From an uncultured Agathobacter sp. (lineage in GTDB: Bacteria; Bacillota; Clostridia; Lachnospirales; Lachnospiraceae): a stretch of DNA of 64,000 bases. The position numbers and the translations under genes are program-made. Under the pieces are notes generated by a model. The model had not been told where the DNA came from. It ran no database searches and worked only from the letters and a program-made list of their open reading frames with translations. Positions 1 through 64,000 of the stretch are shown here, in pieces (position 1 is the first letter of the stretch; every line of letters starts with the position of its first letter). The DNA is taken from the NCBI GenBank assembly GCA_944381555.1, contig CALWLL010000007.1:1-64000 (forward strand), read 5' to 3'.

Positions 1-599
1 ACAAATAGATTATCCCAATTATCAGCATCCACTGAAATATAATTGTATGTCTGGATTTAGTTTTCCTGTAATTGTTCCAGTAAAAGCTGACCACAATATA
101 TATGAGAATTATCAAACAGAAAATCTGTAATTTATATGCCATATTCTTCTGCTCCGCCTATATAAAATCAGGTGTTTTTATGTAATACTACTATAAACTT
201 ATAACATATAACAATAATTTTATAAAGAAAAAATTACAATTTCCGGGGCTCTGATTATTAGGAAGAACAGTTGGCGTGAACGCACATATTATGCTATAAT
301 GCACATATCTCTAAACAGAAAAGTATTATCTCAAGGTTTAGCTGTAGTAAAAAATAAGTACTAAATGCAGTGGTTGCACGATTTGCCCCGGATAGTGTTA
401 TATCTTATTTTTAGTTTCTTAAAATTTATAGGAATAATATCCTTTACAAAGGATAAAGATTCATTTCTGGATAAGAAAAACCAGTTATCAAATTTAACAA
501 TTTAATGCCTTTTCAATTTGCTCTGCCATTCCTTGTCTGTTCAATGGTTATAAGAGTAATAATGTTTTGTACGGTCATGGTTTTTGGATTTCTTTTTGG
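1..599. other. AT-rich region without a recognisable gene
   Basis: I see no convincing coding sequence here. Short open frames at 365-505 and 505-687 lack a ribosome binding site and resemble nothing I know. The stretch contains one good promoter-like element (271-300) and, just beyond it, decayed mobile-element and acetyltransferase remnants. It looks like an eroded intergenic or former mobile-element region. Confidence 0.5.
271..300 (+). promoter_or_regulatory. Extended -10 promoter-like element with no gene downstream
   Basis: TTGGCG (271-276) and TATAAT (295-300) are separated by 18 bp, and TG precedes the -10 by one base (extended -10). The octamer GCACATAT occurs at about 282-289 and again just after the -10, as a flanking direct repeat. 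No credible open reading frame starts within several hundred bases downstream, so this is an orphan promoter, a small RNA promoter or a relic. Confidence 0.4.
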
Positions 600-713
600 T
601 CAACCTCGTAAAGCCAATCTTTGCAGTAAATTTTTTAAAAGAAGACCTGCGTTGGAGGATAAATTACCTCCGTCAAAATTTATTTGAATCTGTTGATTGC
701 TTTTAAGTGTTAA
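600..713 (-). pseudogene. IS1380-like transposase N-terminal remnant
   Basis: Translating the minus strand from about 713 down to a TGA at 600-602 gives a peptide containing INFDGGNLSSNAGLLL. This resembles the N-terminal motif of IS1380-family (DDE group 1) transposases, which typically read F-D-G-G-x-L-S-S-D-A-G-L. There is no proper start, only about 35 residues remain, and the frame ends at a stop. I read it as a decayed insertion sequence end. The assignment rests on motif resemblance alone. Confidence 0.4.
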
Positions 714-843
714 GGTGTTTAAATATCCATAGAGATTCTTTCTGCGGTATATAGCCTGAATTTTACCAATATTTGGTCTCTTTTTCTATTTACTTAACAG
801 ATAAAATGCAATAAACTACTTACATCGGGATTTGGAGCGGAAA

Positions 844-966
844 ATGGATATTGCCCAACTTTCAACAAAATATAAAGTTTGCAGATTGGCAGAGAAGAAT
901 ATTGGCAGGGTATTGGAGTTGTGTATGGGAAATCCGCAAACAGAACAGTATCCACATGTGCTATGA
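844..966 (+). pseudogene. GNAT-type acetyltransferase N-terminal fragment
   Basis: A 40-codon frame begins with ATG at 844, preceded by a weak GGAGCG. It encodes a peptide with the segment YKVCRLAEKNIGRVLELCMGN, which looks like the first beta-strand and helix of a GNAT N-acetyltransferase. It stops at 964-966 where such proteins normally continue for another 100-150 residues. No continuation is evident in the other frames before the next gene. It is most likely a truncated pseudogene, though a tiny unrelated gene is possible. Confidence 0.35.
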
Positions 967-1092
967 GGATGAGAATATATGGCTGATACAGAAGATGACG
1001 CAACATTGTATAACGTCAGACTTCCAATAACTAACCAGCATATAAAAAATAATAAACGAAAACTTTCATGTGGAAAGAGAGGAGAAAATAAC

Positions 1093-2583
1093 ATGCAAAA
1101 AGCACAGATGGACTTATCGATTACTCAAAACGCCGAAATCAGTAAAAATAGGACAGCAATGACAGGCGTCTTTATAATGAATTTCGTTCTTGCTATAGCA
1201 TATGTTCTGGAAGTTTTTAAAAATGCCCGCAGTATTGGCTCATATATGATAATAGCATTTTTTTGTATATTGCCCTGTGTCTGGGCGGGAATTACATATT
1301 ACCGCAGAAAAGATGCTGCATCCATTCGTTATATTTTGGGAGTCGGATTTTCTGTTTTGTATGGATATATTTTATTTACAGCTACGTCAGACCTGACATT
1401 TTGTTATGTTATCGTTGCCTTTGTGATTCTGGTTGTATATGTAGATTTCAGGCTTTTGATGACATTGGGAACCTATGCTCTGGGCATCAACTTAATCCGT
1501 ATTGCTATGCTTGCAATTCAGGGCAGATTGACGGGGGTAGTCCTTACGAATGCGGAAATTATTATCGCGTGTATTATTTTAACCTTTGCCTTCGTGCTAA
1601 TGGCAATTAGTAAGATTTCAAAGATTAATCAGGCAAATATCCAAAAAGCAAATCAGGAAAGAGTACAGTCGGAAGCATTGTTACAGACAACGCTTAATGT
1701 AGCGTTGGCCATAACTGAAAATATCAATACGGCTATGGGGGAAACGGAGGTCTTAAAGGAAGCCATTGACACGACGCAGCATAATACGGAAAGACTGTCG
1801 GATGAAGTGAATGTATCTGCCGAAGCGATTAGTGTACAGAAGCAGAGTACGGAAAAAATCAACAGCTATATCCGCAATGTGGAATCCTCCGTATATTCAA
1901 TTACAGAAGATGTGCAAAGCGCCGAGGGAAATCTTAATACGGGAAATCAGGTAATGAAAGCGCTTTTGGAACAGGTTAAGATTTCAGAAACGTCGAACGA
2001 GATGGTTACCCAGAAAATGACCGACTTAAAGGAATGTACGGATAAGATGCAAAATATTATGAGTCTTATCAGCAGCATTGCAAATCAGATAGGTCTTTTG
2101 TCTCTAAATGCAAGCATTGAGGCAGCAAGGGCAGGGGATGCAGGACGAGGATTTGCAGTAGTTGCATCGGAGATTTCCAATCTTTCGACCCAGACAAATA
2201 CTGCCACAGGAGAAATAAATACGCTGATTGATGATATTGTAAGAGCTGTGGAGGATGTGACGGAAGCTATGAATACCCTGCTGGAATGCAATCGTTTGCA
2301 GAACCAGTATGTAGACAGTACTGCGGAAAATTATTCACAGATTCGTGACAATACACAGAATATTGTAAATCAAGTAGATGTTTTAAGAAAGGCAGTGGAT
2401 GATGTACTTGATGAAAATAAGCAGGTGGAATCAGGAATTGAAAATGTGGCAAATGTAACACAGAAAGTCATGGACAGCGCTGCGGAAACATTGGAAAACT
2501 GCAATATGAATCTACAGAGCATTGCCAAGGTAGCGGCTATCATGAATATCTTGACAAAGGAAACTGCCAAATTGCAGAACTGA
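1093..2583 (+). CDS. Methyl-accepting chemotaxis-type membrane signalling protein
   Basis: A 496-residue protein. The N-terminal ~200 residues hold about six hydrophobic segments with no large extracellular sensor domain. The C-terminal ~290 residues are a long coiled coil with the MCP hairpin tip (around [20 protein letters not shown]), where receptors contact CheA/CheW. The start at 1093 is chosen for AGAGGAG about 7 bp upstream; an in-frame ATG at 979 has no comparable site. The architecture suggests sensing within the membrane or a non-chemotactic signalling role. No che genes lie nearby, so the output partner is unknown. A hairpin terminator follows. Confidence 0.85.
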
Positions 2584-2627
2584 CAGAGAAATAACCCTCC
2601 TGTAAATACAAATCTTCTATAGATAAA

Positions 2628-2672
2628 CAAGGCCGGAAGGAACTCGAATCCGAGACTTCCGGCCTTGTCTTG
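2628..2672 (+). terminator. Rho-independent terminator after the MCP gene
   Basis: A 12-bp perfect inverted repeat (CAAGGCCGGAAG at 2628-2639, its complement at 2656-2667) is followed by a short T-rich stretch. It lies between the plus-strand MCP gene and the convergent minus-strand gene ending at 2754, so it may serve both. Confidence 0.75.
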
Positions 2673-2753
2673 TATAAACGTTGTTCGTATTATTTAAGAG
2701 CAGATGCATTTGCATCCGTTATAGAGATAATCATAACCTTCATTTTCAGAACT

Positions 2754-3461
2754 TTAAAATCTTAAATCAAAATGCTGGCCCACCATCTTCTCCTGTTCGG
2801 TCATTACCATATCTGCTTTCGCTTCATATAAGGCATCCTTGATTTTTTTAATCAATTCGTCCAGACTCGAAGCAGATACTGTAGTAAGGTCTTCTTTTCG
2901 GCGGGAACCTTCGGCTTTCTTATCGTCTGCGCTTTTCTCATTTTTGGTTTCATTTGCCTGCTTTTCTGCCTGTTTTTTCTCAATGCGTTCTTTCTGCGCT
3001 GCCAGTGACTTGTCCACAACTGCAAAATAAGAAGTAGTTCCGTCAGAGCTGATTTCAATTCCGAAAGACTTTACTTCCACGCCGGATTCTTCAAGCTCAT
3101 CTGCAAGCCCCGGCATCTTCGCATATGCGTCTGCAATAAACTGTTCGTTTTTTGCGCGGACGTCTTCATCTGCGGCCATTGCTTCCACTTCGCTTTCACT
3201 GATAAGAACAAACATATTTTTGTCGCTTTGCATGTTAGAAGCGTATTCTTTTGCATTTGCGGTCTGCTCATCATCTACCAGAATAAATTCGACGTCACCG
3301 TATTTTGCTTTCAATGCATCATAGTAGGAAGAAGCGGCTTCGCTAAGCTCCGGTTTCCCGATGGTGTTTCTTGTGTTTTCTATTTTGTCTGTTTTCTTGT
3401 TTGCCTGATTCAGGCGGTTGTTGTTTAGGTTAAACAAATCCATACCAAATAACTGGCTCAT
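2754..3461 (-). CDS. DUF6033-like hypothetical protein
   Basis: A 235-residue, highly charged soluble protein. The N-terminus has an Asn-rich LFNLNNNRLNQANKK segment, the middle is probably alpha/beta, and residues ~165-205 are a Lys/Glu-rich coiled-coil stretch. No signal peptide or membrane segment is seen. The start at 3461 is chosen because GGAGG lies 8 bp upstream; an in-frame ATG at 3506 lacks a site. It resembles Lachnospiraceae proteins grouped as DUF6033, recalled without a search. Function is unknown and it appears monocistronic. Confidence 0.7.
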   Translation of the reverse strand: MSQLFGMDLFNLNNNRLNQANKKTDKIENTRNTIGKPELSEAASSYYDALKAKYGDVEFILVDDEQTANAKEYASNMQSDKNMFVLISESEVEAMAADEDVRAKNEQFIADAYAKMPGLADELEESGVEVKSFGIEISSDGTTSYFAVVDKSLAAQKERIEKKQAEKQANETKNEKSADDKKAEGSRRKEDLTTVSASSLDELIKKIKDALYEAKADMVMTEQEKMVGQHFDLRF

Positions 3462-3605
3462 ATTAGACCCTCCTTGTCTGTTTCTATCATGCAAATCCTT
3501 TTGCATAGTTTGGTGTTATCTTCTATATCGGCAGGAATTTTGGGAAAGTTTATAGAATCGGAGGGCAGTTTCTGAAAAAGTTTTTTGTTTAATTATAAAC
3601 AAACA

Positions 3606-3634
3606 ATGACAGAGAGGAAATTTGGTGGTACAAT
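3606..3634 (+). promoter_or_regulatory. Sigma-A promoter upstream of pyruvate kinase
   Basis: ATGACA (3606-3611, five of six against TTGACA), a 17-bp spacer and TACAAT (3629-3634). It lies about 95 bp upstream of the pyruvate kinase start, leaving a 5' leader of roughly 85 nt. Confidence 0.6.
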
Positions 3635-3726
3635 ACAGAATGGATAAAAAGGTTATTTTGTGCAAATAAGCAAATAATAAAATCAAATCAATAAAATGAA
3701 ATCCATAAGAAACAGAAAGTGAGACA

Positions 3727-5166
3727 ATGATGAAAAAGACAAAGATCGTATGTACAATGGGACCAAATGCGGATAATGAACAGGTAATGCGTGCCCTCGT
3801 AAGAGAAGGTATGGATATTGCACGTTTTAACTTCTCTCATGGAGACCATGAAGAGCAGAAAGGGCGTATGGACAAGCTGAAAACAATCCGTGTCGAGGAA
3901 GGCAGGCACGTTGCAATTTTGTTAGATACAAAAGGACCGGAAATCCGTACCGGTGTGTTAAAAGACGGAAAGAAGGTTCAACTCGCGGAAGGCGCTGAAT
4001 TTGTCCTTACAACAGAGGACTGTGTGGGAGATGCACACCGTGTCAGCATCACATACAAAGGTCTTGTAGAGGATGTATCTGTTGGGGGAAAAATTCTTAT
4101 AGATGATGGTCTTATTGAATTAGAGGTAACCCAAAAGAGTGATACGGAAATCATTTGTAAGGTTGATAATGGCGGAGAACTGGGAGAGAAAAAAGGCGTA
4201 AATGTACCAAATGTTCCGATTCGTCTTCCTGCAATTACCGAAAAAGACATTGATGACATCCGGTTTGGCGTAGAACAGGGAGTAGACTTTATCGCCGCTT
4301 CTTTCGTGCGTAATGCAGAGTGTATTTTGGAAATCAAAGCGCTTCTTCGTGAATGCGGCGCACCATATACACCGGTTATTGCCAAAATTGAAAATGCAGA
4401 AGGAATTAAGAACTTAGATGAAATTCTTCGTGTGGCGGATGGTATCATGGTTGCCCGTGGGGATCTCGGCGTGGAAATTCCTGCGGAAGAGGTTCCATAT
4501 ATCCAGAAGATGATGATTAATAAGTGTAAAGACCATTTTAAACCGGTTATTACGGCAACACAGATGTTAGATTCCATGATGCGCAATCCCCGTCCAACCC
4601 GTGCAGAAGTAACGGACGTTGCAAATGCAGTATATGATGGAACGGATGCGGTTATGCTTTCCGGTGAAACAGCTCAGGGCAAATATCCGATTGAAGCGCT
4701 TCGCATGATGGTTCATATTTGTGAAAATACAGAAGAGCATCTGGATTATGATGCAATTTTAGGAAGAATGGCAAGCCATCGTATGAAAGATACGTCAAGT
4801 GCTTTAGGATATGCAGCAGTTTCTACAGCGAATAATCTTAACGCAAAGTGTATTGTTGTGCCAACAGGCTCAGGCGTTACCGCGCGTATCTTATCTAAGT
4901 TCCATCCGAAGACGGAACTTATTGCAGTAAGCCCGGATGAGCGTACTTTAAGAAGAATGCAGATTTACTGGGGGGTAAAATCCTATAAATCCATTCGTGC
5001 CAATACGACGGAGGAAATCTGTCAGAATGCAATGGAGATTGTAAAGGCAAAAGCATGTGTGGAAACAGGAGATATTGTAGTGCTTACAGCCGGTATTCCT
5101 TCCCCACATGCGGGAGGATTTGATTATGGCGTAAGCAATATGATGCGTATTGTTACAGTAGACTAA
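3727..5166 (+). CDS. pyk: Pyruvate kinase
   Basis: Catalyses phosphoenolpyruvate + ADP to pyruvate + ATP, the last glycolytic step. The 479 residues match the usual ~470-480 of the short bacterial form; the PEP-utiliser C-terminal extension found in many Firmicutes is absent. Visible motifs are the N-terminal RFNFSHGDHEEQ, the family signature around AKIENAEGI with the catalytic Lys, MVARGDLGVE for metal and substrate binding, and ITATQMLDSM. ATG codons at 3727 and 3730 are both possible. A short SH3b-domain gene follows after 14 bp and is probably cotranscribed. Confidence 0.96.
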   Translation: MMKKTKIVCTMGPNADNEQVMRALVREGMDIARFNFSHGDHEEQKGRMDKLKTIRVEEGRHVAILLDTKGPEIRTGVLKDGKKVQLAEGAEFVLTTEDCVGDAHRVSITYKGLVEDVSVGGKILIDDGLIELEVTQKSDTEIICKVDNGGELGEKKGVNVPNVPIRLPAITEKDIDDIRFGVEQGVDFIAASFVRNAECILEIKALLRECGAPYTPVIAKIENAEGIKNLDEILRVADGIMVARGDLGVEIPAEEVPYIQKMMINKCKDHFKPVITATQMLDSMMRNPRPTRAEVTDVANAVYDGTDAVMLSGETAQGKYPIEALRMMVHICENTEEHLDYDAILGRMASHRMKDTSSALGYAAVSTANNLNAKCIVVPTGSGVTARILSKFHPKTELIAVSPDERTLRRMQIYWGVKSYKSIRANTTEEICQNAMEIVKAKACVETGDIVVLTAGIPSPHAGGFDYGVSNMMRIVTVD

Positions 5167-5180
5167 CAGGAGGGCTGCAT

Positions 5181-5654
5181 ATGATAAAGAGTAAGCATTT
5201 CAGAAAAGATGTGATTATTGCAAGAATTATCTTTTTGTGTTTCTGTGTGCTTGTGACTGCCGCAGTTGCATGGGGAGTTTCTGCAATGACAGATTCGCCA
5301 GAAGGCGGTGGTAATTCTGAGTCGGAATCAGAGAGCAACCTTTTAAGCTCTGAGTCAGAAAGCGAACCGGAGAGCGAATCTGTGACAGAACCGGAAACGG
5401 AAACAGGTACAGAGCCGGAGTCACAGACAGAGCCAACGGAATCAGAAGAACCTCTAAAACTCTATGCAGAGGTTACATCAAACCGTAACTTAAATCTTAG
5501 AAAAGAACCAAATACCACCAGCGAAGTACTTACATCGCTTCCAAAGGGAACAAAAGCAGAGGTAATCGAGGAATTAGACGGTTGGTTTAAGGTTATCTAT
5601 AATGGACAGGAAGGATATATCAGCAGCGATTTTGTTAAAATCGTGGAGGAATAG
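5181..5654 (+). CDS. Membrane-anchored SH3b-domain protein
   Basis: 157 residues. There is a short basic N-terminus, one hydrophobic segment at about residues 11-33 (signal anchor), a Ser/Glu/Thr-rich linker (about 38-90), and a C-terminal bacterial SH3 domain (about 93-155) with the typical NLNLRKEPNT and GWFKVIYNGQEGYI elements. SH3b domains often bind cell-wall peptides, so this is probably an extracytoplasmic wall-associated protein. AGGAGG lies 8 bp before the start. There is no catalytic domain, so it may be a wall sensor or adaptor. Confidence 0.8.
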   Translation: MIKSKHFRKDVIIARIIFLCFCVLVTAAVAWGVSAMTDSPEGGGNSESESESNLLSSESESEPESESVTEPETETGTEPESQTEPTESEEPLKLYAEVTSNRNLNLRKEPNTTSEVLTSLPKGTKAEVIEELDGWFKVIYNGQEGYISSDFVKIVEE

Positions 5655-5657
5655 CAT

Positions 5658-6536
5658 ATGAATTGGTTACTTTATGCAATTTTGGGAGTGGTTTTTGCGG
5701 GAGCCTCTCCGGTATTTGCGAAAAGCGGAATGCGTAAATCAAATGCAAATCTTGCGGCTGCGCTGCGCGGCACCATGTTGTTTTTAGCGGCATGGTTTAT
5801 GGCTGGTATAACAGGAAGCGGTATATCGTTATCTTCACTGGGGCAGACAACCTTCCTCTATCTGATTTTTTCAGGAATCGCCACAGGAATCGTATGGGTA
5901 TGCTTTCTTCGTGCATTACAATTAGGCGATGTGATTAAGGTTGTACCGGTTATTGAGGGAAGCATGATTATTGACCTGCTGGTTGGGATGATTGTTTTCC
6001 GGGATGCAGTGACATGGAATAAGATAATAATTATTATCATTCTAATTGCAGGGGTTGTTATGATGGCGTTTCGCAGTTTTGGGAGAGGCGGCCGTCATGG
6101 TTCGTGGATTGGATATGCATTAGCGGCAATGGTGTTTACTTCCGTAATCACAGCGCTTGATAGAATCGGGAGCGCAGGAATAGATTCTTATGGTGAGCGT
6201 TTGATTCGTTATGGGGTTGCACTGATTATCACATGGATTCTTACGTTTGCAACCGGAGGCTATAAAGGGCTTCGTGCAATGTCGTTTTTAGACGGCATAT
6301 ATTTGTGTTTGTCGGGACTATTTCTGGGAGGTGCATGGTATTGCTTCTTTCAGGCATACATACTTGGCAAAAACTCCACAGTTGAAATCATTGAGCAGTT
6401 TGATTTGGTGGCTGCGGTTATGCTTGGAAGTGTTTTTATGAGAGAAAGAACCTCAATAGGCTCTGTTTTCGGAATGCTGTTTATGATGTTGGGATTTATC
6501 CTGTTATTACTGGATTTGCCGGTCATTCCAGTCTGA
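5658..6536 (+). CDS. EamA/DMT-family permease
   Basis: 292 residues with about ten hydrophobic segments arranged as two repeated halves, the layout of EamA (drug/metabolite transporter) permeases. The start follows the SH3b gene by only 3 bp, with GAGGA overlapping that gene's end, so translation is probably coupled. The substrate cannot be read from sequence. A GH31 gene follows after 28 bp, which allows but does not prove a link to sugar export or uptake. Confidence 0.85.
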   Translation: MNWLLYAILGVVFAGASPVFAKSGMRKSNANLAAALRGTMLFLAAWFMAGITGSGISLSSLGQTTFLYLIFSGIATGIVWVCFLRALQLGDVIKVVPVIEGSMIIDLLVGMIVFRDAVTWNKIIIIIILIAGVVMMAFRSFGRGGRHGSWIGYALAAMVFTSVITALDRIGSAGIDSYGERLIRYGVALIITWILTFATGGYKGLRAMSFLDGIYLCLSGLFLGGAWYCFFQAYILGKNSTVEIIEQFDLVAAVMLGSVFMRERTSIGSVFGMLFMMLGFILLLLDLPVIPV

Positions 6537-6564
6537 AATTTTCTACATGAGAGAGGGTTAATGT

Positions 6565-8826
6565 ATGAATAATCATTTTGGGAAATTGCTTCGTTTTGAG
6601 CAAAATAATAATGAGGTAAAGGTTGTGTTTGAAAAACAGGCCGCATATTTTACGGTTGTAAGAGAGGATATCATTCGTGTTATGGTTCCTTTTTTTCAGG
6701 AGCATTCTGTTTCAAAAGCAATTGAGAAAAATCCTGTAGTAGAGACTTCTTATTCTGTATTGCAGGATGAAGATGGGCTTGTGATTGCAACAGACCGCAT
6801 AAAGGTACAGATTGCGGATGATTTTGCAGTGGATTTTTATAAATCAGACGGCGGAATTCTGGCAGCGGACTATCGCGGGGAGCGTACCATTGTAAAGAAG
6901 GTTAGCTGGGAAACTGTGGAAATGCTTGAGGCAGAAGGACATGATGTTTCAGGTCTTAAAGAGGAAGAAATTCAATTTCAGATTGTAAAACAGTTAGATG
7001 AGGGGGATGACTTTTACGGACTTGGCGATAAGTCCGGATTCCTGAATAAAAAATACTACGAATACGAGAACTGGAATTCGGATTTGCCGCAGGCACACAA
7101 TGAGGATTTTAAGGCCTTATACAAGTCTGTCCCAATTCTTATGTGCTTAAAAAAGAATGCTGCCTATGGAATCTTCTTCGACAATACCTTCCGCAGCAGC
7201 ATCAATCTGGGAAAAGAGAATCCAAAGTACTATTACTATACTGCAAAAGGCGGTAATCTGGATTATTACTTTATGGCAGGAGATGACTTACAGGATATCG
7301 TAAGAAGCTATACCTATCTTACCGGAACAACACCGCTTCCCCAGCTTTGGACATTGGGATACCAGCAGTCCAGATGGGGATATGAAAATACTGAGGATAT
7401 CAATTATGTAGTGGACACCTACCGCAAAGAGCAGATTCCTTTGGATGTGATTCATTTTGATATTGATTACATGGAGCATTGCAAAGTATTTACCTGGGAT
7501 GAAGCCAATTATGGTAAAAAGGGAGAACTGTTTGCATCTTTACGGGAAAGAGGAGTTAAGCCGGTTACGATTATCGATCCGGGTACGAAACTGGAAGAAG
7601 GCTACTTTATGCATGATGAAGGCGTTGCAAATGATTATTTTGTAAAAGATGCCGGAGGAAATGTCTATGTAAATGTCGTATGGCCGGGAGATTCGAATTA
7701 TCCGGATTTCGGCCGTAAGGAAGTAAGAGACTGGTGGGCAGAGAAACACCGGATGCTTGTAGATATGGGCGTAGGCGGCATATGGAACGATATGAATGAG
7801 CCGGCCAGCTTTAACGGAGAACTGCCACAGGATGTAGTATTCTATGATGAAGACAGAAAGACAAATCATGCAGAAATGCATAATGTGTATGGACATTTAA
7901 TGAGTAAGGCTGCTTATGAAGGATTAAAAGGCCTGACAGGTAAGAGACCATTTGTAATCACCCGTGCATGTTATGCGGGTTCGCAGAAATATACGACCGT
8001 TTGGACCGGAGATAATCAAAGTCTCTGGCATCATCTTCAGATGGTGATTCCGCAACTGTGTAATCTGGGTATGAGTGGTTTTGCATTCTGCGGTACGGAT
8101 GTCGGCGGATTTGGAGCAGACTGTACGCCGGAGCTTTTATGCAGATGGGTGGAGGCTGCCTGCTTCTCTCCATTGTTCCGTAATCATTCTGCAAAAGGCA
8201 CCAGAACGCAGGAGCCTTGGAGATTTGGAAAAGAAGTAACAGATATTAATAGAAAATATATTAAGCTCAGATACCAGTTTATTCCATATATTTATGATTT
8301 ACTGTATCAGGGCGAAACAACAGGGCTTCCGGTCATGCGTCCGTTAGTGTTACATTATTCATACGACCCGGAAGTTCGTAACCTAAACAGCGAATATCTG
8401 GTAGGAGAGCATCTTCTTGTTGCGCCGGTATTAGAGCAGGGCGTAACTAAGCGTGTGGTATATCTTCCGGAAGGTGTCTGGTATGATTATTGGACAGGAG
8501 AACGTATCGAGGGAAAACAATATATTTTAAAGGATGCGCCTATCGATGTATGTCCAATGTATATCAAGGCAGGAAGCATTATTCCAACCTATGAGGCAGT
8601 GCAGTATGTAGGGGAAAAACCATACAATAAGCTGCGGCTTCTTATTACACCAAAAGAGGGCAGCTATATCCATTTTCAGGATAATGGAGAAGATTATGCT
8701 TATAAAAATGGCGCGTATAATCTGTACCGCTTTACAACCAGTGCAGAAGGACAGCTCAATACAGAAATCCTTCATGAGGGATATTCTGTATATCAAAATA
8801 TTACCACTGTCATGATTGGTAAATAA
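6565..8826 (+). CDS. GH31 alpha-glucosidase family enzyme
   Basis: 753 residues, cytoplasmic (no signal peptide). It has an N-terminal beta-sandwich, then a (beta/alpha)8 barrel. The predicted nucleophile is Asp409 in WNDMNEPASF and the predicted acid/base is Asp483 in VWTGDNQ. C-terminal beta domains carry the typical YLPEGVWYDYWTGE segment. The WNDMNEP form is usual in alpha-glucosidases rather than alpha-xylosidases. It probably cleaves glucose from short alpha-glucosides. It is distinct from the second GH31 at 56130, whose motifs differ. Confidence 0.92.
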   Translation: MNNHFGKLLRFEQNNNEVKVVFEKQAAYFTVVREDIIRVMVPFFQEHSVSKAIEKNPVVETSYSVLQDEDGLVIATDRIKVQIADDFAVDFYKSDGGILAADYRGERTIVKKVSWETVEMLEAEGHDVSGLKEEEIQFQIVKQLDEGDDFYGLGDKSGFLNKKYYEYENWNSDLPQAHNEDFKALYKSVPILMCLKKNAAYGIFFDNTFRSSINLGKENPKYYYYTAKGGNLDYYFMAGDDLQDIVRSYTYLTGTTPLPQLWTLGYQQSRWGYENTEDINYVVDTYRKEQIPLDVIHFDIDYMEHCKVFTWDEANYGKKGELFASLRERGVKPVTIIDPGTKLEEGYFMHDEGVANDYFVKDAGGNVYVNVVWPGDSNYPDFGRKEVRDWWAEKHRMLVDMGVGGIWNDMNEPASFNGELPQDVVFYDEDRKTNHAEMHNVYGHLMSKAAYEGLKGLTGKRPFVITRACYAGSQKYTTVWTGDNQSLWHHLQMVIPQLCNLGMSGFAFCGTDVGGFGADCTPELLCRWVEAACFSPLFRNHSAKGTRTQEPWRFGKEVTDINRKYIKLRYQFIPYIYDLLYQGETTGLPVMRPLVLHYSYDPEVRNLNSEYLVGEHLLVAPVLEQGVTKRVVYLPEGVWYDYWTGERIEGKQYILKDAPIDVCPMYIKAGSIIPTYEAVQYVGEKPYNKLRLLITPKEGSYIHFQDNGEDYAYKNGAYNLYRFTTSAEGQLNTEILHEGYSVYQNITTVMIGK

Positions 8827-8893
8827 TTCCAAAAAAGCACACATTCTCGTTGTTTTTCATATTCTATAGAGAAAGAAAAGTGGAGAGAATATT

Positions 8894-9634
8894 GTGGATA
8901 ATAAGGAAGATTTATATGAGAAAGTACCTTTTTACATGACCTACCCAATCCAGAACCTGTATTTGGCAGAGATGGAATATGAGAGGGATCTGGAGCGTAT
9001 GAGAGAACTGTACCCAAGGGAAGTACAGCAGATTGTGCGTCTGGTGCAGCAGCGCTGTGATGAGTTGGAGCAGGAAGGCAGCAGAATGTATGATGAAAAT
9101 CCTGACCGTTTTATGATGGAGCAGGAGGCTTGCAGACTATTTGAAAGATTTTTGCAGGAAAATCCTCAGTTTAGACCGGAATCAATGCAAAGACCGGAAC
9201 CAATGCCGACGCCGATGCCAATGCCAAGGCCGGAACCAATGCCGACGCCGATGCCAATGCCAAGACCAGAGCCAAGACCTGTGCCGGGAAGACAGGGAAT
9301 GCCGCAGCTAAGAAATTCTGAAATAGAACAGGATGAAATATCTGCACAGAATCGAAGGAGTGACAGGAACCAAAGAGGCGGCTGGGACCAAAGAGGTGAC
9401 TGGAACCAAAGAGATGACTGGGGCCAAAGAGGAAACTGGGATAGAAGAGGAAATTGGGATAGAAGGGACGATAGGGACCGAAGAGACGATAGGGACCGAA
9501 GAGACGATAGACGCCAAAGAGATGACAGAGGCTGTGAAAACTCATGGTTATGCAGCTTAATAGGTGTAATTTTTAATGATGAAGTATACCGGCGCAGATG
9601 CAGAAACAGAAGATGCAGACGTTGGAATATGTAA
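8894..9634 (+). CDS. Low-complexity repeat protein, possibly a spore-coat or surface protein
   Basis: 246 residues, GTG start with GGAGAG about 6 bp upstream. Residues 1-95 look folded and mostly helical (Tyr/Glu/Arg-rich). Residues ~97-135 are Pro/Met repeats of a 12-residue unit (PEPMPTPMPMPR), encoded by a 36-bp direct repeat. Residues ~150-215 are Arg/Asp/Gln/Gly/Trp repeats of the WDQRGD and DRRDD type. The Cys/Arg-rich end resembles spore-coat proteins of Clostridia, but I cannot assign a family. The next gene starts 23 bp downstream and is probably cotranscribed. Confidence 0.75.
   Translation: MDNKEDLYEKVPFYMTYPIQNLYLAEMEYERDLERMRELYPREVQQIVRLVQQRCDELEQEGSRMYDENPDRFMMEQEACRLFERFLQENPQFRPESMQRPEPMPTPMPMPRPEPMPTPMPMPRPEPRPVPGRQGMPQLRNSEIEQDEISAQNRRSDRNQRGGWDQRGDWNQRDDWGQRGNWDRRGNWDRRDDRDRRDDRDRRDDRRQRDDRGCENSWLCSLIGVIFNDEVYRRRCRNRRCRRWNM
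9190..9530 (+). repeat. Tandem coding repeats (36-bp Pro/Met units, then Arg/Asp-rich units)
   Basis: Two near-identical 36-bp units start at about 9194 and 9230 and encode the Pro/Met repeat. From about 9360 to 9520 a series of shorter 15-21 bp units encodes Trp-Asp-Gln-Arg-Gly and Asp-Arg-Arg-Asp blocks. Such arrays change length by slippage and often vary between strains. Confidence 0.8.
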
Positions 9635-9657
9635 AAAGAACGCAATAGGTGATGTTG

Positions 9658-12186
9658 ATGAGCAAAAAAGTGGTAAAACCAATTGTGCTGGTACTGATTT
9701 TTATAGGTGCATTGGTAATCTTTAGCATGACGACAAATAAAGTGAATATAGATTTGACGGCAACAATGGAAGAGGCAACGCTTCCGGTTGTCAATTTTGT
9801 ACACAATGACGTGGTAATCAATGAACTGCATGGTTATGTGCAGGAAATGGATTTGTTATCTATGCGCGATAATGTACTGCCGATTGGGAATGACCGCATT
9901 TTGCATCTTGAAATGATGACATATGGTGAAACTATCAATAATTTGTCTTATGAAATCAGAAGTCTGGATGGGACCAGACTTTTGATGGAAGAAGACAATG
10001 CGGCATTTACCTTAGATGGAGACAAGCTATCCTGTGAGATTAGTCTTCCAAGTCTCTTTGAGGAGCAGGAAGAGTATAACATGGTGCTGGCAGCTACGGC
10101 CGGGGAAAAGCAGGTGTATTATTATACGCGTCTTATGAAGGCTTCAGAGTGTTATGTGGACGAATGTCTGGAATTTGCCATGACTTTCCACGACTATACG
10201 TTCCGTGACGACGCGGCTGATTTTATCCCGAATTATATGGATCCTGCAACGGGAGACCCAACTACATTAAGTTATGTTGATTTAACGTGTACTCTGCGTC
10301 AGATTACATGGGCAAAATTTGAAGGGGTGAAACTGACGGAACCTGTCGCAGCTTTTAAAGAAATCAACAATTCTTATAATGTCATTACACTGACCTACGT
10401 TATGACAAATATCAATGAATCCAATGAAGTAGAATATTATAATGTAGAAGAATACTATCGTTTGAGACAGACGCCTACCCGTATGTATGTATTGAACTTT
10501 GAGCGTAGAATGAATCAGATATTCCGTAGTGAAAATGATTTTATTCAGGGGGATAACACGATTTCGCTAGGTATCCGGGATAATAATGTAGAACACAGAG
10601 CAAATGATTCGGGTGACTGCATCGCATTTGTTCAGGAGGGAGAGCTGTGGTGCTATGACAGACAAAACAATTCCATGTCGAAGGTGTTTAGCTTCCGGGG
10701 TCCGGAGGGAATTGATGAAAGAGAAAACTATGACCAGCACGATATTAAAATTGTGCGTGTAGATGAGGCAGGAAGCATTGAGTTTCTGGTATATGGTTAC
10801 ATGAATCGCGGAATCCATGAAGGAGAAGTTGGAATAGGCGTATATCATTATGATGGGATTGCGCATACGGTTGAAGAGGAAATCTTTATATCCTCGGATA
10901 AGAACTTTGAGAAACTAAAAGCAGAACTTGGTGAGCTTATGTATGTCAACGAGCAGAAGATGCTGTTTCTTATGGTAAACGAGGATATTTACAAAATAGA
11001 TTTAACGACATATAAAGCAGAGCTTATGGTAGATACACACAACAGTGAAGGGTATGCCATCTCAAAAAGTGACAGATATATAGCCTGGGTAGAAGCGGAC
11101 AAGCTCTACAGCAGTTCCGTAATTTATTTGATGGACTTAAAAACGGGAAACCGGCATGAAGTGGAATCAGGAGCAGATACGTACTTAAAACCGCTTGCAT
11201 TTATCGGTGATGACTTTGTGTATGGTATTGCAAATGCTTCTGAGGTTACGGTGGATTCGGTTGGAAATCCTGTTTTCCCAATGAGCGCCATTGAAATTTT
11301 AAATCCTGCGGATGAGAAATTAAGTATTATCAAAACCTATACGCCAACAGGGGCGCACATAGGCAAGGTAACGGTAGATGCTCAAAACATATATGTGGAG
11401 CTGGTGACGGAGGAAAACGGCAGATATGTTGCCAGTGGTTCAGATACTATTATGAACCGTGAAACAGATGAGGCAAACCAGGTATCTTTAGCCACTACTG
11501 TTACAGACATAAAACAGACGCAGGTAGTGATTATGATGAAGAGTATTAGTAATGCCGGCAATGTAAAAGTCATTATGCCAAAGTATGTGTTGCTGGAAGA
11601 AGAGAAAACTATGGCGCTGGATTTAGAAAAGGAAGAAGAAGCATATTATGTATACTTAAAGGGAGATGTGATCTTAGCAACATCAAATGTCTCCGAAGCT
11701 ATCATATGTGCAAATCAGAACAATGGCGTAGTTGTAGATAAAAGTTTGAGATATATCTTTAAGCGTGCCAGAAGTACCAGTCAGTCTCCGTTGAAGAACA
11801 TTTCAGTAAATGCCGCTGATATCCATGCAAATTCTATTGCAAAATGCATCAGTGCAATACTTGAAAGAGAAAAGGCAGGATTAAGTGTAAATGAGTTGGT
11901 TCAGGCGGGGCAGACGCCGTTTTATATTCTTGATACGACATTAAAGGATGCGCTTGTGTTAGAACTTACGGACTGCGGCATAGATGAACTCCTTTATTAT
12001 ATTGATCAGGGAAATCCGGTATTTGCTAAGACTGGTGAAAATGAGGCCATATTATTGACAGGATATTCCTCCAGCCGCATCTATTATTACGATTCAGATA
12101 CGGGAAGTACTATGAATATGGAGTATGATGCAATGGAGGAGAGACTTCAGAATGGCGGAAATTATTTTATAGTTTACTTAAAATAA
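9658..12186 (+). CDS. Large exported protein with a degenerate C39-like C-terminal domain
   Basis: 842 residues from ATG 9658, chosen because AGGTGAT lies just upstream; GTG 9649 and ATG 9652 are alternatives. There is one N-terminal hydrophobic signal/anchor (about residues 8-25), then a long extracytoplasmic region with beta-propeller-like character (repeated Tyr/Asp/Gly strands). The last ~130 residues resemble a C39-like papain-fold domain. The usual catalytic Cys region reads NSIAKCISAIL, and the usual His of the HAVLLTGY strand is Glu (NEAILLTGY). That suggests a binding rather than proteolytic domain. No family recognised. Confidence 0.75.
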   Translation: MSKKVVKPIVLVLIFIGALVIFSMTTNKVNIDLTATMEEATLPVVNFVHNDVVINELHGYVQEMDLLSMRDNVLPIGNDRILHLEMMTYGETINNLSYEIRSLDGTRLLMEEDNAAFTLDGDKLSCEISLPSLFEEQEEYNMVLAATAGEKQVYYYTRLMKASECYVDECLEFAMTFHDYTFRDDAADFIPNYMDPATGDPTTLSYVDLTCTLRQITWAKFEGVKLTEPVAAFKEINNSYNVITLTYVMTNINESNEVEYYNVEEYYRLRQTPTRMYVLNFERRMNQIFRSENDFIQGDNTISLGIRDNNVEHRANDSGDCIAFVQEGELWCYDRQNNSMSKVFSFRGPEGIDERENYDQHDIKIVRVDEAGSIEFLVYGYMNRGIHEGEVGIGVYHYDGIAHTVEEEIFISSDKNFEKLKAELGELMYVNEQKMLFLMVNEDIYKIDLTTYKAELMVDTHNSEGYAISKSDRYIAWVEADKLYSSSVIYLMDLKTGNRHEVESGADTYLKPLAFIGDDFVYGIANASEVTVDSVGNPVFPMSAIEILNPADEKLSIIKTYTPTGAHIGKVTVDAQNIYVELVTEENGRYVASGSDTIMNRETDEANQVSLATTVTDIKQTQVVIMMKSISNAGNVKVIMPKYVLLEEEKTMALDLEKEEEAYYVYLKGDVILATSNVSEAIICANQNNGVVVDKSLRYIFKRARSTSQSPLKNISVNAADIHANSIAKCISAILEREKAGLSVNELVQAGQTPFYILDTTLKDALVLELTDCGIDELLYYIDQGNPVFAKTGENEAILLTGYSSSRIYYYDSDTGSTMNMEYDAMEERLQNGGNYFIVYLK

Positions 12187-12269
12187 ACAAAAATCATTGT
12201 TAAAATGAACAATTACAAATTACGTTTTTCTGTTCCTTCGTGTAAGTTTAACAGAAATTTTTTCCCTTA

Positions 12270-12298
12270 TTGCAAAACTGTCAAAATTGGGATATATT
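12270..12298 (+). promoter_or_regulatory. Sigma-A promoter for the HPr-like gene
   Basis: TTGCAA (12270-12275), a 17-bp spacer and TATATT (12293-12298), 40 bp upstream of the HPr-like start. Confidence 0.65.
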
Positions 12299-12337
12299 GG
12301 GGTTAATATTTAATAGGTTTGGGAGAAGGAGTGCATT

Positions 12338-12592
12338 ATGAGCAGAAAAAACGTAATTGTATCTAATGTGTTAAAAGGACATGAGAATCCAGTTGCAGAA
12401 CTCGTTCAGGTAGCTTGCAGATTTGACAGTGAAATTACATTAGAGAGCAATAACCGCAGAATTAATGCAAAGAGCATTATGGGAATCATGGCTTTCAATC
12501 CATCTGAAGGAATGCCAGTAAGCATTGTGACGGAAGGTTCAGATGAACAGGAAGCATTATTGGCAATTGAAAAATTTTTGGTTTGTGAATAA
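12338..12592 (+). CDS. Atypical HPr-family protein (His15 and Ser46 kept, Arg17 lost)
   Basis: 84 residues, the normal HPr length. HPr carries phosphate in the PTS (His15) and is a regulatory target of HprK (Ser46). Here His15 and Ser46 fall exactly at those positions. The active-site signature G-[LI]-H-A-R-P-A reads G-H-E-N-P-V, so the conserved Arg17 is Asn, which should weaken phosphotransfer from enzyme I. The NAKSIMGIM segment around Ser46 is intact. HprK is encoded at 44205. A regulatory, Crh-like role fits better than sugar transport. It has its own promoter. Confidence 0.85.
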   Translation: MSRKNVIVSNVLKGHENPVAELVQVACRFDSEITLESNNRRINAKSIMGIMAFNPSEGMPVSIVTEGSDEQEALLAIEKFLVCE

Positions 12593-12615
12593 TAAGTTCA
12601 TAGGAGGAAAACTTT

Positions 12616-13056
12616 ATGGCAACAAAGAAAACTGCAACAAAAGTAACTGAAGTAAAAGAAGCGAAAGCAGAAGCTCCAAAAGCAGAAGCTCCAAAAGCAG
12701 AAGCTCCAAAAGCAGAAGTTCCGAAAGCAGAAGCTCCAAAAGCAGAAGCTCCAAAAGCAGAAGCTCCAAAAACAGAAGCAAAAAAAGAGAAGAAGGCTCC
12801 GGCTAAGAAAGCGGCTGCAACAAAGAAGGCGGCTTCGAAAAAGGCAGAAGTTAAGAAGGAAACTGTTATCGCAGTTCAGTATCAGGGCAACGAGGTGGCT
12901 GTAGCAAGTGTAGAAGAAAAGGTAAAAGCTGCATTTGTGGCAGAAGGACACAAGGCATCATCTATTAAAACATTAAATATTTATGTTAAACCAGAAGAAT
13001 TTTCTGCCTATTATGTAATCAATGAGAAGTATGCAGGACGTGTAGATTTATTTTAA
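12616..13056 (+). CDS. DUF6465-like protein with AEAPK repeats
   Basis: 146 residues. Residues ~15-55 are about eight tandem AEAPK/AEVPK pentapeptides, ~56-80 form a Lys/Ala-rich histone-H1-like stretch, and ~82-146 form a compact domain that ends RVDLF. I recall the C-terminal part as DUF6465 of Lachnospiraceae. The basic tail resembles H1-like DNA-binding or wall-spanning segments, but function is unknown. AGGAGG lies 9 bp upstream. It follows the HPr-like gene by 23 bp, and a strong terminator follows. Confidence 0.75.
   Translation: MATKKTATKVTEVKEAKAEAPKAEAPKAEAPKAEVPKAEAPKAEAPKAEAPKTEAKKEKKAPAKKAAATKKAASKKAEVKKETVIAVQYQGNEVAVASVEEKVKAAFVAEGHKASSIKTLNIYVKPEEFSAYYVINEKYAGRVDLF
12667..12771 (+). 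repeat. 15-bp tandem repeat encoding AEAPK
   Basis: About seven near-identical copies of a 15-bp unit (GCAGAAGCTCCAAAA with single-base variants). The array lies inside the DUF6465-like gene, keeps the frame and is a likely site of strain-level length variation. Confidence 0.85.
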
Positions 13057-13090
13057 CTAAATAAAGAGTAAAGTGTGATTCTAAGCTGAT

Positions 13091-13127
13091 AAATGGAGCG
13101 GGATTTAAAAATCCCGCTCCATTTTTG
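13091..13127 (+). terminator. Rho-independent terminator before the exopolysaccharide operon
   Basis: A strong hairpin with arms AAATGGAGCGGGATT and AATCCCGCTCCATTT around a short loop, followed by T residues. It isolates the Pel-like operon from the upstream HPr/DUF6465 genes, so that operon needs its own promoter in 13128-13245, where I could not pick a convincing one. Confidence 0.85.
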
Positions 13128-13245
13128 TGTCTGGAGAGTTTTTTGCATATCATTTTTTATGGGAATCAATTTGCAGATTATGAATAAAAATGAAATTGAA
13201 AAAATATGATTAAAGATGAATTATAACTTTTTAGGAGGGAAAAAG

Positions 13246-13632
13246 ATGAACATTTTACTACAGTTAATAGCAATTACAGTGTGTCTGCTTATGTGTTATG
13301 GCCTGATTGCAAAAACAAAAAAGAAAGAACTGTCAGAAAGTCAGGCATTTATGTGGCTGGTGGGAACACTTGGGCTGCTATTTTTGTCATTCTTCCCTGG
13401 AGTTATTACCTGGGCGGCAGACTTGCTGGGAGTTTGGTGGGCGCCTGCGACTTTAATCTTTTTTCTTATTGTTGTAATTATTCTGATTCTTTTTCATCAT
13501 ACAATTTCCGTTACGGCTTTAGAGTCTAAAGTAACGGAACTGGCGATGCATATGATTTTATTAGAAGAAAAAAACAAAGAGTTGGAAAATAGATCAGCAT
13601 TATCTGAAAAAGAGGGGGAATCACAGGAATGA
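13246..13632 (+). CDS. DUF2304-family small membrane protein, first gene of the Pel-like operon
   Basis: 128 residues from ATG 13246 (AGGAGG 8 bp upstream; the in-frame ATG at 13216 has none). There are three hydrophobic segments (about 2-20, 33-50, 58-80), then a C-terminal helical tail rich in Glu and Lys. This is the DUF2304 layout, a family usually encoded beside Dpm-like GT2 glycosyltransferases that make polyprenyl-phosphate sugars. The likely partner GT2 is in the same operon at 18844. Its stop overlaps the next start (ATGA at 13629), showing translational coupling. Confidence 0.8.
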   Translation: MNILLQLIAITVCLLMCYGLIAKTKKKELSESQAFMWLVGTLGLLFLSFFPGVITWAADLLGVWWAPATLIFFLIVVIILILFHHTISVTALESKVTELAMHMILLEEKNKELENRSALSEKEGESQE

Positions 13633-15713
13633 AAATATTAATATGCGGCGAATATGGGGTGTTTTGTAAGGAACTTATCAGCAGAATGAAAAAAGAAGGA
13701 TATGACGTATTTGTGATTACCGGCTCGGAGAAGCCAAGACGCAAAAAGCCAAAGAGCGGTGTATTCCAAGACTATAATTTCAGCTACCGCAGTAAGAGTA
13801 TCGGGACGGTCATGAAAAATATAAAAGCAGACGTTATGATTATACTTGGCACTTGTGATGTTAAGTATACATGGGAAGATGAAAAGAAAGAATCCGTAAG
13901 ATACCTGTCGGGAATGATCAATCTGCTGTTAAATGCAAAGCAGGCAGGAGTGCCGGAGGTAATCTATTGCTCATCCTTAGGCGACTCTGAGGATTCGGAG
14001 ATGGAAAAAACCTATAGACAGGTAGAAACGGTATGTACCCAGCAGAGTGAAGCGGGAAAATGTGCTATCACCACAATTCATTTTCCTGAAATTTACGGGG
14101 AAATACGGACAAAAAGACCGGATATCTGCGCAGAATTAGTGGAAGAGGTGTGGGAAAAGGATGAAATAGTCATTCACGGAAACCGTCCTCACAGGATATT
14201 ATATGTAAAAGATGCGGCAGACGCAGTAATGCGTGTTTTTAGCAGCAAAAGCCAAGAGCGCAGGCATCTGGCAGAGGGGAGTGTACATACCGAGGAGGAA
14301 ATTATCTCAGCGGTAAAAGATGTAATTGGAGATAGGAACGTAATGATTACGGATATACCGGTCCAAGAAAAAAATCTAACAGAGGCGAAGGAACCGGAAA
14401 AAAGTACAATGGGATTTTTGGAAAAGTACAGTTTGCGGGATGGATTGAATGAATATTACAAATTATTCATAAAGGAAAGAAATGCCTCTCTTTATAAAAA
14501 AGAGGAAAGAGGCAGTATCCGAAAATCTTTGATACCCTTTGCGGAGAATGCTGCCTTATTCTTAATTGTTACTCTGTTTACTTATTTGCTTCGTTCAACC
14601 TGGGTAGGGGAGAATGTTAATCTTTATCTCTTCTATATGATAATCATTGCAACAGTTTACGGATGCAATCAGACGATGGCAGCCGCCTTTTTCATGATTG
14701 CAGAAAGGGTAGCCGCCTTTTTCTGGCAAAGTTCAGAGTTTACATATACGGCATTTGCAGATGTACTTCAGGTCCTAATTGCAGGTGTATTTGTCGGATA
14801 TATGCATGACCGGTATAAAAGGAGATTAGAAAATCTCGAGGATGAAAAGAAATATTTCCAGAGTGAATTGCTGGATATGACCAGAATTTATGATGGCAGC
14901 CGATATATCAAGGAAGTATATGAACAGCGCCTGATGGGATATAAGATGAGTATGCCGAAAGTTTATGAATTGACAAGCGCCTTGGATTTCTGGGAGCCGC
15001 AAAAGGTAGTCTTTCAGGCAGTTGATGTGGCAAGAGAACTATTGGAAATAGAGGATGCAGCCATTTACATTGCAGGAAAAGAAGAAACATATCTCCGCCT
15101 TACGGCTTCCTCATCTGAACTTGCGCGCTCCCTTGGCGGGTCTCTTTGTGTGGATAACGACTTTTTCATGCGCGATGAACTTCTGGAAAGAACGGTATTT
15201 TGCAATAAAGAGATGAAACCGGAGCTTCCAACATATGCCTGCGGCATTTACGCGGAAGAAAAGCTGATTGCAATTATGATGTTGTGGACACAGGATCTTT
15301 CAAAGGTAAATTTATATGAGTCAAACACGCTTGCAGTATTAGGAAAGCTGATCGGAAGTTCTCTGGGAAGAGCAAGAACTATCTGGAATGGATATATGAA
15401 TCCGTACATTCATAACACAAACATTCTGAAAGAGGAAAGCTTTGATAACATTTTCGCGTTGTGCAGAGAAGGAAAAGAACAAAACAAAGTGATATATTCC
15501 CTGTTAAAAATTCCGCAGGAAGAAGTTGATGTGAAAACGGAATTGTTGTTTGGCAATATAAACCGCCTCGTTCGTGAAACCGATTATGTGGGACAGAAAA
15601 AAGATGGCTTGTATATCATTCTGCTGAATGCAAGTAAAGAAGAGGCTGATTTCGTGGAGTCGAGGTTTAAGGAAGCAGAAATTAAGGTGGAAAATTTAGG
15701 CGATAGGGGATGA
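13629..15713 (+). CDS. pelD: SDR-PelD fusion: c-di-GMP receptor-like regulator of Pel synthesis
   Basis: 694 residues. Residues 1-~240 are an SDR/epimerase-like Rossmann domain with degenerate features: the nucleotide loop is GEYGVFCKE, and the YxxxK site reads Y129-R-Q-V-E133. Residues ~302-392 form about four membrane segments, then a coiled coil (~393-415), a GAF-like domain (~430-580) and a degenerate GGDEF domain (~600-694). In the last, GGDEF has become KDGLY (658-662), but the inhibitory-site RxxD survives as Arg649-Glu-Thr-Asp652, exactly five residues upstream. This matches PelD, which activates the PelF synthase on binding c-di-GMP. The SDR fusion probably has a structural role. Confidence 0.85.
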   Translation: MKILICGEYGVFCKELISRMKKEGYDVFVITGSEKPRRKKPKSGVFQDYNFSYRSKSIGTVMKNIKADVMIILGTCDVKYTWEDEKKESVRYLSGMINLLLNAKQAGVPEVIYCSSLGDSEDSEMEKTYRQVETVCTQQSEAGKCAITTIHFPEIYGEIRTKRPDICAELVEEVWEKDEIVIHGNRPHRILYVKDAADAVMRVFSSKSQERRHLAEGSVHTEEEIISAVKDVIGDRNVMITDIPVQEKNLTEAKEPEKSTMGFLEKYSLRDGLNEYYKLFIKERNASLYKKEERGSIRKSLIPFAENAALFLIVTLFTYLLRSTWVGENVNLYLFYMIIIATVYGCNQTMAAAFFMIAERVAAFFWQSSEFTYTAFADVLQVLIAGVFVGYMHDRYKRRLENLEDEKKYFQSELLDMTRIYDGSRYIKEVYEQRLMGYKMSMPKVYELTSALDFWEPQKVVFQAVDVARELLEIEDAAIYIAGKEETYLRLTASSSELARSLGGSLCVDNDFFMRDELLERTVFCNKEMKPELPTYACGIYAEEKLIAIMMLWTQDLSKVNLYESNTLAVLGKLIGSSLGRARTIWNGYMNPYIHNTNILKEESFDNIFALCREGKEQNKVIYSLLKIPQEEVDVKTELLFGNINRLVRETDYVGQKKDGLYIILLNASKEEADFVESRFKEAEIKVENLGDRG

Positions 15714-15717
15714 TGTA

Positions 15718-16644
15718 TTGGAAAAAGTAATGGCAGTTGTATTGATACTAAACGGATTAAGTTCCCTGTTATATTTTCTATATTGGGCATGGAAGAAAAA
15801 AGAAGTAAAGCGGGCAGGCATTGTTGCATTATTTATCCTGATTATTCCAGTCGTCGGGGCGGTTTTTCTAATCGGGGCAGAACTGGTTAATATTGTTTTC
15901 TTTCATAAAAAAAAGGCAAAGCTCAGCGAAGATGAGCTGGGCTTTAGCAAAAAAAGGGAAAGGATGATAGTCGGCAATGATATCGAAAAAGAAAAAAATA
16001 CTGTTCCGATTGACGAAGCTTTGCGCATTTCCAATAATATCGACAAGCGCCAGATGTTATTGGAGATACTAAAGCGGGAGGATACGGATAATTACATAGA
16101 GGGGTTTCAAATGGCAATGGAACAAAGTGACACAGAGGTCGTGCATTATGCCGCTGCTTATATTTCCGATACGATTGTAAAGTATAAGGAAAGCGAAAAG
16201 CAGTTACGCGCCCGCTGTGAAAAGGACAGAGAGGATAATCCAAAGATAATTAGTGAATATCTTGGTCTTTGTGGAGATATTCTGGAGAAAAATATCTTTA
16301 CCGGAATTGAACAGAAGATGTATGCGGACAATTATGAGAAATATTTAGAATTTTTATATAACAAGGCTTGGCAAGAGGTTGACGGCAGGAAGATAGAACG
16401 GATGATTGCTTTAAAGAAGCAGGAAAAAAATGATGCCGGGGTAAAGAAGTGGATTATTCGTGCAGAAAGAATTTTGGAAACAGATATAGATGCTGCAAAA
16501 GCGGTTTTGAAATATTACTTCTATATTAAAGATTATACGAAATTTAGAAATGTCTTAGAGGTCATCAGGAAATCGGATTTAAAGCTTGATAGTGAGCTTG
16601 TAGGCTGGATTAGATTTTATGCCATAGACAGAGGAAGATTATGA
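15718..16644 (+). CDS. pelE: PelE-like membrane protein with helical-repeat tail
   Basis: 308 residues, TTG start at 15718 with GGGGATG upstream; ATG 15730 is the alternative. Two N-terminal membrane segments (about 5-22 and 29-58) are followed by a soluble, all-helical region that looks like TPR-type repeats. PelE has this same layout (two membrane segments plus TPR) and sits between PelD and the synthase in the inner-membrane complex. Sequence identity to known PelE is not obvious by eye, so the name rests on topology, size and position right after pelD. Its stop overlaps the next start (ATGA). Confidence 0.65.
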   Translation: MEKVMAVVLILNGLSSLLYFLYWAWKKKEVKRAGIVALFILIIPVVGAVFLIGAELVNIVFFHKKKAKLSEDELGFSKKRERMIVGNDIEKEKNTVPIDEALRISNNIDKRQMLLEILKREDTDNYIEGFQMAMEQSDTEVVHYAAAYISDTIVKYKESEKQLRARCEKDREDNPKIISEYLGLCGDILEKNIFTGIEQKMYADNYEKYLEFLYNKAWQEVDGRKIERMIALKKQEKNDAGVKKWIIRAERILETDIDAAKAVLKYYFYIKDYTKFRNVLEVIRKSDLKLDSELVGWIRFYAIDRGRL

Positions 16645-18881
16645 ATTGGGAAAATTTTTGGACTATTTGCGGCAGTACGTTTTATTATTGCATTCTGACG
16701 TTATGGATACCGTCGCTTTGTTTTGGAAGGTATGTGAAAAAAAAGAATCTGACATTCCGTTTTTTCTTCTATCAATGTACCGGTAATTTATATATCACAT
16801 TTGTAGTATGGGGGCTTGGACTTTGTCATGGAGTTCATTTTGCAACCCTGCTTCTGACCCTTATAATTCTGCCGCTATTCTGGTGTTATCTCCAGAACAG
16901 ACAAATGCTTCGGAAAAAATGGAGAATGGCAAAAAGTGTACTTTCTATGCTGACACACAGAACCTATGGGAAGCATGTTCTAGGCAGAGAAATCATAGAC
17001 ACATGCCGAAAAAAGAGAAAGTCATTTTACATAAAACATATCAAAGGCAGAGAAACCGAGCTGCTGGTATCCGGTCTGGTAATGGTATGGGTGGTATGGT
17101 TTTACGGATGGTATAAATTTCACAATGTGGCATATGCCCATACCGATGAAGAAACGCATTTATACTGGATTAGCGAGCTGCTGCATGGAAACATTTTTCC
17201 GGCAGGCATATATCCACACGGGATGCACACATTGGTAGCCGCAATTGCAGGCCTGTCCGGTATGACAATATACAGGGTATATATCATGTTTTCCGTGATG
17301 TCAGCCGCGCTTGTATTTGCATCTGCCTACCTGTTTATAAGAAAGTGTTTTACAAACAGTTATGTGGCACTGGCGGGATGGATTTTCTTTGTTTTTACGG
17401 ATATATTCCAGCCAGTCTCTTATTTTAGATTTCAGATTTCATTTCCAATGGAATTTGGGCTGGTAGCAGCATTTGGACTACTTTCTGCTCTGATTGAATA
17501 TATAAAGAGTAAAGAAAAAGCAGATTTGATTTTGTTTTCCTTATGTATCACATGGACGCTGATGGCGCATTTTTATGTTACCATCTTTTGTGCTGTTATC
17601 TGCGTATGTTTCGGCGTTGTTTACCTGTACATCCTGTTTAAAAAGAAGGTGCTGATACAGTTGGTATTGGGAGGGATAACAGGAATTATCCTTGCATGTG
17701 TTCCGTATGCAATGGGATATGCCCTTGGTTATTCGTTTGAAAGATCTATTGGGTGGGCTTTGGGAATTTCATCAACCACATCCGAGACAGATGCAGAAAA
17801 GGAAGAAGAGGAAACGCCAAAGGAGCAGGAAATTCCAGAGAACGCATCTGTTTTTGAAAAAGAGATGGTCTATCTGACGAAAAATTTCGTGCGGGAGAAG
17901 GAAGCTGCAAAGGTGCTGCTGATTGCCAATAAGGTCTTTTTGATGTATGGGCTCTTAGGTATTCTTTTTGCAAAGAGAAAAGAAGTCTTTATGAGATATC
18001 TCTTTCTGGCAGTTTTGTGGGAGGCAGGAGCCATTTTGGCGTGTACCTATTACCTGAACACAATAACGCTCATAGAAGTTAAGAGAATGGCAACGTTTTT
18101 GACGTTCCTGACCATTCCTGTCTTCTGTATGCCTTTTGATATGCTGTATCGGTTTCTGAAATGTCTGAAATGCAGAAGAAACCGCATACAGTGGATATTA
18201 GCAGCACTTACGGTTGGAGAAATTGTAGTTTTATTTCTAACCGGCAATAAAAAAGAGAAAAAGGATTTGTATTATGAGATTATAGCGACAGAGGCTGACG
18301 TTAAAACCTGCCTTGAACTTTTGGAAAATGGAAAAAAGCATACTTGGACAGTTATTTCCCCGACAAATGATTTATCGATCATACGATATGATGGATATCA
18401 TTATGAAATAACAGATCTGGTCCGGGAATTAGATGGTGGGGAAGAGGAGATATATATTCCGACGGAAGAGATTTACGTTATATCGGAGAAGAAAGCGATA
18501 TCCTTTCTCAGTGCGAAAAGAAAAATTGACCGAAGTGATGTTGCAGCAGATAAATATGTGAAGAAAATCAGTGCAGAACTGGCACTTTCCGATGTTGACT
18601 GGGAACTGGAGCAGGATGAGATTCATTCTTTGGATGCGCCTTACTATTTTCAGAGAGAAACACTTATGTCTAAGCTGCACTACTGGATTTGGGCTGTCAG
18701 CCTGATATATCCGAATCATGTTTCTGTCTTCTATGAGGATGAACAGGTTTGTGTTTATAAGATAGAACAGGATCCTTATTTTATGCTTAATCTTTCTGTA
18801 GATTACAAAATACTTGCAAACGAAGAGTTGTGGGGGAAAGACAATGAAAAAAATACTTATGGTTATACCTGCGTACAATGA
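16641..18881 (+). CDS. GT-C-like multi-pass membrane protein
   Basis: 746 residues. About 12-13 hydrophobic segments span residues ~1-540, followed by a soluble C-terminal domain (~550-746). After the first long membrane helices, an acidic loop reads AYAHTDEETHLYW. This Asp-Glu in the first extracellular loop is typical of GT-C glycosyltransferases (ArnT/PMT type), which use polyprenyl-phosphate sugars. It sits in the operon directly before the Dpm-like GT2. The proposed role is transfer of a lipid-linked sugar to the extracellular polymer. Generic Pel loci do not need such an enzyme. Family assignment is inferred from topology and the acidic loop. Confidence 0.6.
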   Translation: MNWENFWTICGSTFYYCILTLWIPSLCFGRYVKKKNLTFRFFFYQCTGNLYITFVVWGLGLCHGVHFATLLLTLIILPLFWCYLQNRQMLRKKWRMAKSVLSMLTHRTYGKHVLGREIIDTCRKKRKSFYIKHIKGRETELLVSGLVMVWVVWFYGWYKFHNVAYAHTDEETHLYWISELLHGNIFPAGIYPHGMHTLVAAIAGLSGMTIYRVYIMFSVMSAALVFASAYLFIRKCFTNSYVALAGWIFFVFTDIFQPVSYFRFQISFPMEFGLVAAFGLLSALIEYIKSKEKADLILFSLCITWTLMAHFYVTIFCAVICVCFGVVYLYILFKKKVLIQLVLGGITGIILACVPYAMGYALGYSFERSIGWALGISSTTSETDAEKEEEETPKEQEIPENASVFEKEMVYLTKNFVREKEAAKVLLIANKVFLMYGLLGILFAKRKEVFMRYLFLAVLWEAGAILACTYYLNTITLIEVKRMATFLTFLTIPVFCMPFDMLYRFLKCLKCRRNRIQWILAALTVGEIVVLFLTGNKKEKKDLYYEIIATEADVKTCLELLENGKKHTWTVISPTNDLSIIRYDGYHYEITDLVRELDGGEEEIYIPTEEIYVISEKKAISFLSAKRKIDRSDVAADKYVKKISAELALSDVDWELEQDEIHSLDAPYYFQRETLMSKLHYWIWAVSLIYPNHVSVFYEDEQVCVYKIEQDPYFMLNLSVDYKILANEELWGKDNEKNTYGYTCVQ

Positions 18882-19575
18882 AGAAGAAAATATTGGGAGT
18901 CTTTTGGAAGAAATAAAGGAGAAACAATTAGAGGAGAAAATAGATGTTTTAGTCATTGATGACGGGTCCGCAGACCGGACAGAGCAGATCGTGCGTAAGA
19001 AGGGATTTCGTGTAATCCGCCAGATTTTTAATATGGGATATGGCGCGGCGCTTCAGACTGCTTATAAATACGCGGTGGAGAAGGGGTATGATTATTTACT
19101 GCAGTTAGATGCAGATGGTCAGCATGACTTAAAGAATATTTGTGTCATGTGTGAAAGACTGGGATGTTTTTCTAAAGAGGGAACCTTCCCCGATATTATC
19201 ATAGGCTCGCGTTTTCTGGAGGGAAGCCAGAGCTTTTATATGTCAAAGCTTAAGATGTTTGCTATTAAGCTGTTCCGGGGGGTAATTAAAAAAAATACAG
19301 GGAACAGCCTGACAGATCCAACAAGCGGATTGCAGGGATTAAACCGGAAGGCCTTTTCTTTTTACGCGGGCTACAGGAACTTCGACTTAAAGTACCCGGA
19401 TATGAATATGATTCTCCAGATGCTCCTTCTGGGGTATAAAATTGAAGAATTTCCGGCAATCATGCATGAACGTACAGCAGGAACGTCAATGCACAGTGGA
19501 CTTCTGAAAGAGGGAAAATATATGATTCTGATGTTTTTTAGCAGTTTAAATGCCTGCTTGAGATACAGGAAATGA
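18844..19575 (+). CDS. Dpm/ArnC-type GT2 glycosyltransferase
   Basis: 243 residues, soluble GT-A fold. It has MVIPAYNEEENI at the N-terminus, VIDDGSADRT for nucleotide binding and DADGQHD as the metal-binding DxD region. This is the dolichol-phosphate-mannose-synthase-like group, which moves a sugar from a nucleotide donor to polyprenyl phosphate. The start at 18844 is set by GGGGGAAAG 3-11 bp upstream; the frame also opens at a TTG at 18814. It overlaps the upstream gene by 38 bp. It lacks membrane helices, which the DUF2304 protein (13246) may supply. Confidence 0.88.
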   Translation: MKKILMVIPAYNEEENIGSLLEEIKEKQLEEKIDVLVIDDGSADRTEQIVRKKGFRVIRQIFNMGYGAALQTAYKYAVEKGYDYLLQLDADGQHDLKNICVMCERLGCFSKEGTFPDIIIGSRFLEGSQSFYMSKLKMFAIKLFRGVIKKNTGNSLTDPTSGLQGLNRKAFSFYAGYRNFDLKYPDMNMILQMLLLGYKIEEFPAIMHERTAGTSMHSGLLKEGKYMILMFFSSLNACLRYRK

Positions 19576-19582
19576 GATTCGG

Positions 19583-21190
19583 ATGAAAAAACGTGGAAAG
19601 CATATAAAGGAAAATCAGTTAAGGAAAAACCTGTTTCTGCAAATTGTAACGGTGCTTTTTTTAATGCTCGTCGCATTTATTATCTATAGTAATTTGAAAT
19701 ATATTCTTATTGATCAGAAAAAGCAGGCCCAAAAAGAGAAATGGCAGCAGAATATCGTACAGGTAGTAGAAAACGCCAAAAAGGAGAGGATACCAGAGCA
19801 GGAGTGCGGTGAGCAGAGTGAGGTATATCTCTGGGGAAGCCAGTCAAATGGCCGGCAGCTTACAAAATCCCAGTTAAATAACATGAAAATCAGTTATGCA
19901 GAGAAAGATGAACTTTTGGATTGCGCTCAAGCCTCCCTGCTGTTTGTGACAAAATCCACTTTTTTAGAAGATGAGATAGCGCTGCTGAATGAATGGGTTC
20001 AAAACGGGATGATAGTTTTTTTTACCGAGATACCGGAGGAGGCAGAATTAAGAAAAAGCTCTGTACGGAATCTCCTTGGGATTGACAGTTATAAGGGCAT
20101 GATAAAAGATGGGGGAATACGCCTTTCGGAAGCATTGCTTTTTGATGAAATTGCAGAGAGCAGTGGAGACACAGAGGTTAATAATATTACGCTGACCAGA
20201 CAGACGGAGGTGTTTGCCCAGAGTCTTGAAAAGAAAATCCCTATGTTCTGGCGGTATAAGCAAAGCGTAAATACGGGATGTGTGTATGTGGCGGACGCAT
20301 TGTTGCTGGAGCAGAAAACGGGATATGCTGTTGTCAGCTTTTTGTTTGAGAATATCAATGAAAGCTTCATGTATCCAATTGTAAATGCATATTGTTTTAT
20401 GGTGCTTGGAATGCCTTATACCGGGGATGCAGAAAATATCTCAAAGGAATATCTGGAGTCTGTTTACGGAAAAAATGCGCTCGGCGTGCAGAATGATATT
20501 TTTTTCCCGGAGATATGCCGCTGCGAGGACAAATACAGTCTTGAGGTAAGCTGGTATAGTGCGCAGAAAGAGGCAGTAGAGGAAAGCAGCGACCCGCTCA
20601 TTCGGTATTATGTCAGAAGTCAGAAAGAACAGATTGGAGAATGGAATCCAAATACAAAAGAAGCTAAGGCTTTTGCGGCAGTTGATAATTGTCTTGAAGA
20701 ATGGACGCCGCAGTTTTGCTGGATGGACGAAGAACAGGTCCGCATTCCGTATACGGATATTACCACAGAAGAATACAGGGCTGTTTTGGTACAGAACCTA
20801 GCGACGGTAAAAGGCTTGGGATTTATTGCATCAAGCATCAATATCAGCAGTTTTTTAAGTGAGGAAAGCGGCGCTGACTGGATTGATTTTTGCAATAACC
20901 TGGAATCTGTGCTTGGAACAGAAAAACAGGAAATTACATGGTTAGACAGGGTTTCGGCACAGGAGGCGGTGTACCGGATCAGCGCTTATGAGGTTATGGA
21001 ACCGCATATAAGCTATGCTTCGGATGGCATTGAGATTCAGATTGATTGTTTTACGGGCAGGGCTTACTTCTATTTACATACAGGAAAAGAGATAAAAGGC
21101 GTCTTACATGCAGAGGCAGCAGAGATTGCGGAGGATTTGTATATGGTTACGGTGACAGAAGAAACCGCAAGGATAGAATTTTATCAATAA
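19583..21190 (+). CDS. DUF2194-like secreted/anchored protein of the Pel locus
   Basis: 535 residues. A basic N-terminus and one hydrophobic segment (about 16-35) anchor an extracytoplasmic domain. The first half looks alpha/beta with a GATase-like character. The second half resembles a degenerate polysaccharide-deacetylase-like barrel, ending in a beta domain. I recall DUF2194 proteins beside pelF in Clostridia, and that is the basis of the name. It sits where pelA (deacetylase/hydrolase) would be expected, so it may process the polymer outside the cell. I cannot identify catalytic metal ligands. Confidence 0.55.
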   Translation: MKKRGKHIKENQLRKNLFLQIVTVLFLMLVAFIIYSNLKYILIDQKKQAQKEKWQQNIVQVVENAKKERIPEQECGEQSEVYLWGSQSNGRQLTKSQLNNMKISYAEKDELLDCAQASLLFVTKSTFLEDEIALLNEWVQNGMIVFFTEIPEEAELRKSSVRNLLGIDSYKGMIKDGGIRLSEALLFDEIAESSGDTEVNNITLTRQTEVFAQSLEKKIPMFWRYKQSVNTGCVYVADALLLEQKTGYAVVSFLFENINESFMYPIVNAYCFMVLGMPYTGDAENISKEYLESVYGKNALGVQNDIFFPEICRCEDKYSLEVSWYSAQKEAVEESSDPLIRYYVRSQKEQIGEWNPNTKEAKAFAAVDNCLEEWTPQFCWMDEEQVRIPYTDITTEEYRAVLVQNLATVKGLGFIASSINISSFLSEESGADWIDFCNNLESVLGTEKQEITWLDRVSAQEAVYRISAYEVMEPHISYASDGIEIQIDCFTGRAYFYLHTGKEIKGVLHAEAAEIAEDLYMVTVTEETARIEFYQ

Positions 21191-21201
21191 GGGAGAGAAA
21201 T

Positions 21202-22605
21202 ATGAAAGTATGTTTGATAGTAGAAGGGGCATATCCGTATGTGACGGGCGGTGTTGCGAGTTGGGTACAGCATTTGCTGCAAAGTATGCCGGATGTAGAA
21301 TTTGTGATTCAAACAATTGCTGCAACCGCAGATTCCGGGCAGCAGTTTAAGTACAGGATACCGCAGAATGTGACGCAGATACAAGAGGTATATCTGTTAG
21401 CGGATGACTATATGACTCATAATGTGCAAAAAAAAATCCGTCTGACAGGAGAAGAATATGACGCTTTTGAAAGCCTGATTTTTGGGGAGAATCCTGATTG
21501 GAACCTCATTATCCGCTTTTTTGCAGAAAAAGAGGTGTCTTTAAATGCTTTGCTGGCAGGAAAAGATTTCTTAAAAATGACTACTGATTTTTATAACGAG
21601 TACTACAAAAGAGTTGTCTTTTCTGATTTCCTTTGGACCATGCGCTCGCTTTTTTTACCGCTGTTTACCATCTTGAAATCCAGAGTAGAGAAGGCGGATT
21701 TATATCATTCGGTTTCCAACGGATATGCGGGAATATGGGGAAGTCTCCAGAAATGTATGACAGGCAGACCATTTCTTATGACGGAGCATGGTCTTTATGT
21801 TCGTGAACGGGAAGAAGAAATTATCAAGGCAGACTGGGTAAACGGTATTTATAAAGAAATATGGATTGAGCAGTTTAAAAAGATTGGGAAATGCTGTTAT
21901 GATTTTTCGGACTGTGTAGTTTCTTTGTTTGAGGATGCAAGAAAACTTCAGATTGAAATGGGATGTAAGCCGGAAAAAACACTGGTCATTCCAAACGGGG
22001 TAAATTACAGAAATTTCGGGAACATTGCACAAAAGGATCCGGAGGATGAAAGGATTAATATAGGCGCGGTACTAAGAGTGACGCCGATTAAGGACATTAA
22101 GACCATGCTGACGGCATTTGCCATTGCAAAAGAAAAAGAGCCAAAGTTAAAACTCTGGGTTATGGGCGGAATGGAGGAGTCTAGGGAATATGCAGAAGAA
22201 TGTCTGGAAATGGTTGAGGATATGCAGATTCAGGATGTAGAGTTTACAGGAACTATACAGGTAAAAGATTATATTGGAAAGATGGACTTTTTGATTTTAA
22301 CCAGTCTAAGCGAGGGACAGCCGCTTTCAATTCTGGAAGGCTTTGCGGCCCGAAAGCCGTATATTGCCACAAATGTAGGAAACTGTAAGGGTCTGATTTT
22401 AGGAGAACAGGATGACTATGGAAGAGCAGGTTATGTCGTTCCGGTTATGGGGGTAAATGAGATTGCCAAAGCAATACTAAAACTTGCCGAAGATAAAGAA
22501 GGACGCGAGAAAATGGGAGAAACGGGATACCATCGTGTATGCGTGCATTATGACGAGGAACAAGTGTTTCGAAGATACCGGCAGTTGTATGAGGAATTGA
22601 TTTAA
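21202..22605 (+). CDS. pelF: PelF, GT4-family Pel polysaccharide synthase
   Basis: 467 residues, cytoplasmic GT-B fold. The N-terminal VEGAYPYVTGGVASWVQ is the hallmark of PelF/DUF3492. The C-terminal half carries ALRVTPIKDI, and the nucleotide-sugar-binding EX7E motif reads EGQPLSILE. PelF polymerises the N-acetylhexosamine backbone from UDP-sugars. The start at 21202 follows GGGAGAG; the frame opens further upstream at 21046 but overlaps the previous gene. It is 18 bp ahead of pelG, as in other Pel loci. Confidence 0.93.
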   Translation: MKVCLIVEGAYPYVTGGVASWVQHLLQSMPDVEFVIQTIAATADSGQQFKYRIPQNVTQIQEVYLLADDYMTHNVQKKIRLTGEEYDAFESLIFGENPDWNLIIRFFAEKEVSLNALLAGKDFLKMTTDFYNEYYKRVVFSDFLWTMRSLFLPLFTILKSRVEKADLYHSVSNGYAGIWGSLQKCMTGRPFLMTEHGLYVREREEEIIKADWVNGIYKEIWIEQFKKIGKCCYDFSDCVVSLFEDARKLQIEMGCKPEKTLVIPNGVNYRNFGNIAQKDPEDERINIGAVLRVTPIKDIKTMLTAFAIAKEKEPKLKLWVMGGMEESREYAEECLEMVEDMQIQDVEFTGTIQVKDYIGKMDFLILTSLSEGQPLSILEGFAARKPYIATNVGNCKGLILGEQDDYGRAGYVVPVMGVNEIAKAILKLAEDKEGREKMGETGYHRVCVHYDEEQVFRRYRQLYEELI

Positions 22606-22623
22606 GGCAAAGAAGGAGATATT

Positions 22624-24081
22624 ATGGCTGGAATTGGATTTGAATTAAAGAAAATTTACCGGAAAGAGGGAATTACCAGAGGTGCCCTGGGCGCAGTTTA
22701 CAGCACCATAGTTACGCTTGGTCCTATGATTTTTTCTATTTGTACGATTTTAATTCTGTTCTTTTTTTTGAAAATAGAGGATGTAAGTTATGCGCAAAGA
22801 GAGTTAATTTCCTCAACAATCTTATATGCATTTATTTTTTCCATGATTATTACAGCGCCATTTAACGTTGTATTTTCCAGATACATTGCAGATAAGTTTT
22901 ATAAGGAGGAGTATTCCGGTATTTTAAATTCCTATTATATGGGGATTTCAGTATGCGCAGGAATTGCCTCTTTGCTGTTTGTGCCGGTTGGACTGAGTCT
23001 GCGGATACGCGGGAATGTAGAATTATCTTATATTTTGGCTTCTTATGTTCTTTGGCTTGCCCTGATAATTCTTTTCTTTTCCATTATTTATCTTCATGCA
23101 ACAAAAGATTATAAGATGATTACCCTCTTTTTTGTTTCAGGCTCAGTGATTACCCTCCTTTTAGGCGTGTTCCTTTACAAAAGAGGCGGGATGGATATAA
23201 AACATGTGGTTATTTGTTCTCTGGCAGCAGGATTTCTGATAACTGCAATACAGGTTTTCGCTTATATGAAACGCTATTTTTCTTTTTCAGAAGATAGTTA
23301 TTCGGAATGCCTGCATTATATGTATACTTACAAGGAGTTGCTCCTTGCAAATGTATGTTATTCCCTCGGTCTGTATGTTCATAATTTTGTCATGTGGACA
23401 GTGCCGGGGCATTCCGTCGCCGCAAAAACATTTTATACAAATCAGGCATATGACATGGCGACCTATCTTGCAATGATGACCAATATTTTTATTATGGTTG
23501 TGTTTACGGTGTCTGTAGAAACAAAATTCCACACAGCCTACAAGGCATATATGGAAGCTGTTTTGGGCGGAACATATAAAATGGTATCAAAAGGAAGAAA
23601 AAAGCTGTTTCGAACGCTTTCTCAGCAGATGGGACAGATTTTTACAACCCAGATGGCAATTACCTGTGTCATATATCTGCTTGTGATTTCATTTGGTCCG
23701 AGTATTGGAATCGATAGTGTAACTCTTGCTATCTATCCCGCGCTGGTAGTGGCGTTTCTGGGAATATTTATGATGTATGGAAATCTGGTATATCTATATT
23801 ACTTTTCTGATTTAAAAGGCGCATCTTTAACGGGAATGATTTTCTTTGTGGTTACATTGATAGGAAGTATTATTTCCAGCGGCTATGGTGCGCCTTTCTG
23901 GGGAGTAGGAGTTTTAGCCGGAATGCTTGCAGGATGGAGTTACAGTTTTTTCCGGATACGGTGGATTGAGCGGAATATAGACGCTTATATTTTTTGCGGC
24001 TTTAAGGTTGTAGATACTATGAAATCATCAAATAAGGGCAAAGTTATATATGTCAGCACAGATGGAAACGCAAAAGAGTAA
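22624..24081 (+). CDS. pelG: PelG, MOP-superfamily Pel transporter
   Basis: 485 residues with about 12 hydrophobic segments. The N-terminus GIGFELKKIYRKEG followed by the first membrane helix is characteristic of PelG. PelG forms the inner-membrane Pel complex with PelD and PelE and exports the chain made by PelF. AGGAG lies 6 bp before the start. The next gene overlaps its 3' end by 32 bp. No outer-membrane components (PelB/PelC) occur, as expected for a Gram-positive. Confidence 0.92.
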   Translation: MAGIGFELKKIYRKEGITRGALGAVYSTIVTLGPMIFSICTILILFFFLKIEDVSYAQRELISSTILYAFIFSMIITAPFNVVFSRYIADKFYKEEYSGILNSYYMGISVCAGIASLLFVPVGLSLRIRGNVELSYILASYVLWLALIILFFSIIYLHATKDYKMITLFFVSGSVITLLLGVFLYKRGGMDIKHVVICSLAAGFLITAIQVFAYMKRYFSFSEDSYSECLHYMYTYKELLLANVCYSLGLYVHNFVMWTVPGHSVAAKTFYTNQAYDMATYLAMMTNIFIMVVFTVSVETKFHTAYKAYMEAVLGGTYKMVSKGRKKLFRTLSQQMGQIFTTQMAITCVIYLLVISFGPSIGIDSVTLAIYPALVVAFLGIFMMYGNLVYLYYFSDLKGASLTGMIFFVVTLIGSIISSGYGAPFWGVGVLAGMLAGWSYSFFRIRWIERNIDAYIFCGFKVVDTMKSSNKGKVIYVSTDGNAKE

Positions 24082-26461
24082 AAAGAGGAGTTTAAAATTA
24101 AATATTGCAGCAAGTTTAATCATACAGGTGGTATCACTGATAACAAATCTCATATCCAAGGGGGCAATAAAACACTATCTGGGCGTGGATTATCTTGGTA
24201 TGCAAAGCGTCTACGCAAACTTCTGTGACGTGATGTCTTTTGCCTTTTTCGGGATGGGTACGGCAATGCTGTTTAGTCTGTATGGGCCATTTGCCCGGAA
24301 TGAAAAGGAAAAACAGGCAGCATATTTCCAGTATTATGACAGGATATACCAAAAAATCAGTATAGCCGTCCTTGCCTTTGGCGCAGTTTCAACAACTGCA
24401 ATGGTTGTTTTGATCCGTTCTGAAATAGAGGTTATAGAAATCTGCTGCACATATCTGCTCTTTATGCTGTCAGTGGTGCTTTACAACCGCCAGTTGGTCC
24501 GCAATTTTTTTATCCAGGCAGACCAAAAGCGTTATGTTGTAGCAATTGCAACAGGAGGAGTGGATATTCTGGCTCTTGCTGTGCAGATTTTTGTACTGAA
24601 GTATTTTCACAGTTATATCCTGATGGTAACCGGTATTCTTTTCAAAAACCTTCTGATCAATGCTCTTTTGAAAATTTACCTAAAAAAAGAATACCCTTAT
24701 ATTTTTCGGAATGAAGCAAGCCTCTTGGAAGAGGAGAAACAAAAAACAAAAGAAAACATCGTTTCTATGGGGATATATCGGTTTGGAAATGTGTTAATCA
24801 ATAATACGGACAGTATTTATATATCTTATTTCATAAATACGGCTACGGTTGGAATTTACACAAACTATATGTTTATAATCACTGGTATCCGTAGTCTTAT
24901 CAGTGCGCTTTATGAAGCAATCCGGGGAAGAGTGGGACATCAGATCCAGACAAGCAGCAAAGAAAAGCAGTATCAGGGATTTGTGATAAACGCTCTTATC
25001 AATTCATGGCTGATGGGCGTATGTGTCGTTTGTTTTTATTTTCTGGTTCAGGATTTTATCAGGCTGTGGATGGGAGAGATTGATGTTTTTCCGGAGAAAA
25101 TCCTATGGATTTTACTGATTAATTTTTATCTGGAGGCATCCCATAATACGATTCGGATATATCGGGAGTCAATGGGAATGTTTCAGAAGATACGAAATGC
25201 GATTCTGCTGAAAGGGATTATGAATATTATTCTTTCCTATTTTGGCGGAAAACTGTTTGGCTTATCGGGTATTCTGATTGCAACGACCATTTCTTCGTTT
25301 ACTACGCTGTTCTGGTACGAGGCAAAGATCGTATACGCTTATTATAAGAAAAATTTTTTATACGAGTTGTTCTATCATGGGATTACCATTGCCTTTATGG
25401 CTGTGTCCTTCTTTCTGACAGACCTGCTGGCAGGGGACATGGAAGCAAATACCATAGGAAGTTTTATCATAAAAGCGTCTCTGTGTGCAGGAATATCGAA
25501 TCTGATCTATCTGCCGGTATTTTTATTATACATATTAAAAAGGAAACGCTCAAAATCGTATAAAATGCAGGAGAGAAATCCATTCTTCGATGAGTATCCC
25601 TATTTATGTTCCTGTTTCCATATAAAAAGAAATACAAAGGTGGAACAAAGAGAAGCAGATGCAAAAGAATTGATTTCTCCGTACCGGCTTGATTTTATGT
25701 CTAAGATATTACTTTTAGAGGCAATGAACGGTTCTTATGATATAAAAAAAGCAGAGCATTTATATGAACGCCATCTGTACGCCTTTTCCAGCGGTATAAT
25801 GATTGAGCCGGGACAAAAGGAAAAGAGTGGTATTCAAAGCTATTTAGACGCATTCAGCCAGATAGAGAAATCGACAAAGAAGGAGGAGGCTCTGGCAGCA
25901 AGACTAGGGGCTCCGGTTCCGGTAGATGCAAAACTTATGGCAATGGATGGGGCACACAGGATCTGCTCCGCTATTTATTACCACAAATGGATACCTGTGT
26001 ACTTCCTTAATCGGACAGTTCCGAATAAATATGATTATCTGTTTTTCAGAAGACGTTTTCTGGAAGAGAAGCTCATCCTTGAAATGGTAAGAAAATATGT
26101 GAAGATGAAAGAATGCTGTCTCTATCTTTTGCCGAAGAGTATATCTGGTCATAGCCTGCGTAAGATATATAAGACATACGCTCCGGTTTATATGAAGAAG
26201 ATGAACTCAAAAGAAGTTGTTTTGCTTCTGGATTTACCGTATATCAGAAGGCTTGGAGCGGACAGCGGGGCAGAAAGGCTGAACAAATACGTTATGGTAG
26301 ACAGCAGTCAGAAAATTATAGGATATTTGTTGGAGAATGAGGCTAATCTGGTAAAGCAGACCGTTTTCACAAAAACGTACATCAGATATGCGTCTTTTTT
26401 GCAGATGGTATGGGCTTATACCAGAAGAATTATAAATAGTATGTTAAGGAGACCGGTATGA
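24050..26461 (+). CDS. Wzx-like flippase fused to a ParB/Srx-like domain
   Basis: 803 residues. Residues ~15-495 are a MOP-superfamily polysaccharide flippase (12-14 hydrophobic segments), related to O-antigen/teichoic-type exporters and distinct from PelG. Residues ~500-803 are soluble. Within them, VPVDAKLMAMDGAHRI (about 622-638) resembles the ParB/sulfiredoxin-like core, whose D-G-x-H-R motif binds or hydrolyses nucleotide. Such domains appear as nucleotide-using enzymes in glycan clusters, but I do not know of one fused to a flippase. ATG 24050 is kept as start; ATG 24062 is the alternative. Confidence 0.7.
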   Translation: MSAQMETQKSKKRSLKLNIAASLIIQVVSLITNLISKGAIKHYLGVDYLGMQSVYANFCDVMSFAFFGMGTAMLFSLYGPFARNEKEKQAAYFQYYDRIYQKISIAVLAFGAVSTTAMVVLIRSEIEVIEICCTYLLFMLSVVLYNRQLVRNFFIQADQKRYVVAIATGGVDILALAVQIFVLKYFHSYILMVTGILFKNLLINALLKIYLKKEYPYIFRNEASLLEEEKQKTKENIVSMGIYRFGNVLINNTDSIYISYFINTATVGIYTNYMFIITGIRSLISALYEAIRGRVGHQIQTSSKEKQYQGFVINALINSWLMGVCVVCFYFLVQDFIRLWMGEIDVFPEKILWILLINFYLEASHNTIRIYRESMGMFQKIRNAILLKGIMNIILSYFGGKLFGLSGILIATTISSFTTLFWYEAKIVYAYYKKNFLYELFYHGITIAFMAVSFFLTDLLAGDMEANTIGSFIIKASLCAGISNLIYLPVFLLYILKRKRSKSYKMQERNPFFDEYPYLCSCFHIKRNTKVEQREADAKELISPYRLDFMSKILLLEAMNGSYDIKKAEHLYERHLYAFSSGIMIEPGQKEKSGIQSYLDAFSQIEKSTKKEEALAARLGAPVPVDAKLMAMDGAHRICSAIYYHKWIPVYFLNRTVPNKYDYLFFRRRFLEEKLILEMVRKYVKMKECCLYLLPKSISGHSLRKIYKTYAPVYMKKMNSKEVVLLLDLPYIRRLGADSGAERLNKYVMVDSSQKIIGYLLENEANLVKQTVFTKTYIRYASFLQMVWAYTRRIINSMLRRPV

Positions 26462-27528
26462 GTGTCGAAATCAGCTTTATTATACCTGTCTACAACGGAG
26501 AAAAGTGGATTTTGCGCTGTATCCATTCCCTTCAGAAATGGGATAAGGAGGAACAGACAGAAATCATTATCGTAAATGATGGTTCAAAAGACGCTACTGG
26601 AGAAATTTGTGAACAGGCAGCGCGGGAGGACGGCAGAATCCGCGTCGTGCATATTGAAAACAGTGGTCAGGGAATTGCCAGAAATAAGGGGCTTCATCTG
26701 GCAGTCGGAGAATATATTCATTTTGTTGATGCGGATGACTGGGTGGATACAGAAAATCTGTATCATTTGTGGCAGAAGGCAAAGGCAAGCGGGGCAGATA
26801 TAGTCATGGGCAGTTATGTAAGAGTAGATGGCTCCCGGCAGGAATGGATTCATCTTCCGAAAGAGGGTTTCGCCGCACGGAAAGGAAAGAAAGAAGAAAT
26901 CAGACTATATCACCGGATAAAAACAGAAAGTTGTTTTGGATATCTTTGGAATAAGATTTACAAAAGGAAATTCCTGATTTCAAATGATTTAAGGCTGGAT
27001 GATATCCGTAAGGTTTATATGGAAGACACATTGTTTAACCTTAAGGTCTGGAGCAAAAGTCCCGTTCTGTTTTGTACAGATGTTCCGGTTTATTACTATG
27101 TTGTGGAGAATGTTTCTACAACAAGAAAAGCAGATGCGCACATTCATATCAAAAACCGCCATATGCTGCAAACGATAATTTCGTATCTGGAGGAGGAGCA
27201 TAAGCTGGAGGAAAATCTGGATATGGTAATTCCTTTAATTATGCGGACCTTCTGCTGGTCTGCGCTGAAGAATGTGCCATATGAAGGAAACTCATTGCCG
27301 AAACTAAAAGAAAGAATCCATACGTTTACGGATGACGGGAAATTGCAGCAGATTATTCGGAAAAAAGGTGCAGGCAGGTATTTGTTTTTCCTGCCGTCTT
27401 ATGCGCAGAGAGTATTTTATTCATTTTGTCTGCTTATTCTGCGGAAAAAGATGGCAAATGTCTGTGCGCTTATGTTTTTTTGTCTGTGCCCGTTATTCAT
27501 ATCGTATACAAAAATTGTGTTAAAGTAG
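26458..27528 (+). CDS. GT2-family glycosyltransferase
   Basis: 356 residues. The N-terminal GT-A domain has FIIPVYNGEKW, IIVNDGSKD and the DxD region FVDADDW. The C-terminal ~130 residues are helical, with a hydrophobic, basic tail that may attach to the membrane. This is the group of enzymes that add single sugars to lipid-linked or capsular repeats. Its start overlaps the flippase gene's stop by 4 bp, so it belongs to the same operon. Donor and acceptor are unknown. Confidence 0.9.
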   Translation: MSVEISFIIPVYNGEKWILRCIHSLQKWDKEEQTEIIIVNDGSKDATGEICEQAAREDGRIRVVHIENSGQGIARNKGLHLAVGEYIHFVDADDWVDTENLYHLWQKAKASGADIVMGSYVRVDGSRQEWIHLPKEGFAARKGKKEEIRLYHRIKTESCFGYLWNKIYKRKFLISNDLRLDDIRKVYMEDTLFNLKVWSKSPVLFCTDVPVYYYVVENVSTTRKADAHIHIKNRHMLQTIISYLEEEHKLEENLDMVIPLIMRTFCWSALKNVPYEGNSLPKLKERIHTFTDDGKLQQIIRKKGAGRYLFFLPSYAQRVFYSFCLLILRKKMANVCALMFFCLCPLFISYTKIVLK

Positions 27529-27535
27529 GAAAAAA

Positions 27536-28522
27536 ATGATTAGTGTAATCGTACCGGTATATAATGTAAAACAATATCTTAACAAGTGCGTAGACTCTGT
27601 TTTGCGTCAGACAAAACAGGATTTTGAACTGATTTTAGTGGATGACGGTTCTACAGACGGATGTGACATTATCTGCGATGAACTGGCAAAAACAGATGAA
27701 AGAATCCGGGTTATTCATCAGCAGAACCAAGGTCTTTCCGCAGCCAGAAATACGGGGCTGAAAGCGGCTTTGGGGGAATGGATTGCCTATATCGACAGCG
27801 ATGACTGGATTGAAAGCCGGTACTTGGAAGTCCTTTATCGAAATGCAATAGAATGCAGGGCTCAGGTTTCCGTATGTTCATTTGAACCGGTATGGGAGAA
27901 ACAGAGGGAAGAACTGACCGGGAGACCGGAAGAAAAACCCGAGGTACTTACCGGAAGGGAAGCGGCAAAGAGGATTGTAAGAGATAGTCAAAAAGCGATG
28001 ATTACTGCATGGGGAAAACTATATCATAATAGTCTGGCGGAATTATTGGAATATCCTGTAGGAAAACTGCATGAAGATGAGTTTGTGACTTACCGGGTGC
28101 TGTATGCTGCGGAAAAAGCAGCGGTAAGTACGATGCCTCTGTATAAATATTTGCAGCGTCCCGGAAGTATCATTCATACCGGATATAGTGAACGCAGGCT
28201 GGATAAGCTGGAGGCGTTAAAAGAGGCCTGTATTTTTTTCTCACAGAAAGCAGATGACGAAATGGCGGCAGCAGCTTTAAAACGCTACCTGATAAACATT
28301 CAGATTGCATGGTACCGCATAAGAAGGAGTATGCCGGAAAAGAAAGAGTTGGAAATGAATTTACAACAGGAGTGGGAAAAGGTCTATCAGGGAAACCGGG
28401 ATAGGATTTTTCAGGCCGGCACAAGGACAGACAAAATTACGATTCTGGTTTTTAAAGTGTCGCCGAAGGTTTATGGCATGATTGCGGGAATATATATACG
28501 AATATTTCCAGAGAGAGGATAA
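27536..28522 (+). CDS. GT2-family glycosyltransferase
   Basis: 328 residues with VIVPVYNVKQYL, LVDDGSTDG and DSDDWIE (the DxD) in the N-terminal GT-A domain and a helical C-terminus. It starts 7 bp after the preceding GT2 gene and is the last gene of the operon that begins at 13246. Together with the previous GT2 and the flippase-ParB fusion it could build a short repeat or side chain distinct from the PelF product. A tRNA pair on the opposite strand follows. Confidence 0.9.
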   Translation: MISVIVPVYNVKQYLNKCVDSVLRQTKQDFELILVDDGSTDGCDIICDELAKTDERIRVIHQQNQGLSAARNTGLKAALGEWIAYIDSDDWIESRYLEVLYRNAIECRAQVSVCSFEPVWEKQREELTGRPEEKPEVLTGREAAKRIVRDSQKAMITAWGKLYHNSLAELLEYPVGKLHEDEFVTYRVLYAAEKAAVSTMPLYKYLQRPGSIIHTGYSERRLDKLEALKEACIFFSQKADDEMAAAALKRYLINIQIAWYRIRRSMPEKKELEMNLQQEWEKVYQGNRDRIFQAGTRTDKITILVFKVSPKVYGMIAGIYIRIFPERG

Positions 28523-28534
28523 GAGTAAGAACAA

Positions 28535-28563
28535 TAAAAAACTCCCAGAAAATCTGAGAGTTC
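28535..28563 (-). terminator. Terminator of the tRNA-Phe/tRNA-Gly unit
   Basis: On the minus strand, AACTCTCAGATTTTCTGGGAGTT is directly followed by a T run (TTTTTTATT), five bases after the end of tRNA-Gly. On the plus strand the same hairpin may also end the exopolysaccharide operon. Confidence 0.7.
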
Positions 28564-28567
28564 TTAA

Positions 28568-28637
28568 GCGGGTGATGGGAATCGAACCCACGTATCTAGC
28601 TTGGAAGGCTAGTGTTCTACCATTGAACTACACCCGC
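28568..28637 (-). tRNA. tRNA-Gly (anticodon TCC)
   Basis: About 70 nt. The minus strand begins GCGGGTG and ends CACCCGC, giving a complete 7-bp acceptor stem. The D-arm contains GTTCAATGGTAGAAC, the anticodon loop reads CTTCCAA, and the T-arm holds GTTCGATTCC. CCA is not encoded. Confidence 0.93.
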
Positions 28638-28673
28638 ATATAAATTACGAAATGATTCGCACATACCGGAGTA

Positions 28674-28746
<73 letters not shown>

Positions 28747-28769
28747 GAATTGCTTTCGCAACAAAAGTT

Positions 28770-28798
28770 ATTTTACATGACAAAAGGAAATGTGTCAA
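28770..28798 (-). promoter_or_regulatory. Promoter of the tRNA unit
   Basis: On the minus strand a perfect TTGACA (28793-28798), a 17-bp spacer and TAAAAT (28770-28775). It lies about 24 bp upstream of tRNA-Phe, as expected for a strong stable-RNA promoter. Its -35 and spacer are inside the long inverted repeat listed next. Confidence 0.75.
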
Positions 28799-28823
28799 GA
28801 ATTTTTGCACATTTCCTTTTGTC
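28779..28823 (-). terminator. Inverted repeat between the debranching gene and the tRNA promoter
   Basis: A 16-bp arm GACAAAAGGAAATGTG (28779-28794) pairs with a near-perfect complement ending at 28823, with a loop of about 12 nt. It lies 20 bp beyond the debranching-enzyme stop codon and would terminate that gene. Half of the stem is also the tRNA promoter, so the two signals share sequence. Confidence 0.6.
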
Positions 28824-28842
28824 TTATATTTTTCGGTAGCTG

Positions 28843-30984
28843 CTACTTAAGCCAGGGTAATATATCCTCAGTATAACATCTTAGGATTTCTCCCACGCTC
28901 CATGCCTGTGCATAGCAGCCGCGTCCATAATGCGGGGCGTTGCCGTCAAAGATTTCACAGACGGAGCCAACGCAGTTGTCGCGGAGATGTTCCTTTATAG
29001 GCGCAATCATAGCAAGTGTCTCTTCTGCGGTTTTGGCAGACGGACCGTAAACTCTGGTATATGCAGTGATAAAGCCGCCAAGGAGAAAGCCCCAGGCAGT
29101 TCCCTGATGATAAGCGGCATCCCGTTTTGGAAGAGAACCTATATAGACAGGATGATAATCCTTGTATTCCGGGCTAAGAGAACGAAGTCCCACGCCGACA
29201 AATAATTTTTCTTTAACCACATCTACGACGGCTTTTGCTTTCTTCTCATCCAGCATGGTGTATGGAAGAGATACTGCATAAATCTGGTTTGGACGGATGG
29301 AAGCATCGCAGCCTTCGTCGCTTACGACATCATAGAGACATCTGTCTGCTTCGTTCCAGAATTTTTGACAGAAGGAGGTCTTTACCTGTTCGGACAGCTT
29401 TGCATAGGTAATTGCATCGTCTCCAATAGCCGGAGTATCTTTATAATGAGCAGAAAGCTTTTCCATAACCTTAAGAGCGTTGTACCAGAGCGCATTGATT
29501 TCTACCGGCTTTCCGTGACGGGGTGTGACTACCCAGTCGCCTACGCGAACGTCCATCCAGGTAATCTGGTCGGTGCCGCTTCCGGCATGAATCAATCCGT
29601 CCTCATCCATGTAAATTGAGAAACGCGTTCCTTTTTTATAATAGGCTATGATTTCGCGTAAAGCCGGATATATGTGTTCCTTAATAAAATCATATGCGGC
29701 CGGAGTGTTGTTGTATTCCAGATATTTATCTACTGCATAGAAATACCACAGAGAGGCATCCGCTGTATTGTAGAGAGGTTCTTGCCCGTTATCGGGGAAC
29801 ATATTTGGAACCATTCCGTCATCAACATATTCTGCAAAAGTGAGCAATATTTCTTCTGCCTTATCAAAACGCCGTGTACACAGGACTAATCCTGTAAAAG
29901 CAATCATTGTATCGCGGCCCCAGTCGGTAAACCAGGGAAGACCGGCTAATATTGTCGTAAGTCCGGTGGATTTGCGCAGGGACAGGAACTGGTTAGAAGC
30001 AATCGTAAGGATTTGAGAAAAAGCATCCTTACAGTCTGCATTTGATACTAATCTGGCCAAAAACTCCTGATTTCTTTTTAAGGCATCAAAAGCAATTTCA
30101 GATGAAATTGCAGGTGCGGCAGCAGTATCCTGTTCATTGGCTTTGACATAACAAGTCAGGGAGACTTCTTTGACGCTGCCGGCAGGAACATGGATTTTGA
30201 TTTGATAAGGCGTGTAGCAGGTATCAAGGCCGGGCACTTCATTTTCTACTTCTGTGGCAAATTGTAAGTCTTCATCATAAAGCCTGTCAGAAGAAGCCAG
30301 TTCCCCTTCGCTGGCGGCAAGAACAATTCCTATATTGGGATTTGCATCAGGAATCAGCATAAAACCACAAGCCTCAGAGAAGGAATGCTTGCGAAACTTA
30401 AGGCTGTCGCGGGTGCTGCTGCCATTATGCTCTCTGTAATTCATAAGAGGAGTGATGATAAGCTCGGCATTTTTGCCTGTATTGGCAATGCGGTAAGCTA
30501 CAAAAACCTTATTTTCCCCTTGTGCAAGTGTAATGTGTTTTTCCAGAGTGATGCCGCCTGCATGGTAAGTAAAGTGTACGTTGCCATCATAATCGAAAGC
30601 GGTCTGGTAATGCTGGCCCTCAATATAGACAGGCTTACGCGGGATAAAATCAGATGCAACTGAGACAGTATCAGGCGCTTTGTATACCTCCGGGACCTCA
30701 TCAGAATGAACGAGTGTAATATTCATTTCCTCACCTGCGTGCTGGGAGGTCTCCAGATTGTAAACGGAACCGCCGCAGCAAAGCATTTCGTTTGTTTTGC
30801 TAAAAACAAGATAACGTTCTACCGGTGGGTGAAGACTTGCAACCAGATAACCTTGATGGGTTCTGCCAAGGCTTCCTATAACGGAGCCTCCCGCATAGCC
30901 CCCGATACCGTTTGTCAATGCCCACTCTCTTTTGGCATTTTCAGTGAAACAGGATAATTCCTTTTGGGTAAAATGAAAATTCAT
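28843..30984 (-). CDS. Glycogen debranching enzyme (GH133-type amylo-alpha-1,6-glucosidase)
   Basis: 713 residues, cytoplasmic. The N-terminal domain starts with EWALTNGIGGYAGGSVIGS, typical of the archaeal/bacterial GDE N-domain. The C-terminal (alpha/alpha)6 domain holds AGLPWFTDWGRDTMIA and GSGTDQITWMDV, the usual signatures of this debranching family. It removes alpha-1,6 branches from glycogen limit dextrins. The start is set at 30984, with GAGGTG 8 bp upstream; the frame extends to 31071 without a site. It is monocistronic on the minus strand, divergent from the DUF6106-like gene. Confidence 0.92.
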   Translation of the reverse strand: MNFHFTQKELSCFTENAKREWALTNGIGGYAGGSVIGSLGRTHQGYLVASLHPPVERYLVFSKTNEMLCCGGSVYNLETSQHAGEEMNITLVHSDEVPEVYKAPDTVSVASDFIPRKPVYIEGQHYQTAFDYDGNVHFTYHAGGITLEKHITLAQGENKVFVAYRIANTGKNAELIITPLMNYREHNGSSTRDSLKFRKHSFSEACGFMLIPDANPNIGIVLAASEGELASSDRLYDEDLQFATEVENEVPGLDTCYTPYQIKIHVPAGSVKEVSLTCYVKANEQDTAAAPAISSEIAFDALKRNQEFLARLVSNADCKDAFSQILTIASNQFLSLRKSTGLTTILAGLPWFTDWGRDTMIAFTGLVLCTRRFDKAEEILLTFAEYVDDGMVPNMFPDNGQEPLYNTADASLWYFYAVDKYLEYNNTPAAYDFIKEHIYPALREIIAYYKKGTRFSIYMDEDGLIHAGSGTDQITWMDVRVGDWVVTPRHGKPVEINALWYNALKVMEKLSAHYKDTPAIGDDAITYAKLSEQVKTSFCQKFWNEADRCLYDVVSDEGCDASIRPNQIYAVSLPYTMLDEKKAKAVVDVVKEKLFVGVGLRSLSPEYKDYHPVYIGSLPKRDAAYHQGTAWGFLLGGFITAYTRVYGPSAKTAEETLAMIAPIKEHLRDNCVGSVCEIFDGNAPHYGRGCYAQAWSVGEILRCYTEDILPWLK

Positions 30985-31035
30985 AGCACACCTCGAAATT
31001 TTACTAAAGTTTAATGTTATTGTAACGGAAGATAG

Positions 31036-31064
31036 TGGAAAAATCCATAGGTATGTGCTATAAT
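31036..31064 (+). promoter_or_regulatory. Extended -10 promoter for the DUF6106/SufCB-like genes
   Basis: TGGAAA (31036-31041), a 17-bp spacer and TATAAT (31059-31064), preceded by TGC to give an extended -10. The DUF6106-like start is 45 bp downstream. Confidence 0.65.
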
Positions 31065-31108
31065 CCAGCATATATGCATATTCAGTTTTACAGATAGGAG
31101 TAATAAAT

Positions 31109-31600
31109 ATGTTTGAAGTTTATGTATTAGTTAAAAAGAAAAAGCCAGTGTTTCTTATGTTTTTTACAGTATTCTCATTTGTTATAGGCGTTTTGTCTGC
31201 ATTAGCAACAATGATTGGATTGTATTTCTTTGTTCCGACAGCGGTGTTTGGAATTATTCTGGGATATTTTTTTTATACAAGAAACTATGAATATGAATAT
31301 TCTTTCTTTGATGATGATGTAAGATTTGCAAAAATTATAAATAAGAGCAGCCGGAAAAAACTGCCGGGTTATAAAATGTCAGATGTTATTGCAATCGCGC
31401 CGGCAGGCGACCCAAGCGTAGAACAGTATGAGAACGATTCAAAGGCTAAAATCAGAAGATTAAATTCTGGTTTTCAGAATGCCAAAGTGTTTGTTATGGC
31501 TGCGAAAGGTGAAAAAGGTCTTGAATTAGTATATTTCGAGCCAGATGATAAATATTTAGATGCTGTCTGTGTAAAAAATGGATTTAAAGTAAAAAGATAA
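31109..31600 (+). CDS. DUF6106-like membrane protein
   Basis: 163 residues. Two hydrophobic segments (about 13-35 and 38-56) are followed by a soluble domain of ~100 residues with a mixed alpha/beta pattern (YEYEYSFFDDDVRFAKI). It resembles a Lachnospiraceae family I recall as DUF6106; the function is unknown. It is the first gene after the promoter and lies 11 bp before the SufC-like gene, so it is probably in the same transcript, perhaps by chance. Confidence 0.7.
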   Translation: MFEVYVLVKKKKPVFLMFFTVFSFVIGVLSALATMIGLYFFVPTAVFGIILGYFFYTRNYEYEYSFFDDDVRFAKIINKSSRKKLPGYKMSDVIAIAPAGDPSVEQYENDSKAKIRRLNSGFQNAKVFVMAAKGEKGLELVYFEPDDKYLDAVCVKNGFKVKR

Positions 31601-31611
31601 TGGAGTAACAC

Positions 31612-32352
31612 ATGCTGGAACTGAAAAATATATGTTATGAAATTGAAGACGACAATGATAATAAAGAGATTTTGAAAAATATAAATCTTACGATTGATGA
31701 GCATTTTGTGGCAATTACAGGGCCAAATGGCGGGGGTAAATCCACACTTGCGAAAATGATTGCCGGAATTATCCGGCCTACGAGCGGACAGATTCTCTTA
31801 GACGGAGAAGATATTACAGAGCTTAATATTACGGAACGTGCGAAAAAAGGAATCAGCTATGCTTTTCAGCAGCCGGTTCATTTTAAGGGGCTTACGGTAA
31901 AGGATTTGATTTCGATTGCCGCTGGAAAAACCATGAATGTAAATGATGTCTGCGGCATCCTTTCAGAGGTGGGACTTTGCGCCAGAGATTATATTGACCG
32001 TGAAATTAATGGAAGCCTTTCCGGCGGAGAGTTAAAACGTATCGAAATTGCGATGATTTTAGCCAGAGGAACGAGATTGTCTATTTTCGACGAGCCGGAG
32101 GCGGGGATTGATCTTTGGAGTTTCAGCAGTTTGATTCATGTATTCGAAAAAATGAGAGATGAGATTCATGGAACAATCCTCATCATATCGCATCAGGAAA
32201 AAATTCTAAAGATAGCGGACAAGATTATTGTAATTGCAGCAGGTGAGATAGAAAAAGCAGGAAGTAAAGAAGAGATTCTTCCTTCTCTTATGTATACCGC
32301 AGCCTCTTGTAAGAGTTTAACAGATAAAATGGCAAATGAGAACCAGTTATAA
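31612..32352 (+). CDS. sufC: SufC-like Fe-S assembly ATPase
   Basis: 246 residues, an ABC ATPase without membrane segments. Walker A is GPNGGGKST, the ABC signature is LSGGELKR and Walker B is LSIFDEPEAG. It energises Fe-S cluster assembly with SufB-like scaffold proteins. It lies directly upstream of a single short SufB/D-like gene and no sufS, sufU or sufE is present here. That fits the minimal two-gene SufBC-like (SMS) arrangement of anaerobes. GGAG precedes the start. Confidence 0.92.
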   Translation: MLELKNICYEIEDDNDNKEILKNINLTIDEHFVAITGPNGGGKSTLAKMIAGIIRPTSGQILLDGEDITELNITERAKKGISYAFQQPVHFKGLTVKDLISIAAGKTMNVNDVCGILSEVGLCARDYIDREINGSLSGGELKRIEIAMILARGTRLSIFDEPEAGIDLWSFSSLIHVFEKMRDEIHGTILIISHQEKILKIADKIIVIAAGEIEKAGSKEEILPSLMYTAASCKSLTDKMANENQL

Positions 32353-32365
32353 AGGAATTGAGAGT

Positions 32366-33283
32366 ATGGATTTAATACAGAAAAATTTGTTGCTGCAGAT
32401 TGCAGAACTTCACGATATTCCCGAGGGTGCGTATAATATTCGTGCCAATGGAGAAAGTGTAGGACGTAACACAACTGCGAATATTGATATTGTAAAAAAA
32501 GAAGATAAAGATGGAATTGATATTATTATCAAACCGGGTACGGTAAATGAAAGCGTGCATATTCCCGTACTTCTAAGTCAGAGTGGAATGCAGGAAACCG
32601 TATATAATGACTTCTACATCGGAGAGGGTGCAGAGGTGACCATTGTGGCAGGATGCGGAATCCATAACTGCGGCGTTGATACCTCAAAGCATGATGGTAT
32701 CCATACGTTCTATTTAGGCAGAAATGCTAAGGTAAGATATATAGAGCGTCATTACGGGGAAGGGGACGGAAATGGTGAAAATGTCATGAATCCGGAAACC
32801 ATCGTGCATTTAGAAGAGGGTGCAGTACTTGAAATGGAAACAACCCAGATTAAGGGAATCGATTCTACAAACCGTATTACAAGAGGTGATTTGGCGGCAG
32901 GTGCGGTACTTGAGGTGCATGAGAAAATCATGACTCACGGAAAGCAGTTTGCAAGGACAGATTTTTCCGTAGACTTAAATGGAGACGGCAGCAGTGCAAA
33001 CGTAGTATCCCGTTCTGTTGCAAGGGATGAGTCCAGACAAGAATTCTATTCCAATATCAATGGAAATTGTGCATGTACCGGTCACAGCGAATGTGATGCA
33101 ATCATTATGGACAAGGCGGTTGTCTCTGCAAGTCCACAGCTTACAGCCGGAAACATTGATGCCAGCCTGATACATGAGGCTGCTATTGGTAAAATTGCCG
33201 GAGAGCAGTTGATCAAGTTAATGACGTTAGGACTTACGGAAGCAGAGGCGGAGGAGCAGATTATTAATGGTTTCTTAAAATAA
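32366..33283 (+). CDS. SufB/SufD-like Fe-S scaffold protein (short form)
   Basis: 305 residues, against about 420-480 for typical SufB or SufD. It retains the beta-helix core (NDFYIGEGAEVTIVAGCGIHNCG, then repeated VRYIERHYGEG-type strands) and the C-terminal LTEAEAEEQIINGFL helix that contacts SufC. Cys and His residues in GCGIHNC and NCACTGHSEC are candidate cluster ligands. The N-terminal helical domain of SufB is missing, as in SmsB of two-gene systems. The start at 32366 follows TTGAGAG, and the gene begins 13 bp after sufC. Confidence 0.88.
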   Translation: MDLIQKNLLLQIAELHDIPEGAYNIRANGESVGRNTTANIDIVKKEDKDGIDIIIKPGTVNESVHIPVLLSQSGMQETVYNDFYIGEGAEVTIVAGCGIHNCGVDTSKHDGIHTFYLGRNAKVRYIERHYGEGDGNGENVMNPETIVHLEEGAVLEMETTQIKGIDSTNRITRGDLAAGAVLEVHEKIMTHGKQFARTDFSVDLNGDGSSANVVSRSVARDESRQEFYSNINGNCACTGHSECDAIIMDKAVVSASPQLTAGNIDASLIHEAAIGKIAGEQLIKLMTLGLTEAEAEEQIINGFLK

Positions 33284-33337
33284 TCGTTCTGCGATGCTGT
33301 CCGGCGCAAAAGCGCACACCTGACACACGTTGCTCCT

Positions 33338-33754
33338 TTATGGATTGTTTTTTGGGGTATCAAGGAAGCGCATATGCTCCTCTTTATGTACAATAGACGA
33401 ACCATAACCATGTACGTTTTTGTTTAATAATTTCAGACAATCCTTGCATAAGGTACCAAAACTGGCAGGTGCGCCGCAACGGCTGCAACGGATGCTTGTG
33501 ATACAGTTTTTTCCATCAGCGGAGGTCTTGTATTCAATACGCCCTTCCCGAATCCAGTCTTTCACTTTACGGAGCGGAATATCAAAGTGTTCAGCTACCT
33601 GAAATTCGTTTACGTCATTATCGCGGATATATTCCCTTACGGAATGAAAAAGAATCGTTTCCTCACATTGTGGGCAGCAGGTATATTTCGCGGTTTTAGG
33701 AAGTGGTTTGTTACAATAGGTACAGTGATTATAATTAAGAGAGCTATTATCCAT
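33338..33754 (-). CDS. YvyF-like zinc-ribbon/HTH protein
   Basis: 138 residues. An N-terminal zinc ribbon (CTYC...CCPQC), a winged or HTH-like middle (VAEHFDIPLRKVKDWIREGRI) and a C-terminal four-Cys zinc ribbon (CSRCGAPASFGTLCKDC) match the architecture of YvyF, a flagellar-operon protein of Bacillus. The start at 33754 is set by GGAGG 6 bp upstream; the longer frame to 33814 has no site. No flagellar genes are near it here. It could be a small transcriptional regulator. It is convergent with the SufB-like gene. Confidence 0.75.
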   Translation of the reverse strand: MDNSSLNYNHCTYCNKPLPKTAKYTCCPQCEETILFHSVREYIRDNDVNEFQVAEHFDIPLRKVKDWIREGRIEYKTSADGKNCITSIRCSRCGAPASFGTLCKDCLKLLNKNVHGYGSSIVHKEEHMRFLDTPKNNP

Positions 33755-33899
33755 TTTAACCTCCATTTCTGCGCCGCTTTTTTCGTATATGCAATTTTGA
33801 GTCAAGCAACGCACAGACTCAAATTGCCGTGTGAAAACTTATTTTCCACACGAACCTCCCAAGGGAGATATACACTATTATACATAATAGGAGAGCATT

Positions 33900-34673
33900 A
33901 TGTCAAAAAAGATGCAGCCAATCGCAGTATTTGATTCCGGAGTTGGAGGAATCAGTGTATTAAAAGAGTTAATCAAAATTCTTCCGAAGGAAGATTATAT
34001 TTATTATGGAGATTCTAAGAATGCGCCATATGGCATGAAAGATAAAGAAAAGGTGCGGAAGCTGACGATTGATGCGGCAGGGTATTTGTTTGCACAGGGA
34101 GCCAAGGGACTTGTGGTGGCATGCAATACCGCAACCAGCGCAGGTGTTCGTGTCCTTCGTGAAATGTATCCGGATATCCCAATCGTAGGAATTGAGCCTG
34201 CGGTAAAACCTGCCTCACGGTTTAAGCCGGGGGGCCGGATTCTGGTTATGGCAACGCCTATGACAATCCGTGAGGAAAAATTCAGGAAACTTATGGCGAA
34301 GTATCAGGCAGAGGCACAGATTCTCCCATTACCATGTCCGGGGCTTATGGATTTTGTAGAGAGAGGAGATTTACACAGCAACGATTTCCGGAAATATCTG
34401 GAAGAATTATTGTATGAATACCGTATTCATCCGGTAGATGCGGTAGTTCTTGGCTGTACGCATTATCCGTTTGCAAAGGAAATGATTCAGGAAATAATTG
34501 GAAAAGACGTAGTGATTTTTGACGGCGGAGAAGGAACTGCCCGGGAGATGAAACGGCGTCTTTTAGAAGCAGACTTATTAAATCCATCTGAAGAAAAAGG
34601 AGAAGTTGTGTTTCAGAATAGTTTAAAGGATGAGAAAAAAATAAATTTGTGTGAACAATTGCTGCACTTATAA
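33900..34673 (+). CDS. murI: Glutamate racemase
   Basis: 257 residues, cytoplasmic. Makes D-glutamate for peptidoglycan from L-glutamate without a cofactor. The N-terminus has FDSGVGGISVLKEL. The two catalytic cysteines are in VVACNTATSA and VLGCTHYPF, and GDSKNAPYG is the substrate loop. Length is normal for the family. GGAGAG precedes the ATG at 33900. It is divergent from the YvyF-like gene. Confidence 0.96.
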   Translation: MSKKMQPIAVFDSGVGGISVLKELIKILPKEDYIYYGDSKNAPYGMKDKEKVRKLTIDAAGYLFAQGAKGLVVACNTATSAGVRVLREMYPDIPIVGIEPAVKPASRFKPGGRILVMATPMTIREEKFRKLMAKYQAEAQILPLPCPGLMDFVERGDLHSNDFRKYLEELLYEYRIHPVDAVVLGCTHYPFAKEMIQEIIGKDVVIFDGGEGTAREMKRRLLEADLLNPSEEKGEVVFQNSLKDEKKINLCEQLLHL

Positions 34674-34944
34674 CAATAAAAGACCACAGTTTATATTTAT
34701 AAATTGTTTGTAAATTTTTTTTCTTCAATTTTATAAATGTTTTTGAAAATGGACACATTCTCGCCACATTTTCTGTATATACTAACACATGTAAAGGACA
34801 AACAAGCCTTTACAAAAACATTCCCTTTTTATTATAAACATTTTCATAACTAAACTCCTCGAAAAAAGGACACCGGAAGGTGTCCTTTTTTCATATCATA
34901 GGAAAGACCGTGTTGCATTCGTTTCTTTCGTGTGTTTTATAAAC
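34674..34944. other. Intergenic region between murI and the TetR/FtsH cassette
   Basis: AT-rich and non-coding. It holds a weak hairpin with arms GTAAAGG (34791-34797) and CCTTTAC (34807-34813) and the strong terminator listed next. This is the left boundary of the opposite-strand cassette; I see no insertion-sequence ends or attachment-site repeats. Confidence 0.5.
34862..34892 (+). terminator. Rho-independent terminator between convergent genes
   Basis: AAAAAAGGACACC, a 4-base loop, then GGTGTCCTTTTTT. Flanking A and T runs let it act in both directions, ending murI and the DUF308 gene. Confidence 0.85.
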
Positions 34945-35487
34945 TTACCATCCCGATCCCATCTTGCTAAAGGCGATTATAATTGCCTCCACACCGGATA
35001 CGATGAGATAAATTCCAACCAGAGTTCCCGCCACAATGAAGGTAAATATCGGCTGGAGAATCATCATGATTCCCAAAATCAGACCAAGAATATTGATGAC
35101 CAGAGAAATATAGTAACAGGTTTTCCCAGCAGCAAAACGAATCGTATCCAGATGCGCCAGCCGTGAAATACAGTGAGCGATAAACCACAGAGGAAACAGT
35201 ACGGACAAGATCCATTTCCCCGTATCAGGATGGGCCAGCAGTACGGCTCCGGCCATGACGCTCAGGATGCCCGATATCAATGCCACGACAGGACCAAATC
35301 CTGTGTAACGCTCTGTTTTTATATAGAACACAATATCACAAATGCCTGTAATGACAGCGCTAATCCCATAGATTACTACGAGCCATGTGAACATTCCCTG
35401 CGGACGGAAGAGCGTAAATATTCCCAGCAGGAGCATACACAGACCGGAGATAAACTCGATCCACCCAAATCCAGATCTTTTCTTCAT
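34945..35487 (-). CDS. DUF308/HdeD-like membrane protein
   Basis: 180 residues with about six hydrophobic segments in three pairs, the DUF308 repeat found in the acid-stress protein HdeD. Its start overlaps the FtsH reading frame's stop (TAATG), so it was translated after ftsH. HdeD-type proteins occur next to FtsH in stress-tolerance islands of Proteobacteria, which suggests a membrane stress role here. The link is by analogy only. Confidence 0.82.
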   Translation of the reverse strand: MKKRSGFGWIEFISGLCMLLLGIFTLFRPQGMFTWLVVIYGISAVITGICDIVFYIKTERYTGFGPVVALISGILSVMAGAVLLAHPDTGKWILSVLFPLWFIAHCISRLAHLDTIRFAAGKTCYYISLVINILGLILGIMMILQPIFTFIVAGTLVGIYLIVSGVEAIIIAFSKMGSGW

Positions 35488-37309
35488 TACTCTATGCCTC
35501 CTTTCTCCATAATGCGCATAAACTCTTCGCCGGTAATGGATTCTTTCTCATACAGATACTGCGCAAGGCAATCAAGCATCTTCCGGTTTTCCTGCAAAAT
35601 CTGTTTTGCTCGTTTATGCTGCTCCTTTATGGTAGCAATTACTTTCTGGTCGATATCCTTTTGGGTATCGGCAGAGCAGGCCAAAGATGCGTCTTGACCC
35701 AAGTATTGGTTGGTCACGGTTTCCAGCGCCACCATGTCAAATTCTTCATTCATTCCATATCGGGTAATCATGGCTCTTGCCAGTTTCGTCGCCTGTTCAA
35801 TATCGTTAGAGGCTCCTGTCGTAATCTGGCCGAATACAATTTCCTCAGCCGCACGGCCGCCGGTAAGGGTGGCGATTCTGTTTTCCAGTTCCTCCTTTAT
35901 CAGCAGGCTTTTGTCCTGCTGTTCCACCTGCATGGTATAGCCCAGCGCGCCGGAAGTTCTCGGGATAATCGTAATCTTCTGCACCGGCGCAGAATGGCTT
36001 TGCAGAGCCGCTACCAGAGCATGACCGATCTCATGGTAGGCAACTATCTTCTTTTCCTCATCAGAGAGGATGGCATTTTTCTTCTGATACCCCGCAATTA
36101 CTACCTCGATGGATTCTTCCAGATCAGCCTGTGTTACAACCGTGCGATTGTTCCGTACTGCACGCAGGGCCGCTTCATTGACGATATTCGCCAGTTCTGC
36201 CCCGGAAGTACCGGATGCCATTCTTGCGATAGTATGGAAATCCACATCTGAATCCACGTTAATTTTCCGGGCATGAACCTTGAGAATATCCTCCCGGCCT
36301 TTTAAATCCGGAAGTTCTACAGGAACCCGCCGGTCAAAGCGCCCAGGACGGGTCAGCGCAGGGTCAAGAGCTTCGGGACGGTTGGTAGCCGCAAGAATAA
36401 TGACGCCGTTATTCCCTTCAAAACCATCCATTTCCGTAAGAAGCTGATTGAGGGTCTGCTCGCGCTCATCGTTGCCGCCGTACTGTCCGTCACGCTTTTT
36501 GCCAATGGCGTCGATTTCGTCGATAAACACGATACAAGGGGCTTTTTCTTTTGCCTGCTTAAACAGGTCACGTACTTTGCTGGCACCCATACCCACAAAC
36601 ATCTCACAAATTCCGAACCGGAAATAGAGAAAAACGGTACGTTCGCTTCGCCGGCTACGGCTTTTGCCAGCATCGTCTTACCTGTGCCGGGAGGACCCAC
36701 AAGCAAAATGCCCTTTGGCATAGCTGCACCCACATCGGTATATTTCTTAGGATTGTGAAGATAATCTACAATTTCCGCAAGGCTTTCCTTTGCTTCTTCT
36801 TCTCCTGCCACATCGCTGAAATGAATGCCATTGGTGGACTGAACGTAAATTTTGGCATTACTTTTGCCCATGCCAAAGGACATGGCATTTTTGCCGCCCA
36901 TCTGCTCCATCATCTTTTTGCTCATATACTGGCCCAGACCGATAAAAATGACCAGAGGCAAAACAAACGAAAACAGAAAACTTACCAAAGGTGAGGTTGT
37001 CTGATCTACGTCTTTAGAGAACGTAGCTCCCGCATCATGCAGACGTTCCGTCAATGACGGGTCATTCATTACGCCTGTTTTATAAATGGCGGTAGTTTCC
37101 TTGTCGGTAAAGATAATCTGCGTATCGGTCACTTCCACCTGACCGATATTTTTCTCTTCAATCATGTCCATGAATGTGCCGTAATCCACCTCAACAACCT
37201 TACTTTGAGCCAGCAGCGGTGTTATCAGTAAATTAAAGACCATCAGGATCAGCAGAACAATTCCATAATAATAAATCAAAGGTTTTTTAGGTGATTTTAC
37301 TTCTTTCAT
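35487..37309 (-). pseudogene. ftsH: Second FtsH-type protease, frameshifted
   Basis: Two overlapping frames together make one FtsH. The first (37309-36353) has two membrane segments, the GPPGTGKT Walker A and SISGSEFV. The second (from 36602) continues [14 protein letters not shown], the FIDEIDAIG Walker B, the SRH and the zinc motif HEIGH. One G is missing near 36603-36607: GTGAGATG stands where the intact copy has GTGGAGATG. Repairing it gives a complete ~607-residue protease. It is a pseudogene, a recent mutation or a sequencing error. It lies 5 bp after the coiled-coil gene. The intact housekeeping FtsH is at 40138. Confidence 0.88.
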
Positions 37310-37314
37310 GTTTC

Positions 37315-37734
37315 TTATCCTTCCTGATCAGCTTCCAGTTGTGCCGCAATCGCTTTCAAAGATACCAGCAGCGCCCGGTCAACGGACAACATAGAAAAAT
37401 CCAACTCATATTCTGCCAGCAAAAGCATACACTCGTTTACCATTTCTTTATCGTCATAATGCATTACTTCCGCGTGCAGTGCTTCCTGTGCATCACGGAT
37501 AACCGGTTCAATTTTGCTGTAGGCAGATGCAAGAATTGAAACGATTTCTGTTCTGGAATGACGTAGCTTATTCTGCAATGCCAGATTATTTTCATCATAT
37601 TCCTTTTGCAGTAGCTCAATTTCCGATTGAAGCCTTGGCAGACTGGCAGACTCGCTTAACTGTATCCGGCTTTGCGTCTTGGAAATCTGCTTTTCCAATT
37701 CGCATAGCTTTACTGTTAATATTTGATGAGACAT
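37315..37734 (-). CDS. Coiled-coil protein of the FtsH/HdeD cassette
   Basis: 139 residues, almost entirely helical with heptad patterns ([17 protein letters not shown] and following). No signal peptide, membrane segment or known domain. It is probably translationally coupled to ftsH 5 bp downstream and could be an FtsH adaptor or regulator, but nothing in the sequence proves that. AGGAG lies about 11 bp upstream. Confidence 0.65.
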
Positions 37735-37808
37735 CCCAAATTTCTCCTATCTATGGATTATTCCTCCTTCTAAATTACATTTTATTTATTTTTTTGTGTT
37801 CCACAATT

Positions 37809-37860
37809 GACAAAACCGCCCAAAGTGTAAAGATTTTTTACACTTTGGGCGGTTTTGTCA
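37809..37860. promoter_or_regulatory. Long perfect inverted repeat between TetR and the FtsH genes
   Basis: Arms of about 23 bp: TGACAAAACCGCCCAAAGTG followed by TAA, a 6-base loop, then the exact complement. The inner stem ending GGGCGG-TTTT resembles a bidirectional terminator after the TetR gene (stop at 37869). Its length and position before the coiled-coil gene also allow an operator or attenuator. It separates the regulatory genes from the structural genes of the cassette. Confidence 0.7.
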
Positions 37861-37868
37861 AACAGATT

Positions 37869-38399
37869 TTATAAGACAAGTTCCTTGGATATCATCTGGC
37901 AGATGGCATGGACAATCTGATCTAAGTTCTTGGTGTCCTCATCTGTCCAGTAGCGCAGTATACCTATAGTAGCCTGACAATGATAGCGGATAATAATATC
38001 TTGTTCCACAGGCGTATAGTTTTGAAACGCTTCATGTCTGGCTGCTATGCGATAAAGCATGGCCTGCATATTCTGAATCAGCAATATTTCCAGTTCATTT
38101 GCATAATTGGATTCCAGTCCCTTTTTCAAAACGGGCCGGGCATTGACTGCTGTGGTAAAAAAGCATCGGAGTTGTTCCTCTGTGTCGTTGCATTCTGCAT
38201 ATTTGAGGAGCAATTCGTTTCCCTTCTGCTCCAGCATCCATTTTAGTAATTCGGGAATATCGGTAAAGTGATAATAGAATGCCTGTCTTGTAATATGACA
38301 CGCATCCACAATATCTTTTACCGTGAGCTTCTTTACTTTTTTATCGAACAGAAGATTGCTTGTCTCCTGCGCAATCATCTCCTTCATATCAACTGCCAT
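37869..38399 (-). CDS. TetR-family regulator (second), open frame extends upstream into membrane helices
   Basis: 176 residues from ATG 38399, chosen because AAGGAG lies 7 bp upstream. The HTH is at about VKDIVDACHITRQAFYYHFTD, followed by an all-helical ligand/dimer domain. The same frame continues without a stop to 38633, where another ATG has GGAG upstream. It would add ~78 residues with two hydrophobic segments (IIGNIFIVSLVFGIAFYI and a following one), making a membrane-tethered TetR. Either a separate start or a true fusion is possible. It overlaps the first TetR gene if the longer form is used. Confidence 0.8.
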   Translation of the reverse strand: MAVDMKEMIAQETSNLLFDKKVKKLTVKDIVDACHITRQAFYYHFTDIPELLKWMLEQKGNELLLKYAECNDTEEQLRCFFTTAVNARPVLKKGLESNYANELEILLIQNMQAMLYRIAARHEAFQNYTPVEQDIIIRYHCQATIGILRYWTDEDTKNLDQIVHAICQMISKELVL

Positions 38400-38586
38400 A
38401 ATTCGTCTCCTTATTAACTGAAAACCCTTCCATTTTTTTACTGCAATCAACATAAAATTCAGAACAGAACGGAGCAGTCGCAAGTGCAATCCCACCAAAA
38501 TAAATGCTAAATAAAGCGGGATATCCGATATGTAGAATGCGATGCCGAAAACCAGCGAAACAATAAAAATGTTCCCAATGATTGTG

Positions 38587-39345
38587 TCAGTGTGGTAATA
38601 ATGATGGCCTTTCCTGACAGGAGCCTTTTTCATTTGAACGCTCCATATTTTTATTTGCTTGCATACGCAAGTCCATTTTGTGTGTTTCTTCTGCACCTTG
38701 GTGCGAATCTTCATGCTGCATCTTTATTGGTTCTTTTGCGATGCCGTAGAGCATGATATCAAAAATTTCAGAAAGCCTGCCCTCACGGGCTTGAATCAGT
38801 TCACGGTAGCTTCCATTTTGCTCCGCTTTATTCTGAAAATATCCATTGAACATTTCACTGGCAAGCCAAAAGTATTCCAACGCTGTCTCTTTTGTGATTC
38901 CATCCCGTAAGATTAGGCTGTCCACAATGGCGAGGTAACATTGATTGAAATATTCATCAAACTCCCTGCGCAATTGCAGAAGTTCTTGTTTCAGGTGTTT
39001 TGGAGGCTGCAATGCTGCATTAAAGAAAATGTTTGCATAGCAGGGATTTGCCTGAAAAAATCTCTGCCGCATCATTAAGAAGCTTTGCATCCTCTCTTTT
39101 ACGTCCTGAATGCCAGAGGACTGCTTCTTTAATGTAGCTGTCAGTTCATCATAGCAGGCTTTCACACAGCGCAGATACAGCTCATCTTTTCCCTTAAAAT
39201 TATGGTAAAGCAAGCCTTTTGGGATTTGTCCGGTTTCGCAGATACTGTTGATTGAGGCGGCATCATAGCTTTTGGTTCCAAATTCCAAAAGAGCTGCGGC
39301 AAAAATGCGTTCTTTTGTTCTTTGGGTTTTTTCCTGCTTTCTCAT
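38587..39345 (-). CDS. TetR-family regulator (first), likely autoregulated
   Basis: 252 residues. The N-terminal HTH includes ASINSICETGQIPKGLLYHNFKGKDEL. The ligand-binding region is helical, and an extra polar C-terminal tail of ~35 residues follows. CCGGAGG lies 8 bp upstream of the start. A promoter buried inside a long inverted repeat at 39361-39407 precedes it, the classic layout for a TetR repressor that controls its own operon. It heads the minus-strand cassette with the second TetR, the coiled-coil protein, FtsH and the HdeD-like protein. Confidence 0.88.
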   Translation of the reverse strand: MRKQEKTQRTKERIFAAALLEFGTKSYDAASINSICETGQIPKGLLYHNFKGKDELYLRCVKACYDELTATLKKQSSGIQDVKERMQSFLMMRQRFFQANPCYANIFFNAALQPPKHLKQELLQLRREFDEYFNQCYLAIVDSLILRDGITKETALEYFWLASEMFNGYFQNKAEQNGSYRELIQAREGRLSEIFDIMLYGIAKEPIKMQHEDSHQGAEETHKMDLRMQANKNMERSNEKGSCQERPSLLPH

Positions 39346-39360
39346 TATCTACCTCCGGTT

Positions 39361-39407
39361 ATTGACTATATGGTCTATTATAAAACCCAATAGACCATGC
39401 AGTCAAT
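39361..39407 (-). promoter_or_regulatory. Promoter plus TetR-type operator of the cassette
   Basis: On the minus strand TTGACT (39401-39406), an 18-bp spacer and TATAAT (39377-39382). The whole element is an inverted repeat: ATTGACTATATGGTCTATT (39361-39379) against AATAGACCATGCAGTCAAT (39389-39407), with two mismatched positions. A dimeric repressor bound here would cover both promoter boxes. Confidence 0.8.
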
Positions 39408-39562
39408 AATCAAAAAGTAAACATTGTTTGTCAGCACGAAATAACTATAAAAGGAGGATTCTCCAGCATTTTGGATGCTATTTGAAATCGTTGCCGTTTC
39501 TGCTTTTTATCTTCTCCCTGAAAAATTTAGATTATTGGGATTTTGGGCGGGCAATAAGAACT

Positions 39563-39591
39563 TTGCACAATTGAAGGCTCTGTGATAGAAT
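39563..39591 (+). promoter_or_regulatory. Promoter for the DUF4250-like gene
   Basis: TTGCAC (39563-39568), a 17-bp spacer and TAGAAT (39586-39591), 52 bp upstream of the small gene at 39644. Confidence 0.65.
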
Positions 39592-39643
39592 AAAACTATA
39601 AGAAAAATCGGGCATAAAATCCACAGAAAGACGGAGGCAGAAT

Positions 39644-39820
39644 ATGAAATTACCCAAAGACCCGGTAATACTGCTTAGTGTAGTAAATACCCAGCTTCGC
39701 GACCATTATTCCAGTTTGGAAGAATTGGCGGAAGCATACATGGTTCCGAAAGAAGAAATTACTTCCAAATTAGAAACGATTCACTATGAATACAATAAAG
39801 AATATAATCAATTCGTATAG
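39644..39820 (+). CDS. DUF4250-like small protein
   Basis: 58 residues starting MKLPKDPVILLSVVNTQLRD, which matches my recollection of DUF4250, a short conserved Clostridia family of unknown function. It is soluble and probably folded as helices with an LEELAEAY...EEITSKLETI pattern like a small HTH. GGAGG lies 8 bp upstream. Confidence 0.8.
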   Translation: MKLPKDPVILLSVVNTQLRDHYSSLEELAEAYMVPKEEITSKLETIHYEYNKEYNQFV

Positions 39821-39843
39821 AGTTTGATTTTTCAGGAGGATTT

Positions 39844-40020
39844 ATGCAGACCAGTTGTGATTTTTGCGCATACAATGAATATGATGAAGAGGATGAATGC
39901 TATTATTGTTCCGTGAACATGGATGAAGACGATATGGCACGTTTTATCCAGAGCAGCTATAAAAACTGTCCATACTACAAATCCGGCGATGAATATCAGG
40001 TGGTACGCCATCAGATGTAG
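39844..40020 (+). CDS. DUF6472-like small Cys-rich protein
   Basis: 58 residues with five Cys (CDFC, CYYC and a later NCPYY). The paired CxxC motifs suggest a zinc-binding knuckle, and the rest is strongly acidic. It resembles DUF6472, a Lachnospiraceae family of unknown function. AGGAGG lies about 5 bp upstream of the start, and the gene follows the DUF4250-like gene by 23 bp, so the two are cotranscribed. Confidence 0.78.
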   Translation: MQTSCDFCAYNEYDEEDECYYCSVNMDEDDMARFIQSSYKNCPYYKSGDEYQVVRHQM

Positions 40021-40074
40021 GAAAGAAGATTATAAAAAGTTTAGAAAGGACATGAAAAGTTCACAGACTAAATG

Positions 40075-40103
40075 TTGATTTTAGGGGCTTTTGTCTATAT
40101 AAT
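40075..40103 (+). promoter_or_regulatory. Promoter of the housekeeping ftsH
   Basis: TTGATT (40075-40080), a 17-bp spacer and a perfect TATAAT (40098-40103), 35 bp upstream of the ATG at 40138. Confidence 0.75.
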
Positions 40104-40137
40104 AAGGTATTGTACGATTAGGAAAAATGGAGGAGAT

Positions 40138-42186
40138 ATGAGTAACCTGAACGATTATAACAGCCCGGATAAACGACCGGATAATAACAGTCATGGAAAT
40201 GGCAGTAATAACAACAATAATAACGGCAATGGTCCGGGAAAGAAGGGAAACGGACAGACTATTTTAGTCTTTGCAGTATGCACGCTTCTGGCATTGCTGC
40301 TTCTGTCGCTTTTTAACAATTATTTTAATAATATGAGTTCAAAGGAAACTACGTATACCGAGTTCCTTACCCAGTTAGAGGCAGGCAATGTTGCCAGTGT
40401 TGTGTTTGGAGATAATGAAATCGACTACAAGCTGGTGACAGATACGGTTTCTTATGATGTAACCTATTATACGGGAAACATAGAGGACCCTGCTTTGATA
40501 GAAACTTTAAAAAACATGACCACCAAGGAAGGAAAGCCTATTGACATATCCAAAGCTGTTCCGGATGATACATCTGCATGGATTCTTAATATCCTAATTA
40601 CTTTTGTATTTCCATTAGTGCTTGTGTGGATACTGTTAGGATTCCTTATGAAGCGCATGGGCGGCGGCGCAATGGGCGTAGGAAAAACTACAGCCAAAGT
40701 ATATGTAGAAAAAACAACAGGCGTAACATTCAAGGACGTAGCAGGACAGGATGAAGCAAAGGAATCATTGCAGGAAATGGTAGATTTTCTGCACCATCCT
40801 GATAAATATAAAGAAATCGGTGCAAAGCTGCCAAAGGGAGCCCTTCTTGTGGGACCGCCCGGAACAGGTAAGACCTTGCTCGCAAAGGCAGTAGCAGGGG
40901 AAGCCGGAGTACCGTTCTTTTCACTGGCAGGCTCCGACTTTGTGGAGATGTTCGTAGGCGTAGGTGCTTCCCGAGTAAGAGACTTATTTAAGGAAGCACA
41001 GAAAATGGCGCCATGTATTATTTTTATTGATGAAATCGATGCCATCGGTAAGAGCCGTGACAGCGGGCGTTACGGCGGCGGCAATGATGAGCGGGAACAG
41101 ACGTTAAACCAGCTTCTTGCAGAAATGGATGGGTTTGATACATCCAAGGGTATCCTGATTCTTGCAGCAACCAACCGTCCGGAGGTATTGGATAAAGCAT
41201 TGCTTCGTCCGGGCCGTTTTGACAGACGGGTAATTGTAGATAAACCGGATTTAAAGGGACGTCTGGAAACACTGAAAGTTCATTCCAAAGATGTAGCAAT
41301 GGACGAAACAGTAGATTTAGATGCGCTTGCACTTGCGACAGCAGGCCTTGTAGGCTCTGACCTTGCAAATATGATCAATGAAGCCGCTATTCTTGCAGTA
41401 AAAGCGGGCAGAAAGTTCGTAAATCAGGCAGATCTTTTTGAAGCCTTCGAATTAGTCGCTGTTGGCGGCAAAGAGAAAAAAGACCGTGTCATGGGTGAAA
41501 AGGAACGCAGAATAGTCGCTTACCACGAGGTAGGCCACGCACTTGTTTCAGCTCTTCAGAAAGAGTCGGAGCCGGTTCAGAAGATTACCATTGTGCCTCG
41601 TACTATGGGCGCACTTGGATATACGCTTCAGACACCGGAAGAAGAAAAATATCTGGAGACCAAAGAAGAACTTGTGGCAAAAATCACCACATATATGGCA
41701 GGACGTGCGGCTGAGATGGTGCAGTTTAATTCCGCAACAAGCGGTGCGGCAAACGATATTGAAAATGCAACGAAGATTGCCCGCGCAATGATTACCATGT
41801 ACGGTATGTCAGACCGTTTCGGCATGATGTGCCTTGCAACGGTAGAGCATCAGTATCTTAGCGGCGGTGCAGGACTTATCTGCGGGGAGGATACTGCAAG
41901 TCATATCGATGAAGAAGTGCTTGCCCTGATCAATAGCTGTTATGATGATGCATGTCGTCTATTAAGGGAGAATAAGGATATCTTAGACCGTATTTCAGAA
42001 TACCTGTTTGAAAAAGAAACCATTACAGGCAAGGAATTTATGAAGATGTACCGACAGATGAAGGGAATACCTGAGCCTGAAGAAGATTCCAATGATGAGA
42101 ATGCATCTGCTTCAGCAGCACAGGACCAGAGTAGGGATAATTATGCGGCTGAGACTCTTGTAGATGACTATTTTGAGGAAGAATAA
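40138..42186 (+). CDS. ftsH: ATP-dependent zinc metalloprotease FtsH (intact)
   Basis: 682 residues. A cytoplasmic Asn-rich N-terminus (about 1-40) precedes the first membrane helix. Next come a periplasm-facing domain, a second helix (~150-170), the AAA domain with GPPGTGKT and FIDEIDAIG, the zinc motif HEVGH and an acidic C-terminal tail. It degrades unfolded or regulatory membrane and soluble proteins. The start at 40138 is set by GGAGG 6 bp upstream. The Asn-rich extension is longer than usual. Confidence 0.95.
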
Positions 42187-42217
42187 CAGTCTGACTAAAC
42201 TTATAAAGAGGATTCAT

Positions 42218-44092
42218 ATGTTTGATATACAGGATGAATTAAAAAAACTCCCGGATTTGCCGGGAGTTTATATTATGCATGACAAATCAGATGCCATCAT
42301 CTATATCGGAAAGGCGGTAAGTCTCCGCAAACGAGTACGCCAGTACTTTCAGCCAAGTCACAACGAAGGCATTAAGAAAAAACAGATGGTGGAGCATATT
42401 GCGCGCTTTGAGTACATTATTACCGACTCAGAGCTAGAGGCTTTGGTATTAGAGTGCAATCTTATCAAAGAGCATTGTCCGAAGTATAACACCATGCTTC
42501 GTGATGATAAAACCTACCCTTATATACGCGTGACATTAGGGGAAGACTATCCAAGGGTGCTTTTTGCACGTCAGATGAAGAAGGACAAGTCCCGTTATTT
42601 CGGACCATACAGCAGCGCAGGCGCGGTAAAAGGCACCATAGATTTAATAAATAAAATTTACTGCCTTCGTACCTGCAACCGAAATCTTCCAAGAGATATC
42701 GGCTTGGACAGACCATGCTTAAATTATCATATTCATCAGTGCGAAGGTCCTTGCCAGGGATATATCAGCAAGGAAGAATATGCCGGAAAAATTGCGGCTG
42801 TTTTAGAATTTCTAGGCGGCAATTATGGTCCTGTTATCCGTGAACTGGAAACAAAAATGAATCACGCTTCCGCACAGATGGAGTTTGAAAAAGCCATTGA
42901 ATACCGTGAGCTTTTAAACAATGTAAAGCAGATTGCGCAGAAGCAGAAAATTACCAATACAGATGGTGAAGATAAGGACATTATCGCGCTGGCGGCAGAT
43001 GACGTGGATGCAGTTGTTTCGGTATTTTTTGTGCGGAGTGGCAAAATTATCGGCAGAGACCATTTTCATGTGCGCGTGGGTTCAGAAGAAACAAAAAGTG
43101 ATATTCTTGCATCATTTATTAAGCAGTTCTATTCCGGAACACCTTTTATTCCAAGGGAAATTATTCTACAGGAAACCATTGCGGAGAAAGAGGTAATAGA
43201 GGATTGGCTTGGGAATAAACGGGGACATAAAGTGTCGCTTCATACGCCGCAAAAAGGCATGAAGAATAAGCTCGCGGATTTAGCGGCCCGTAATGCACAG
43301 ATGATTTTAAATCAGGATAAGGAAAAGATAAAACGCGAGGAGGGACGGACCATCGGGGCAGTTAAAGAAATAGAAGAACTGCTCGGAATAAAGGGTATAA
43401 ACCGCATGGAAGCCTTTGATATTTCTAATACGAATGGATTTGAAACCGTAGGCTCTATGGTGGTTTACGAAAAAGGAAAACCAAAGCGGAGCGATTACCG
43501 TAAGTTTAAGCTGCGTACCGTTGCCGGCTCAGACGATTATGCATCTATGTACGAAGTGCTTACCAGACGTTTTCTTCATGGCATGGAGGAAAAAAATCAG
43601 CTTAAAGAAAAAGAACTGCCGGAGGAATACGGCAGCTTTAACCGTTTTCCGGACATTATCCTGATGGATGGCGGGAAAGGTCAGGTGAACATCTGCCTTC
43701 AGGTATTAAAGGAACTAGGGTTTCATATTCCGGTATGCGGTATGGTAAAAGATGATAATCACAGGACCAGAGGGCTTTATTACAACAACATAGAGCTTCC
43801 GATTGACCGCCATAGCGAGGCCTTCAAGCTGATTACCAGAATTCAGGATGAAGCGCACCGATTTGCGATTGAATACCATAGAAGCCTAAGGAGTAAAGGG
43901 CAGGTAAAATCAGTGCTGGATGATATAGAAGGAGTCGGACCGGCGCGTCGCAAGGCGCTGATGCGAACCTTTCAGTCGCTGGAAAATATCAGGAACGCAT
44001 CGGTAGAGGAATTGGTACAGGCGGATGGAATGAACCGGACGGTGGCAGAAGCCGTCTACAGATTTTTTCACACTCCTGCAAAAATAGAGTAA
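42218..44092 (+). CDS. uvrC: UvrABC excinuclease subunit C
   Basis: 624 residues. The N-terminal GIY-YIG nuclease (PGVYIMHDK...IIYIGKA) makes the 3' incision. The UVR motif (about residues 205-240) binds UvrB. The RNase H-like domain makes the 5' incision, and a helix-hairpin-helix pair ends the protein ([16 protein letters not shown]). All parts are present. The start at 42218 follows AAAGAGGA; it lies 31 bp after ftsH and is probably cotranscribed. Confidence 0.96.
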
Positions 44093-44119
44093 ATCCGGTG
44101 TTTTCTAGTTTTATGGGAA

Positions 44120-44148
44120 TTGAACTGGCAGACTGAGTGTGATAAAAT
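44120..44148 (+). promoter_or_regulatory. Promoter for the hprK gene group
   Basis: TTGAAC (44120-44125), a 17-bp spacer and TAAAAT (44143-44148), 56 bp upstream of the chosen hprK start. The closely spaced genes from hprK to the lipid kinase may form one long transcript. Confidence 0.7.
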
Positions 44149-44204
44149 CAAAAAGAATAGGCAATTATATCAACAATACAGAAGACAACATGACGGAGGT
44201 AGTT

Positions 44205-45152
44205 ATGAATAGAGGCGGAGTAAGTGTTTCTAAAATTGTAGAACTAATGGATTTAAAGGTTTTTACAGACGAAATCGATTTAAAGAAAAGGAAAATACAT
44301 TCGGCAGATATTAACCGTCCGGCGCTTCAGTTGGCGGGGTTCTTTGACCATTTTGAAAGCAGCCGTGTTCAGGTGGTCGGCAATGTAGAATATTTTTATA
44401 CACAGCAGTTGTCAGAGGATGTAAAAATTGAGCGTTTTCGTGAATTATTAAGCTATGATATACCATGTATCATTTTCAGCCGCAGCTTAGTACCCTACAG
44501 CAGTTTTATCCAGATTGCGCAGGAGCGCGGAATCCCTGTGCTTGGAACAGATCGTTCCACATCCGAATTTACTGCGGAACTGATTTATGAATTAGGCGAA
44601 CAGCTTGCGCCATGCATAACCATTCACGGCGTACTTGTTGACGTATATGGCGAGGGTCTTCTGATTACCGGAGAAAGCGGAATCGGTAAGAGCGAGGCGG
44701 CGCTGGAGCTGATTCGGCGCGGACACCGCCTTGTATCGGATGACGTAGTAGAAATCAGTAAAATTAACGAGCATACCTTAATTGGTACTGCACCGGATAT
44801 TACCAGACATTTTATTGAAATCCGAGGCATCGGAATCGTAGATGTCAAGACATTATATGGTGTAGAATGTGTAAAAGAAAAGCAGCAGATTGACTTGGTC
44901 ATTAAGTTGTGTGATTGGGAAAAAGATGCAGAATATGACCGCATGGGATTAGAAGATGAATATATCGAATATCTGGGGAATAAGGTAGTATGTCATTCGC
45001 TTCCGATTCGTCCGGGGCGTAACCTTGCCGTAATATGTGAAGCCGCAGCGGTTAATCACCGTCAGAAGAAGATGGGGTATAATGCTGCAAAGGAGCTTTA
45101 CCGCAGAGTTCAGGAGAATATTACCAAAGGCAGAAATGATGAGGAGGAATAA
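44205..45152 (+). CDS. hprK: HPr kinase/phosphorylase
   Basis: 315 residues. The N-terminal domain is followed by the kinase core with the P-loop GESGIGKSE and the family signature EIRGIGIVDV. It phosphorylates Ser46 of HPr or Crh in response to glycolytic intermediates, driving carbon catabolite repression. The start at 44205 is set by GGAGGT 5 bp upstream. Both HPr-like proteins in this window (12338 and 49257) keep the Ser46 region and are likely substrates. Confidence 0.95.
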   Translation: MNRGGVSVSKIVELMDLKVFTDEIDLKKRKIHSADINRPALQLAGFFDHFESSRVQVVGNVEYFYTQQLSEDVKIERFRELLSYDIPCIIFSRSLVPYSSFIQIAQERGIPVLGTDRSTSEFTAELIYELGEQLAPCITIHGVLVDVYGEGLLITGESGIGKSEAALELIRRGHRLVSDDVVEISKINEHTLIGTAPDITRHFIEIRGIGIVDVKTLYGVECVKEKQQIDLVIKLCDWEKDAEYDRMGLEDEYIEYLGNKVVCHSLPIRPGRNLAVICEAAAVNHRQKKMGYNAAKELYRRVQENITKGRNDEEE

Positions 45153-45194
45153 GCCTGAACATCATATTTTATAAAGAAATGGAGATATAGAAGC

Positions 45195-46598
45195 ATGGAA
45201 AAAAAGAATGCATGGGATAAGTATCCTGTAGGTGAAAAGCGTAAGGAGGTATTTGATTTTGCAGAGGATTACCGCGAATTTATCAGCCATTGCAAAACAG
45301 AACGCGAGTGCACAGCAGAGCTTTATGCAAATGCAAAAGCCGCAGGATTTAAAGATTTGGATGAACTTATTGCAGCAGGGAAAAAACTTGCGGCAGGAGA
45401 TAAAATCATAGCAAATAATATGGGTAAGGGGCTTGCGCTTTTTGTTTTAGGGAAAAAGAGCTTAGAGGAAGGTATGAACATTTTAGGTGCCCATATCGAT
45501 TCTCCGCGTATTGATTTAAAGCAGGTTCCGTTATATCAGGATTCATGTTCGCCGATGGCGCTTCTTGATACACATTATTACGGCGGCATTAAAAAGTACC
45601 AGTGGGTAACGCTCCCGCTTGCACTTCACGGTGTAATCTGTAAGAAAGACGGCACAACCGTAGAAGTAAATATTGGTGATAAGCCACAAGATCCGGTATT
45701 CGGTATTTCAGATTTACTGATTCATCTGTCCGCTGAGCAGTTAGACAAAAAAGCTGCGAAAGTAATTGAAGGAGAAAATCTGGATGTATTGGTTGGAAGC
45801 ATTCCGGTTGAGGATACGGAAGACAATGCGGATGTAAAGGAAAAAGTAAAAGCAAATATCTTAAACATCTTAGCGGAAACTTATGGAATTGACGAGGATG
45901 ATTTCCTTTCCGCAGAAATTGAAGTTGTACCGGCAGGGGAAGCAAGAGATTATGGCTTTGACCGCAGTATGATTATGGGCTACGGCCATGATGACAGAGT
46001 ATGCGCTTACCCATCCTACCGCGCTATTTTAGAAGCAGGAAAACCGGAATACACAAGTGTATGTCTTTTAGTAGATAAAGAAGAGGTCGGAAGTGTAGGT
46101 GCTTCCGGTATGCAGTCTAAGTTTTTTGAAAACTGTGTAGCTGAGGTTATGAATCTGGCAGGAAACTATTCTGAACTTGCGCTGCGCCGGGCCATGAAGA
46201 ATTCCAAAGTGCTTTCTTCTGATGTCTCTGCGGCATATGATTCGAACTTCCCGTCCGTAATGGAAAAGAAGAATTGCGCATATTTCGGAAAGGGACTTGT
46301 TTTTAATAAGTATACAGGTTCAAGAGGTAAATCCGGCTCAAATGATGCAAATGCGGAATACGTTGCAAAACTTCGCAATATTATGGATAAAAACGAGATA
46401 TCCTTTCAGACTTCAGAGCTTGGTAAAGTAGATCAGGGCGGCGGCGGAACAATCGCATACATTCTTGCAAATTACGGCATGAGTGTAATTGACAGCGGCG
46501 TTGCCGTTCTTAATATGCATGCTCCATGGGAAATCATCAGCAAGGTTGATTTGTATGAAGCATACAGAGGATATATTGCATTTTTAAAGGAAGCCTAG
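45195..46598 (+). CDS. M18-family zinc aminopeptidase
   Basis: 467 residues, cytoplasmic. The zinc-binding and catalytic segments GAHIDSPRIDLKQ, DKEEVGSVGASGM and a C-terminal VLNMHAPWE match M18 aminopeptidases, two-metal enzymes that trim N-terminal (often acidic) residues. Length is normal for the family. It starts 42 bp after hprK and ends 1 bp before murB. Confidence 0.92.
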   Translation: MEKKNAWDKYPVGEKRKEVFDFAEDYREFISHCKTERECTAELYANAKAAGFKDLDELIAAGKKLAAGDKIIANNMGKGLALFVLGKKSLEEGMNILGAHIDSPRIDLKQVPLYQDSCSPMALLDTHYYGGIKKYQWVTLPLALHGVICKKDGTTVEVNIGDKPQDPVFGISDLLIHLSAEQLDKKAAKVIEGENLDVLVGSIPVEDTEDNADVKEKVKANILNILAETYGIDEDDFLSAEIEVVPAGEARDYGFDRSMIMGYGHDDRVCAYPSYRAILEAGKPEYTSVCLLVDKEEVGSVGASGMQSKFFENCVAEVMNLAGNYSELALRRAMKNSKVLSSDVSAAYDSNFPSVMEKKNCAYFGKGLVFNKYTGSRGKSGSNDANAEYVAKLRNIMDKNEISFQTSELGKVDQGGGGTIAYILANYGMSVIDSGVAVLNMHAPWEIISKVDLYEAYRGYIAFLKEA

Positions 46599-46599
46599 C

Positions 46600-47502
46600 A
46601 TGAGTTTTTATGATGAATTAGCCCAAATTGTATCGGCACAAAATATCGCATTAAATGAACCTATGAAAAGGCATACGACATTCCGCATCGGAGGAAATGC
46701 GGATATGTTCGTCTGTCCGAAAACCAGCCAGATTCCGGATATCATAGCGCTTGCAGGCAGACACAACGTTCCGGTAACGATTATTGGGAATGGAAGCAAT
46801 CTTCTGGTGGGCGATAAGGGAATCCGGGGACTGGTGCTTGCAATTTCCAAATCGGCAGACCGTATAGAAGTAAGCGGGAACTGTTTAATGGCAGACGCAG
46901 GTGCGCTTTTATCTAAGACTGCGGCAGAGGCTGCAAAAAGCAGTTTGACGGGTTTGGAATTTGCGGCGGGAATACCCGGAACGCTTGGCGGGGCTATTGT
47001 TATGAACGCAGGCGCTTATGGCGGAGAGATGAAGGATGTAATTACTACGGCGAGAGTGCTTGCGCCAGACGGGGAGGTTCTGACGCTTACTGCTGATGCA
47101 TTGGAGTTTTCTTACCGTCACAGTTGTATTTTGGAAAAGGGTTATATTGTATTAGATGCAGTATTGGAGCTTAAAAAAGGCGAAGCAGACCAGATCCGTG
47201 AAACGATGGAAGATTATCGAAAGCGCCGCATAGAAAAACAGCCATTGGAGTATCCGAGTGCAGGGAGTACCTTTAAACGTCCCGAAGGATATTTTGCGGG
47301 AAAACTGATTCAGGATGCAGGGCTTAGAGGATATACCGTAGGCGGTGCCCAGGTTTCCGGGAAACATTGCGGATTTGTAATAAATAAGGGGAATGCGACG
47401 GCACAGGATGTGCTTGCACTTATAGAGGATGTAAAACAGAAGGTATACGAAAAATTTCAGGTGGAGTTAGAGCCTGAAGTGAAGATGATGGGAGAGTTTT
47501 AG
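46600..47502 (+). CDS. murB: UDP-N-acetylmuramate dehydrogenase
   Basis: 300 residues. The FAD-binding domain has HTTFRIGGNADMFV, IGNGSNLLVGD and AGIPGTLGGAIVMNAGAYG. The C-terminal domain includes YPSAGSTFKRPEG, which holds the catalytic Ser of type II MurB. It reduces UDP-GlcNAc-enolpyruvate to UDP-MurNAc for the cell wall. Its stop overlaps the start of rapZ, so the two are coupled. Confidence 0.96.
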   Translation: MSFYDELAQIVSAQNIALNEPMKRHTTFRIGGNADMFVCPKTSQIPDIIALAGRHNVPVTIIGNGSNLLVGDKGIRGLVLAISKSADRIEVSGNCLMADAGALLSKTAAEAAKSSLTGLEFAAGIPGTLGGAIVMNAGAYGGEMKDVITTARVLAPDGEVLTLTADALEFSYRHSCILEKGYIVLDAVLELKKGEADQIRETMEDYRKRRIEKQPLEYPSAGSTFKRPEGYFAGKLIQDAGLRGYTVGGAQVSGKHCGFVINKGNATAQDVLALIEDVKQKVYEKFQVELEPEVKMMGEF

Positions 47503-48377
47503 TGAGACTTGTGATTGTAACCGGTATGTCAGGAGCCGGAAAAAGTACAGCAATGAAAATGTTGGAAGATATGGGCTATTTTTGCGTAGATAATCTTCCG
47601 GTAGCATTTTTTGAAAAATTTGTAGAATTGTTTCGAGGTGCAAAAATGTCCCAGACCAATGTGGCGTTGGGCATGGATGCACGAAGCGGTCAGGATTTGG
47701 ATGAGTTAAAAGAGGTTCTGGAACGGATGGATGAAGGGGAGGTTCCTTTTGAAATCTTATTTTTAGATGCGTCCGACAGCGTATTGGTAAAGCGTTATAA
47801 GGAAACCAGAAGAACCCATCCGCTTGCGAAGGGAGAACGCATAGACAAAGGCATAGAACGAGAACGGCAGAAGATAGCCTTTCTTAAGAAAAAGGCTGAT
47901 TTTATTATTGACACCAGTACATTGCTTACCAGAGAATTGAAAGTCAGTCTGGAGAAAATCTTCGTACATAACGAAGAATATAAAAGCATGATGGTTACCA
48001 TTGTATCATTTGGTTTTAAGTATGGTATTCCGGCGGATTCGGATATTGTCATGGATGTAAGATTCCTGCCTAACCCATATTATGATGTGGAGCTTAGACC
48101 CAAAACAGGCAATGACCCTGAAATCCAGCATTACGTTATGAATTGTCCTGAAGCAGAAGAGTTTGTAGATAAGCTGGAGGATATGGTGGAGTTTCTGATT
48201 CCGCATTATATATCAGAAGGGAAAAACCAGTTGGTCATTTCTATTGGCTGTACGGGAGGAAAACACCGCTCCGTAACTTTGGCAAATGAATTGTTCAAGC
48301 GTTTGGACGGGGACAGAGAATACGGACTAAAAATTGAGCATAGAGATATATCCAAGGACGCTTTAAGAGGGAAATAG
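47502..48377 (+). CDS. rapZ: RapZ/YvcJ-family nucleotide-binding protein
   Basis: 291 residues. The GTG start lies inside the murB stop region. Walker A GMSGAGKST is near the N-terminus, and the C-terminal domain holds SIGCTGGKHRSV, conserved in RapZ/YvcJ. In E. coli RapZ controls GlmZ and so GlcN6P synthesis; in Firmicutes YvcJ binds GTP and its role is less clear. It is followed by whiA, but the usual yvcK between them is absent. Confidence 0.93.
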   Translation: MRLVIVTGMSGAGKSTAMKMLEDMGYFCVDNLPVAFFEKFVELFRGAKMSQTNVALGMDARSGQDLDELKEVLERMDEGEVPFEILFLDASDSVLVKRYKETRRTHPLAKGERIDKGIERERQKIAFLKKKADFIIDTSTLLTRELKVSLEKIFVHNEEYKSMMVTIVSFGFKYGIPADSDIVMDVRFLPNPYYDVELRPKTGNDPEIQHYVMNCPEAEEFVDKLEDMVEFLIPHYISEGKNQLVISIGCTGGKHRSVTLANELFKRLDGDREYGLKIEHRDISKDALRGK

Positions 48378-48412
48378 ATTGGCGCAAAAGCAGCGCAGAA
48401 GTGGGGAATAAG

Positions 48413-49246
48413 ATGTCATTTTCAAGTGCTGTTAAAGAAGAACTCGCAAAACAGTATAGTAAAAGCCGGCATTGTCAGATTGCGGAACTGGCTGCAATGA
48501 TTATGCAGGAGGGCTGTATCTGCATGAATCCGATGGAGCTTTCTTTTGAATCGGAGAATCCCATATTAATGGAAAAATATGCGGTTCTTATGAAACGCGC
48601 GTTTTCTATTGATATTTCTGCACCATTAAGCAGTGAAGACTGCAAGCGGATGGTAGATGCAATACAAGGTCTTTATCTTGAAAAAACGTGCTGCAAAAGA
48701 GCCTTTATCCGGGGTGCATTCATGGCGTCCGGTTCCATGAGCGACCCAAATAAGGCATACCATTTTGAAATCGTGTGCAAAACGCCGGAGCAGGCGCAGA
48801 GACTACAGGAATTGATGGCAGAGTTTGAGACGGAGCCTAAAATTATTGAGAGAAAAAACCATTATGTCGTCTATTTGAAGGATGGCTCTCAGATAGTAGA
48901 TATGCTTAACGTCATGGAGGCATACGTTTCTCTTATGAATCTCGAGAACGTGCGTATATTAAAAGAAGTGCGAAACAGCGTGAACCGTCAGGTAAATTGT
49001 GAGACTGCCAATATCAATAAAACAGTCAATGCCGCCGTAAAGCAGATTGCAGACATAGAGCTTATCCGTGATGTAATAGGATTTGATAATCTTCCGGCGC
49101 CTCTTCGGGAAATGGCGCAGGTACGATTGGAGCATAGAGAAGCTCCGTTAAAAGATTTAGGAGCGTATATGAATCCACCGGTTGGGAAGTCCGGAATAAA
49201 CCACAGATTGCGTAAACTTGCAGCAATAGCTGAAGATTTAAGATAA
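48413..49246 (+). CDS. whiA: WhiA sporulation/cell-division regulator
   Basis: 277 residues. An N-terminal LAGLIDADG-like fold (RGAFMASGSMSDP) lacks nuclease activity, and a C-terminal HTH region contains ANINKTVNAAVKQI and GKSGINHRLRKL. It binds DNA and influences division and chromosome segregation. The start at 48413 follows GTGGGGA; the in-frame GTG at 48401 is within that site. It lies 35 bp after rapZ and 10 bp before the HPr-like gene. Confidence 0.95.
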   Translation: MSFSSAVKEELAKQYSKSRHCQIAELAAMIMQEGCICMNPMELSFESENPILMEKYAVLMKRAFSIDISAPLSSEDCKRMVDAIQGLYLEKTCCKRAFIRGAFMASGSMSDPNKAYHFEIVCKTPEQAQRLQELMAEFETEPKIIERKNHYVVYLKDGSQIVDMLNVMEAYVSLMNLENVRILKEVRNSVNRQVNCETANINKTVNAAVKQIADIELIRDVIGFDNLPAPLREMAQVRLEHREAPLKDLGAYMNPPVGKSGINHRLRKLAAIAEDLR

Positions 49247-49256
49247 GGAGCAGATT

Positions 49257-49505
49257 ATGGTTAAAGAGATTACGGTTACAAGAGAATCATTACATGATGG
49301 CTATTTACTGGCAGAACTGGTTGGTGTTGCAAATGAGTACTCCAGCCGCATTACAATAGTTATGGGAGACCGCAGAATTAATGCAAAAAGCATTATGGGT
49401 ATAATGGCTTCAGTCTTATGCCCGGGAATGGTAATCAAAATTGAAGCAGTAGGGGATGATGCAGCAGAAGCGGTTGCTGCCTTGGAAGAATTTTTAAGCA
49501 AGTAA
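49257..49505 (+). CDS. Crh-like HPr paralogue lacking the His15 site
   Basis: 82 residues. Aligned on the intact NAKSIMGIM segment (Ser45, equivalent to Ser46), the position of the PTS His15 is Asp14. The surrounding H-A-R-P reads H-D-G-Y, so the only nearby His is shifted by one. This matches the logic of Crh, which keeps the HprK target serine but cannot accept phosphate from enzyme I. It directly follows whiA, as crh does in Bacillus, and precedes the lipid kinase by 10 bp. A role as a catabolite-control cofactor is likely. Confidence 0.88.
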   Translation: MVKEITVTRESLHDGYLLAELVGVANEYSSRITIVMGDRRINAKSIMGIMASVLCPGMVIKIEAVGDDAAEAVAALEEFLSK

Positions 49506-49515
49506 GGTGAGCAAT

Positions 49516-50421
49516 ATGGGCAATCAAAAACTTCTATTTATTTTTAACCCAAAATCAGGAACAGGAATGATTAAAAACCGTCTGGCAGATATTGTAGATA
49601 TTATGGTCAAGGCCAAGTATGATGTAACAATATATGCAACACAGGCAAAAGAAGATGCAAAACGCAAAGTTATAGAATCGGCAAAAAATTTTGACCGTAT
49701 TGTGTGTTGCGGCGGAGACGGAACGTTAGATGAGGTTGTCACAGGAATACGGGAGGCAGAATTAGATATCCCATTGGGATATATTCCCGCAGGAAGTACC
49801 AATGATTTTGCGAGTTCTCTGGGGCTTTCAAACGATATGATAAAGGCTGCCAAAATTGCAGTAGGAAAGAAGAGCAGATTTCTTGATGTGGGTCAGTTTA
49901 ATGAGGACACGTTTGTGTATATCGCGGCATTTGGTATCTTTACGGAGATTTCTTATGAGACGCCGCAGGAACTGAAGAATGTGTTAGGGCATTTGGCATA
50001 CCTTCTTTCAGCAGCCAAAAGTCTTGCGGCAATACCAAATTATCTGATGCACATGGAAACACAGGACAAAATCATAGATGACAGATTTATTTATGGAATG
50101 ATTACAAACTCTACATCTGTAGCAGGTTTTAAGGGAATGACAGGCAAAAATGTGGAATTAAGCGACGGGGAATTTGAGGTTACTTTGATTAGAAGTCCAA
50201 ATGATGCGATGGAGCTTAGTGAGATTATTGCCTACCTGACAGGCGGTAATAATCCTACAAAGATGGTGTATTCCTTTAAGACCAATCATATCAGAATCTG
50301 TTCAACCGAAAAAATTCCCTGGACATTAGACGGCGAGTTTGGCGGAAAGCATACGATAGTGGATATTAAGAATTTATGCAGAAAAGTGCAGATATTTGTA
50401 GATAAGAAAAATAATCGTTAA
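49516..50421 (+). CDS. Diacylglycerol/lipid kinase (DagK/YegS family)
   Basis: 301 residues from ATG 49516 (AGGTGA 6 bp upstream; GTG 49507 is the longer option). FNPKSGTG, CCGGDGTLDEVV and IPAGSTNDFASS are the nucleotide-binding and catalytic motifs of the DAGK catalytic domain. It phosphorylates diacylglycerol or a related lipid, recycling lipid from teichoic-acid-type reactions. It is the last gene of the hprK-whiA group. Confidence 0.93.
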   Translation: MGNQKLLFIFNPKSGTGMIKNRLADIVDIMVKAKYDVTIYATQAKEDAKRKVIESAKNFDRIVCCGGDGTLDEVVTGIREAELDIPLGYIPAGSTNDFASSLGLSNDMIKAAKIAVGKKSRFLDVGQFNEDTFVYIAAFGIFTEISYETPQELKNVLGHLAYLLSAAKSLAAIPNYLMHMETQDKIIDDRFIYGMITNSTSVAGFKGMTGKNVELSDGEFEVTLIRSPNDAMELSEIIAYLTGGNNPTKMVYSFKTNHIRICSTEKIPWTLDGEFGGKHTIVDIKNLCRKVQIFVDKKNNR

Positions 50422-50430
50422 AAATTTAAC

Positions 50431-50459
50431 TTTATTTTTTAATATAAATATACTATAAT
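50431..50459 (+). promoter_or_regulatory. Probable promoter of the aldolase gene
   Basis: A perfect TATAAT (50454-50459) lies 35 bp upstream of the fructose-bisphosphate aldolase ATG. The matching -35 (TTTATT at 50431-50436, 17 bp away) is poor, so only the -10 is convincing. Confidence 0.45.
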
Positions 50460-50493
50460 CATAATAATCAACAGGTTACAGGAGGAAAATGAA

Positions 50494-51363
50494 ATGTTAG
50501 TATCAGCAAAAGAGATGCTTGATAAAGCAAAAGCAGGACACTATGCAGTAGGGCAGTTTAATATCAACAATTTGGAATGGACAAAATCCATTCTTCTAAC
50601 AGCACAGGAACTACAGTCGCCGGTCATCCTTGGTGTATCGGAGGGCGCCGGAAAATATATGACAGGCTACAAGACAGTTGCAGCTATGGTTAAGGCTATG
50701 GACGAAGAATTAGGAATCACAGTTCCGGTTGCTCTTCACTTAGATCACGGTTCATACGAAGGATGCTACAAATGCATCGAAGCAGGATTTACCTCCATCA
50801 TGTTTGACGGTTCTCACTATGCAATTGACGAGAACGTTGCAAAAACAACGGAACTCGTAGCAGCGGCTCACAAGGCTGGGATGTCCATTGAAGCTGAAGT
50901 TGGCTCCATCGGCGGTGAAGAAGACGGCGTTGTAGGCGCCGGAGAATGTGCAGATCCAAACGAATGTAAGGCAATCGCTGACCTTGGCGTTGATATGCTT
51001 GCGGCCGGTATTGGCAACATTCACGGAAAATATCCGGAAAACTGGGCGGGACTCAGCTTTGAAACATTAGCTGCTGTTCAGGAAAAAACAGGCGCTATGC
51101 CATTAGTTCTTCATGGCGGTACAGGTATCCCGGAGGATATGATCAAGAAAGCAATCAGCCTTGGTGTTGCAAAGATTAACGTCAACACGGAGTGCCAGTT
51201 ATCATTCGCAGCAGCAACACGTGAATATATTGAAGCAGGAAAAGACCTTCAGGGCAAAGGATTTGACCCGCGTAAATTATTAGCACCGGGTGCAGAAGCA
51301 ATTAAGGCTACTGTACGCGAAAAAATGGAACTCTTTGGTTCTGTTGGAAAAGCGAACGAATAA
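50494..51363 (+). CDS. fba: Class II fructose-bisphosphate aldolase
   Basis: 289 residues. Zinc-dependent aldolase with the catalytic Asp and zinc His in ALHLDHGSYEGC, further zinc ligands in GNIHGKYPE and LHGGTGIPE, and the phosphate loop VAKINVNTEC. It splits fructose 1,6-bisphosphate into the two triose phosphates. AGGAGG precedes the start, and a terminator follows. The gene is probably monocistronic. Confidence 0.95.
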   Translation: MLVSAKEMLDKAKAGHYAVGQFNINNLEWTKSILLTAQELQSPVILGVSEGAGKYMTGYKTVAAMVKAMDEELGITVPVALHLDHGSYEGCYKCIEAGFTSIMFDGSHYAIDENVAKTTELVAAAHKAGMSIEAEVGSIGGEEDGVVGAGECADPNECKAIADLGVDMLAAGIGNIHGKYPENWAGLSFETLAAVQEKTGAMPLVLHGGTGIPEDMIKKAISLGVAKINVNTECQLSFAAATREYIEAGKDLQGKGFDPRKLLAPGAEAIKATVREKMELFGSVGKANE

Positions 51364-51382
51364 TTACATAAATCTAATACAG

Positions 51383-51416
51383 AAAGTGCTCTTTCTTGGG
51401 AATGAGCACTTTTTAC
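51383..51416 (+). terminator. Terminator of the aldolase gene
   Basis: AAAGTGCTC and GAGCACTTT form a 9-bp stem around a 13-nt loop, followed by T residues, about 20 bp after the stop codon. Confidence 0.85.
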
Positions 51417-51481
51417 TTTACTATTTCAAGGAAGTAGGGTATAGTAAGTACATAATTTTTATAAGTCTTTCATAACAATGG

Positions 51482-51509
51482 TTATCAACTGATAAGATTA
51501 GATTATAAG
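51482..51509 (+). promoter_or_regulatory. Possible promoter of glnN
   Basis: TTATCA (51482-51487), a 16-bp spacer and TATAAG (51504-51509), 38 bp upstream of the glutamine synthetase start. Both boxes deviate from consensus, as is common for regulated nitrogen genes. Confidence 0.4.
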
Positions 51510-51546
51510 TAAATGATAAAAAAGCATATAAAGAAAGGAACAGTGT

Positions 51547-53664
51547 ATGAGCGACAGAATTAACGTATCTGAGATTTTTGGTGAAAATGTATTTGATGAC
51601 GCCGCAATGCAGGCGCGTCTTCCTAAGAAAATTTATCAAAAACTCCATCAGGTAATTGAGGAGGGGATAGAGCTTGATATTGAGACGGCTGATGTTATTG
51701 CGCATGAGATGAAGGAATGGGCAATTGAAAAAGGTGCCACTCATTTTACACACTGGTTCCAGCCTTTGACAGGCGTAACGGCAGAAAAGCATGATTCGTT
51801 TATTACGGCGCCTATGGCAAACGGGAAGGTACTTATGAGCTTCTCCGGCAAAGAACTAATCAAGGGTGAGCCGGATGCTTCTTCTTTTCCTTCCGGCGGA
51901 CTTCGTGCCACTTTCGAAGCAAGGGGATATACTGCGTGGGATTGTACTTCGCCGGCATTTGTAAGACAGGATGCAGGCGGGGCTACACTTTGTATTCCAA
52001 CTGCATTTTGTTCCTATACAGGAGAAGCCTTGGATCAGAAGACACCGCTACTTCGTTCTATGGAAGCCATTAACGAGCAGTCTATCCGGCTGCTTCGTGT
52101 TCTTGGAAATACAACCTCTAAGAAGGTAACGCCTTCTGTCGGGCCGGAGCAGGAATACTTTATTGTAGACAGGGAAAAATATTTAAAGAGAAAAGATTTA
52201 GTATTCACAGGCCGGACCTTATTTGGTGCAATGCCGCCAAAGGGTCAGGAAATGGATGATCATTACTTTGGAGCGATTCGTGAACGTATTGCGGCATACA
52301 TGAAGGACGTGGATGTAGAGCTGTGGAAATTAGGCGTGACAGCCAAAACGGAGCATAACGAAGCAGCTCCGGCACAGCATGAACTGGCTCCGATTTATGC
52401 ACAGTGCAACGTTGCGGTAGACCATAACCAGCTTGTCATGGAAACACTCAAAAAAGTGGCGGGACGTCATGGATTGCAGTGTCTTCTTCATGAAAAACCA
52501 TTTGCCGGTGTAAATGGCTCAGGGAAACATAATAACTGGTCACTTATCACAGATGATGGAATCAACCTGCTTAGTCCGGGTTCTAAGCCGCATGAAAATA
52601 TCCAGTTTTTATTGGTACTGACATGCGTATTAAAAGCAGTAGATAAGCATGCCGGGCTTCTTCGCGCCTCAGCAGCAGACGTAGGGAACGATCATCGTCT
52701 TGGTGCAAATGAAGCGCCGCCTGCCATCATCTCTGTATATCTGGGAGAACAGTTAGAAGATATTCTGGCGCAATTTATTACAACGGGCACAGCAACACAC
52801 AGCATCAAACGAGAGCGCCTTTCAACAGGTGTTAAGACATTGCCGGATTTCCGCAAGGATGCGGCTGACCGTAACCGTACCTCGCCATTTGCATTTACAG
52901 GAAATAAATTTGAATTCCGTATGGTAGGTTCGAAGGATTCGGTTGCGCAGTCCAACGTGGTTTTAAATACAATCGTAGCAGAAGCATTTGCAGATGCCTG
53001 TGATGTATTGGAAAAGGCAGAAGATGTAGAGATAGCGGCATTAGACCTTATCAGTGAATATGCAAGAGAGCACCAGCGCATTATTTTTAACGGAAACGGA
53101 TATTCAGAAGAATGGATAGAAGAGGCATTACGTCGCGGTCTTCCGAATTATGAGTGTATGGTAGATGCAATTGGGGCCTACATCGCGCCGGAATCGGTTG
53201 CCGCATTTGAAAGATTTCATGTATTTAGCAGAAGCGAATTGGAATCGCGTGTAGAAATCGAATATGAGATTTATGCAAAGACAATCAATATTGAAGCAAA
53301 AGCTATGATTGACATTGCAACCAAGCAGATTATCCCTGCGGTTATTCGTTACGCGACAGTACTGGCAGAAAGCTATAATGCTGTGAAAATGGCATGTCCG
53401 TCTGCTCCGGTGAATGTTCAGGCAGAGCTTTTGGCAGAAACTTCACAATTGCTTGCAGATACAAAAGCTGCACTGAAGAAGTTACAGCAAGTGACAGAAA
53501 TTGCGGCAAAAATGGAACGCGGAGAAGCACAGGCTCATTATTATAAGGATGAAGTCAGCGCTGCAATGCAAAATCTCCGTACTCCGGTTGATAAATTAGA
53601 AATGATTGTAGATAAGTCCATGTGGCCAATGCCATCCTATGGGGATCTCATTTTTGAAGTATAA
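51547..53664 (+). CDS. glnN: Type III glutamine synthetase
   Basis: 705 residues, the size of GlnN-type (GSIII) enzymes, against ~450 for [21 protein letters not shown] and [19 protein letters not shown] near the N-terminus and SVGPEQEYF in the core are hallmarks of GSIII. It ligates ammonia to glutamate using ATP. It stands alone, with a terminator before and after it and no glnR or glnB nearby. GAAAGGAAC lies upstream of the ATG. Confidence 0.96.
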
Positions 53665-53686
53665 GATATATAGAAAAGTCTAAGAA

Positions 53687-53718
53687 AAAATCTCGAATTA
53701 TTCGGGATTTTTTTTTCG
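53687..53718 (+). terminator. Terminator of glnN
   Basis: AAATCTCGAAT and TTCGGGATTT pair with one or two wobble positions and are followed by a run of T residues, 23 bp after the stop. Confidence 0.75.
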
Positions 53719-53768
53719 TTAAGATGTGCGAAAATCATATTAAAAAATAGGTCACAAGGAGAGCCGCT

Positions 53769-56099
53769 ATGAGCAGCAAAATTACAGGACGGGTAAAATA
53801 TAACTATAAAAATGCGCCGATTCCGGGTGGCGGATATGTGACGGGACTGATTTATCATCAGAAACAGCCGGGGATTTTGTATGCAAGGACGGATATCGGA
53901 GGAACGTATCGTTTTGACAGAGAGGATATGCGGTGGCACAGCCTTATCGACCATGTTACGACAGACAATCTGGCGGAAACCTATCCGATTGCTCTGGCAT
54001 TAGATGACAATCATCCGAAATGGCTGTACATTGTCAGCGGTTTGAATACAGAAAAACATGGCCTGCTTAGCATATCGGAGGATTACGGCCGCACATTTAC
54101 ATATAAACAGATGCCTACTATGGTACATGGCAATTTAAGCGGGCGCGGCACAGGCTGCCGGCTTGTGGTGGATAAGAGGGATAGCAGCACGCTCTATTTT
54201 GCCAGCCAAAAGGGAGGCTTGTGGAAGACAACAGACCGGGGTGACAGTTGGGAGAGGCTTCCGCTGCAAGAGGATTATACAACCTGCGTGTGGGTATCCG
54301 GGGATTCTAAGACCATCGTGGTGGGAACGGCCGGGTATGTGACCCGTGTGAATGACCGCCTGCGCGGGCACAGTCTTTATGTGTCTTATGATGCCGGAGG
54401 CAGCTTTGAGAAACTTATGATGCCCGAAACTATTCTTGTAGAAGACAGTAAGATGAATGGCCTGGTAGCGTCAAGGTACGATTATGATGGCTGTTATCTG
54501 TATATGACGCTGAACATGACGGGCAGATGGAATTATATCGTGGATTTGGGATATAGCTGTGATACCGGAGACGTCATTGGCGGCAAGGTATTAAGGTATT
54601 ATTTTGAAAACGGTAGAATTGCAGGATTTGATGATATTACACCCGATTCAAATGGAAAACACACTGCGGAATATCTGAATTATGGATTTGGTGGAATCTG
54701 TTCCTGTCCCGCGAAGCCGGGACTGCTCGCCTGCTCCACATTATGCCGCGAAAAAGAGGGCGCAGAAGCGATTTATGTGTCAGAGGATTATGGAAGCACC
54801 TGGCGCGTGAGTCTGGACGGATTAGAAAAAGGCGGTATCTATTTTCGAAGCTCCTATATGCTCCCGCGTTACAATGGGAACGTCAGCATCCTGCATTGGC
54901 TAAGCGATTTGAAAATCGACCCCTTCAATGCCAATGAACTATGGATAAACTCCGGAACAGGAGTCTTCAAAACAGATGCACTTCTGGCAGAAAATCCACA
55001 GTACCACGACTGGTGCGATGGCATAGAAGAAACCGTACATCTGAATGTATATGCCCCTTTGGAGGGTGAGGTACAGCTTTTGGATATTGTGGGAGATCTG
55101 GGAGGTTTTGCCTTCCGGGATTTGGAACAGCCGTGTACAAATTCCTTTGATGATGCAGAGGGTAACCGTTATATTACCTGTATTAACGCAGATATTTCAG
55201 ATGCAGATTCCAAGCTTGCGATTATCACGGCACGAGGAAACTGGAAAGGAAAGACAAAAGGCGGACTGATTCGTACCAGAGATGGTTTTAGGACTTATGA
55301 ACGGCTTCCCATGTATTATGCACTAGGTGGGCGGATTGCAGAGATGATGCGCCAGATTGAACGTCCGAACAACAATCCGGGATGGGCAGCGATGTCAGGA
55401 AACGGACAGAATATCGTCTGGTCTATCGCCGATGGGATAGAACTTCCGGTGGATTTGGTGATATGCAGCCATGATGGAGGCAGGACGTTTAACAGAGTGC
55501 GGATATATAATAGTATTGGAAATGAAGTAACGACAGGCGGCATGAAGGTTTTTTCTGACCGGATAAATAATGCGTTATTCTATGGATTTGGCGAAGCCGG
55601 GCAGCTTTATGTCAGTAAAGACGGTGGAGAAACATACTGTGAAAAGACGCCGCTAGATGCACCGGATGCTCATTATGCCAAAATTGATGTGGCAAACGGC
55701 ACAGAAATTCGCGGAGTAGCGGGAGAAGAGGGGCTGTTTTATATGGCGCTGGGAGAAGCGGGGTTGTGGAAGTATTCCTATGATAGTAAGCAGGATAGTA
55801 TCACTTGCAGAAAGCTATCACAAGAAAGCGATACCTGCTATAGAATGGGACTTGGAATAGGACGTGCAGGAGGCAGATATATCGGTGAGCCAAAAGCAAT
55901 CTATATGTGCGGGAAGATAGATGGAGAATATGGATTTTACCGCACTATGGATGAGGGCCTGACTTATGAGCGGCTGAATGAGGCGGACCAGATGTATGGT
56001 GAGATAATCAGTATAGATGGCGACAAGCGCACATTTGGACGATTTTATATAGCTACAGGCTCAAGAGGCGTATTATATGGAGAACAGTGTGAAGAATAA
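53769..56099 (+). CDS. GH74-like xyloglucan-active hydrolase, intracellular
   Basis: 776 residues. Twin seven-bladed beta-propellers with repeated GGxxWxxTxDxGxxW-type blades. GYVTGLIYHQ...LYARTDIGGTYR near the N-terminus and WLSDLKIDPFNANELWINSGTG in the second half carry the expected catalytic Asp residues of GH74. GH74 enzymes cleave xyloglucan. There is no signal peptide, so it should act on imported oligosaccharides. AAGGAGAG precedes the ATG. The GH31 enzyme follows after 30 bp in the same operon. Confidence 0.85.
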   Translation: MSSKITGRVKYNYKNAPIPGGGYVTGLIYHQKQPGILYARTDIGGTYRFDREDMRWHSLIDHVTTDNLAETYPIALALDDNHPKWLYIVSGLNTEKHGLLSISEDYGRTFTYKQMPTMVHGNLSGRGTGCRLVVDKRDSSTLYFASQKGGLWKTTDRGDSWERLPLQEDYTTCVWVSGDSKTIVVGTAGYVTRVNDRLRGHSLYVSYDAGGSFEKLMMPETILVEDSKMNGLVASRYDYDGCYLYMTLNMTGRWNYIVDLGYSCDTGDVIGGKVLRYYFENGRIAGFDDITPDSNGKHTAEYLNYGFGGICSCPAKPGLLACSTLCREKEGAEAIYVSEDYGSTWRVSLDGLEKGGIYFRSSYMLPRYNGNVSILHWLSDLKIDPFNANELWINSGTGVFKTDALLAENPQYHDWCDGIEETVHLNVYAPLEGEVQLLDIVGDLGGFAFRDLEQPCTNSFDDAEGNRYITCINADISDADSKLAIITARGNWKGKTKGGLIRTRDGFRTYERLPMYYALGGRIAEMMRQIERPNNNPGWAAMSGNGQNIVWSIADGIELPVDLVICSHDGGRTFNRVRIYNSIGNEVTTGGMKVFSDRINNALFYGFGEAGQLYVSKDGGETYCEKTPLDAPDAHYAKIDVANGTEIRGVAGEEGLFYMALGEAGLWKYSYDSKQDSITCRKLSQESDTCYRMGLGIGRAGGRYIGEPKAIYMCGKIDGEYGFYRTMDEGLTYERLNEADQMYGEIISIDGDKRTFGRFYIATGSRGVLYGEQCEE

Positions 56100-56129
56100 T
56101 TTTTATATGCGCAAAAAAAGGAGATTAGT

Positions 56130-58199
56130 ATGAGAGTATACACACAAGGAAAGCGGCTTATCATTGCAGAAGGCAAGTATACCCTGTGGTTAGATCCTTG
56201 GGGAAGAAATTCTTTTCGTGTCCGCATGACAGGCGCTCCCCGGATGGATGGAAATGATTGGGCATTAACAGAAGAAGTAGAAGAGACGGATGTCGAGATT
56301 ACCGTAGAAGAGGCAGATACCACCGACCCTTGGTACAAGGGGGACGAATACCGGCAGTATCACCGGAAGGGTAAGGTATACACTGTAAAAAACGGCAAGA
56401 TAACTGCGAGAATAAACACGGAAGGCTGGATCAGCTACTATAACCAAAAGGGCGAGCTTCTGACGGAAGAATATTGGCGGAACCGGAACCGCATCAATCG
56501 TTACTGTGTGCCGCTGCGGGTAGATGCAAGGGAGTTAAAGCCGATTCCGGGAAGCACAGATTATGAACTGACGATGCGGTTTGAAGCGTTTGAAGATGAA
56601 AAAATCTTTGGTATGGGGCAGTATCAGGAGAAGTGCTTAAATAAGAAAGGCGCTACATTAGAGCTGGCGCACCGCAATAGTCAGGCTAGCGTGCCTTTTA
56701 TGATATCGAGCCGGGGTTATGGATTTTTCTGGAACAATCCGGCTATTGGCACAGCGACATTTGCTACCAATAAGACCGAGTGGTATGCAAAAAGCACCAA
56801 GAAATTAGATTATTTTATTACGGCGGGGGATACACCGTTTGAAATAGAAGAGCAGTATTCCGCAGCAACCGGCAGAACGCCTATGATGCCGGAATTTGGC
56901 ATGGGATACTGGCAGTGTAAGCTGCGTTATCGTAATCAGGAGGAGATACTGGCAGTTGCAAGGGAGCATAAAAGACGTGGCCTGCCGATGGATGCAATTG
57001 TGGTAGATTTCTTTCATTGGACTATGCAGGGAGAGTTCAAGTTTGAGCCGAGAGACTGGCCGGACCCGGAAGGTATGGTGCGGGAATTAAAAGAACTGGG
57101 AATCGAAACAGTCGTATCTGTGTGGCCGACGATTGATGAGCGTAGCGAGAATTTTGGAGAGATGAACGACAAAGGGTATCTGGTATCACCGGACAGAGGT
57201 ATGGCTTATCATATGTCATGGATGGGGAATACGGTATTTTATGATGCCACGCATCCCGAGGCACAGAGGTTTGTCTGGGACAAATGCAGGGAGAATTATT
57301 ACAAGAAGGGCATTCGCTGTTTTTGGCTAGACGAGGCAGAACCGGAGTACGGACCATATGATTTTGACAATTACCGTTACTATGCAGGGCCGGCGCTTCA
57401 GTGTACCAATATCTATCCGGTGGGCTACGCAAAGGGCTTTTATGATGGTCTTAAGGCTGAAGGGGAAACGGATATTCTTAGTCTTGTGCGCTGTGCATGG
57501 GCAGGAAGCCAGAAGTATGGAGTATTGACATGGTCAGGGGACGTACATTCCTCATTCCGTTCTATGAGAGAACAGTTACAGGCAGGACTGAATATGTGTG
57601 TGGCCGGAATACCCTGGTGGACTTCCGATATCGGAGGCTTCTTAGGCGGTGATATAAAAGATGAAAAATTTAAGGAGCTTTTGGTAAGATGGTTTGAATG
57701 GGGAGCGTTTTGTCCGGTTTTCCGTATGCATGGAGAGCGTTCTCCCTGGTACGAACGGGAACAGGAATTTATCAACAATGTGCGTCAGCTTACTTCAGGG
57801 CAGGATAATGAGGTATGGAGTTTTGGAGAGGATAATTATGAGATTTTAACCAGATACCTTTTCATCAGAGAGAGACTTCGTCCATATATCCGCGAATGTA
57901 TGAGAGAGGCAAGCAGGACGGGAGCCCCGGTAATGCGGCCGTTATTCTTTGATTTTTCGGAGGATAAACGGGCATGGGAAATAGAAGATTCCTATATGTT
58001 TGGCCCGGATATTCTGGTAGCGCCTGTAATGGAAGAAGGGATGAGGAAACGGCGTGTATATCTGCCAGAGGGATGTAAGTGGACAAATGCTTATACAAGG
58101 GAAGTATGCGAAGGCGGCCAGGAGGTAACCGCCTTGGCACCGATTGATATTATTCCGATATTTGTACGGGAAGGAAGAGAATACGAAATATATATATAA
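56130..58199 (+). CDS. GH31 enzyme, probable alpha-xylosidase
   Basis: 689 residues, cytoplasmic. The nucleophile is Asp401 in CFWLDEAEPE and the acid/base is Asp471 in TWSGDVHSS, both different from the WNDMNEP type at 6565. The LDEAEPE form and the place next to a GH74-like gene point to an alpha-xylosidase that removes xylose side chains from xyloglucan oligosaccharides. Alpha-glucosidase activity is not excluded. AAGGAG precedes the start. Confidence 0.88.
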   Translation: MRVYTQGKRLIIAEGKYTLWLDPWGRNSFRVRMTGAPRMDGNDWALTEEVEETDVEITVEEADTTDPWYKGDEYRQYHRKGKVYTVKNGKITARINTEGWISYYNQKGELLTEEYWRNRNRINRYCVPLRVDARELKPIPGSTDYELTMRFEAFEDEKIFGMGQYQEKCLNKKGATLELAHRNSQASVPFMISSRGYGFFWNNPAIGTATFATNKTEWYAKSTKKLDYFITAGDTPFEIEEQYSAATGRTPMMPEFGMGYWQCKLRYRNQEEILAVAREHKRRGLPMDAIVVDFFHWTMQGEFKFEPRDWPDPEGMVRELKELGIETVVSVWPTIDERSENFGEMNDKGYLVSPDRGMAYHMSWMGNTVFYDATHPEAQRFVWDKCRENYYKKGIRCFWLDEAEPEYGPYDFDNYRYYAGPALQCTNIYPVGYAKGFYDGLKAEGETDILSLVRCAWAGSQKYGVLTWSGDVHSSFRSMREQLQAGLNMCVAGIPWWTSDIGGFLGGDIKDEKFKELLVRWFEWGAFCPVFRMHGERSPWYEREQEFINNVRQLTSGQDNEVWSFGEDNYEILTRYLFIRERLRPYIRECMREASRTGAPVMRPLFFDFSEDKRAWEIEDSYMFGPDILVAPVMEEGMRKRRVYLPEGCKWTNAYTREVCEGGQEVTALAPIDIIPIFVREGREYEIYI

Positions 58200-58207
58200 A
58201 ATGAAAC

Positions 58208-58246
58208 GGGATATCCCAGATTCTATTTGGTGATATCCCATTTTTT
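58208..58246. terminator. Bidirectional terminator between the two halves of the glycan locus
   Basis: GGGATATC and GATATCCC form the stem, with a second nested pairing (CCA/TGG) in the loop and T or A runs on either side. It lies just after the GH31 stop and overlaps the stop of the convergent esterase gene. Confidence 0.8.
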
Positions 58247-59852
58247 AGTTCAGTTCCAAAATCTCATGTATAACCGGTTCATATTCTTTGTCCATAGCAT
58301 TATCTTTGACACTTTCAAATGGGGCTGCCGGGAGCCCGTACTGATTGTAAAGGCGGATCTCATACTCCGGATAGTTCGTCCAAAGATACCGTACGGCGGC
58401 AGGCTCTATGATACCGGAGGTGTCTACGACTACCTGTGTCCCTTCTATATGGGCGGAAACCGGATGATATACGTTATCTTTTCCGGCAGCTTCAAATCCA
58501 GTCAGAGTATCGTTATCTTTTGAATCCCCTTTTATTACAAGCGCATGAAAGACGTGTTTGAAGTTTATGCGTATATGGTCTTCGTAAATTTCGCAGGAGT
58601 CAAACAGCGGAGCACAGGCTTCCTCTTCGGTAATGCCTCCATAGACATGATATAAGGCCTGCCGGTAGAGGCGGTCTGCAACAGGCGCTTTGTTTTTGGG
58701 ATGAATATCGTTGAATTCGCCTGCATCTATGAGGACTGCCATCCCTGTGTTTGGAACCGTAGCGGATACCTGTTCCTGCATTTTTCGAAGGATACACCAA
58801 TTCTTGCGGTCTTCATCCTGAATATACCGATGTCCCGGAAGCTGCACATATAAAAACGGCATGGAGTCATCCTGCCAATCACTGCGCCACTGACGGATAA
58901 GAAGCTCCATCAATCTGGCATAGAGATACGGCTTATGGTCATCCGATTCGCCCTGATAATAGGTAAAACCGCGCATGGTATAAGGAACAATCCGTTGTAT
59001 CATAGTCTCATACAGACCACCCGGACGGAATGGGTGTCTTGCACACATTGGTCCGGGCCAGAGGCAGATGCCAATCCGATTCTGCACTTCCTCCCAGCTA
59101 ATATCCGGTACAGCGGCATAGAGCGCATCACATTTCTTCGTCCATTCTTTTTCGTATACCAGATATTCTTCGTAACGCCGGATAAGTTCGGCTTCGTCTT
59201 TGCCGCCTGCGGCTTTTTCATAATCTGCAAGGTATGCAAACGTCCCCTCATCAGAGGCTAAGTATTCTTTGCTCATCCAGGCGCTCGCGCTCGTTCCGCC
59301 CCAGTTGCATCCGATAAGCCCTACCGTGACGCCTAGTTTTTCAGACAGTTGTTTGCCGTAAAGATAGCCAACGCCGGACCAGGTTCTGGCGGAGTTACTG
59401 TCAAATTCCTGCCAGGAGTTTTGTGCTTCTTCCATGTAAAAAGAATCATCAATATACGATTTGCGAAGGACATTGTAAAAACGTACATTTGGCTTGTCTT
59501 CTGAAAGATAGGTATCACCGCCGATGATATTCTGTAGTTCAAATTCCATGTTGGACTGGCCGCCGCAGAGCCATACTTCGCCTATGGCAACGTTATGATA
59601 GGTGAAGGTAATGTTTTCACAGGTTACGCTTAGGGTACAAGCTGTTTTTTCGGAGAGGGGCGGAAGATAAAGCAGCCAGCGTCCCCCGGAGATGATGGTA
59701 TTTCCTTCATAGCAAAAATGCTGCCCGTTTTCTTCATAATTTAGTACAGCGGTTACATACATACCATCTTCGCCTGTACCAAAAATGGCTATGGGCTTAT
59801 GTCTTTGCAGTACCATATGATTGGAAAAAATTGCTGCTGTTTGAAATTTCAT
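58245..59852 (-). CDS. SGNH acetylesterase, sialate-O-acetylesterase-like (CE20-like)
   Basis: 535 residues, cytoplasmic. Block I with the catalytic Ser reads CGGQSNMEF, GCNWGGTSASAWMS is the oxyanion region, and the catalytic Asp/His pair is in NDIHPKNKAPVADRL. The N- and C-terminal beta domains flank a split SGNH domain, as in the family first named sialate O-acetylesterase. Related gut Clostridia enzymes (CE20) deacetylate xyloglucan, which fits the neighbours. It starts 24 bp after the GH43 gene, in the same minus-strand operon. Confidence 0.85.
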   Translation of the reverse strand: MKFQTAAIFSNHMVLQRHKPIAIFGTGEDGMYVTAVLNYEENGQHFCYEGNTIISGGRWLLYLPPLSEKTACTLSVTCENITFTYHNVAIGEVWLCGGQSNMEFELQNIIGGDTYLSEDKPNVRFYNVLRKSYIDDSFYMEEAQNSWQEFDSNSARTWSGVGYLYGKQLSEKLGVTVGLIGCNWGGTSASAWMSKEYLASDEGTFAYLADYEKAAGGKDEAELIRRYEEYLVYEKEWTKKCDALYAAVPDISWEEVQNRIGICLWPGPMCARHPFRPGGLYETMIQRIVPYTMRGFTYYQGESDDHKPYLYARLMELLIRQWRSDWQDDSMPFLYVQLPGHRYIQDEDRKNWCILRKMQEQVSATVPNTGMAVLIDAGEFNDIHPKNKAPVADRLYRQALYHVYGGITEEEACAPLFDSCEIYEDHIRINFKHVFHALVIKGDSKDNDTLTGFEAAGKDNVYHPVSAHIEGTQVVVDTSGIIEPAAVRYLWTNYPEYEIRLYNQYGLPAAPFESVKDNAMDKEYEPVIHEILELN

Positions 59853-59876
59853 TCTGTATCTGCCTCGTTTTCCTAT

Positions 59877-61376
59877 TTATAAAGTATAGTTAATTGCAAA
59901 ATTGGAAAATACCGTTGGCATGGTATCAGTATCACTCTGTGCATAGAGGACAATCATCACACCGGTAAATCCACAGGCAACCTCGCTGGAAAGGTAGCGT
60001 GTCTGAAGCCTGCCCAAATCGTGAGTGCCTTCTGCTGTTTTGCAGGAGAAGAAGTAGTCGCAGTTCGTCAGTCGGATGGTCAGGTCGGCTTGTGAGGAAA
60101 CGGTAGTGATACGATTTTGCTCGCAGATTACACCACCAATAGAGCTGCGCTTTACCACTTCGTATGCAGAAGGGGTTTTTCGGATAAATAAGTCATAGTG
60201 GTGTTCCTCGTTCATATACAGGGAAATACCGGACTCCCCATCTGTAAGGGTTACCGTACAATGTATGGTACCGTTCATCTGCCGCTGTCGGATTGCTATG
60301 CCAGAAGGAGAACCGCCTGCTTCTTCCAGCCCCATCGGCGAAGGGTGGATATGGACGCATTCGGAAGAAAATTTATATCGGCTCATGTCAGGATTTCTTA
60401 TAAATACCCAGTCGATACCGGGTGCAGTATTGGCAAAGGTTTCGGTAAGTTTGCGGGTTTGTACCACAGAGCCGGAAATACGGTCTGTCTTTACTTCAGT
60501 TGGAGTAGTGCCATTGATTCCGGCTTCAAACCATCCATCCGTATGGAAAGTAACGGGAACTAAACATACTTCACGCCCTGTGATGTGGAATGGAAGCCAG
60601 CGGTCGATCTGCCGGAATGCTAAATGCACCATCCATACATTGCCGTTGTCATCTTCGATAAGATCTCCGTGACCGCATCCCTGAAGGACATAGCCGCCCA
60701 GATTGCGGTTGGTCAGTACCGGGTTTTTTGGATCATTTTCAAAAGGTCCATAAGGGGTATTGCCCTTGGCATAGACTACCATGTGTCCATATTCTGTGCC
60801 GCCCTCTGCCACCATGATGTAGTAGGTATTGCCAAATTTGTATAGATGCGGAGATTCGATATAGCGGCCGCCGGAACCATTGTAGATGCATTTAGAGGGG
60901 GTCAGCTTTCTGCCGGTGTCAATATCAATCTCGCATTGCGTAATGCCCGATATGCCATCATCATCGTCCCCATTGCTCATAAAGTAGGTTTTGCCATCTT
61001 CAAAATAGAGAGAGGGGTCGATGCCTCCCTGCTCCACAAAAATCGGTTCGGACCATTCGCTGTGGATATTATCCGTCCATACATAGAAGTTGCCGATGCC
61101 GCCGACATGGGTGGTTACCATGTAGAAACGGCCGTTATGATAACGAATGGTCGGGGCATAGATGCCGCCGTTTACACCCTGATTTTGCAGTGGGAGTTGT
61201 GATTCTCTGGTCAGTACATGACCAATCTGTATCCAGTTTATAAGGTCTTCGCTCTCAAAAAGCGGAACTCCGGGATAATATTGGAAGGAGCTGCATACCA
61301 TGTAGTATTTCCCGTTGGCTTTGCATATGCTCGGATCCGGATAAAAGCCCGGAATGATGGGATTTGTGTATTTCAT
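59877..61376 (-). CDS. GH43 beta-xylosidase/alpha-L-arabinofuranosidase
   Basis: 499 residues. A five-bladed propeller with the general base Asp in YPDPSICK, the pKa-modulating Asp in GGIDPSLYFEDG and the acid Glu in YIESPHLYK, followed by a C-terminal beta-sandwich (DUF1349/GH43-C type). No signal peptide. It would remove xylose or arabinose from imported oligosaccharides. TGGAGG lies 8 bp upstream. The gene is divergent from the serine hydrolase at 61591. Confidence 0.92.
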   Translation of the reverse strand: MKYTNPIIPGFYPDPSICKANGKYYMVCSSFQYYPGVPLFESEDLINWIQIGHVLTRESQLPLQNQGVNGGIYAPTIRYHNGRFYMVTTHVGGIGNFYVWTDNIHSEWSEPIFVEQGGIDPSLYFEDGKTYFMSNGDDDDGISGITQCEIDIDTGRKLTPSKCIYNGSGGRYIESPHLYKFGNTYYIMVAEGGTEYGHMVVYAKGNTPYGPFENDPKNPVLTNRNLGGYVLQGCGHGDLIEDDNGNVWMVHLAFRQIDRWLPFHITGREVCLVPVTFHTDGWFEAGINGTTPTEVKTDRISGSVVQTRKLTETFANTAPGIDWVFIRNPDMSRYKFSSECVHIHPSPMGLEEAGGSPSGIAIRQRQMNGTIHCTVTLTDGESGISLYMNEEHHYDLFIRKTPSAYEVVKRSSIGGVICEQNRITTVSSQADLTIRLTNCDYFFSCKTAEGTHDLGRLQTRYLSSEVACGFTGVMIVLYAQSDTDTMPTVFSNFAINYTL

Positions 61377-61590
61377 AGGTGCCTCCAGAATTTGTTTTTT
61401 ACTCTTTTATAGCTGTAGTATAGTGGTTTTGGCTGAAAGAGGAAATGTAATTATTGGAACAAAGTTACCATAATTTTTAGGGTATCCTATCTCGCTTTTT
61501 TGCGGTTTTTTTATAAGAGCCTGCAATATATAATAAATTAAACGAAAGGAAGTCTGTTTACACTATGACTTACGAAAAGGAATTAGATAG

Positions 61591-62766
61591 ATGAAAGATT
61601 TGACGAAAAAAGTACAGACAGTCATGCAGCAGGGAATTGACAGGGGTGAGATAGCCGGAGCAAATGTATTGATTCTGCAAGACGGTCATGAGCGGGTTTA
61701 TGCGGAAGCAGGTTATGCCAATATCGAAGAAAAAAAGCCTTACCGGAGAGATACCATCTGTAGATTATACTCTCTGAGCAAACCGGTTACTGCGGCTTTA
61801 GCCATGCTGCTTATGGAGCGGGGACTGTTGGAATTAGGGCAGCCGGTAGGCGATATTCTGCCGGCGTTTCGTGATATGACAGTCTGGGAGAATGGACAAT
61901 CTGTTCCTGCCAAGCGTTGTTTACTGGTCAGGCATCTGCTGAATATGACATCGGGCTTCTCGTATGGCGGTCCGGACGCGGCGGGGCAGCAGATATGGCG
62001 CATTCTGGAAGAAATGGATGAAAGACTTTACAGCGGCCGCCCAATGTCCACGAAGGAGTATGTGAACCGGCTTGGAGGCTGTGATTTGTCCTATCATCCG
62101 GGAGACGCATGGGAATATGGCGTTTCAGCGGACGTGCTGGGAGAGGTAATAGCAGAGGTAAGCGGGATGTCCTTTGGGGAGTTTCTGCAAAAAGAACTGC
62201 TAAAGCCGCTGGAGATGACAGATACGGGTTTTTATGTGCCGAAAGAAAAACAATCCCGTCTGGCTGATGCATATGAGAAGACAGCAGATGGTATGAAGTT
62301 GTGTGTTACAAACCATCTGGGCATTAAATACACTATGGACATTCCGCCGGCATTTGAATCCGGCGGGGCAGGCTTAGTATCTACGATAGAAGATTACAGT
62401 CACTTTGCCATAATGCTGATACAGGGCGGACGCTACAAGGATAGGCAGCTACTATCCCCTAAGACGGTAGAATTTTTGACGGGAAGCAGATTAACGCCTT
62501 GGCAAAAAGAGAAAATGTGGCGTCTGTGGGATGGAATGTATGGATATAATTACGGAAACCTGATGCGTGTTATGGAAGAACCTCTTATGGCATCTTTTCA
62601 CACATGGAAGGGGGAATATGGCTGGGATGGCTGGTTAGGAACCTATTTTGCCAATAGTCCGGGAAATGGTCTTACCATACTGCTGACCGCGCAGCGCAAA
62701 GATGGAGGAACGATGGATGTGACAAGGCGCCTTAGAAATGTTCTGGCAGCAAATCTGGATATATAG
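61591..62766 (+). CDS. Beta-lactamase-fold serine hydrolase (class C/esterase family)
   Basis: 391 residues, cytoplasmic. The nucleophile motif SxxK is in RLYSLSKPVTAALAM, and the Tyr region is WEYGVSADVLGEV. Proteins of this fold in glycan loci act as esterases rather than beta-lactamases. A possible 9-codon leader frame (ATG 61565) ends with its TGA overlapping this gene's ATG, hinting at translational coupling. The phosphorylase gene lies 75 bp downstream. Confidence 0.85.
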   Translation: MKDLTKKVQTVMQQGIDRGEIAGANVLILQDGHERVYAEAGYANIEEKKPYRRDTICRLYSLSKPVTAALAMLLMERGLLELGQPVGDILPAFRDMTVWENGQSVPAKRCLLVRHLLNMTSGFSYGGPDAAGQQIWRILEEMDERLYSGRPMSTKEYVNRLGGCDLSYHPGDAWEYGVSADVLGEVIAEVSGMSFGEFLQKELLKPLEMTDTGFYVPKEKQSRLADAYEKTADGMKLCVTNHLGIKYTMDIPPAFESGGAGLVSTIEDYSHFAIMLIQGGRYKDRQLLSPKTVEFLTGSRLTPWQKEKMWRLWDGMYGYNYGNLMRVMEEPLMASFHTWKGEYGWDGWLGTYFANSPGNGLTILLTAQRKDGGTMDVTRRLRNVLAANLDI

Positions 62767-62841
62767 CAGGGAATCTATGACAGGGTTACCGGGATACAGC
62801 AATTGCCGGTAGATCAATCTTGAATATTGAGGAGATAGAAG

Positions 62842-64000
62842 ATGAAATATGGATATTTTGATGACAAAAACAGGGAATATGTGATTGATACCCCAAAGAC
62901 TCCGCTTCCTTGGATCAACTACTTAGGCTGTAAGGAGTTTTTCTCGCTGGTATCGAATACTTGCGGCGGCTATTCCTTTTATAAGGACGCAAAGCTTCTG
63001 CGCCTGACGCGCTACCGCTATAACAATGTACCGTATGACACAGGCGGCAAATATTATTACATAACAGACGGTGACGTTACATGGAATCCGGGATGGCAGC
63101 CAATGAAGACAACGCTGGATTCTTATGAATGCCGGCATGGTATGGGATATTCCAGATGGACGTCTTCTAAAAATGGGCTTACGGCATCGGTGTTAGCTTT
63201 TGTTCCGCTTGATGATAATTGTGAAATAAACCGTGTGACTCTTACCAATAAGTCCGATAAAGCCAAAGACATCAAACTCTTTTCTTACATTGAATGGTGT
63301 CTGTGGAATGCGGATGATGACATGAAGAACTTCCAGCGTCTTTTAAGCTGCGGAGAGGTAGAGGTAGAAGATTCTGTCATTTATCACAAGACAGAATACA
63401 GAGAGCGCCGTAATCATTATGCTTTTTACTCTGTAAATCATCCGGTAAATGGTTTTGATACCGACAGAGATAAGTTTCTTGGTATCTACAATGGCTTAGA
63501 CCATGCAGATGTAATTGCAGAAGGTCAGTGCAAAAACTCCATTGCCAGCGGCTGGTCGCCAATTGCCGCGCATCAAATCAATATCCGCATACAGCCGGGA
63601 GAATCAAGGGAATTGATTTTTATGCTCGGCTATATTGAGAATCCACAGGAGGAAAAGTGGGAAGCGCACAATATCATCAACAAGAAACGGGCGATTGCTT
63701 TATATGAAAAGTACCGGACGCCGGCCGCAGTAGAGGCAGCCTATGAAGAACTGAAAAGCTATTGGACAGATTTGCTTGGATTGTTTCAGGTTAAGAGCAA
63801 GGATGATAAGTTAGACCGTATGGTAAACATCTGGAATCAGTATCAGTGTATGATTACGTTTAATATGTCGCGTTCGGCATCTTACTACGAGTCCGGTATT
63901 GGCAGAGGGATGGGCTTCCGGGATTCCTGTCAGGATCTGTTAGGCTTTGTGCATCTGATTCCGGAAAGAGCGAGAGAACGTATCATTGACATCGCATCCA
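62842..64000 (+). CDS. GH94 cellobiose/cellodextrin phosphorylase, cut by the window end
   Basis: The first 386 residues are present. The N-terminal beta-sandwich ([20 protein letters not shown], then [20 protein letters not shown]) and the substrate loop [18 protein letters not shown] identify GH94. The catalytic Asp region and the rest of the (alpha/alpha)6 barrel lie beyond 64000. It uses phosphate to split cellobiose into glucose 1-phosphate and glucose, completing breakdown of the xyloglucan backbone. GGAG precedes the ATG. Confidence 0.92.

Follow-up and report, generated by a model that had tools for sequence, protein, structure and literature searches.

A Pel-type operon of an uncultured Agathobacter carries a predicted lipid-linked glycosylation module and a PelA homologue that has lost its active site

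Introduction

What polymer is made by a Pel operon that also carries genes of the kind used for lipid-linked glycosylation? The question is raised by a locus in the first 64,000 nucleotides of a contig from an uncultured Agathobacter sp. (this 64-kb stretch is referred to here as the window), and it has a precedent. In Roseburia, pel genes were reported as part of a larger cluster that was judged likely to make capsule or teichoic acid and whose figure legend lists GT1, GT2, DUF, PTase and NTase genes (PMC7112168). That 2020 study left undecided whether the Roseburia loci are functional or serve another polymer, and its passages on these loci neither explain the cluster nor mention a glycosylation module or a lost active site. 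Searches of open-access PMC turned up no publication that describes glycosylation of Pel or a PelA that is catalytically dead. A reading of the window from its sequence only had proposed that the cell either decorates a Pel-type polymer extracellularly or makes two polymers together.

Results

We found that positions 13246 to 28522 of the window hold eleven open reading frames on the plus strand, with neighbours spaced -38 to +18 nt apart when chosen start codons are used (at 13246, 18844 and 21202 the start is an internal ATG of a longer open reading frame), which bears out the tight spacing noted in the sequence-only reading. That reading named ten of the eleven genes; it missed the one at 19583 to 21190, which encodes a DUF2194 PelA homologue, and it placed the extra genes between pelE and pelF or after pelG, whereas the DUF2304 gene stands before pelD. 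The features are as follows.

13091 to 13124, plus strand: strong terminator-like hairpin 5' of the operon (15-pair stem with 7 G-C pairs, T-rich tail; a consensus match only)
13246 to 13632, plus strand: DUF2304 small membrane protein, GacJ/WpsB-like, putative partner of a lipid-linked sugar synthase (PF10066, 8e-23)
13629 to 15713, plus strand: PelD with an N-terminal SDR-like domain (SDR/Epimerase, 7e-9) and, close to the C terminus, an RxxD motif
15718 to 16644, plus strand: PelE (by position, and by a family of 49 homologues that separate PelD from the pel gene that follows)
16641 to 18881, plus strand: GT-C glycosyltransferase, predicted to transfer a lipid-linked sugar extracellularly (AlphaFold2 and Foldseek)
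18844 to 19575, plus strand: Dpm-like GT2, predicted polyprenyl-phosphate sugar synthase (PF00535, 5e-22)
19583 to 21190, plus strand: PelA deacetylase homologue, DUF2194, CE26-like (PF09960, 3e-16, N-terminal half)
21202 to 22605, plus strand: PelF, backbone polymerase by homology (DUF3492, 3e-76; NCBIfam PelF, 367 bits, cut-off 100)
22624 to 24081, plus strand: PelG, exporter by homology (PF16933, 3e-114)
24050 to 26461, plus strand: Wzx-like putative flippase, extended at the C terminus by about 300 residues (NCBIfam WZX_like)
26458 to 27528, plus strand: GT2 a, predicted to elongate a lipid-linked side chain (PF00535, 3e-39)
27536 to 28522, plus strand: GT2 b, predicted to elongate a lipid-linked side chain (PF00535, 4e-39)

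Nothing in our terminator and promoter scans, which are weak evidence, divides this block, in keeping with its earlier description as a single unit. The three internal plus-strand terminator-like matches have 5-6 pairs each and all lie within genes, and promoter-like matches number 43 against 43.4 expected from shuffling. With no strong internal terminator-like site and promoter-like sites at the shuffled rate, we rejected a division into several unrelated transcription units.

The core of the operon resembles known Gram-positive Pel loci. PelF and PelG are adjacent, PelD and PelE lie upstream, and, as described for pelDEADAFG of B. cereus ATCC 10987, PelD, PelE, a PelA homologue, PelF and PelG keep their relative order (PMC7112168, PMC13254593). 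The window's PelD groups with PelD from 46 other loci, and the RxxD motif is present in 78 of 78 PelD proteins of the class of loci that carry the GT-C gene; PelE is without a Pfam match. Unlike the B. cereus operon as those sources present it, the window has a PelA homologue without the intact catalytic residues that also mark Gram-positive Pel loci, and it adds the DUF2304, Dpm-like GT2, GT-C and Wzx-like genes and two GT2 genes. The core and the SDR-extended PelD are shared with the clostridial and streptococcal pel loci described as carrying CotH, polyphosphate polymerase (VTC), DUF4956 and DUF4832-type genes (PMC7112168, PMC12345266). Within the window's first 40 kb, no gene was labelled as CotH, polyphosphate polymerase or DUF4956. 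The DUF4832 hydrolase gene, common at relatives' loci, gave no match in the window's own genome, in a search in which the controls were silent too.

The added genes recall the GacIJKL and WpsAB/Wzx/WpsJ systems, which, as described, combine a GT-A synthase and a DUF2304-type partner with a Wzx-type flippase and a GT-C enzyme (PMC10821137, PMC8035078, PMC8327497); GacJ-type proteins are themselves described as DUF2304 (PMC8327497). The lactococcal system also has cytoplasmic elongating glycosyltransferases, comparable to the GT2s of the window (PMC10821137), and every extra gene of the window has a counterpart in the accounts of the GacIJKL and WpsABJ systems (PMC10821137, PMC8035078). For the Dpm-like GT2 the top NCBIfam model is PpgS, at 91 bits below its cut-off of 370, NCBIfam gives no substrate, and the nearest PDB chain is the dolichol-phosphate mannose synthase 5mlz (3.5e-10). 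The Wzx-like protein is without a Pfam match and reaches only 29 bits against the WZX_like cut-off of 300, a weak match; its homologues are mostly about 500 aa long.

Although the GT-C-like protein is also without a Pfam match, its AlphaFold2 model (pLDDT 83) has 13 PDB matches at E <= 0.001, all of them GT-C enzymes or complexes, and residues D169 and H173 are invariant in 23 of 23 aligned sequences. The best Foldseek matches are STT3, DPY19 and AftA. The acceptor could be a protein, since oligosaccharyltransferases are among these matches and indeed at the top; together with the soluble alpha/beta part at the C terminus of the model, this would suit a ligase role in which GT-C attaches Pel, or a glycan carried on lipid, to peptidoglycan or a surface protein and does not branch the polymer. 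We consider such a ligase improbable, as all the matches are distant (TM about 0.4), DPY19 and AftA are single-sugar enzymes, and a Dpm/DUF2304 pair is known, from the work described in PMC10821137, in the addition of side chains to glycans.

The extra genes keep company with pel genes well beyond the window. In a survey of the family covering 299 genomes, PelG is no more than 15 kb away from 30 of the 35 strong GT-C matches and from 22 of the 46 DUF2304 matches listed in PelG genomes. For DUF2304 about 0.5 would be expected, and on these counts we rejected chance proximity. Sorting by profile searches placed the 54 Pel loci of the family into 28 with GT-C, 20 with the CotH/VTC/DUF4956 set, one with both and five with neither. 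Dpm accompanies GT-C at 25 of the 28 loci and DUF2304 at 24, and none of the three genes occurs at the 20 CotH-type loci. When the best 80 GT-C loci from named genomes are considered, 76 contain PelF, PelG or the PelA homologue. The co-occurrence that the sequence-only reading put forward as a check, for the Dpm-like GT2 as for DUF2304 and GT-C, is thus seen in relatives. Wzx-like genes are present at 10 of the 28 family loci and at 17 of those best 80. GT-C and the CotH set coexist at one locus, L045.

Across 103 loci the genes follow three main orders, represented by 41, 26 and 7 loci, and in each GT-C and Dpm are interleaved with the pel genes; the linkage survives gene reshuffling. Searches seeded with GT-C gave 72 loci that also have PelF and PelG, and Dpm was not seen at 10 of them; at four of these (L087, L089, L092 and L146) the available sequence ends early, and at the other six (L111, L122, L127, L129, L148 and L162) its absence looks real. 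A GT4 enzyme is encoded at 64 of the 72. We note that the frequency of GT4 would fit a cytoplasmic hetero-backbone made by PelF and the extra glycosyltransferases, with GT-C unrelated to it. This strikes us as very improbable: GT4 is absent from the window, it usually lies between DUF2304 and Dpm, a position that fits elongation of a lipid-linked sugar, and the match of PelF to its family is full.

It is also conceivable that two polymers are made, with pelDEFG producing Pel while the DUF2304, Dpm, GT-C, Wzx and GT2 genes build or decorate a separate, merely co-regulated wall or capsule glycan. The known systems of this kind, as described, decorate rhamnan, teichoic acids and other wall polymers (PMC10821137, PMC8035078, PMC8327497), whereas the module of the window sits inside a Pel operon; the Roseburia cluster was read as likely capsule or teichoic acid, and a GT-C paralogue lies in a non-Pel GT2 locus (L112/L179). 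We nevertheless regard two polymers as unlikely, given the interleaving in all three main orders, the absence of GT-C and Dpm from every CotH-type locus, the coincidence of both genes with a lost deacetylase active site, and the fact that Pfam and NCBIfam searches recognised no Wzy-like or initiating phosphotransferase gene in the block. The second flippase and the GT2s would be suited to extending a side chain on its lipid carrier and flipping it, an arrangement described for lactococci (PMC10821137). Of the two proposals in the sequence-only reading, extracellular decoration of a Pel-type polymer is therefore the better supported by conservation, and two polymers the less favoured.

The strongest evidence is the PelA homologue with its lost active site, which that reading missed. 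The first PDB match of its predicted model is the deacetylase Agd3, and it retains its place in the operon, its membrane anchor and its carbohydrate-binding half. The B. cereus enzyme has been characterised, and none of its six catalytic residues is kept. The active site is intact in 0 of 98 distinct PelA homologues at GT-C loci and in 32 of 38 elsewhere. Of the 24 CotH-type loci that have a homologue of at least 480 aa, 23 have an intact one. In 104 of 104 homologues of the class the two metal-site histidines are gone, as are the arginine and the catalytic histidine. An alignment-free motif search gave the same loss, and an alignment artefact was rejected on that basis. Decayed sites with no GT-C in view occur at L164, L174 and L081 and in extra copies at tandem loci.

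Plain pseudogene decay was likewise rejected: the PelA homologue is found at 28 of 28 family GT-C loci, and its dN/dS is 0.05-0.26 in the 20 of the 22 closest pairs that yielded a value (by NG86, which is close to saturation in more distant pairs). These catalytically dead proteins thus look to be under purifying selection. Retention and low dN/dS would also be expected if the proteins still deacetylated through another catalytic arrangement; we give this very little credence, in view of the residues gone from all 104 homologues and of the B. cereus enzyme, in which mutation of H350, H354 or H488 was reported to make activity undetectable (PMC13254593).

GT-C loci form a single branch in the PelG tree (100/100) and one branch in the PelF tree too (99). 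This single origin means that the association of GT-C with Pel does not reflect many independent events. The branch is mostly Lachnospiraceae and also includes Oscillospiraceae. The module is present in a cultured commensal as well, Schaedlerella arabinosiphila DSM 106076 (locus L108). In the PelG tree, L174 and L164 branch beside the GT-C clade, so deacetylation may have been lost before GT-C was gained.

Discussion

At the level of sequence there is strong evidence for a glycosylation variant of Pel. We think it reasonably likely that the operon specifies a Pel variant whose polymer is glycosylated, rather than de-N-acetylated, on leaving the cell, with the dead deacetylase as a polymer-binding scaffold. 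Gene content, linkage, the PelG and PelF branch, the predicted GT-C fold, residue loss and low dN/dS are what we observed; from these we infer the enzymatic steps, the sugar, the acceptor and the scaffold role. By homology, PelF would polymerise the backbone, PelG would export it, and scaffolding and regulation would fall to PelD and PelE. The Dpm-like GT2, aided by the DUF2304 protein, would load a sugar onto undecaprenyl phosphate in the cytoplasm, the two GT2s would extend it, and the Wzx-like protein would flip the lipid-linked chain, from which GT-C would move a sugar or short chain to the emerging backbone. The dead PelA homologue would most likely hold the polymer at PelG and present it to GT-C.

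Many gut clostridia carry GT-C loci; because the deacetylase there is dead and enzymes that look capable of adding sugars extracellularly have been gained, the polymer probably has branches instead of a positive charge. More tentatively, a large gut-clostridial branch may have exchanged cationic, de-N-acetylated Pel for a neutral, comb-like polymer, with side chains assembled on undecaprenyl phosphate and added extracellularly, the pseudo-deacetylase presenting the acceptor within a complex of exporter and glycosyltransferase. In P. aeruginosa and B. cereus, Pel was reported as undetected when deacetylase activity is missing, and failed deacetylation was proposed as a cue that stops Pel synthesis (PMC13254593). 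Little-deacetylated Pel is not peculiar to the GT-C class, since the Pel of S. intermedius is reported to be mostly GalNAc, yet pelADA is needed there (PMC12345266).

A locus from an uncultured Roseburia sp. (L143) has GT-C, the PelA homologue, PelF, PelG, DUF2304, GT4 and Dpm, and the Roseburia pel loci described in PMC7112168 probably belong to the same class as the window. Our findings thus offer a reading of the loci left open in 2020. In the GT-C branch of Pel no intact deacetylase was seen, while the protein is still kept, beside a lipid-linked glycosylation module, and the purpose of Pel deacetylation is for that reason directly testable here. The analysis predicts a new class of branched exopolysaccharide in gut commensals.

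A Pel operon with an interleaved putative glycosylation module

We have found by ORF scan that 13246-28522 is filled by eleven plus-strand open reading frames spaced by -38 to +18 nt, with the starts at 13246, 18844 and 21202 chosen within longer ORFs. The gene order is DUF2304, PelD, PelE, GT-C-like, Dpm-like GT2, DUF2194 (the PelA homologue), PelF, PelG, Wzx-like, GT2a and GT2b. The eleven-gene block of the sequence-only reading thus stands, although that reading named ten genes, leaving out the DUF2194 gene, and placed the extra genes between pelE and pelF and after pelG, when DUF2304 in fact precedes pelD.

8894-9634, upstream of the operon: low-complexity protein with Pro/Met repeats, then Arg/Asp-rich repeats
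13091-13124: strong terminator-like hairpin 5' of the block
16641-18881, plus strand: GT-C glycosyltransferase
19583-21190, plus strand: PelA homologue (DUF2194)
24050-26461, plus strand: Wzx-like protein of 803 aa

Inside the block a terminator scan gave three plus-strand matches of 5-6 pairs each, promoter-like matches occurred in line with the shuffled rate, and two tRNA genes on the opposite strand follow the block. The Wzx-like protein is longer than most of its relatives (~500 aa); its ~300 extra C-terminal residues gave no Pfam match and include an MDGAHR stretch, which we take to be reminiscent of ParB/sulfiredoxin-like folds. Close to its C terminus PelD carries an RxxD motif, a possible c-di-GMP site, in 78/78 proteins of GT-C-class loci and in 23/24 of the CotH class.

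Linkage of the module to Pel

A PelG (PF16933) search of 299 genomes of the window's family matched 53, including the window's own and, weakly, G177. We classified 54 loci (the window and 53 other places over the cut-off, one 183-base fragment being left out) with profiles built from the loci's own proteins. GT-C was found in 28 of them, accompanied by DUF2304 in 24 and Dpm in 25, and the CotH/VTC/DUF4956 set in 20, none of which has GT-C, Dpm or DUF2304. Five loci have neither (L036, L048, L068, L080 and L081), and in the genome of L036 GT-C lies on another contig. DUF2304 lies just beyond the ends of the stretch fetched for L069, and L033 shares an identical GT-C with L120, which is titled uncultured Lachnospiraceae bacterium; by such shared loci the family is Lachnospiraceae. 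The only family locus to combine GT-C with the CotH/VTC/DUF4956 set is L045 (the same locus as L178), a point against our proposal; by its core and its dead PelA homologue it belongs with the GT-C class.

Conversely, of 35 strong GT-C matches across these 299 genomes, 30 have PelG within 15 kb. Elsewhere, the copy in G019 that is not near PelG is a second one, the match in G025 is unlinked to PelG, that in G275 is a fragment, the contig of G001 stops after pelD, pelE, GT-C and the PelA homologue, and the locus in G027 has pelD, pelE, the PelA homologue and a short PelF match with PelG absent. DUF2304 lies within 15 kb of PelG for 22 of the 46 best matches listed for PelG genomes, against ~0.5 expected by chance. 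We note, as points against our proposal, that some GT-C loci have no Dpm and DUF2304 nearby, and that Wzx-like genes occur in a minority of them (10/28 in the family, 17/80 among the best 80 of 194 GT-C relatives).

These 194 relatives came from scanning the GT-C alignment against 84,980 species genomes. Within the stretch covered at each locus, PelF, PelG or the PelA homologue is present at 76 of the best 80 and both PelF and PelG at 72, which have Dpm in 62 cases, DUF2304 in 57, a GT4 enzyme in 64 and CotH in none. L100 and L116, two of the other four, are short contigs, and no pel gene was seen in the stretch examined at L112 and L142. By record titles the 80 comprise 54 Lachnospiraceae, 8 Oscillospiraceae, 1 Acutalibacteraceae and 17 other or unplaced, including two titled Bacteroides MAGs. 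PelG exceeded the cut-off in 15/391 genomes of the class, with GT-C in 1/12 newly fetched loci (L172, from a different family, ordered as in the window), and in 11/299 genomes of the phylum, with GT-C in 0/8 fetched loci.

Among 103 GT-C loci with PelG (including five pairs sharing identical GT-C), 41 have the order PelD-PelE-GTC-PelA-PelF-PelG-DUF2304-GT4-Dpm, 26 have GT-C last and 29 are variant or incomplete at their ends. The extra genes do adjoin pel genes in relatives, with the window's own order in seven, one with PelG in two pieces. Several neighbours are unusual. L148, a Dpm-less GT-C locus, encodes a GT2 domain fused with four SpaA (prealbumin-like) repeats, i.e. a glycosyltransferase with pilin-type domains (19788-22292), 3' of a hydrolase gene; at L122, L127 and L180 the region immediately downstream likewise gives weak GT2 matches. 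On L183, a contig of 10.7 kb, DUF2304 and PelD together with Dpm and a weak GT-C make up a possible second partial set, the GT-C pel locus of that genome being on another contig. L096 has a Stealth phosphotransferase and an NTP_transf_5 nucleotidyltransferase (13842-14858 and 16419-17663) either side of a Wzx gene, which suggests phosphate-linked sugars in some side chains and fits the PTase and NTase in the legend for the Roseburia pel cluster (PMC7112168).

Loss of the deacetylase active site

The B. cereus deacetylase uses D262, D263, H350, H354, R458 and H488; activity was undetectable in its H350, H354 and H488 mutants, and Pel was undetectable in catalytic mutants (PMC13254593). PDB chain 9zau, the sole match of one intact family member and the top match (7.5e-44) of a profile from the window alignment, is taken as this enzyme because the aligned motifs fall at the published numbers with an offset of 25. 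In an alignment of 142 PelA homologues of at least 480 residues, 104 from GT-C loci, the metal-site histidines, the arginine and the catalytic histidine are each kept in 0/104 of the latter, the first aspartate in 2 and the second in 21; the window's protein keeps none of the six. With duplicates removed, intact homologues number 0/98 at GT-C loci and 32/38 elsewhere, a comparison for which the Fisher test ignores the relatedness of loci. The six exceptions are one copy each at L063, L064 and L067, plus L081, L164 and L174. L063, L064 and L067, of the CotH type, carry an intact and a degenerate homologue in tandem, and their PelG ORF, at ~1090 aa, exceeds the usual length by ~600. An alignment-free search found at least three of four motifs in 0/100 GT-C-locus proteins and 17/21 CotH-locus proteins.

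The window's homologue has 535 residues against 604-643 in intact single-copy relatives, and its DUF2194 match covers the N-terminal half only. The first structural match of its predicted model (pLDDT 79) is the deacetylase Agd3 (1.3e-8, TM 0.48); those that follow are to individual domains from other enzymes. Of the 22 closest pairs tried, two gave no dN/dS value and the remaining 20 lie at 0.05-0.26. Judged by the catalytic residues, the deacetylase is dead in the GT-C class.

In PelG trees (a quick one of 94 rows and a careful one of 62, with three long-branch rows dropped and GT-C rows thinned), every GT-C locus falls on one side of one branch (support 99 and 100/100), as do L036 and L048; in a PelF tree built from 88 rows the GT-C loci together with L036 are again set apart (support 99). 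The association is therefore one origin long kept, and not many independent gains. L174, then L164, attach next to the class in the careful tree (98/88 and 95/91), as does the long row L191 in the quick one. At L164 and L174, which both lie on short contigs, the PelA active site has decayed and no GT-C is visible, and these loci may be intermediates; if the root lies outside, deacetylase decay would have come before or with GT-C gain.

Proposed mechanism

PelD with an SDR extension and the CotH set have been reported for Gram-positive pel loci, and those of Roseburia are embedded in a bigger cluster regarded as a probable capsule or teichoic acid locus; that paper leaves open whether they make another polymer (PMC7112168). 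Our searches of the open-access literature found no account of a glycosylation module or a dead PelA active site in Pel. Canonical pelDEADAFG operons have intact deacetylase residues, whereas the window's homologue lacks them, and for this one feature the operon is not a canonical member. S. intermedius Pel is reported to be mostly GalNAc, although pelADA is needed there (PMC12345266); little-deacetylated Pel is thus not peculiar to the GT-C class, a point against our proposal.

In streptococci, GlcNAc-P-C55 is made by GacI with its partner GacJ and flipped by the Wzx-type protein GacK, after which GacL, a GT-C enzyme, passes GlcNAc to rhamnan; in lactococci, the same lipid comes from WpsA/WpsB and is extended by cytoplasmic glycosyltransferases, the last steps falling to a Wzx protein together with a GT-C enzyme (PMC10821137; PMC8035078). 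GacJ-like proteins have been described as DUF2304-type (PMC8327497). The window holds a candidate gene for each step. The predicted GT-C model (pLDDT 83, pTM 0.85) matches STT3, DPY19 and AftA at TM ~0.4, and all 23/23 aligned proteins share D169 and H173; we read D169 as the putative catalytic acid. The acceptor of the lipid-linked sugar would be the Pel backbone, because the module genes are interleaved with pel, track the pel lineage and accompany the loss of deacetylation. A review speculates that small GT-C enzymes may require a second, polymer-binding protein (PMC8035078), and an active relative of the PelA homologue binds GalNAc oligomers and has been modelled at PelG (PMC13254593); the dead homologue is a candidate for such a partner. 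The operon is a Pel variant that seems to operate as Pel coupled to a glycosylation system of the Gac/Wps type.
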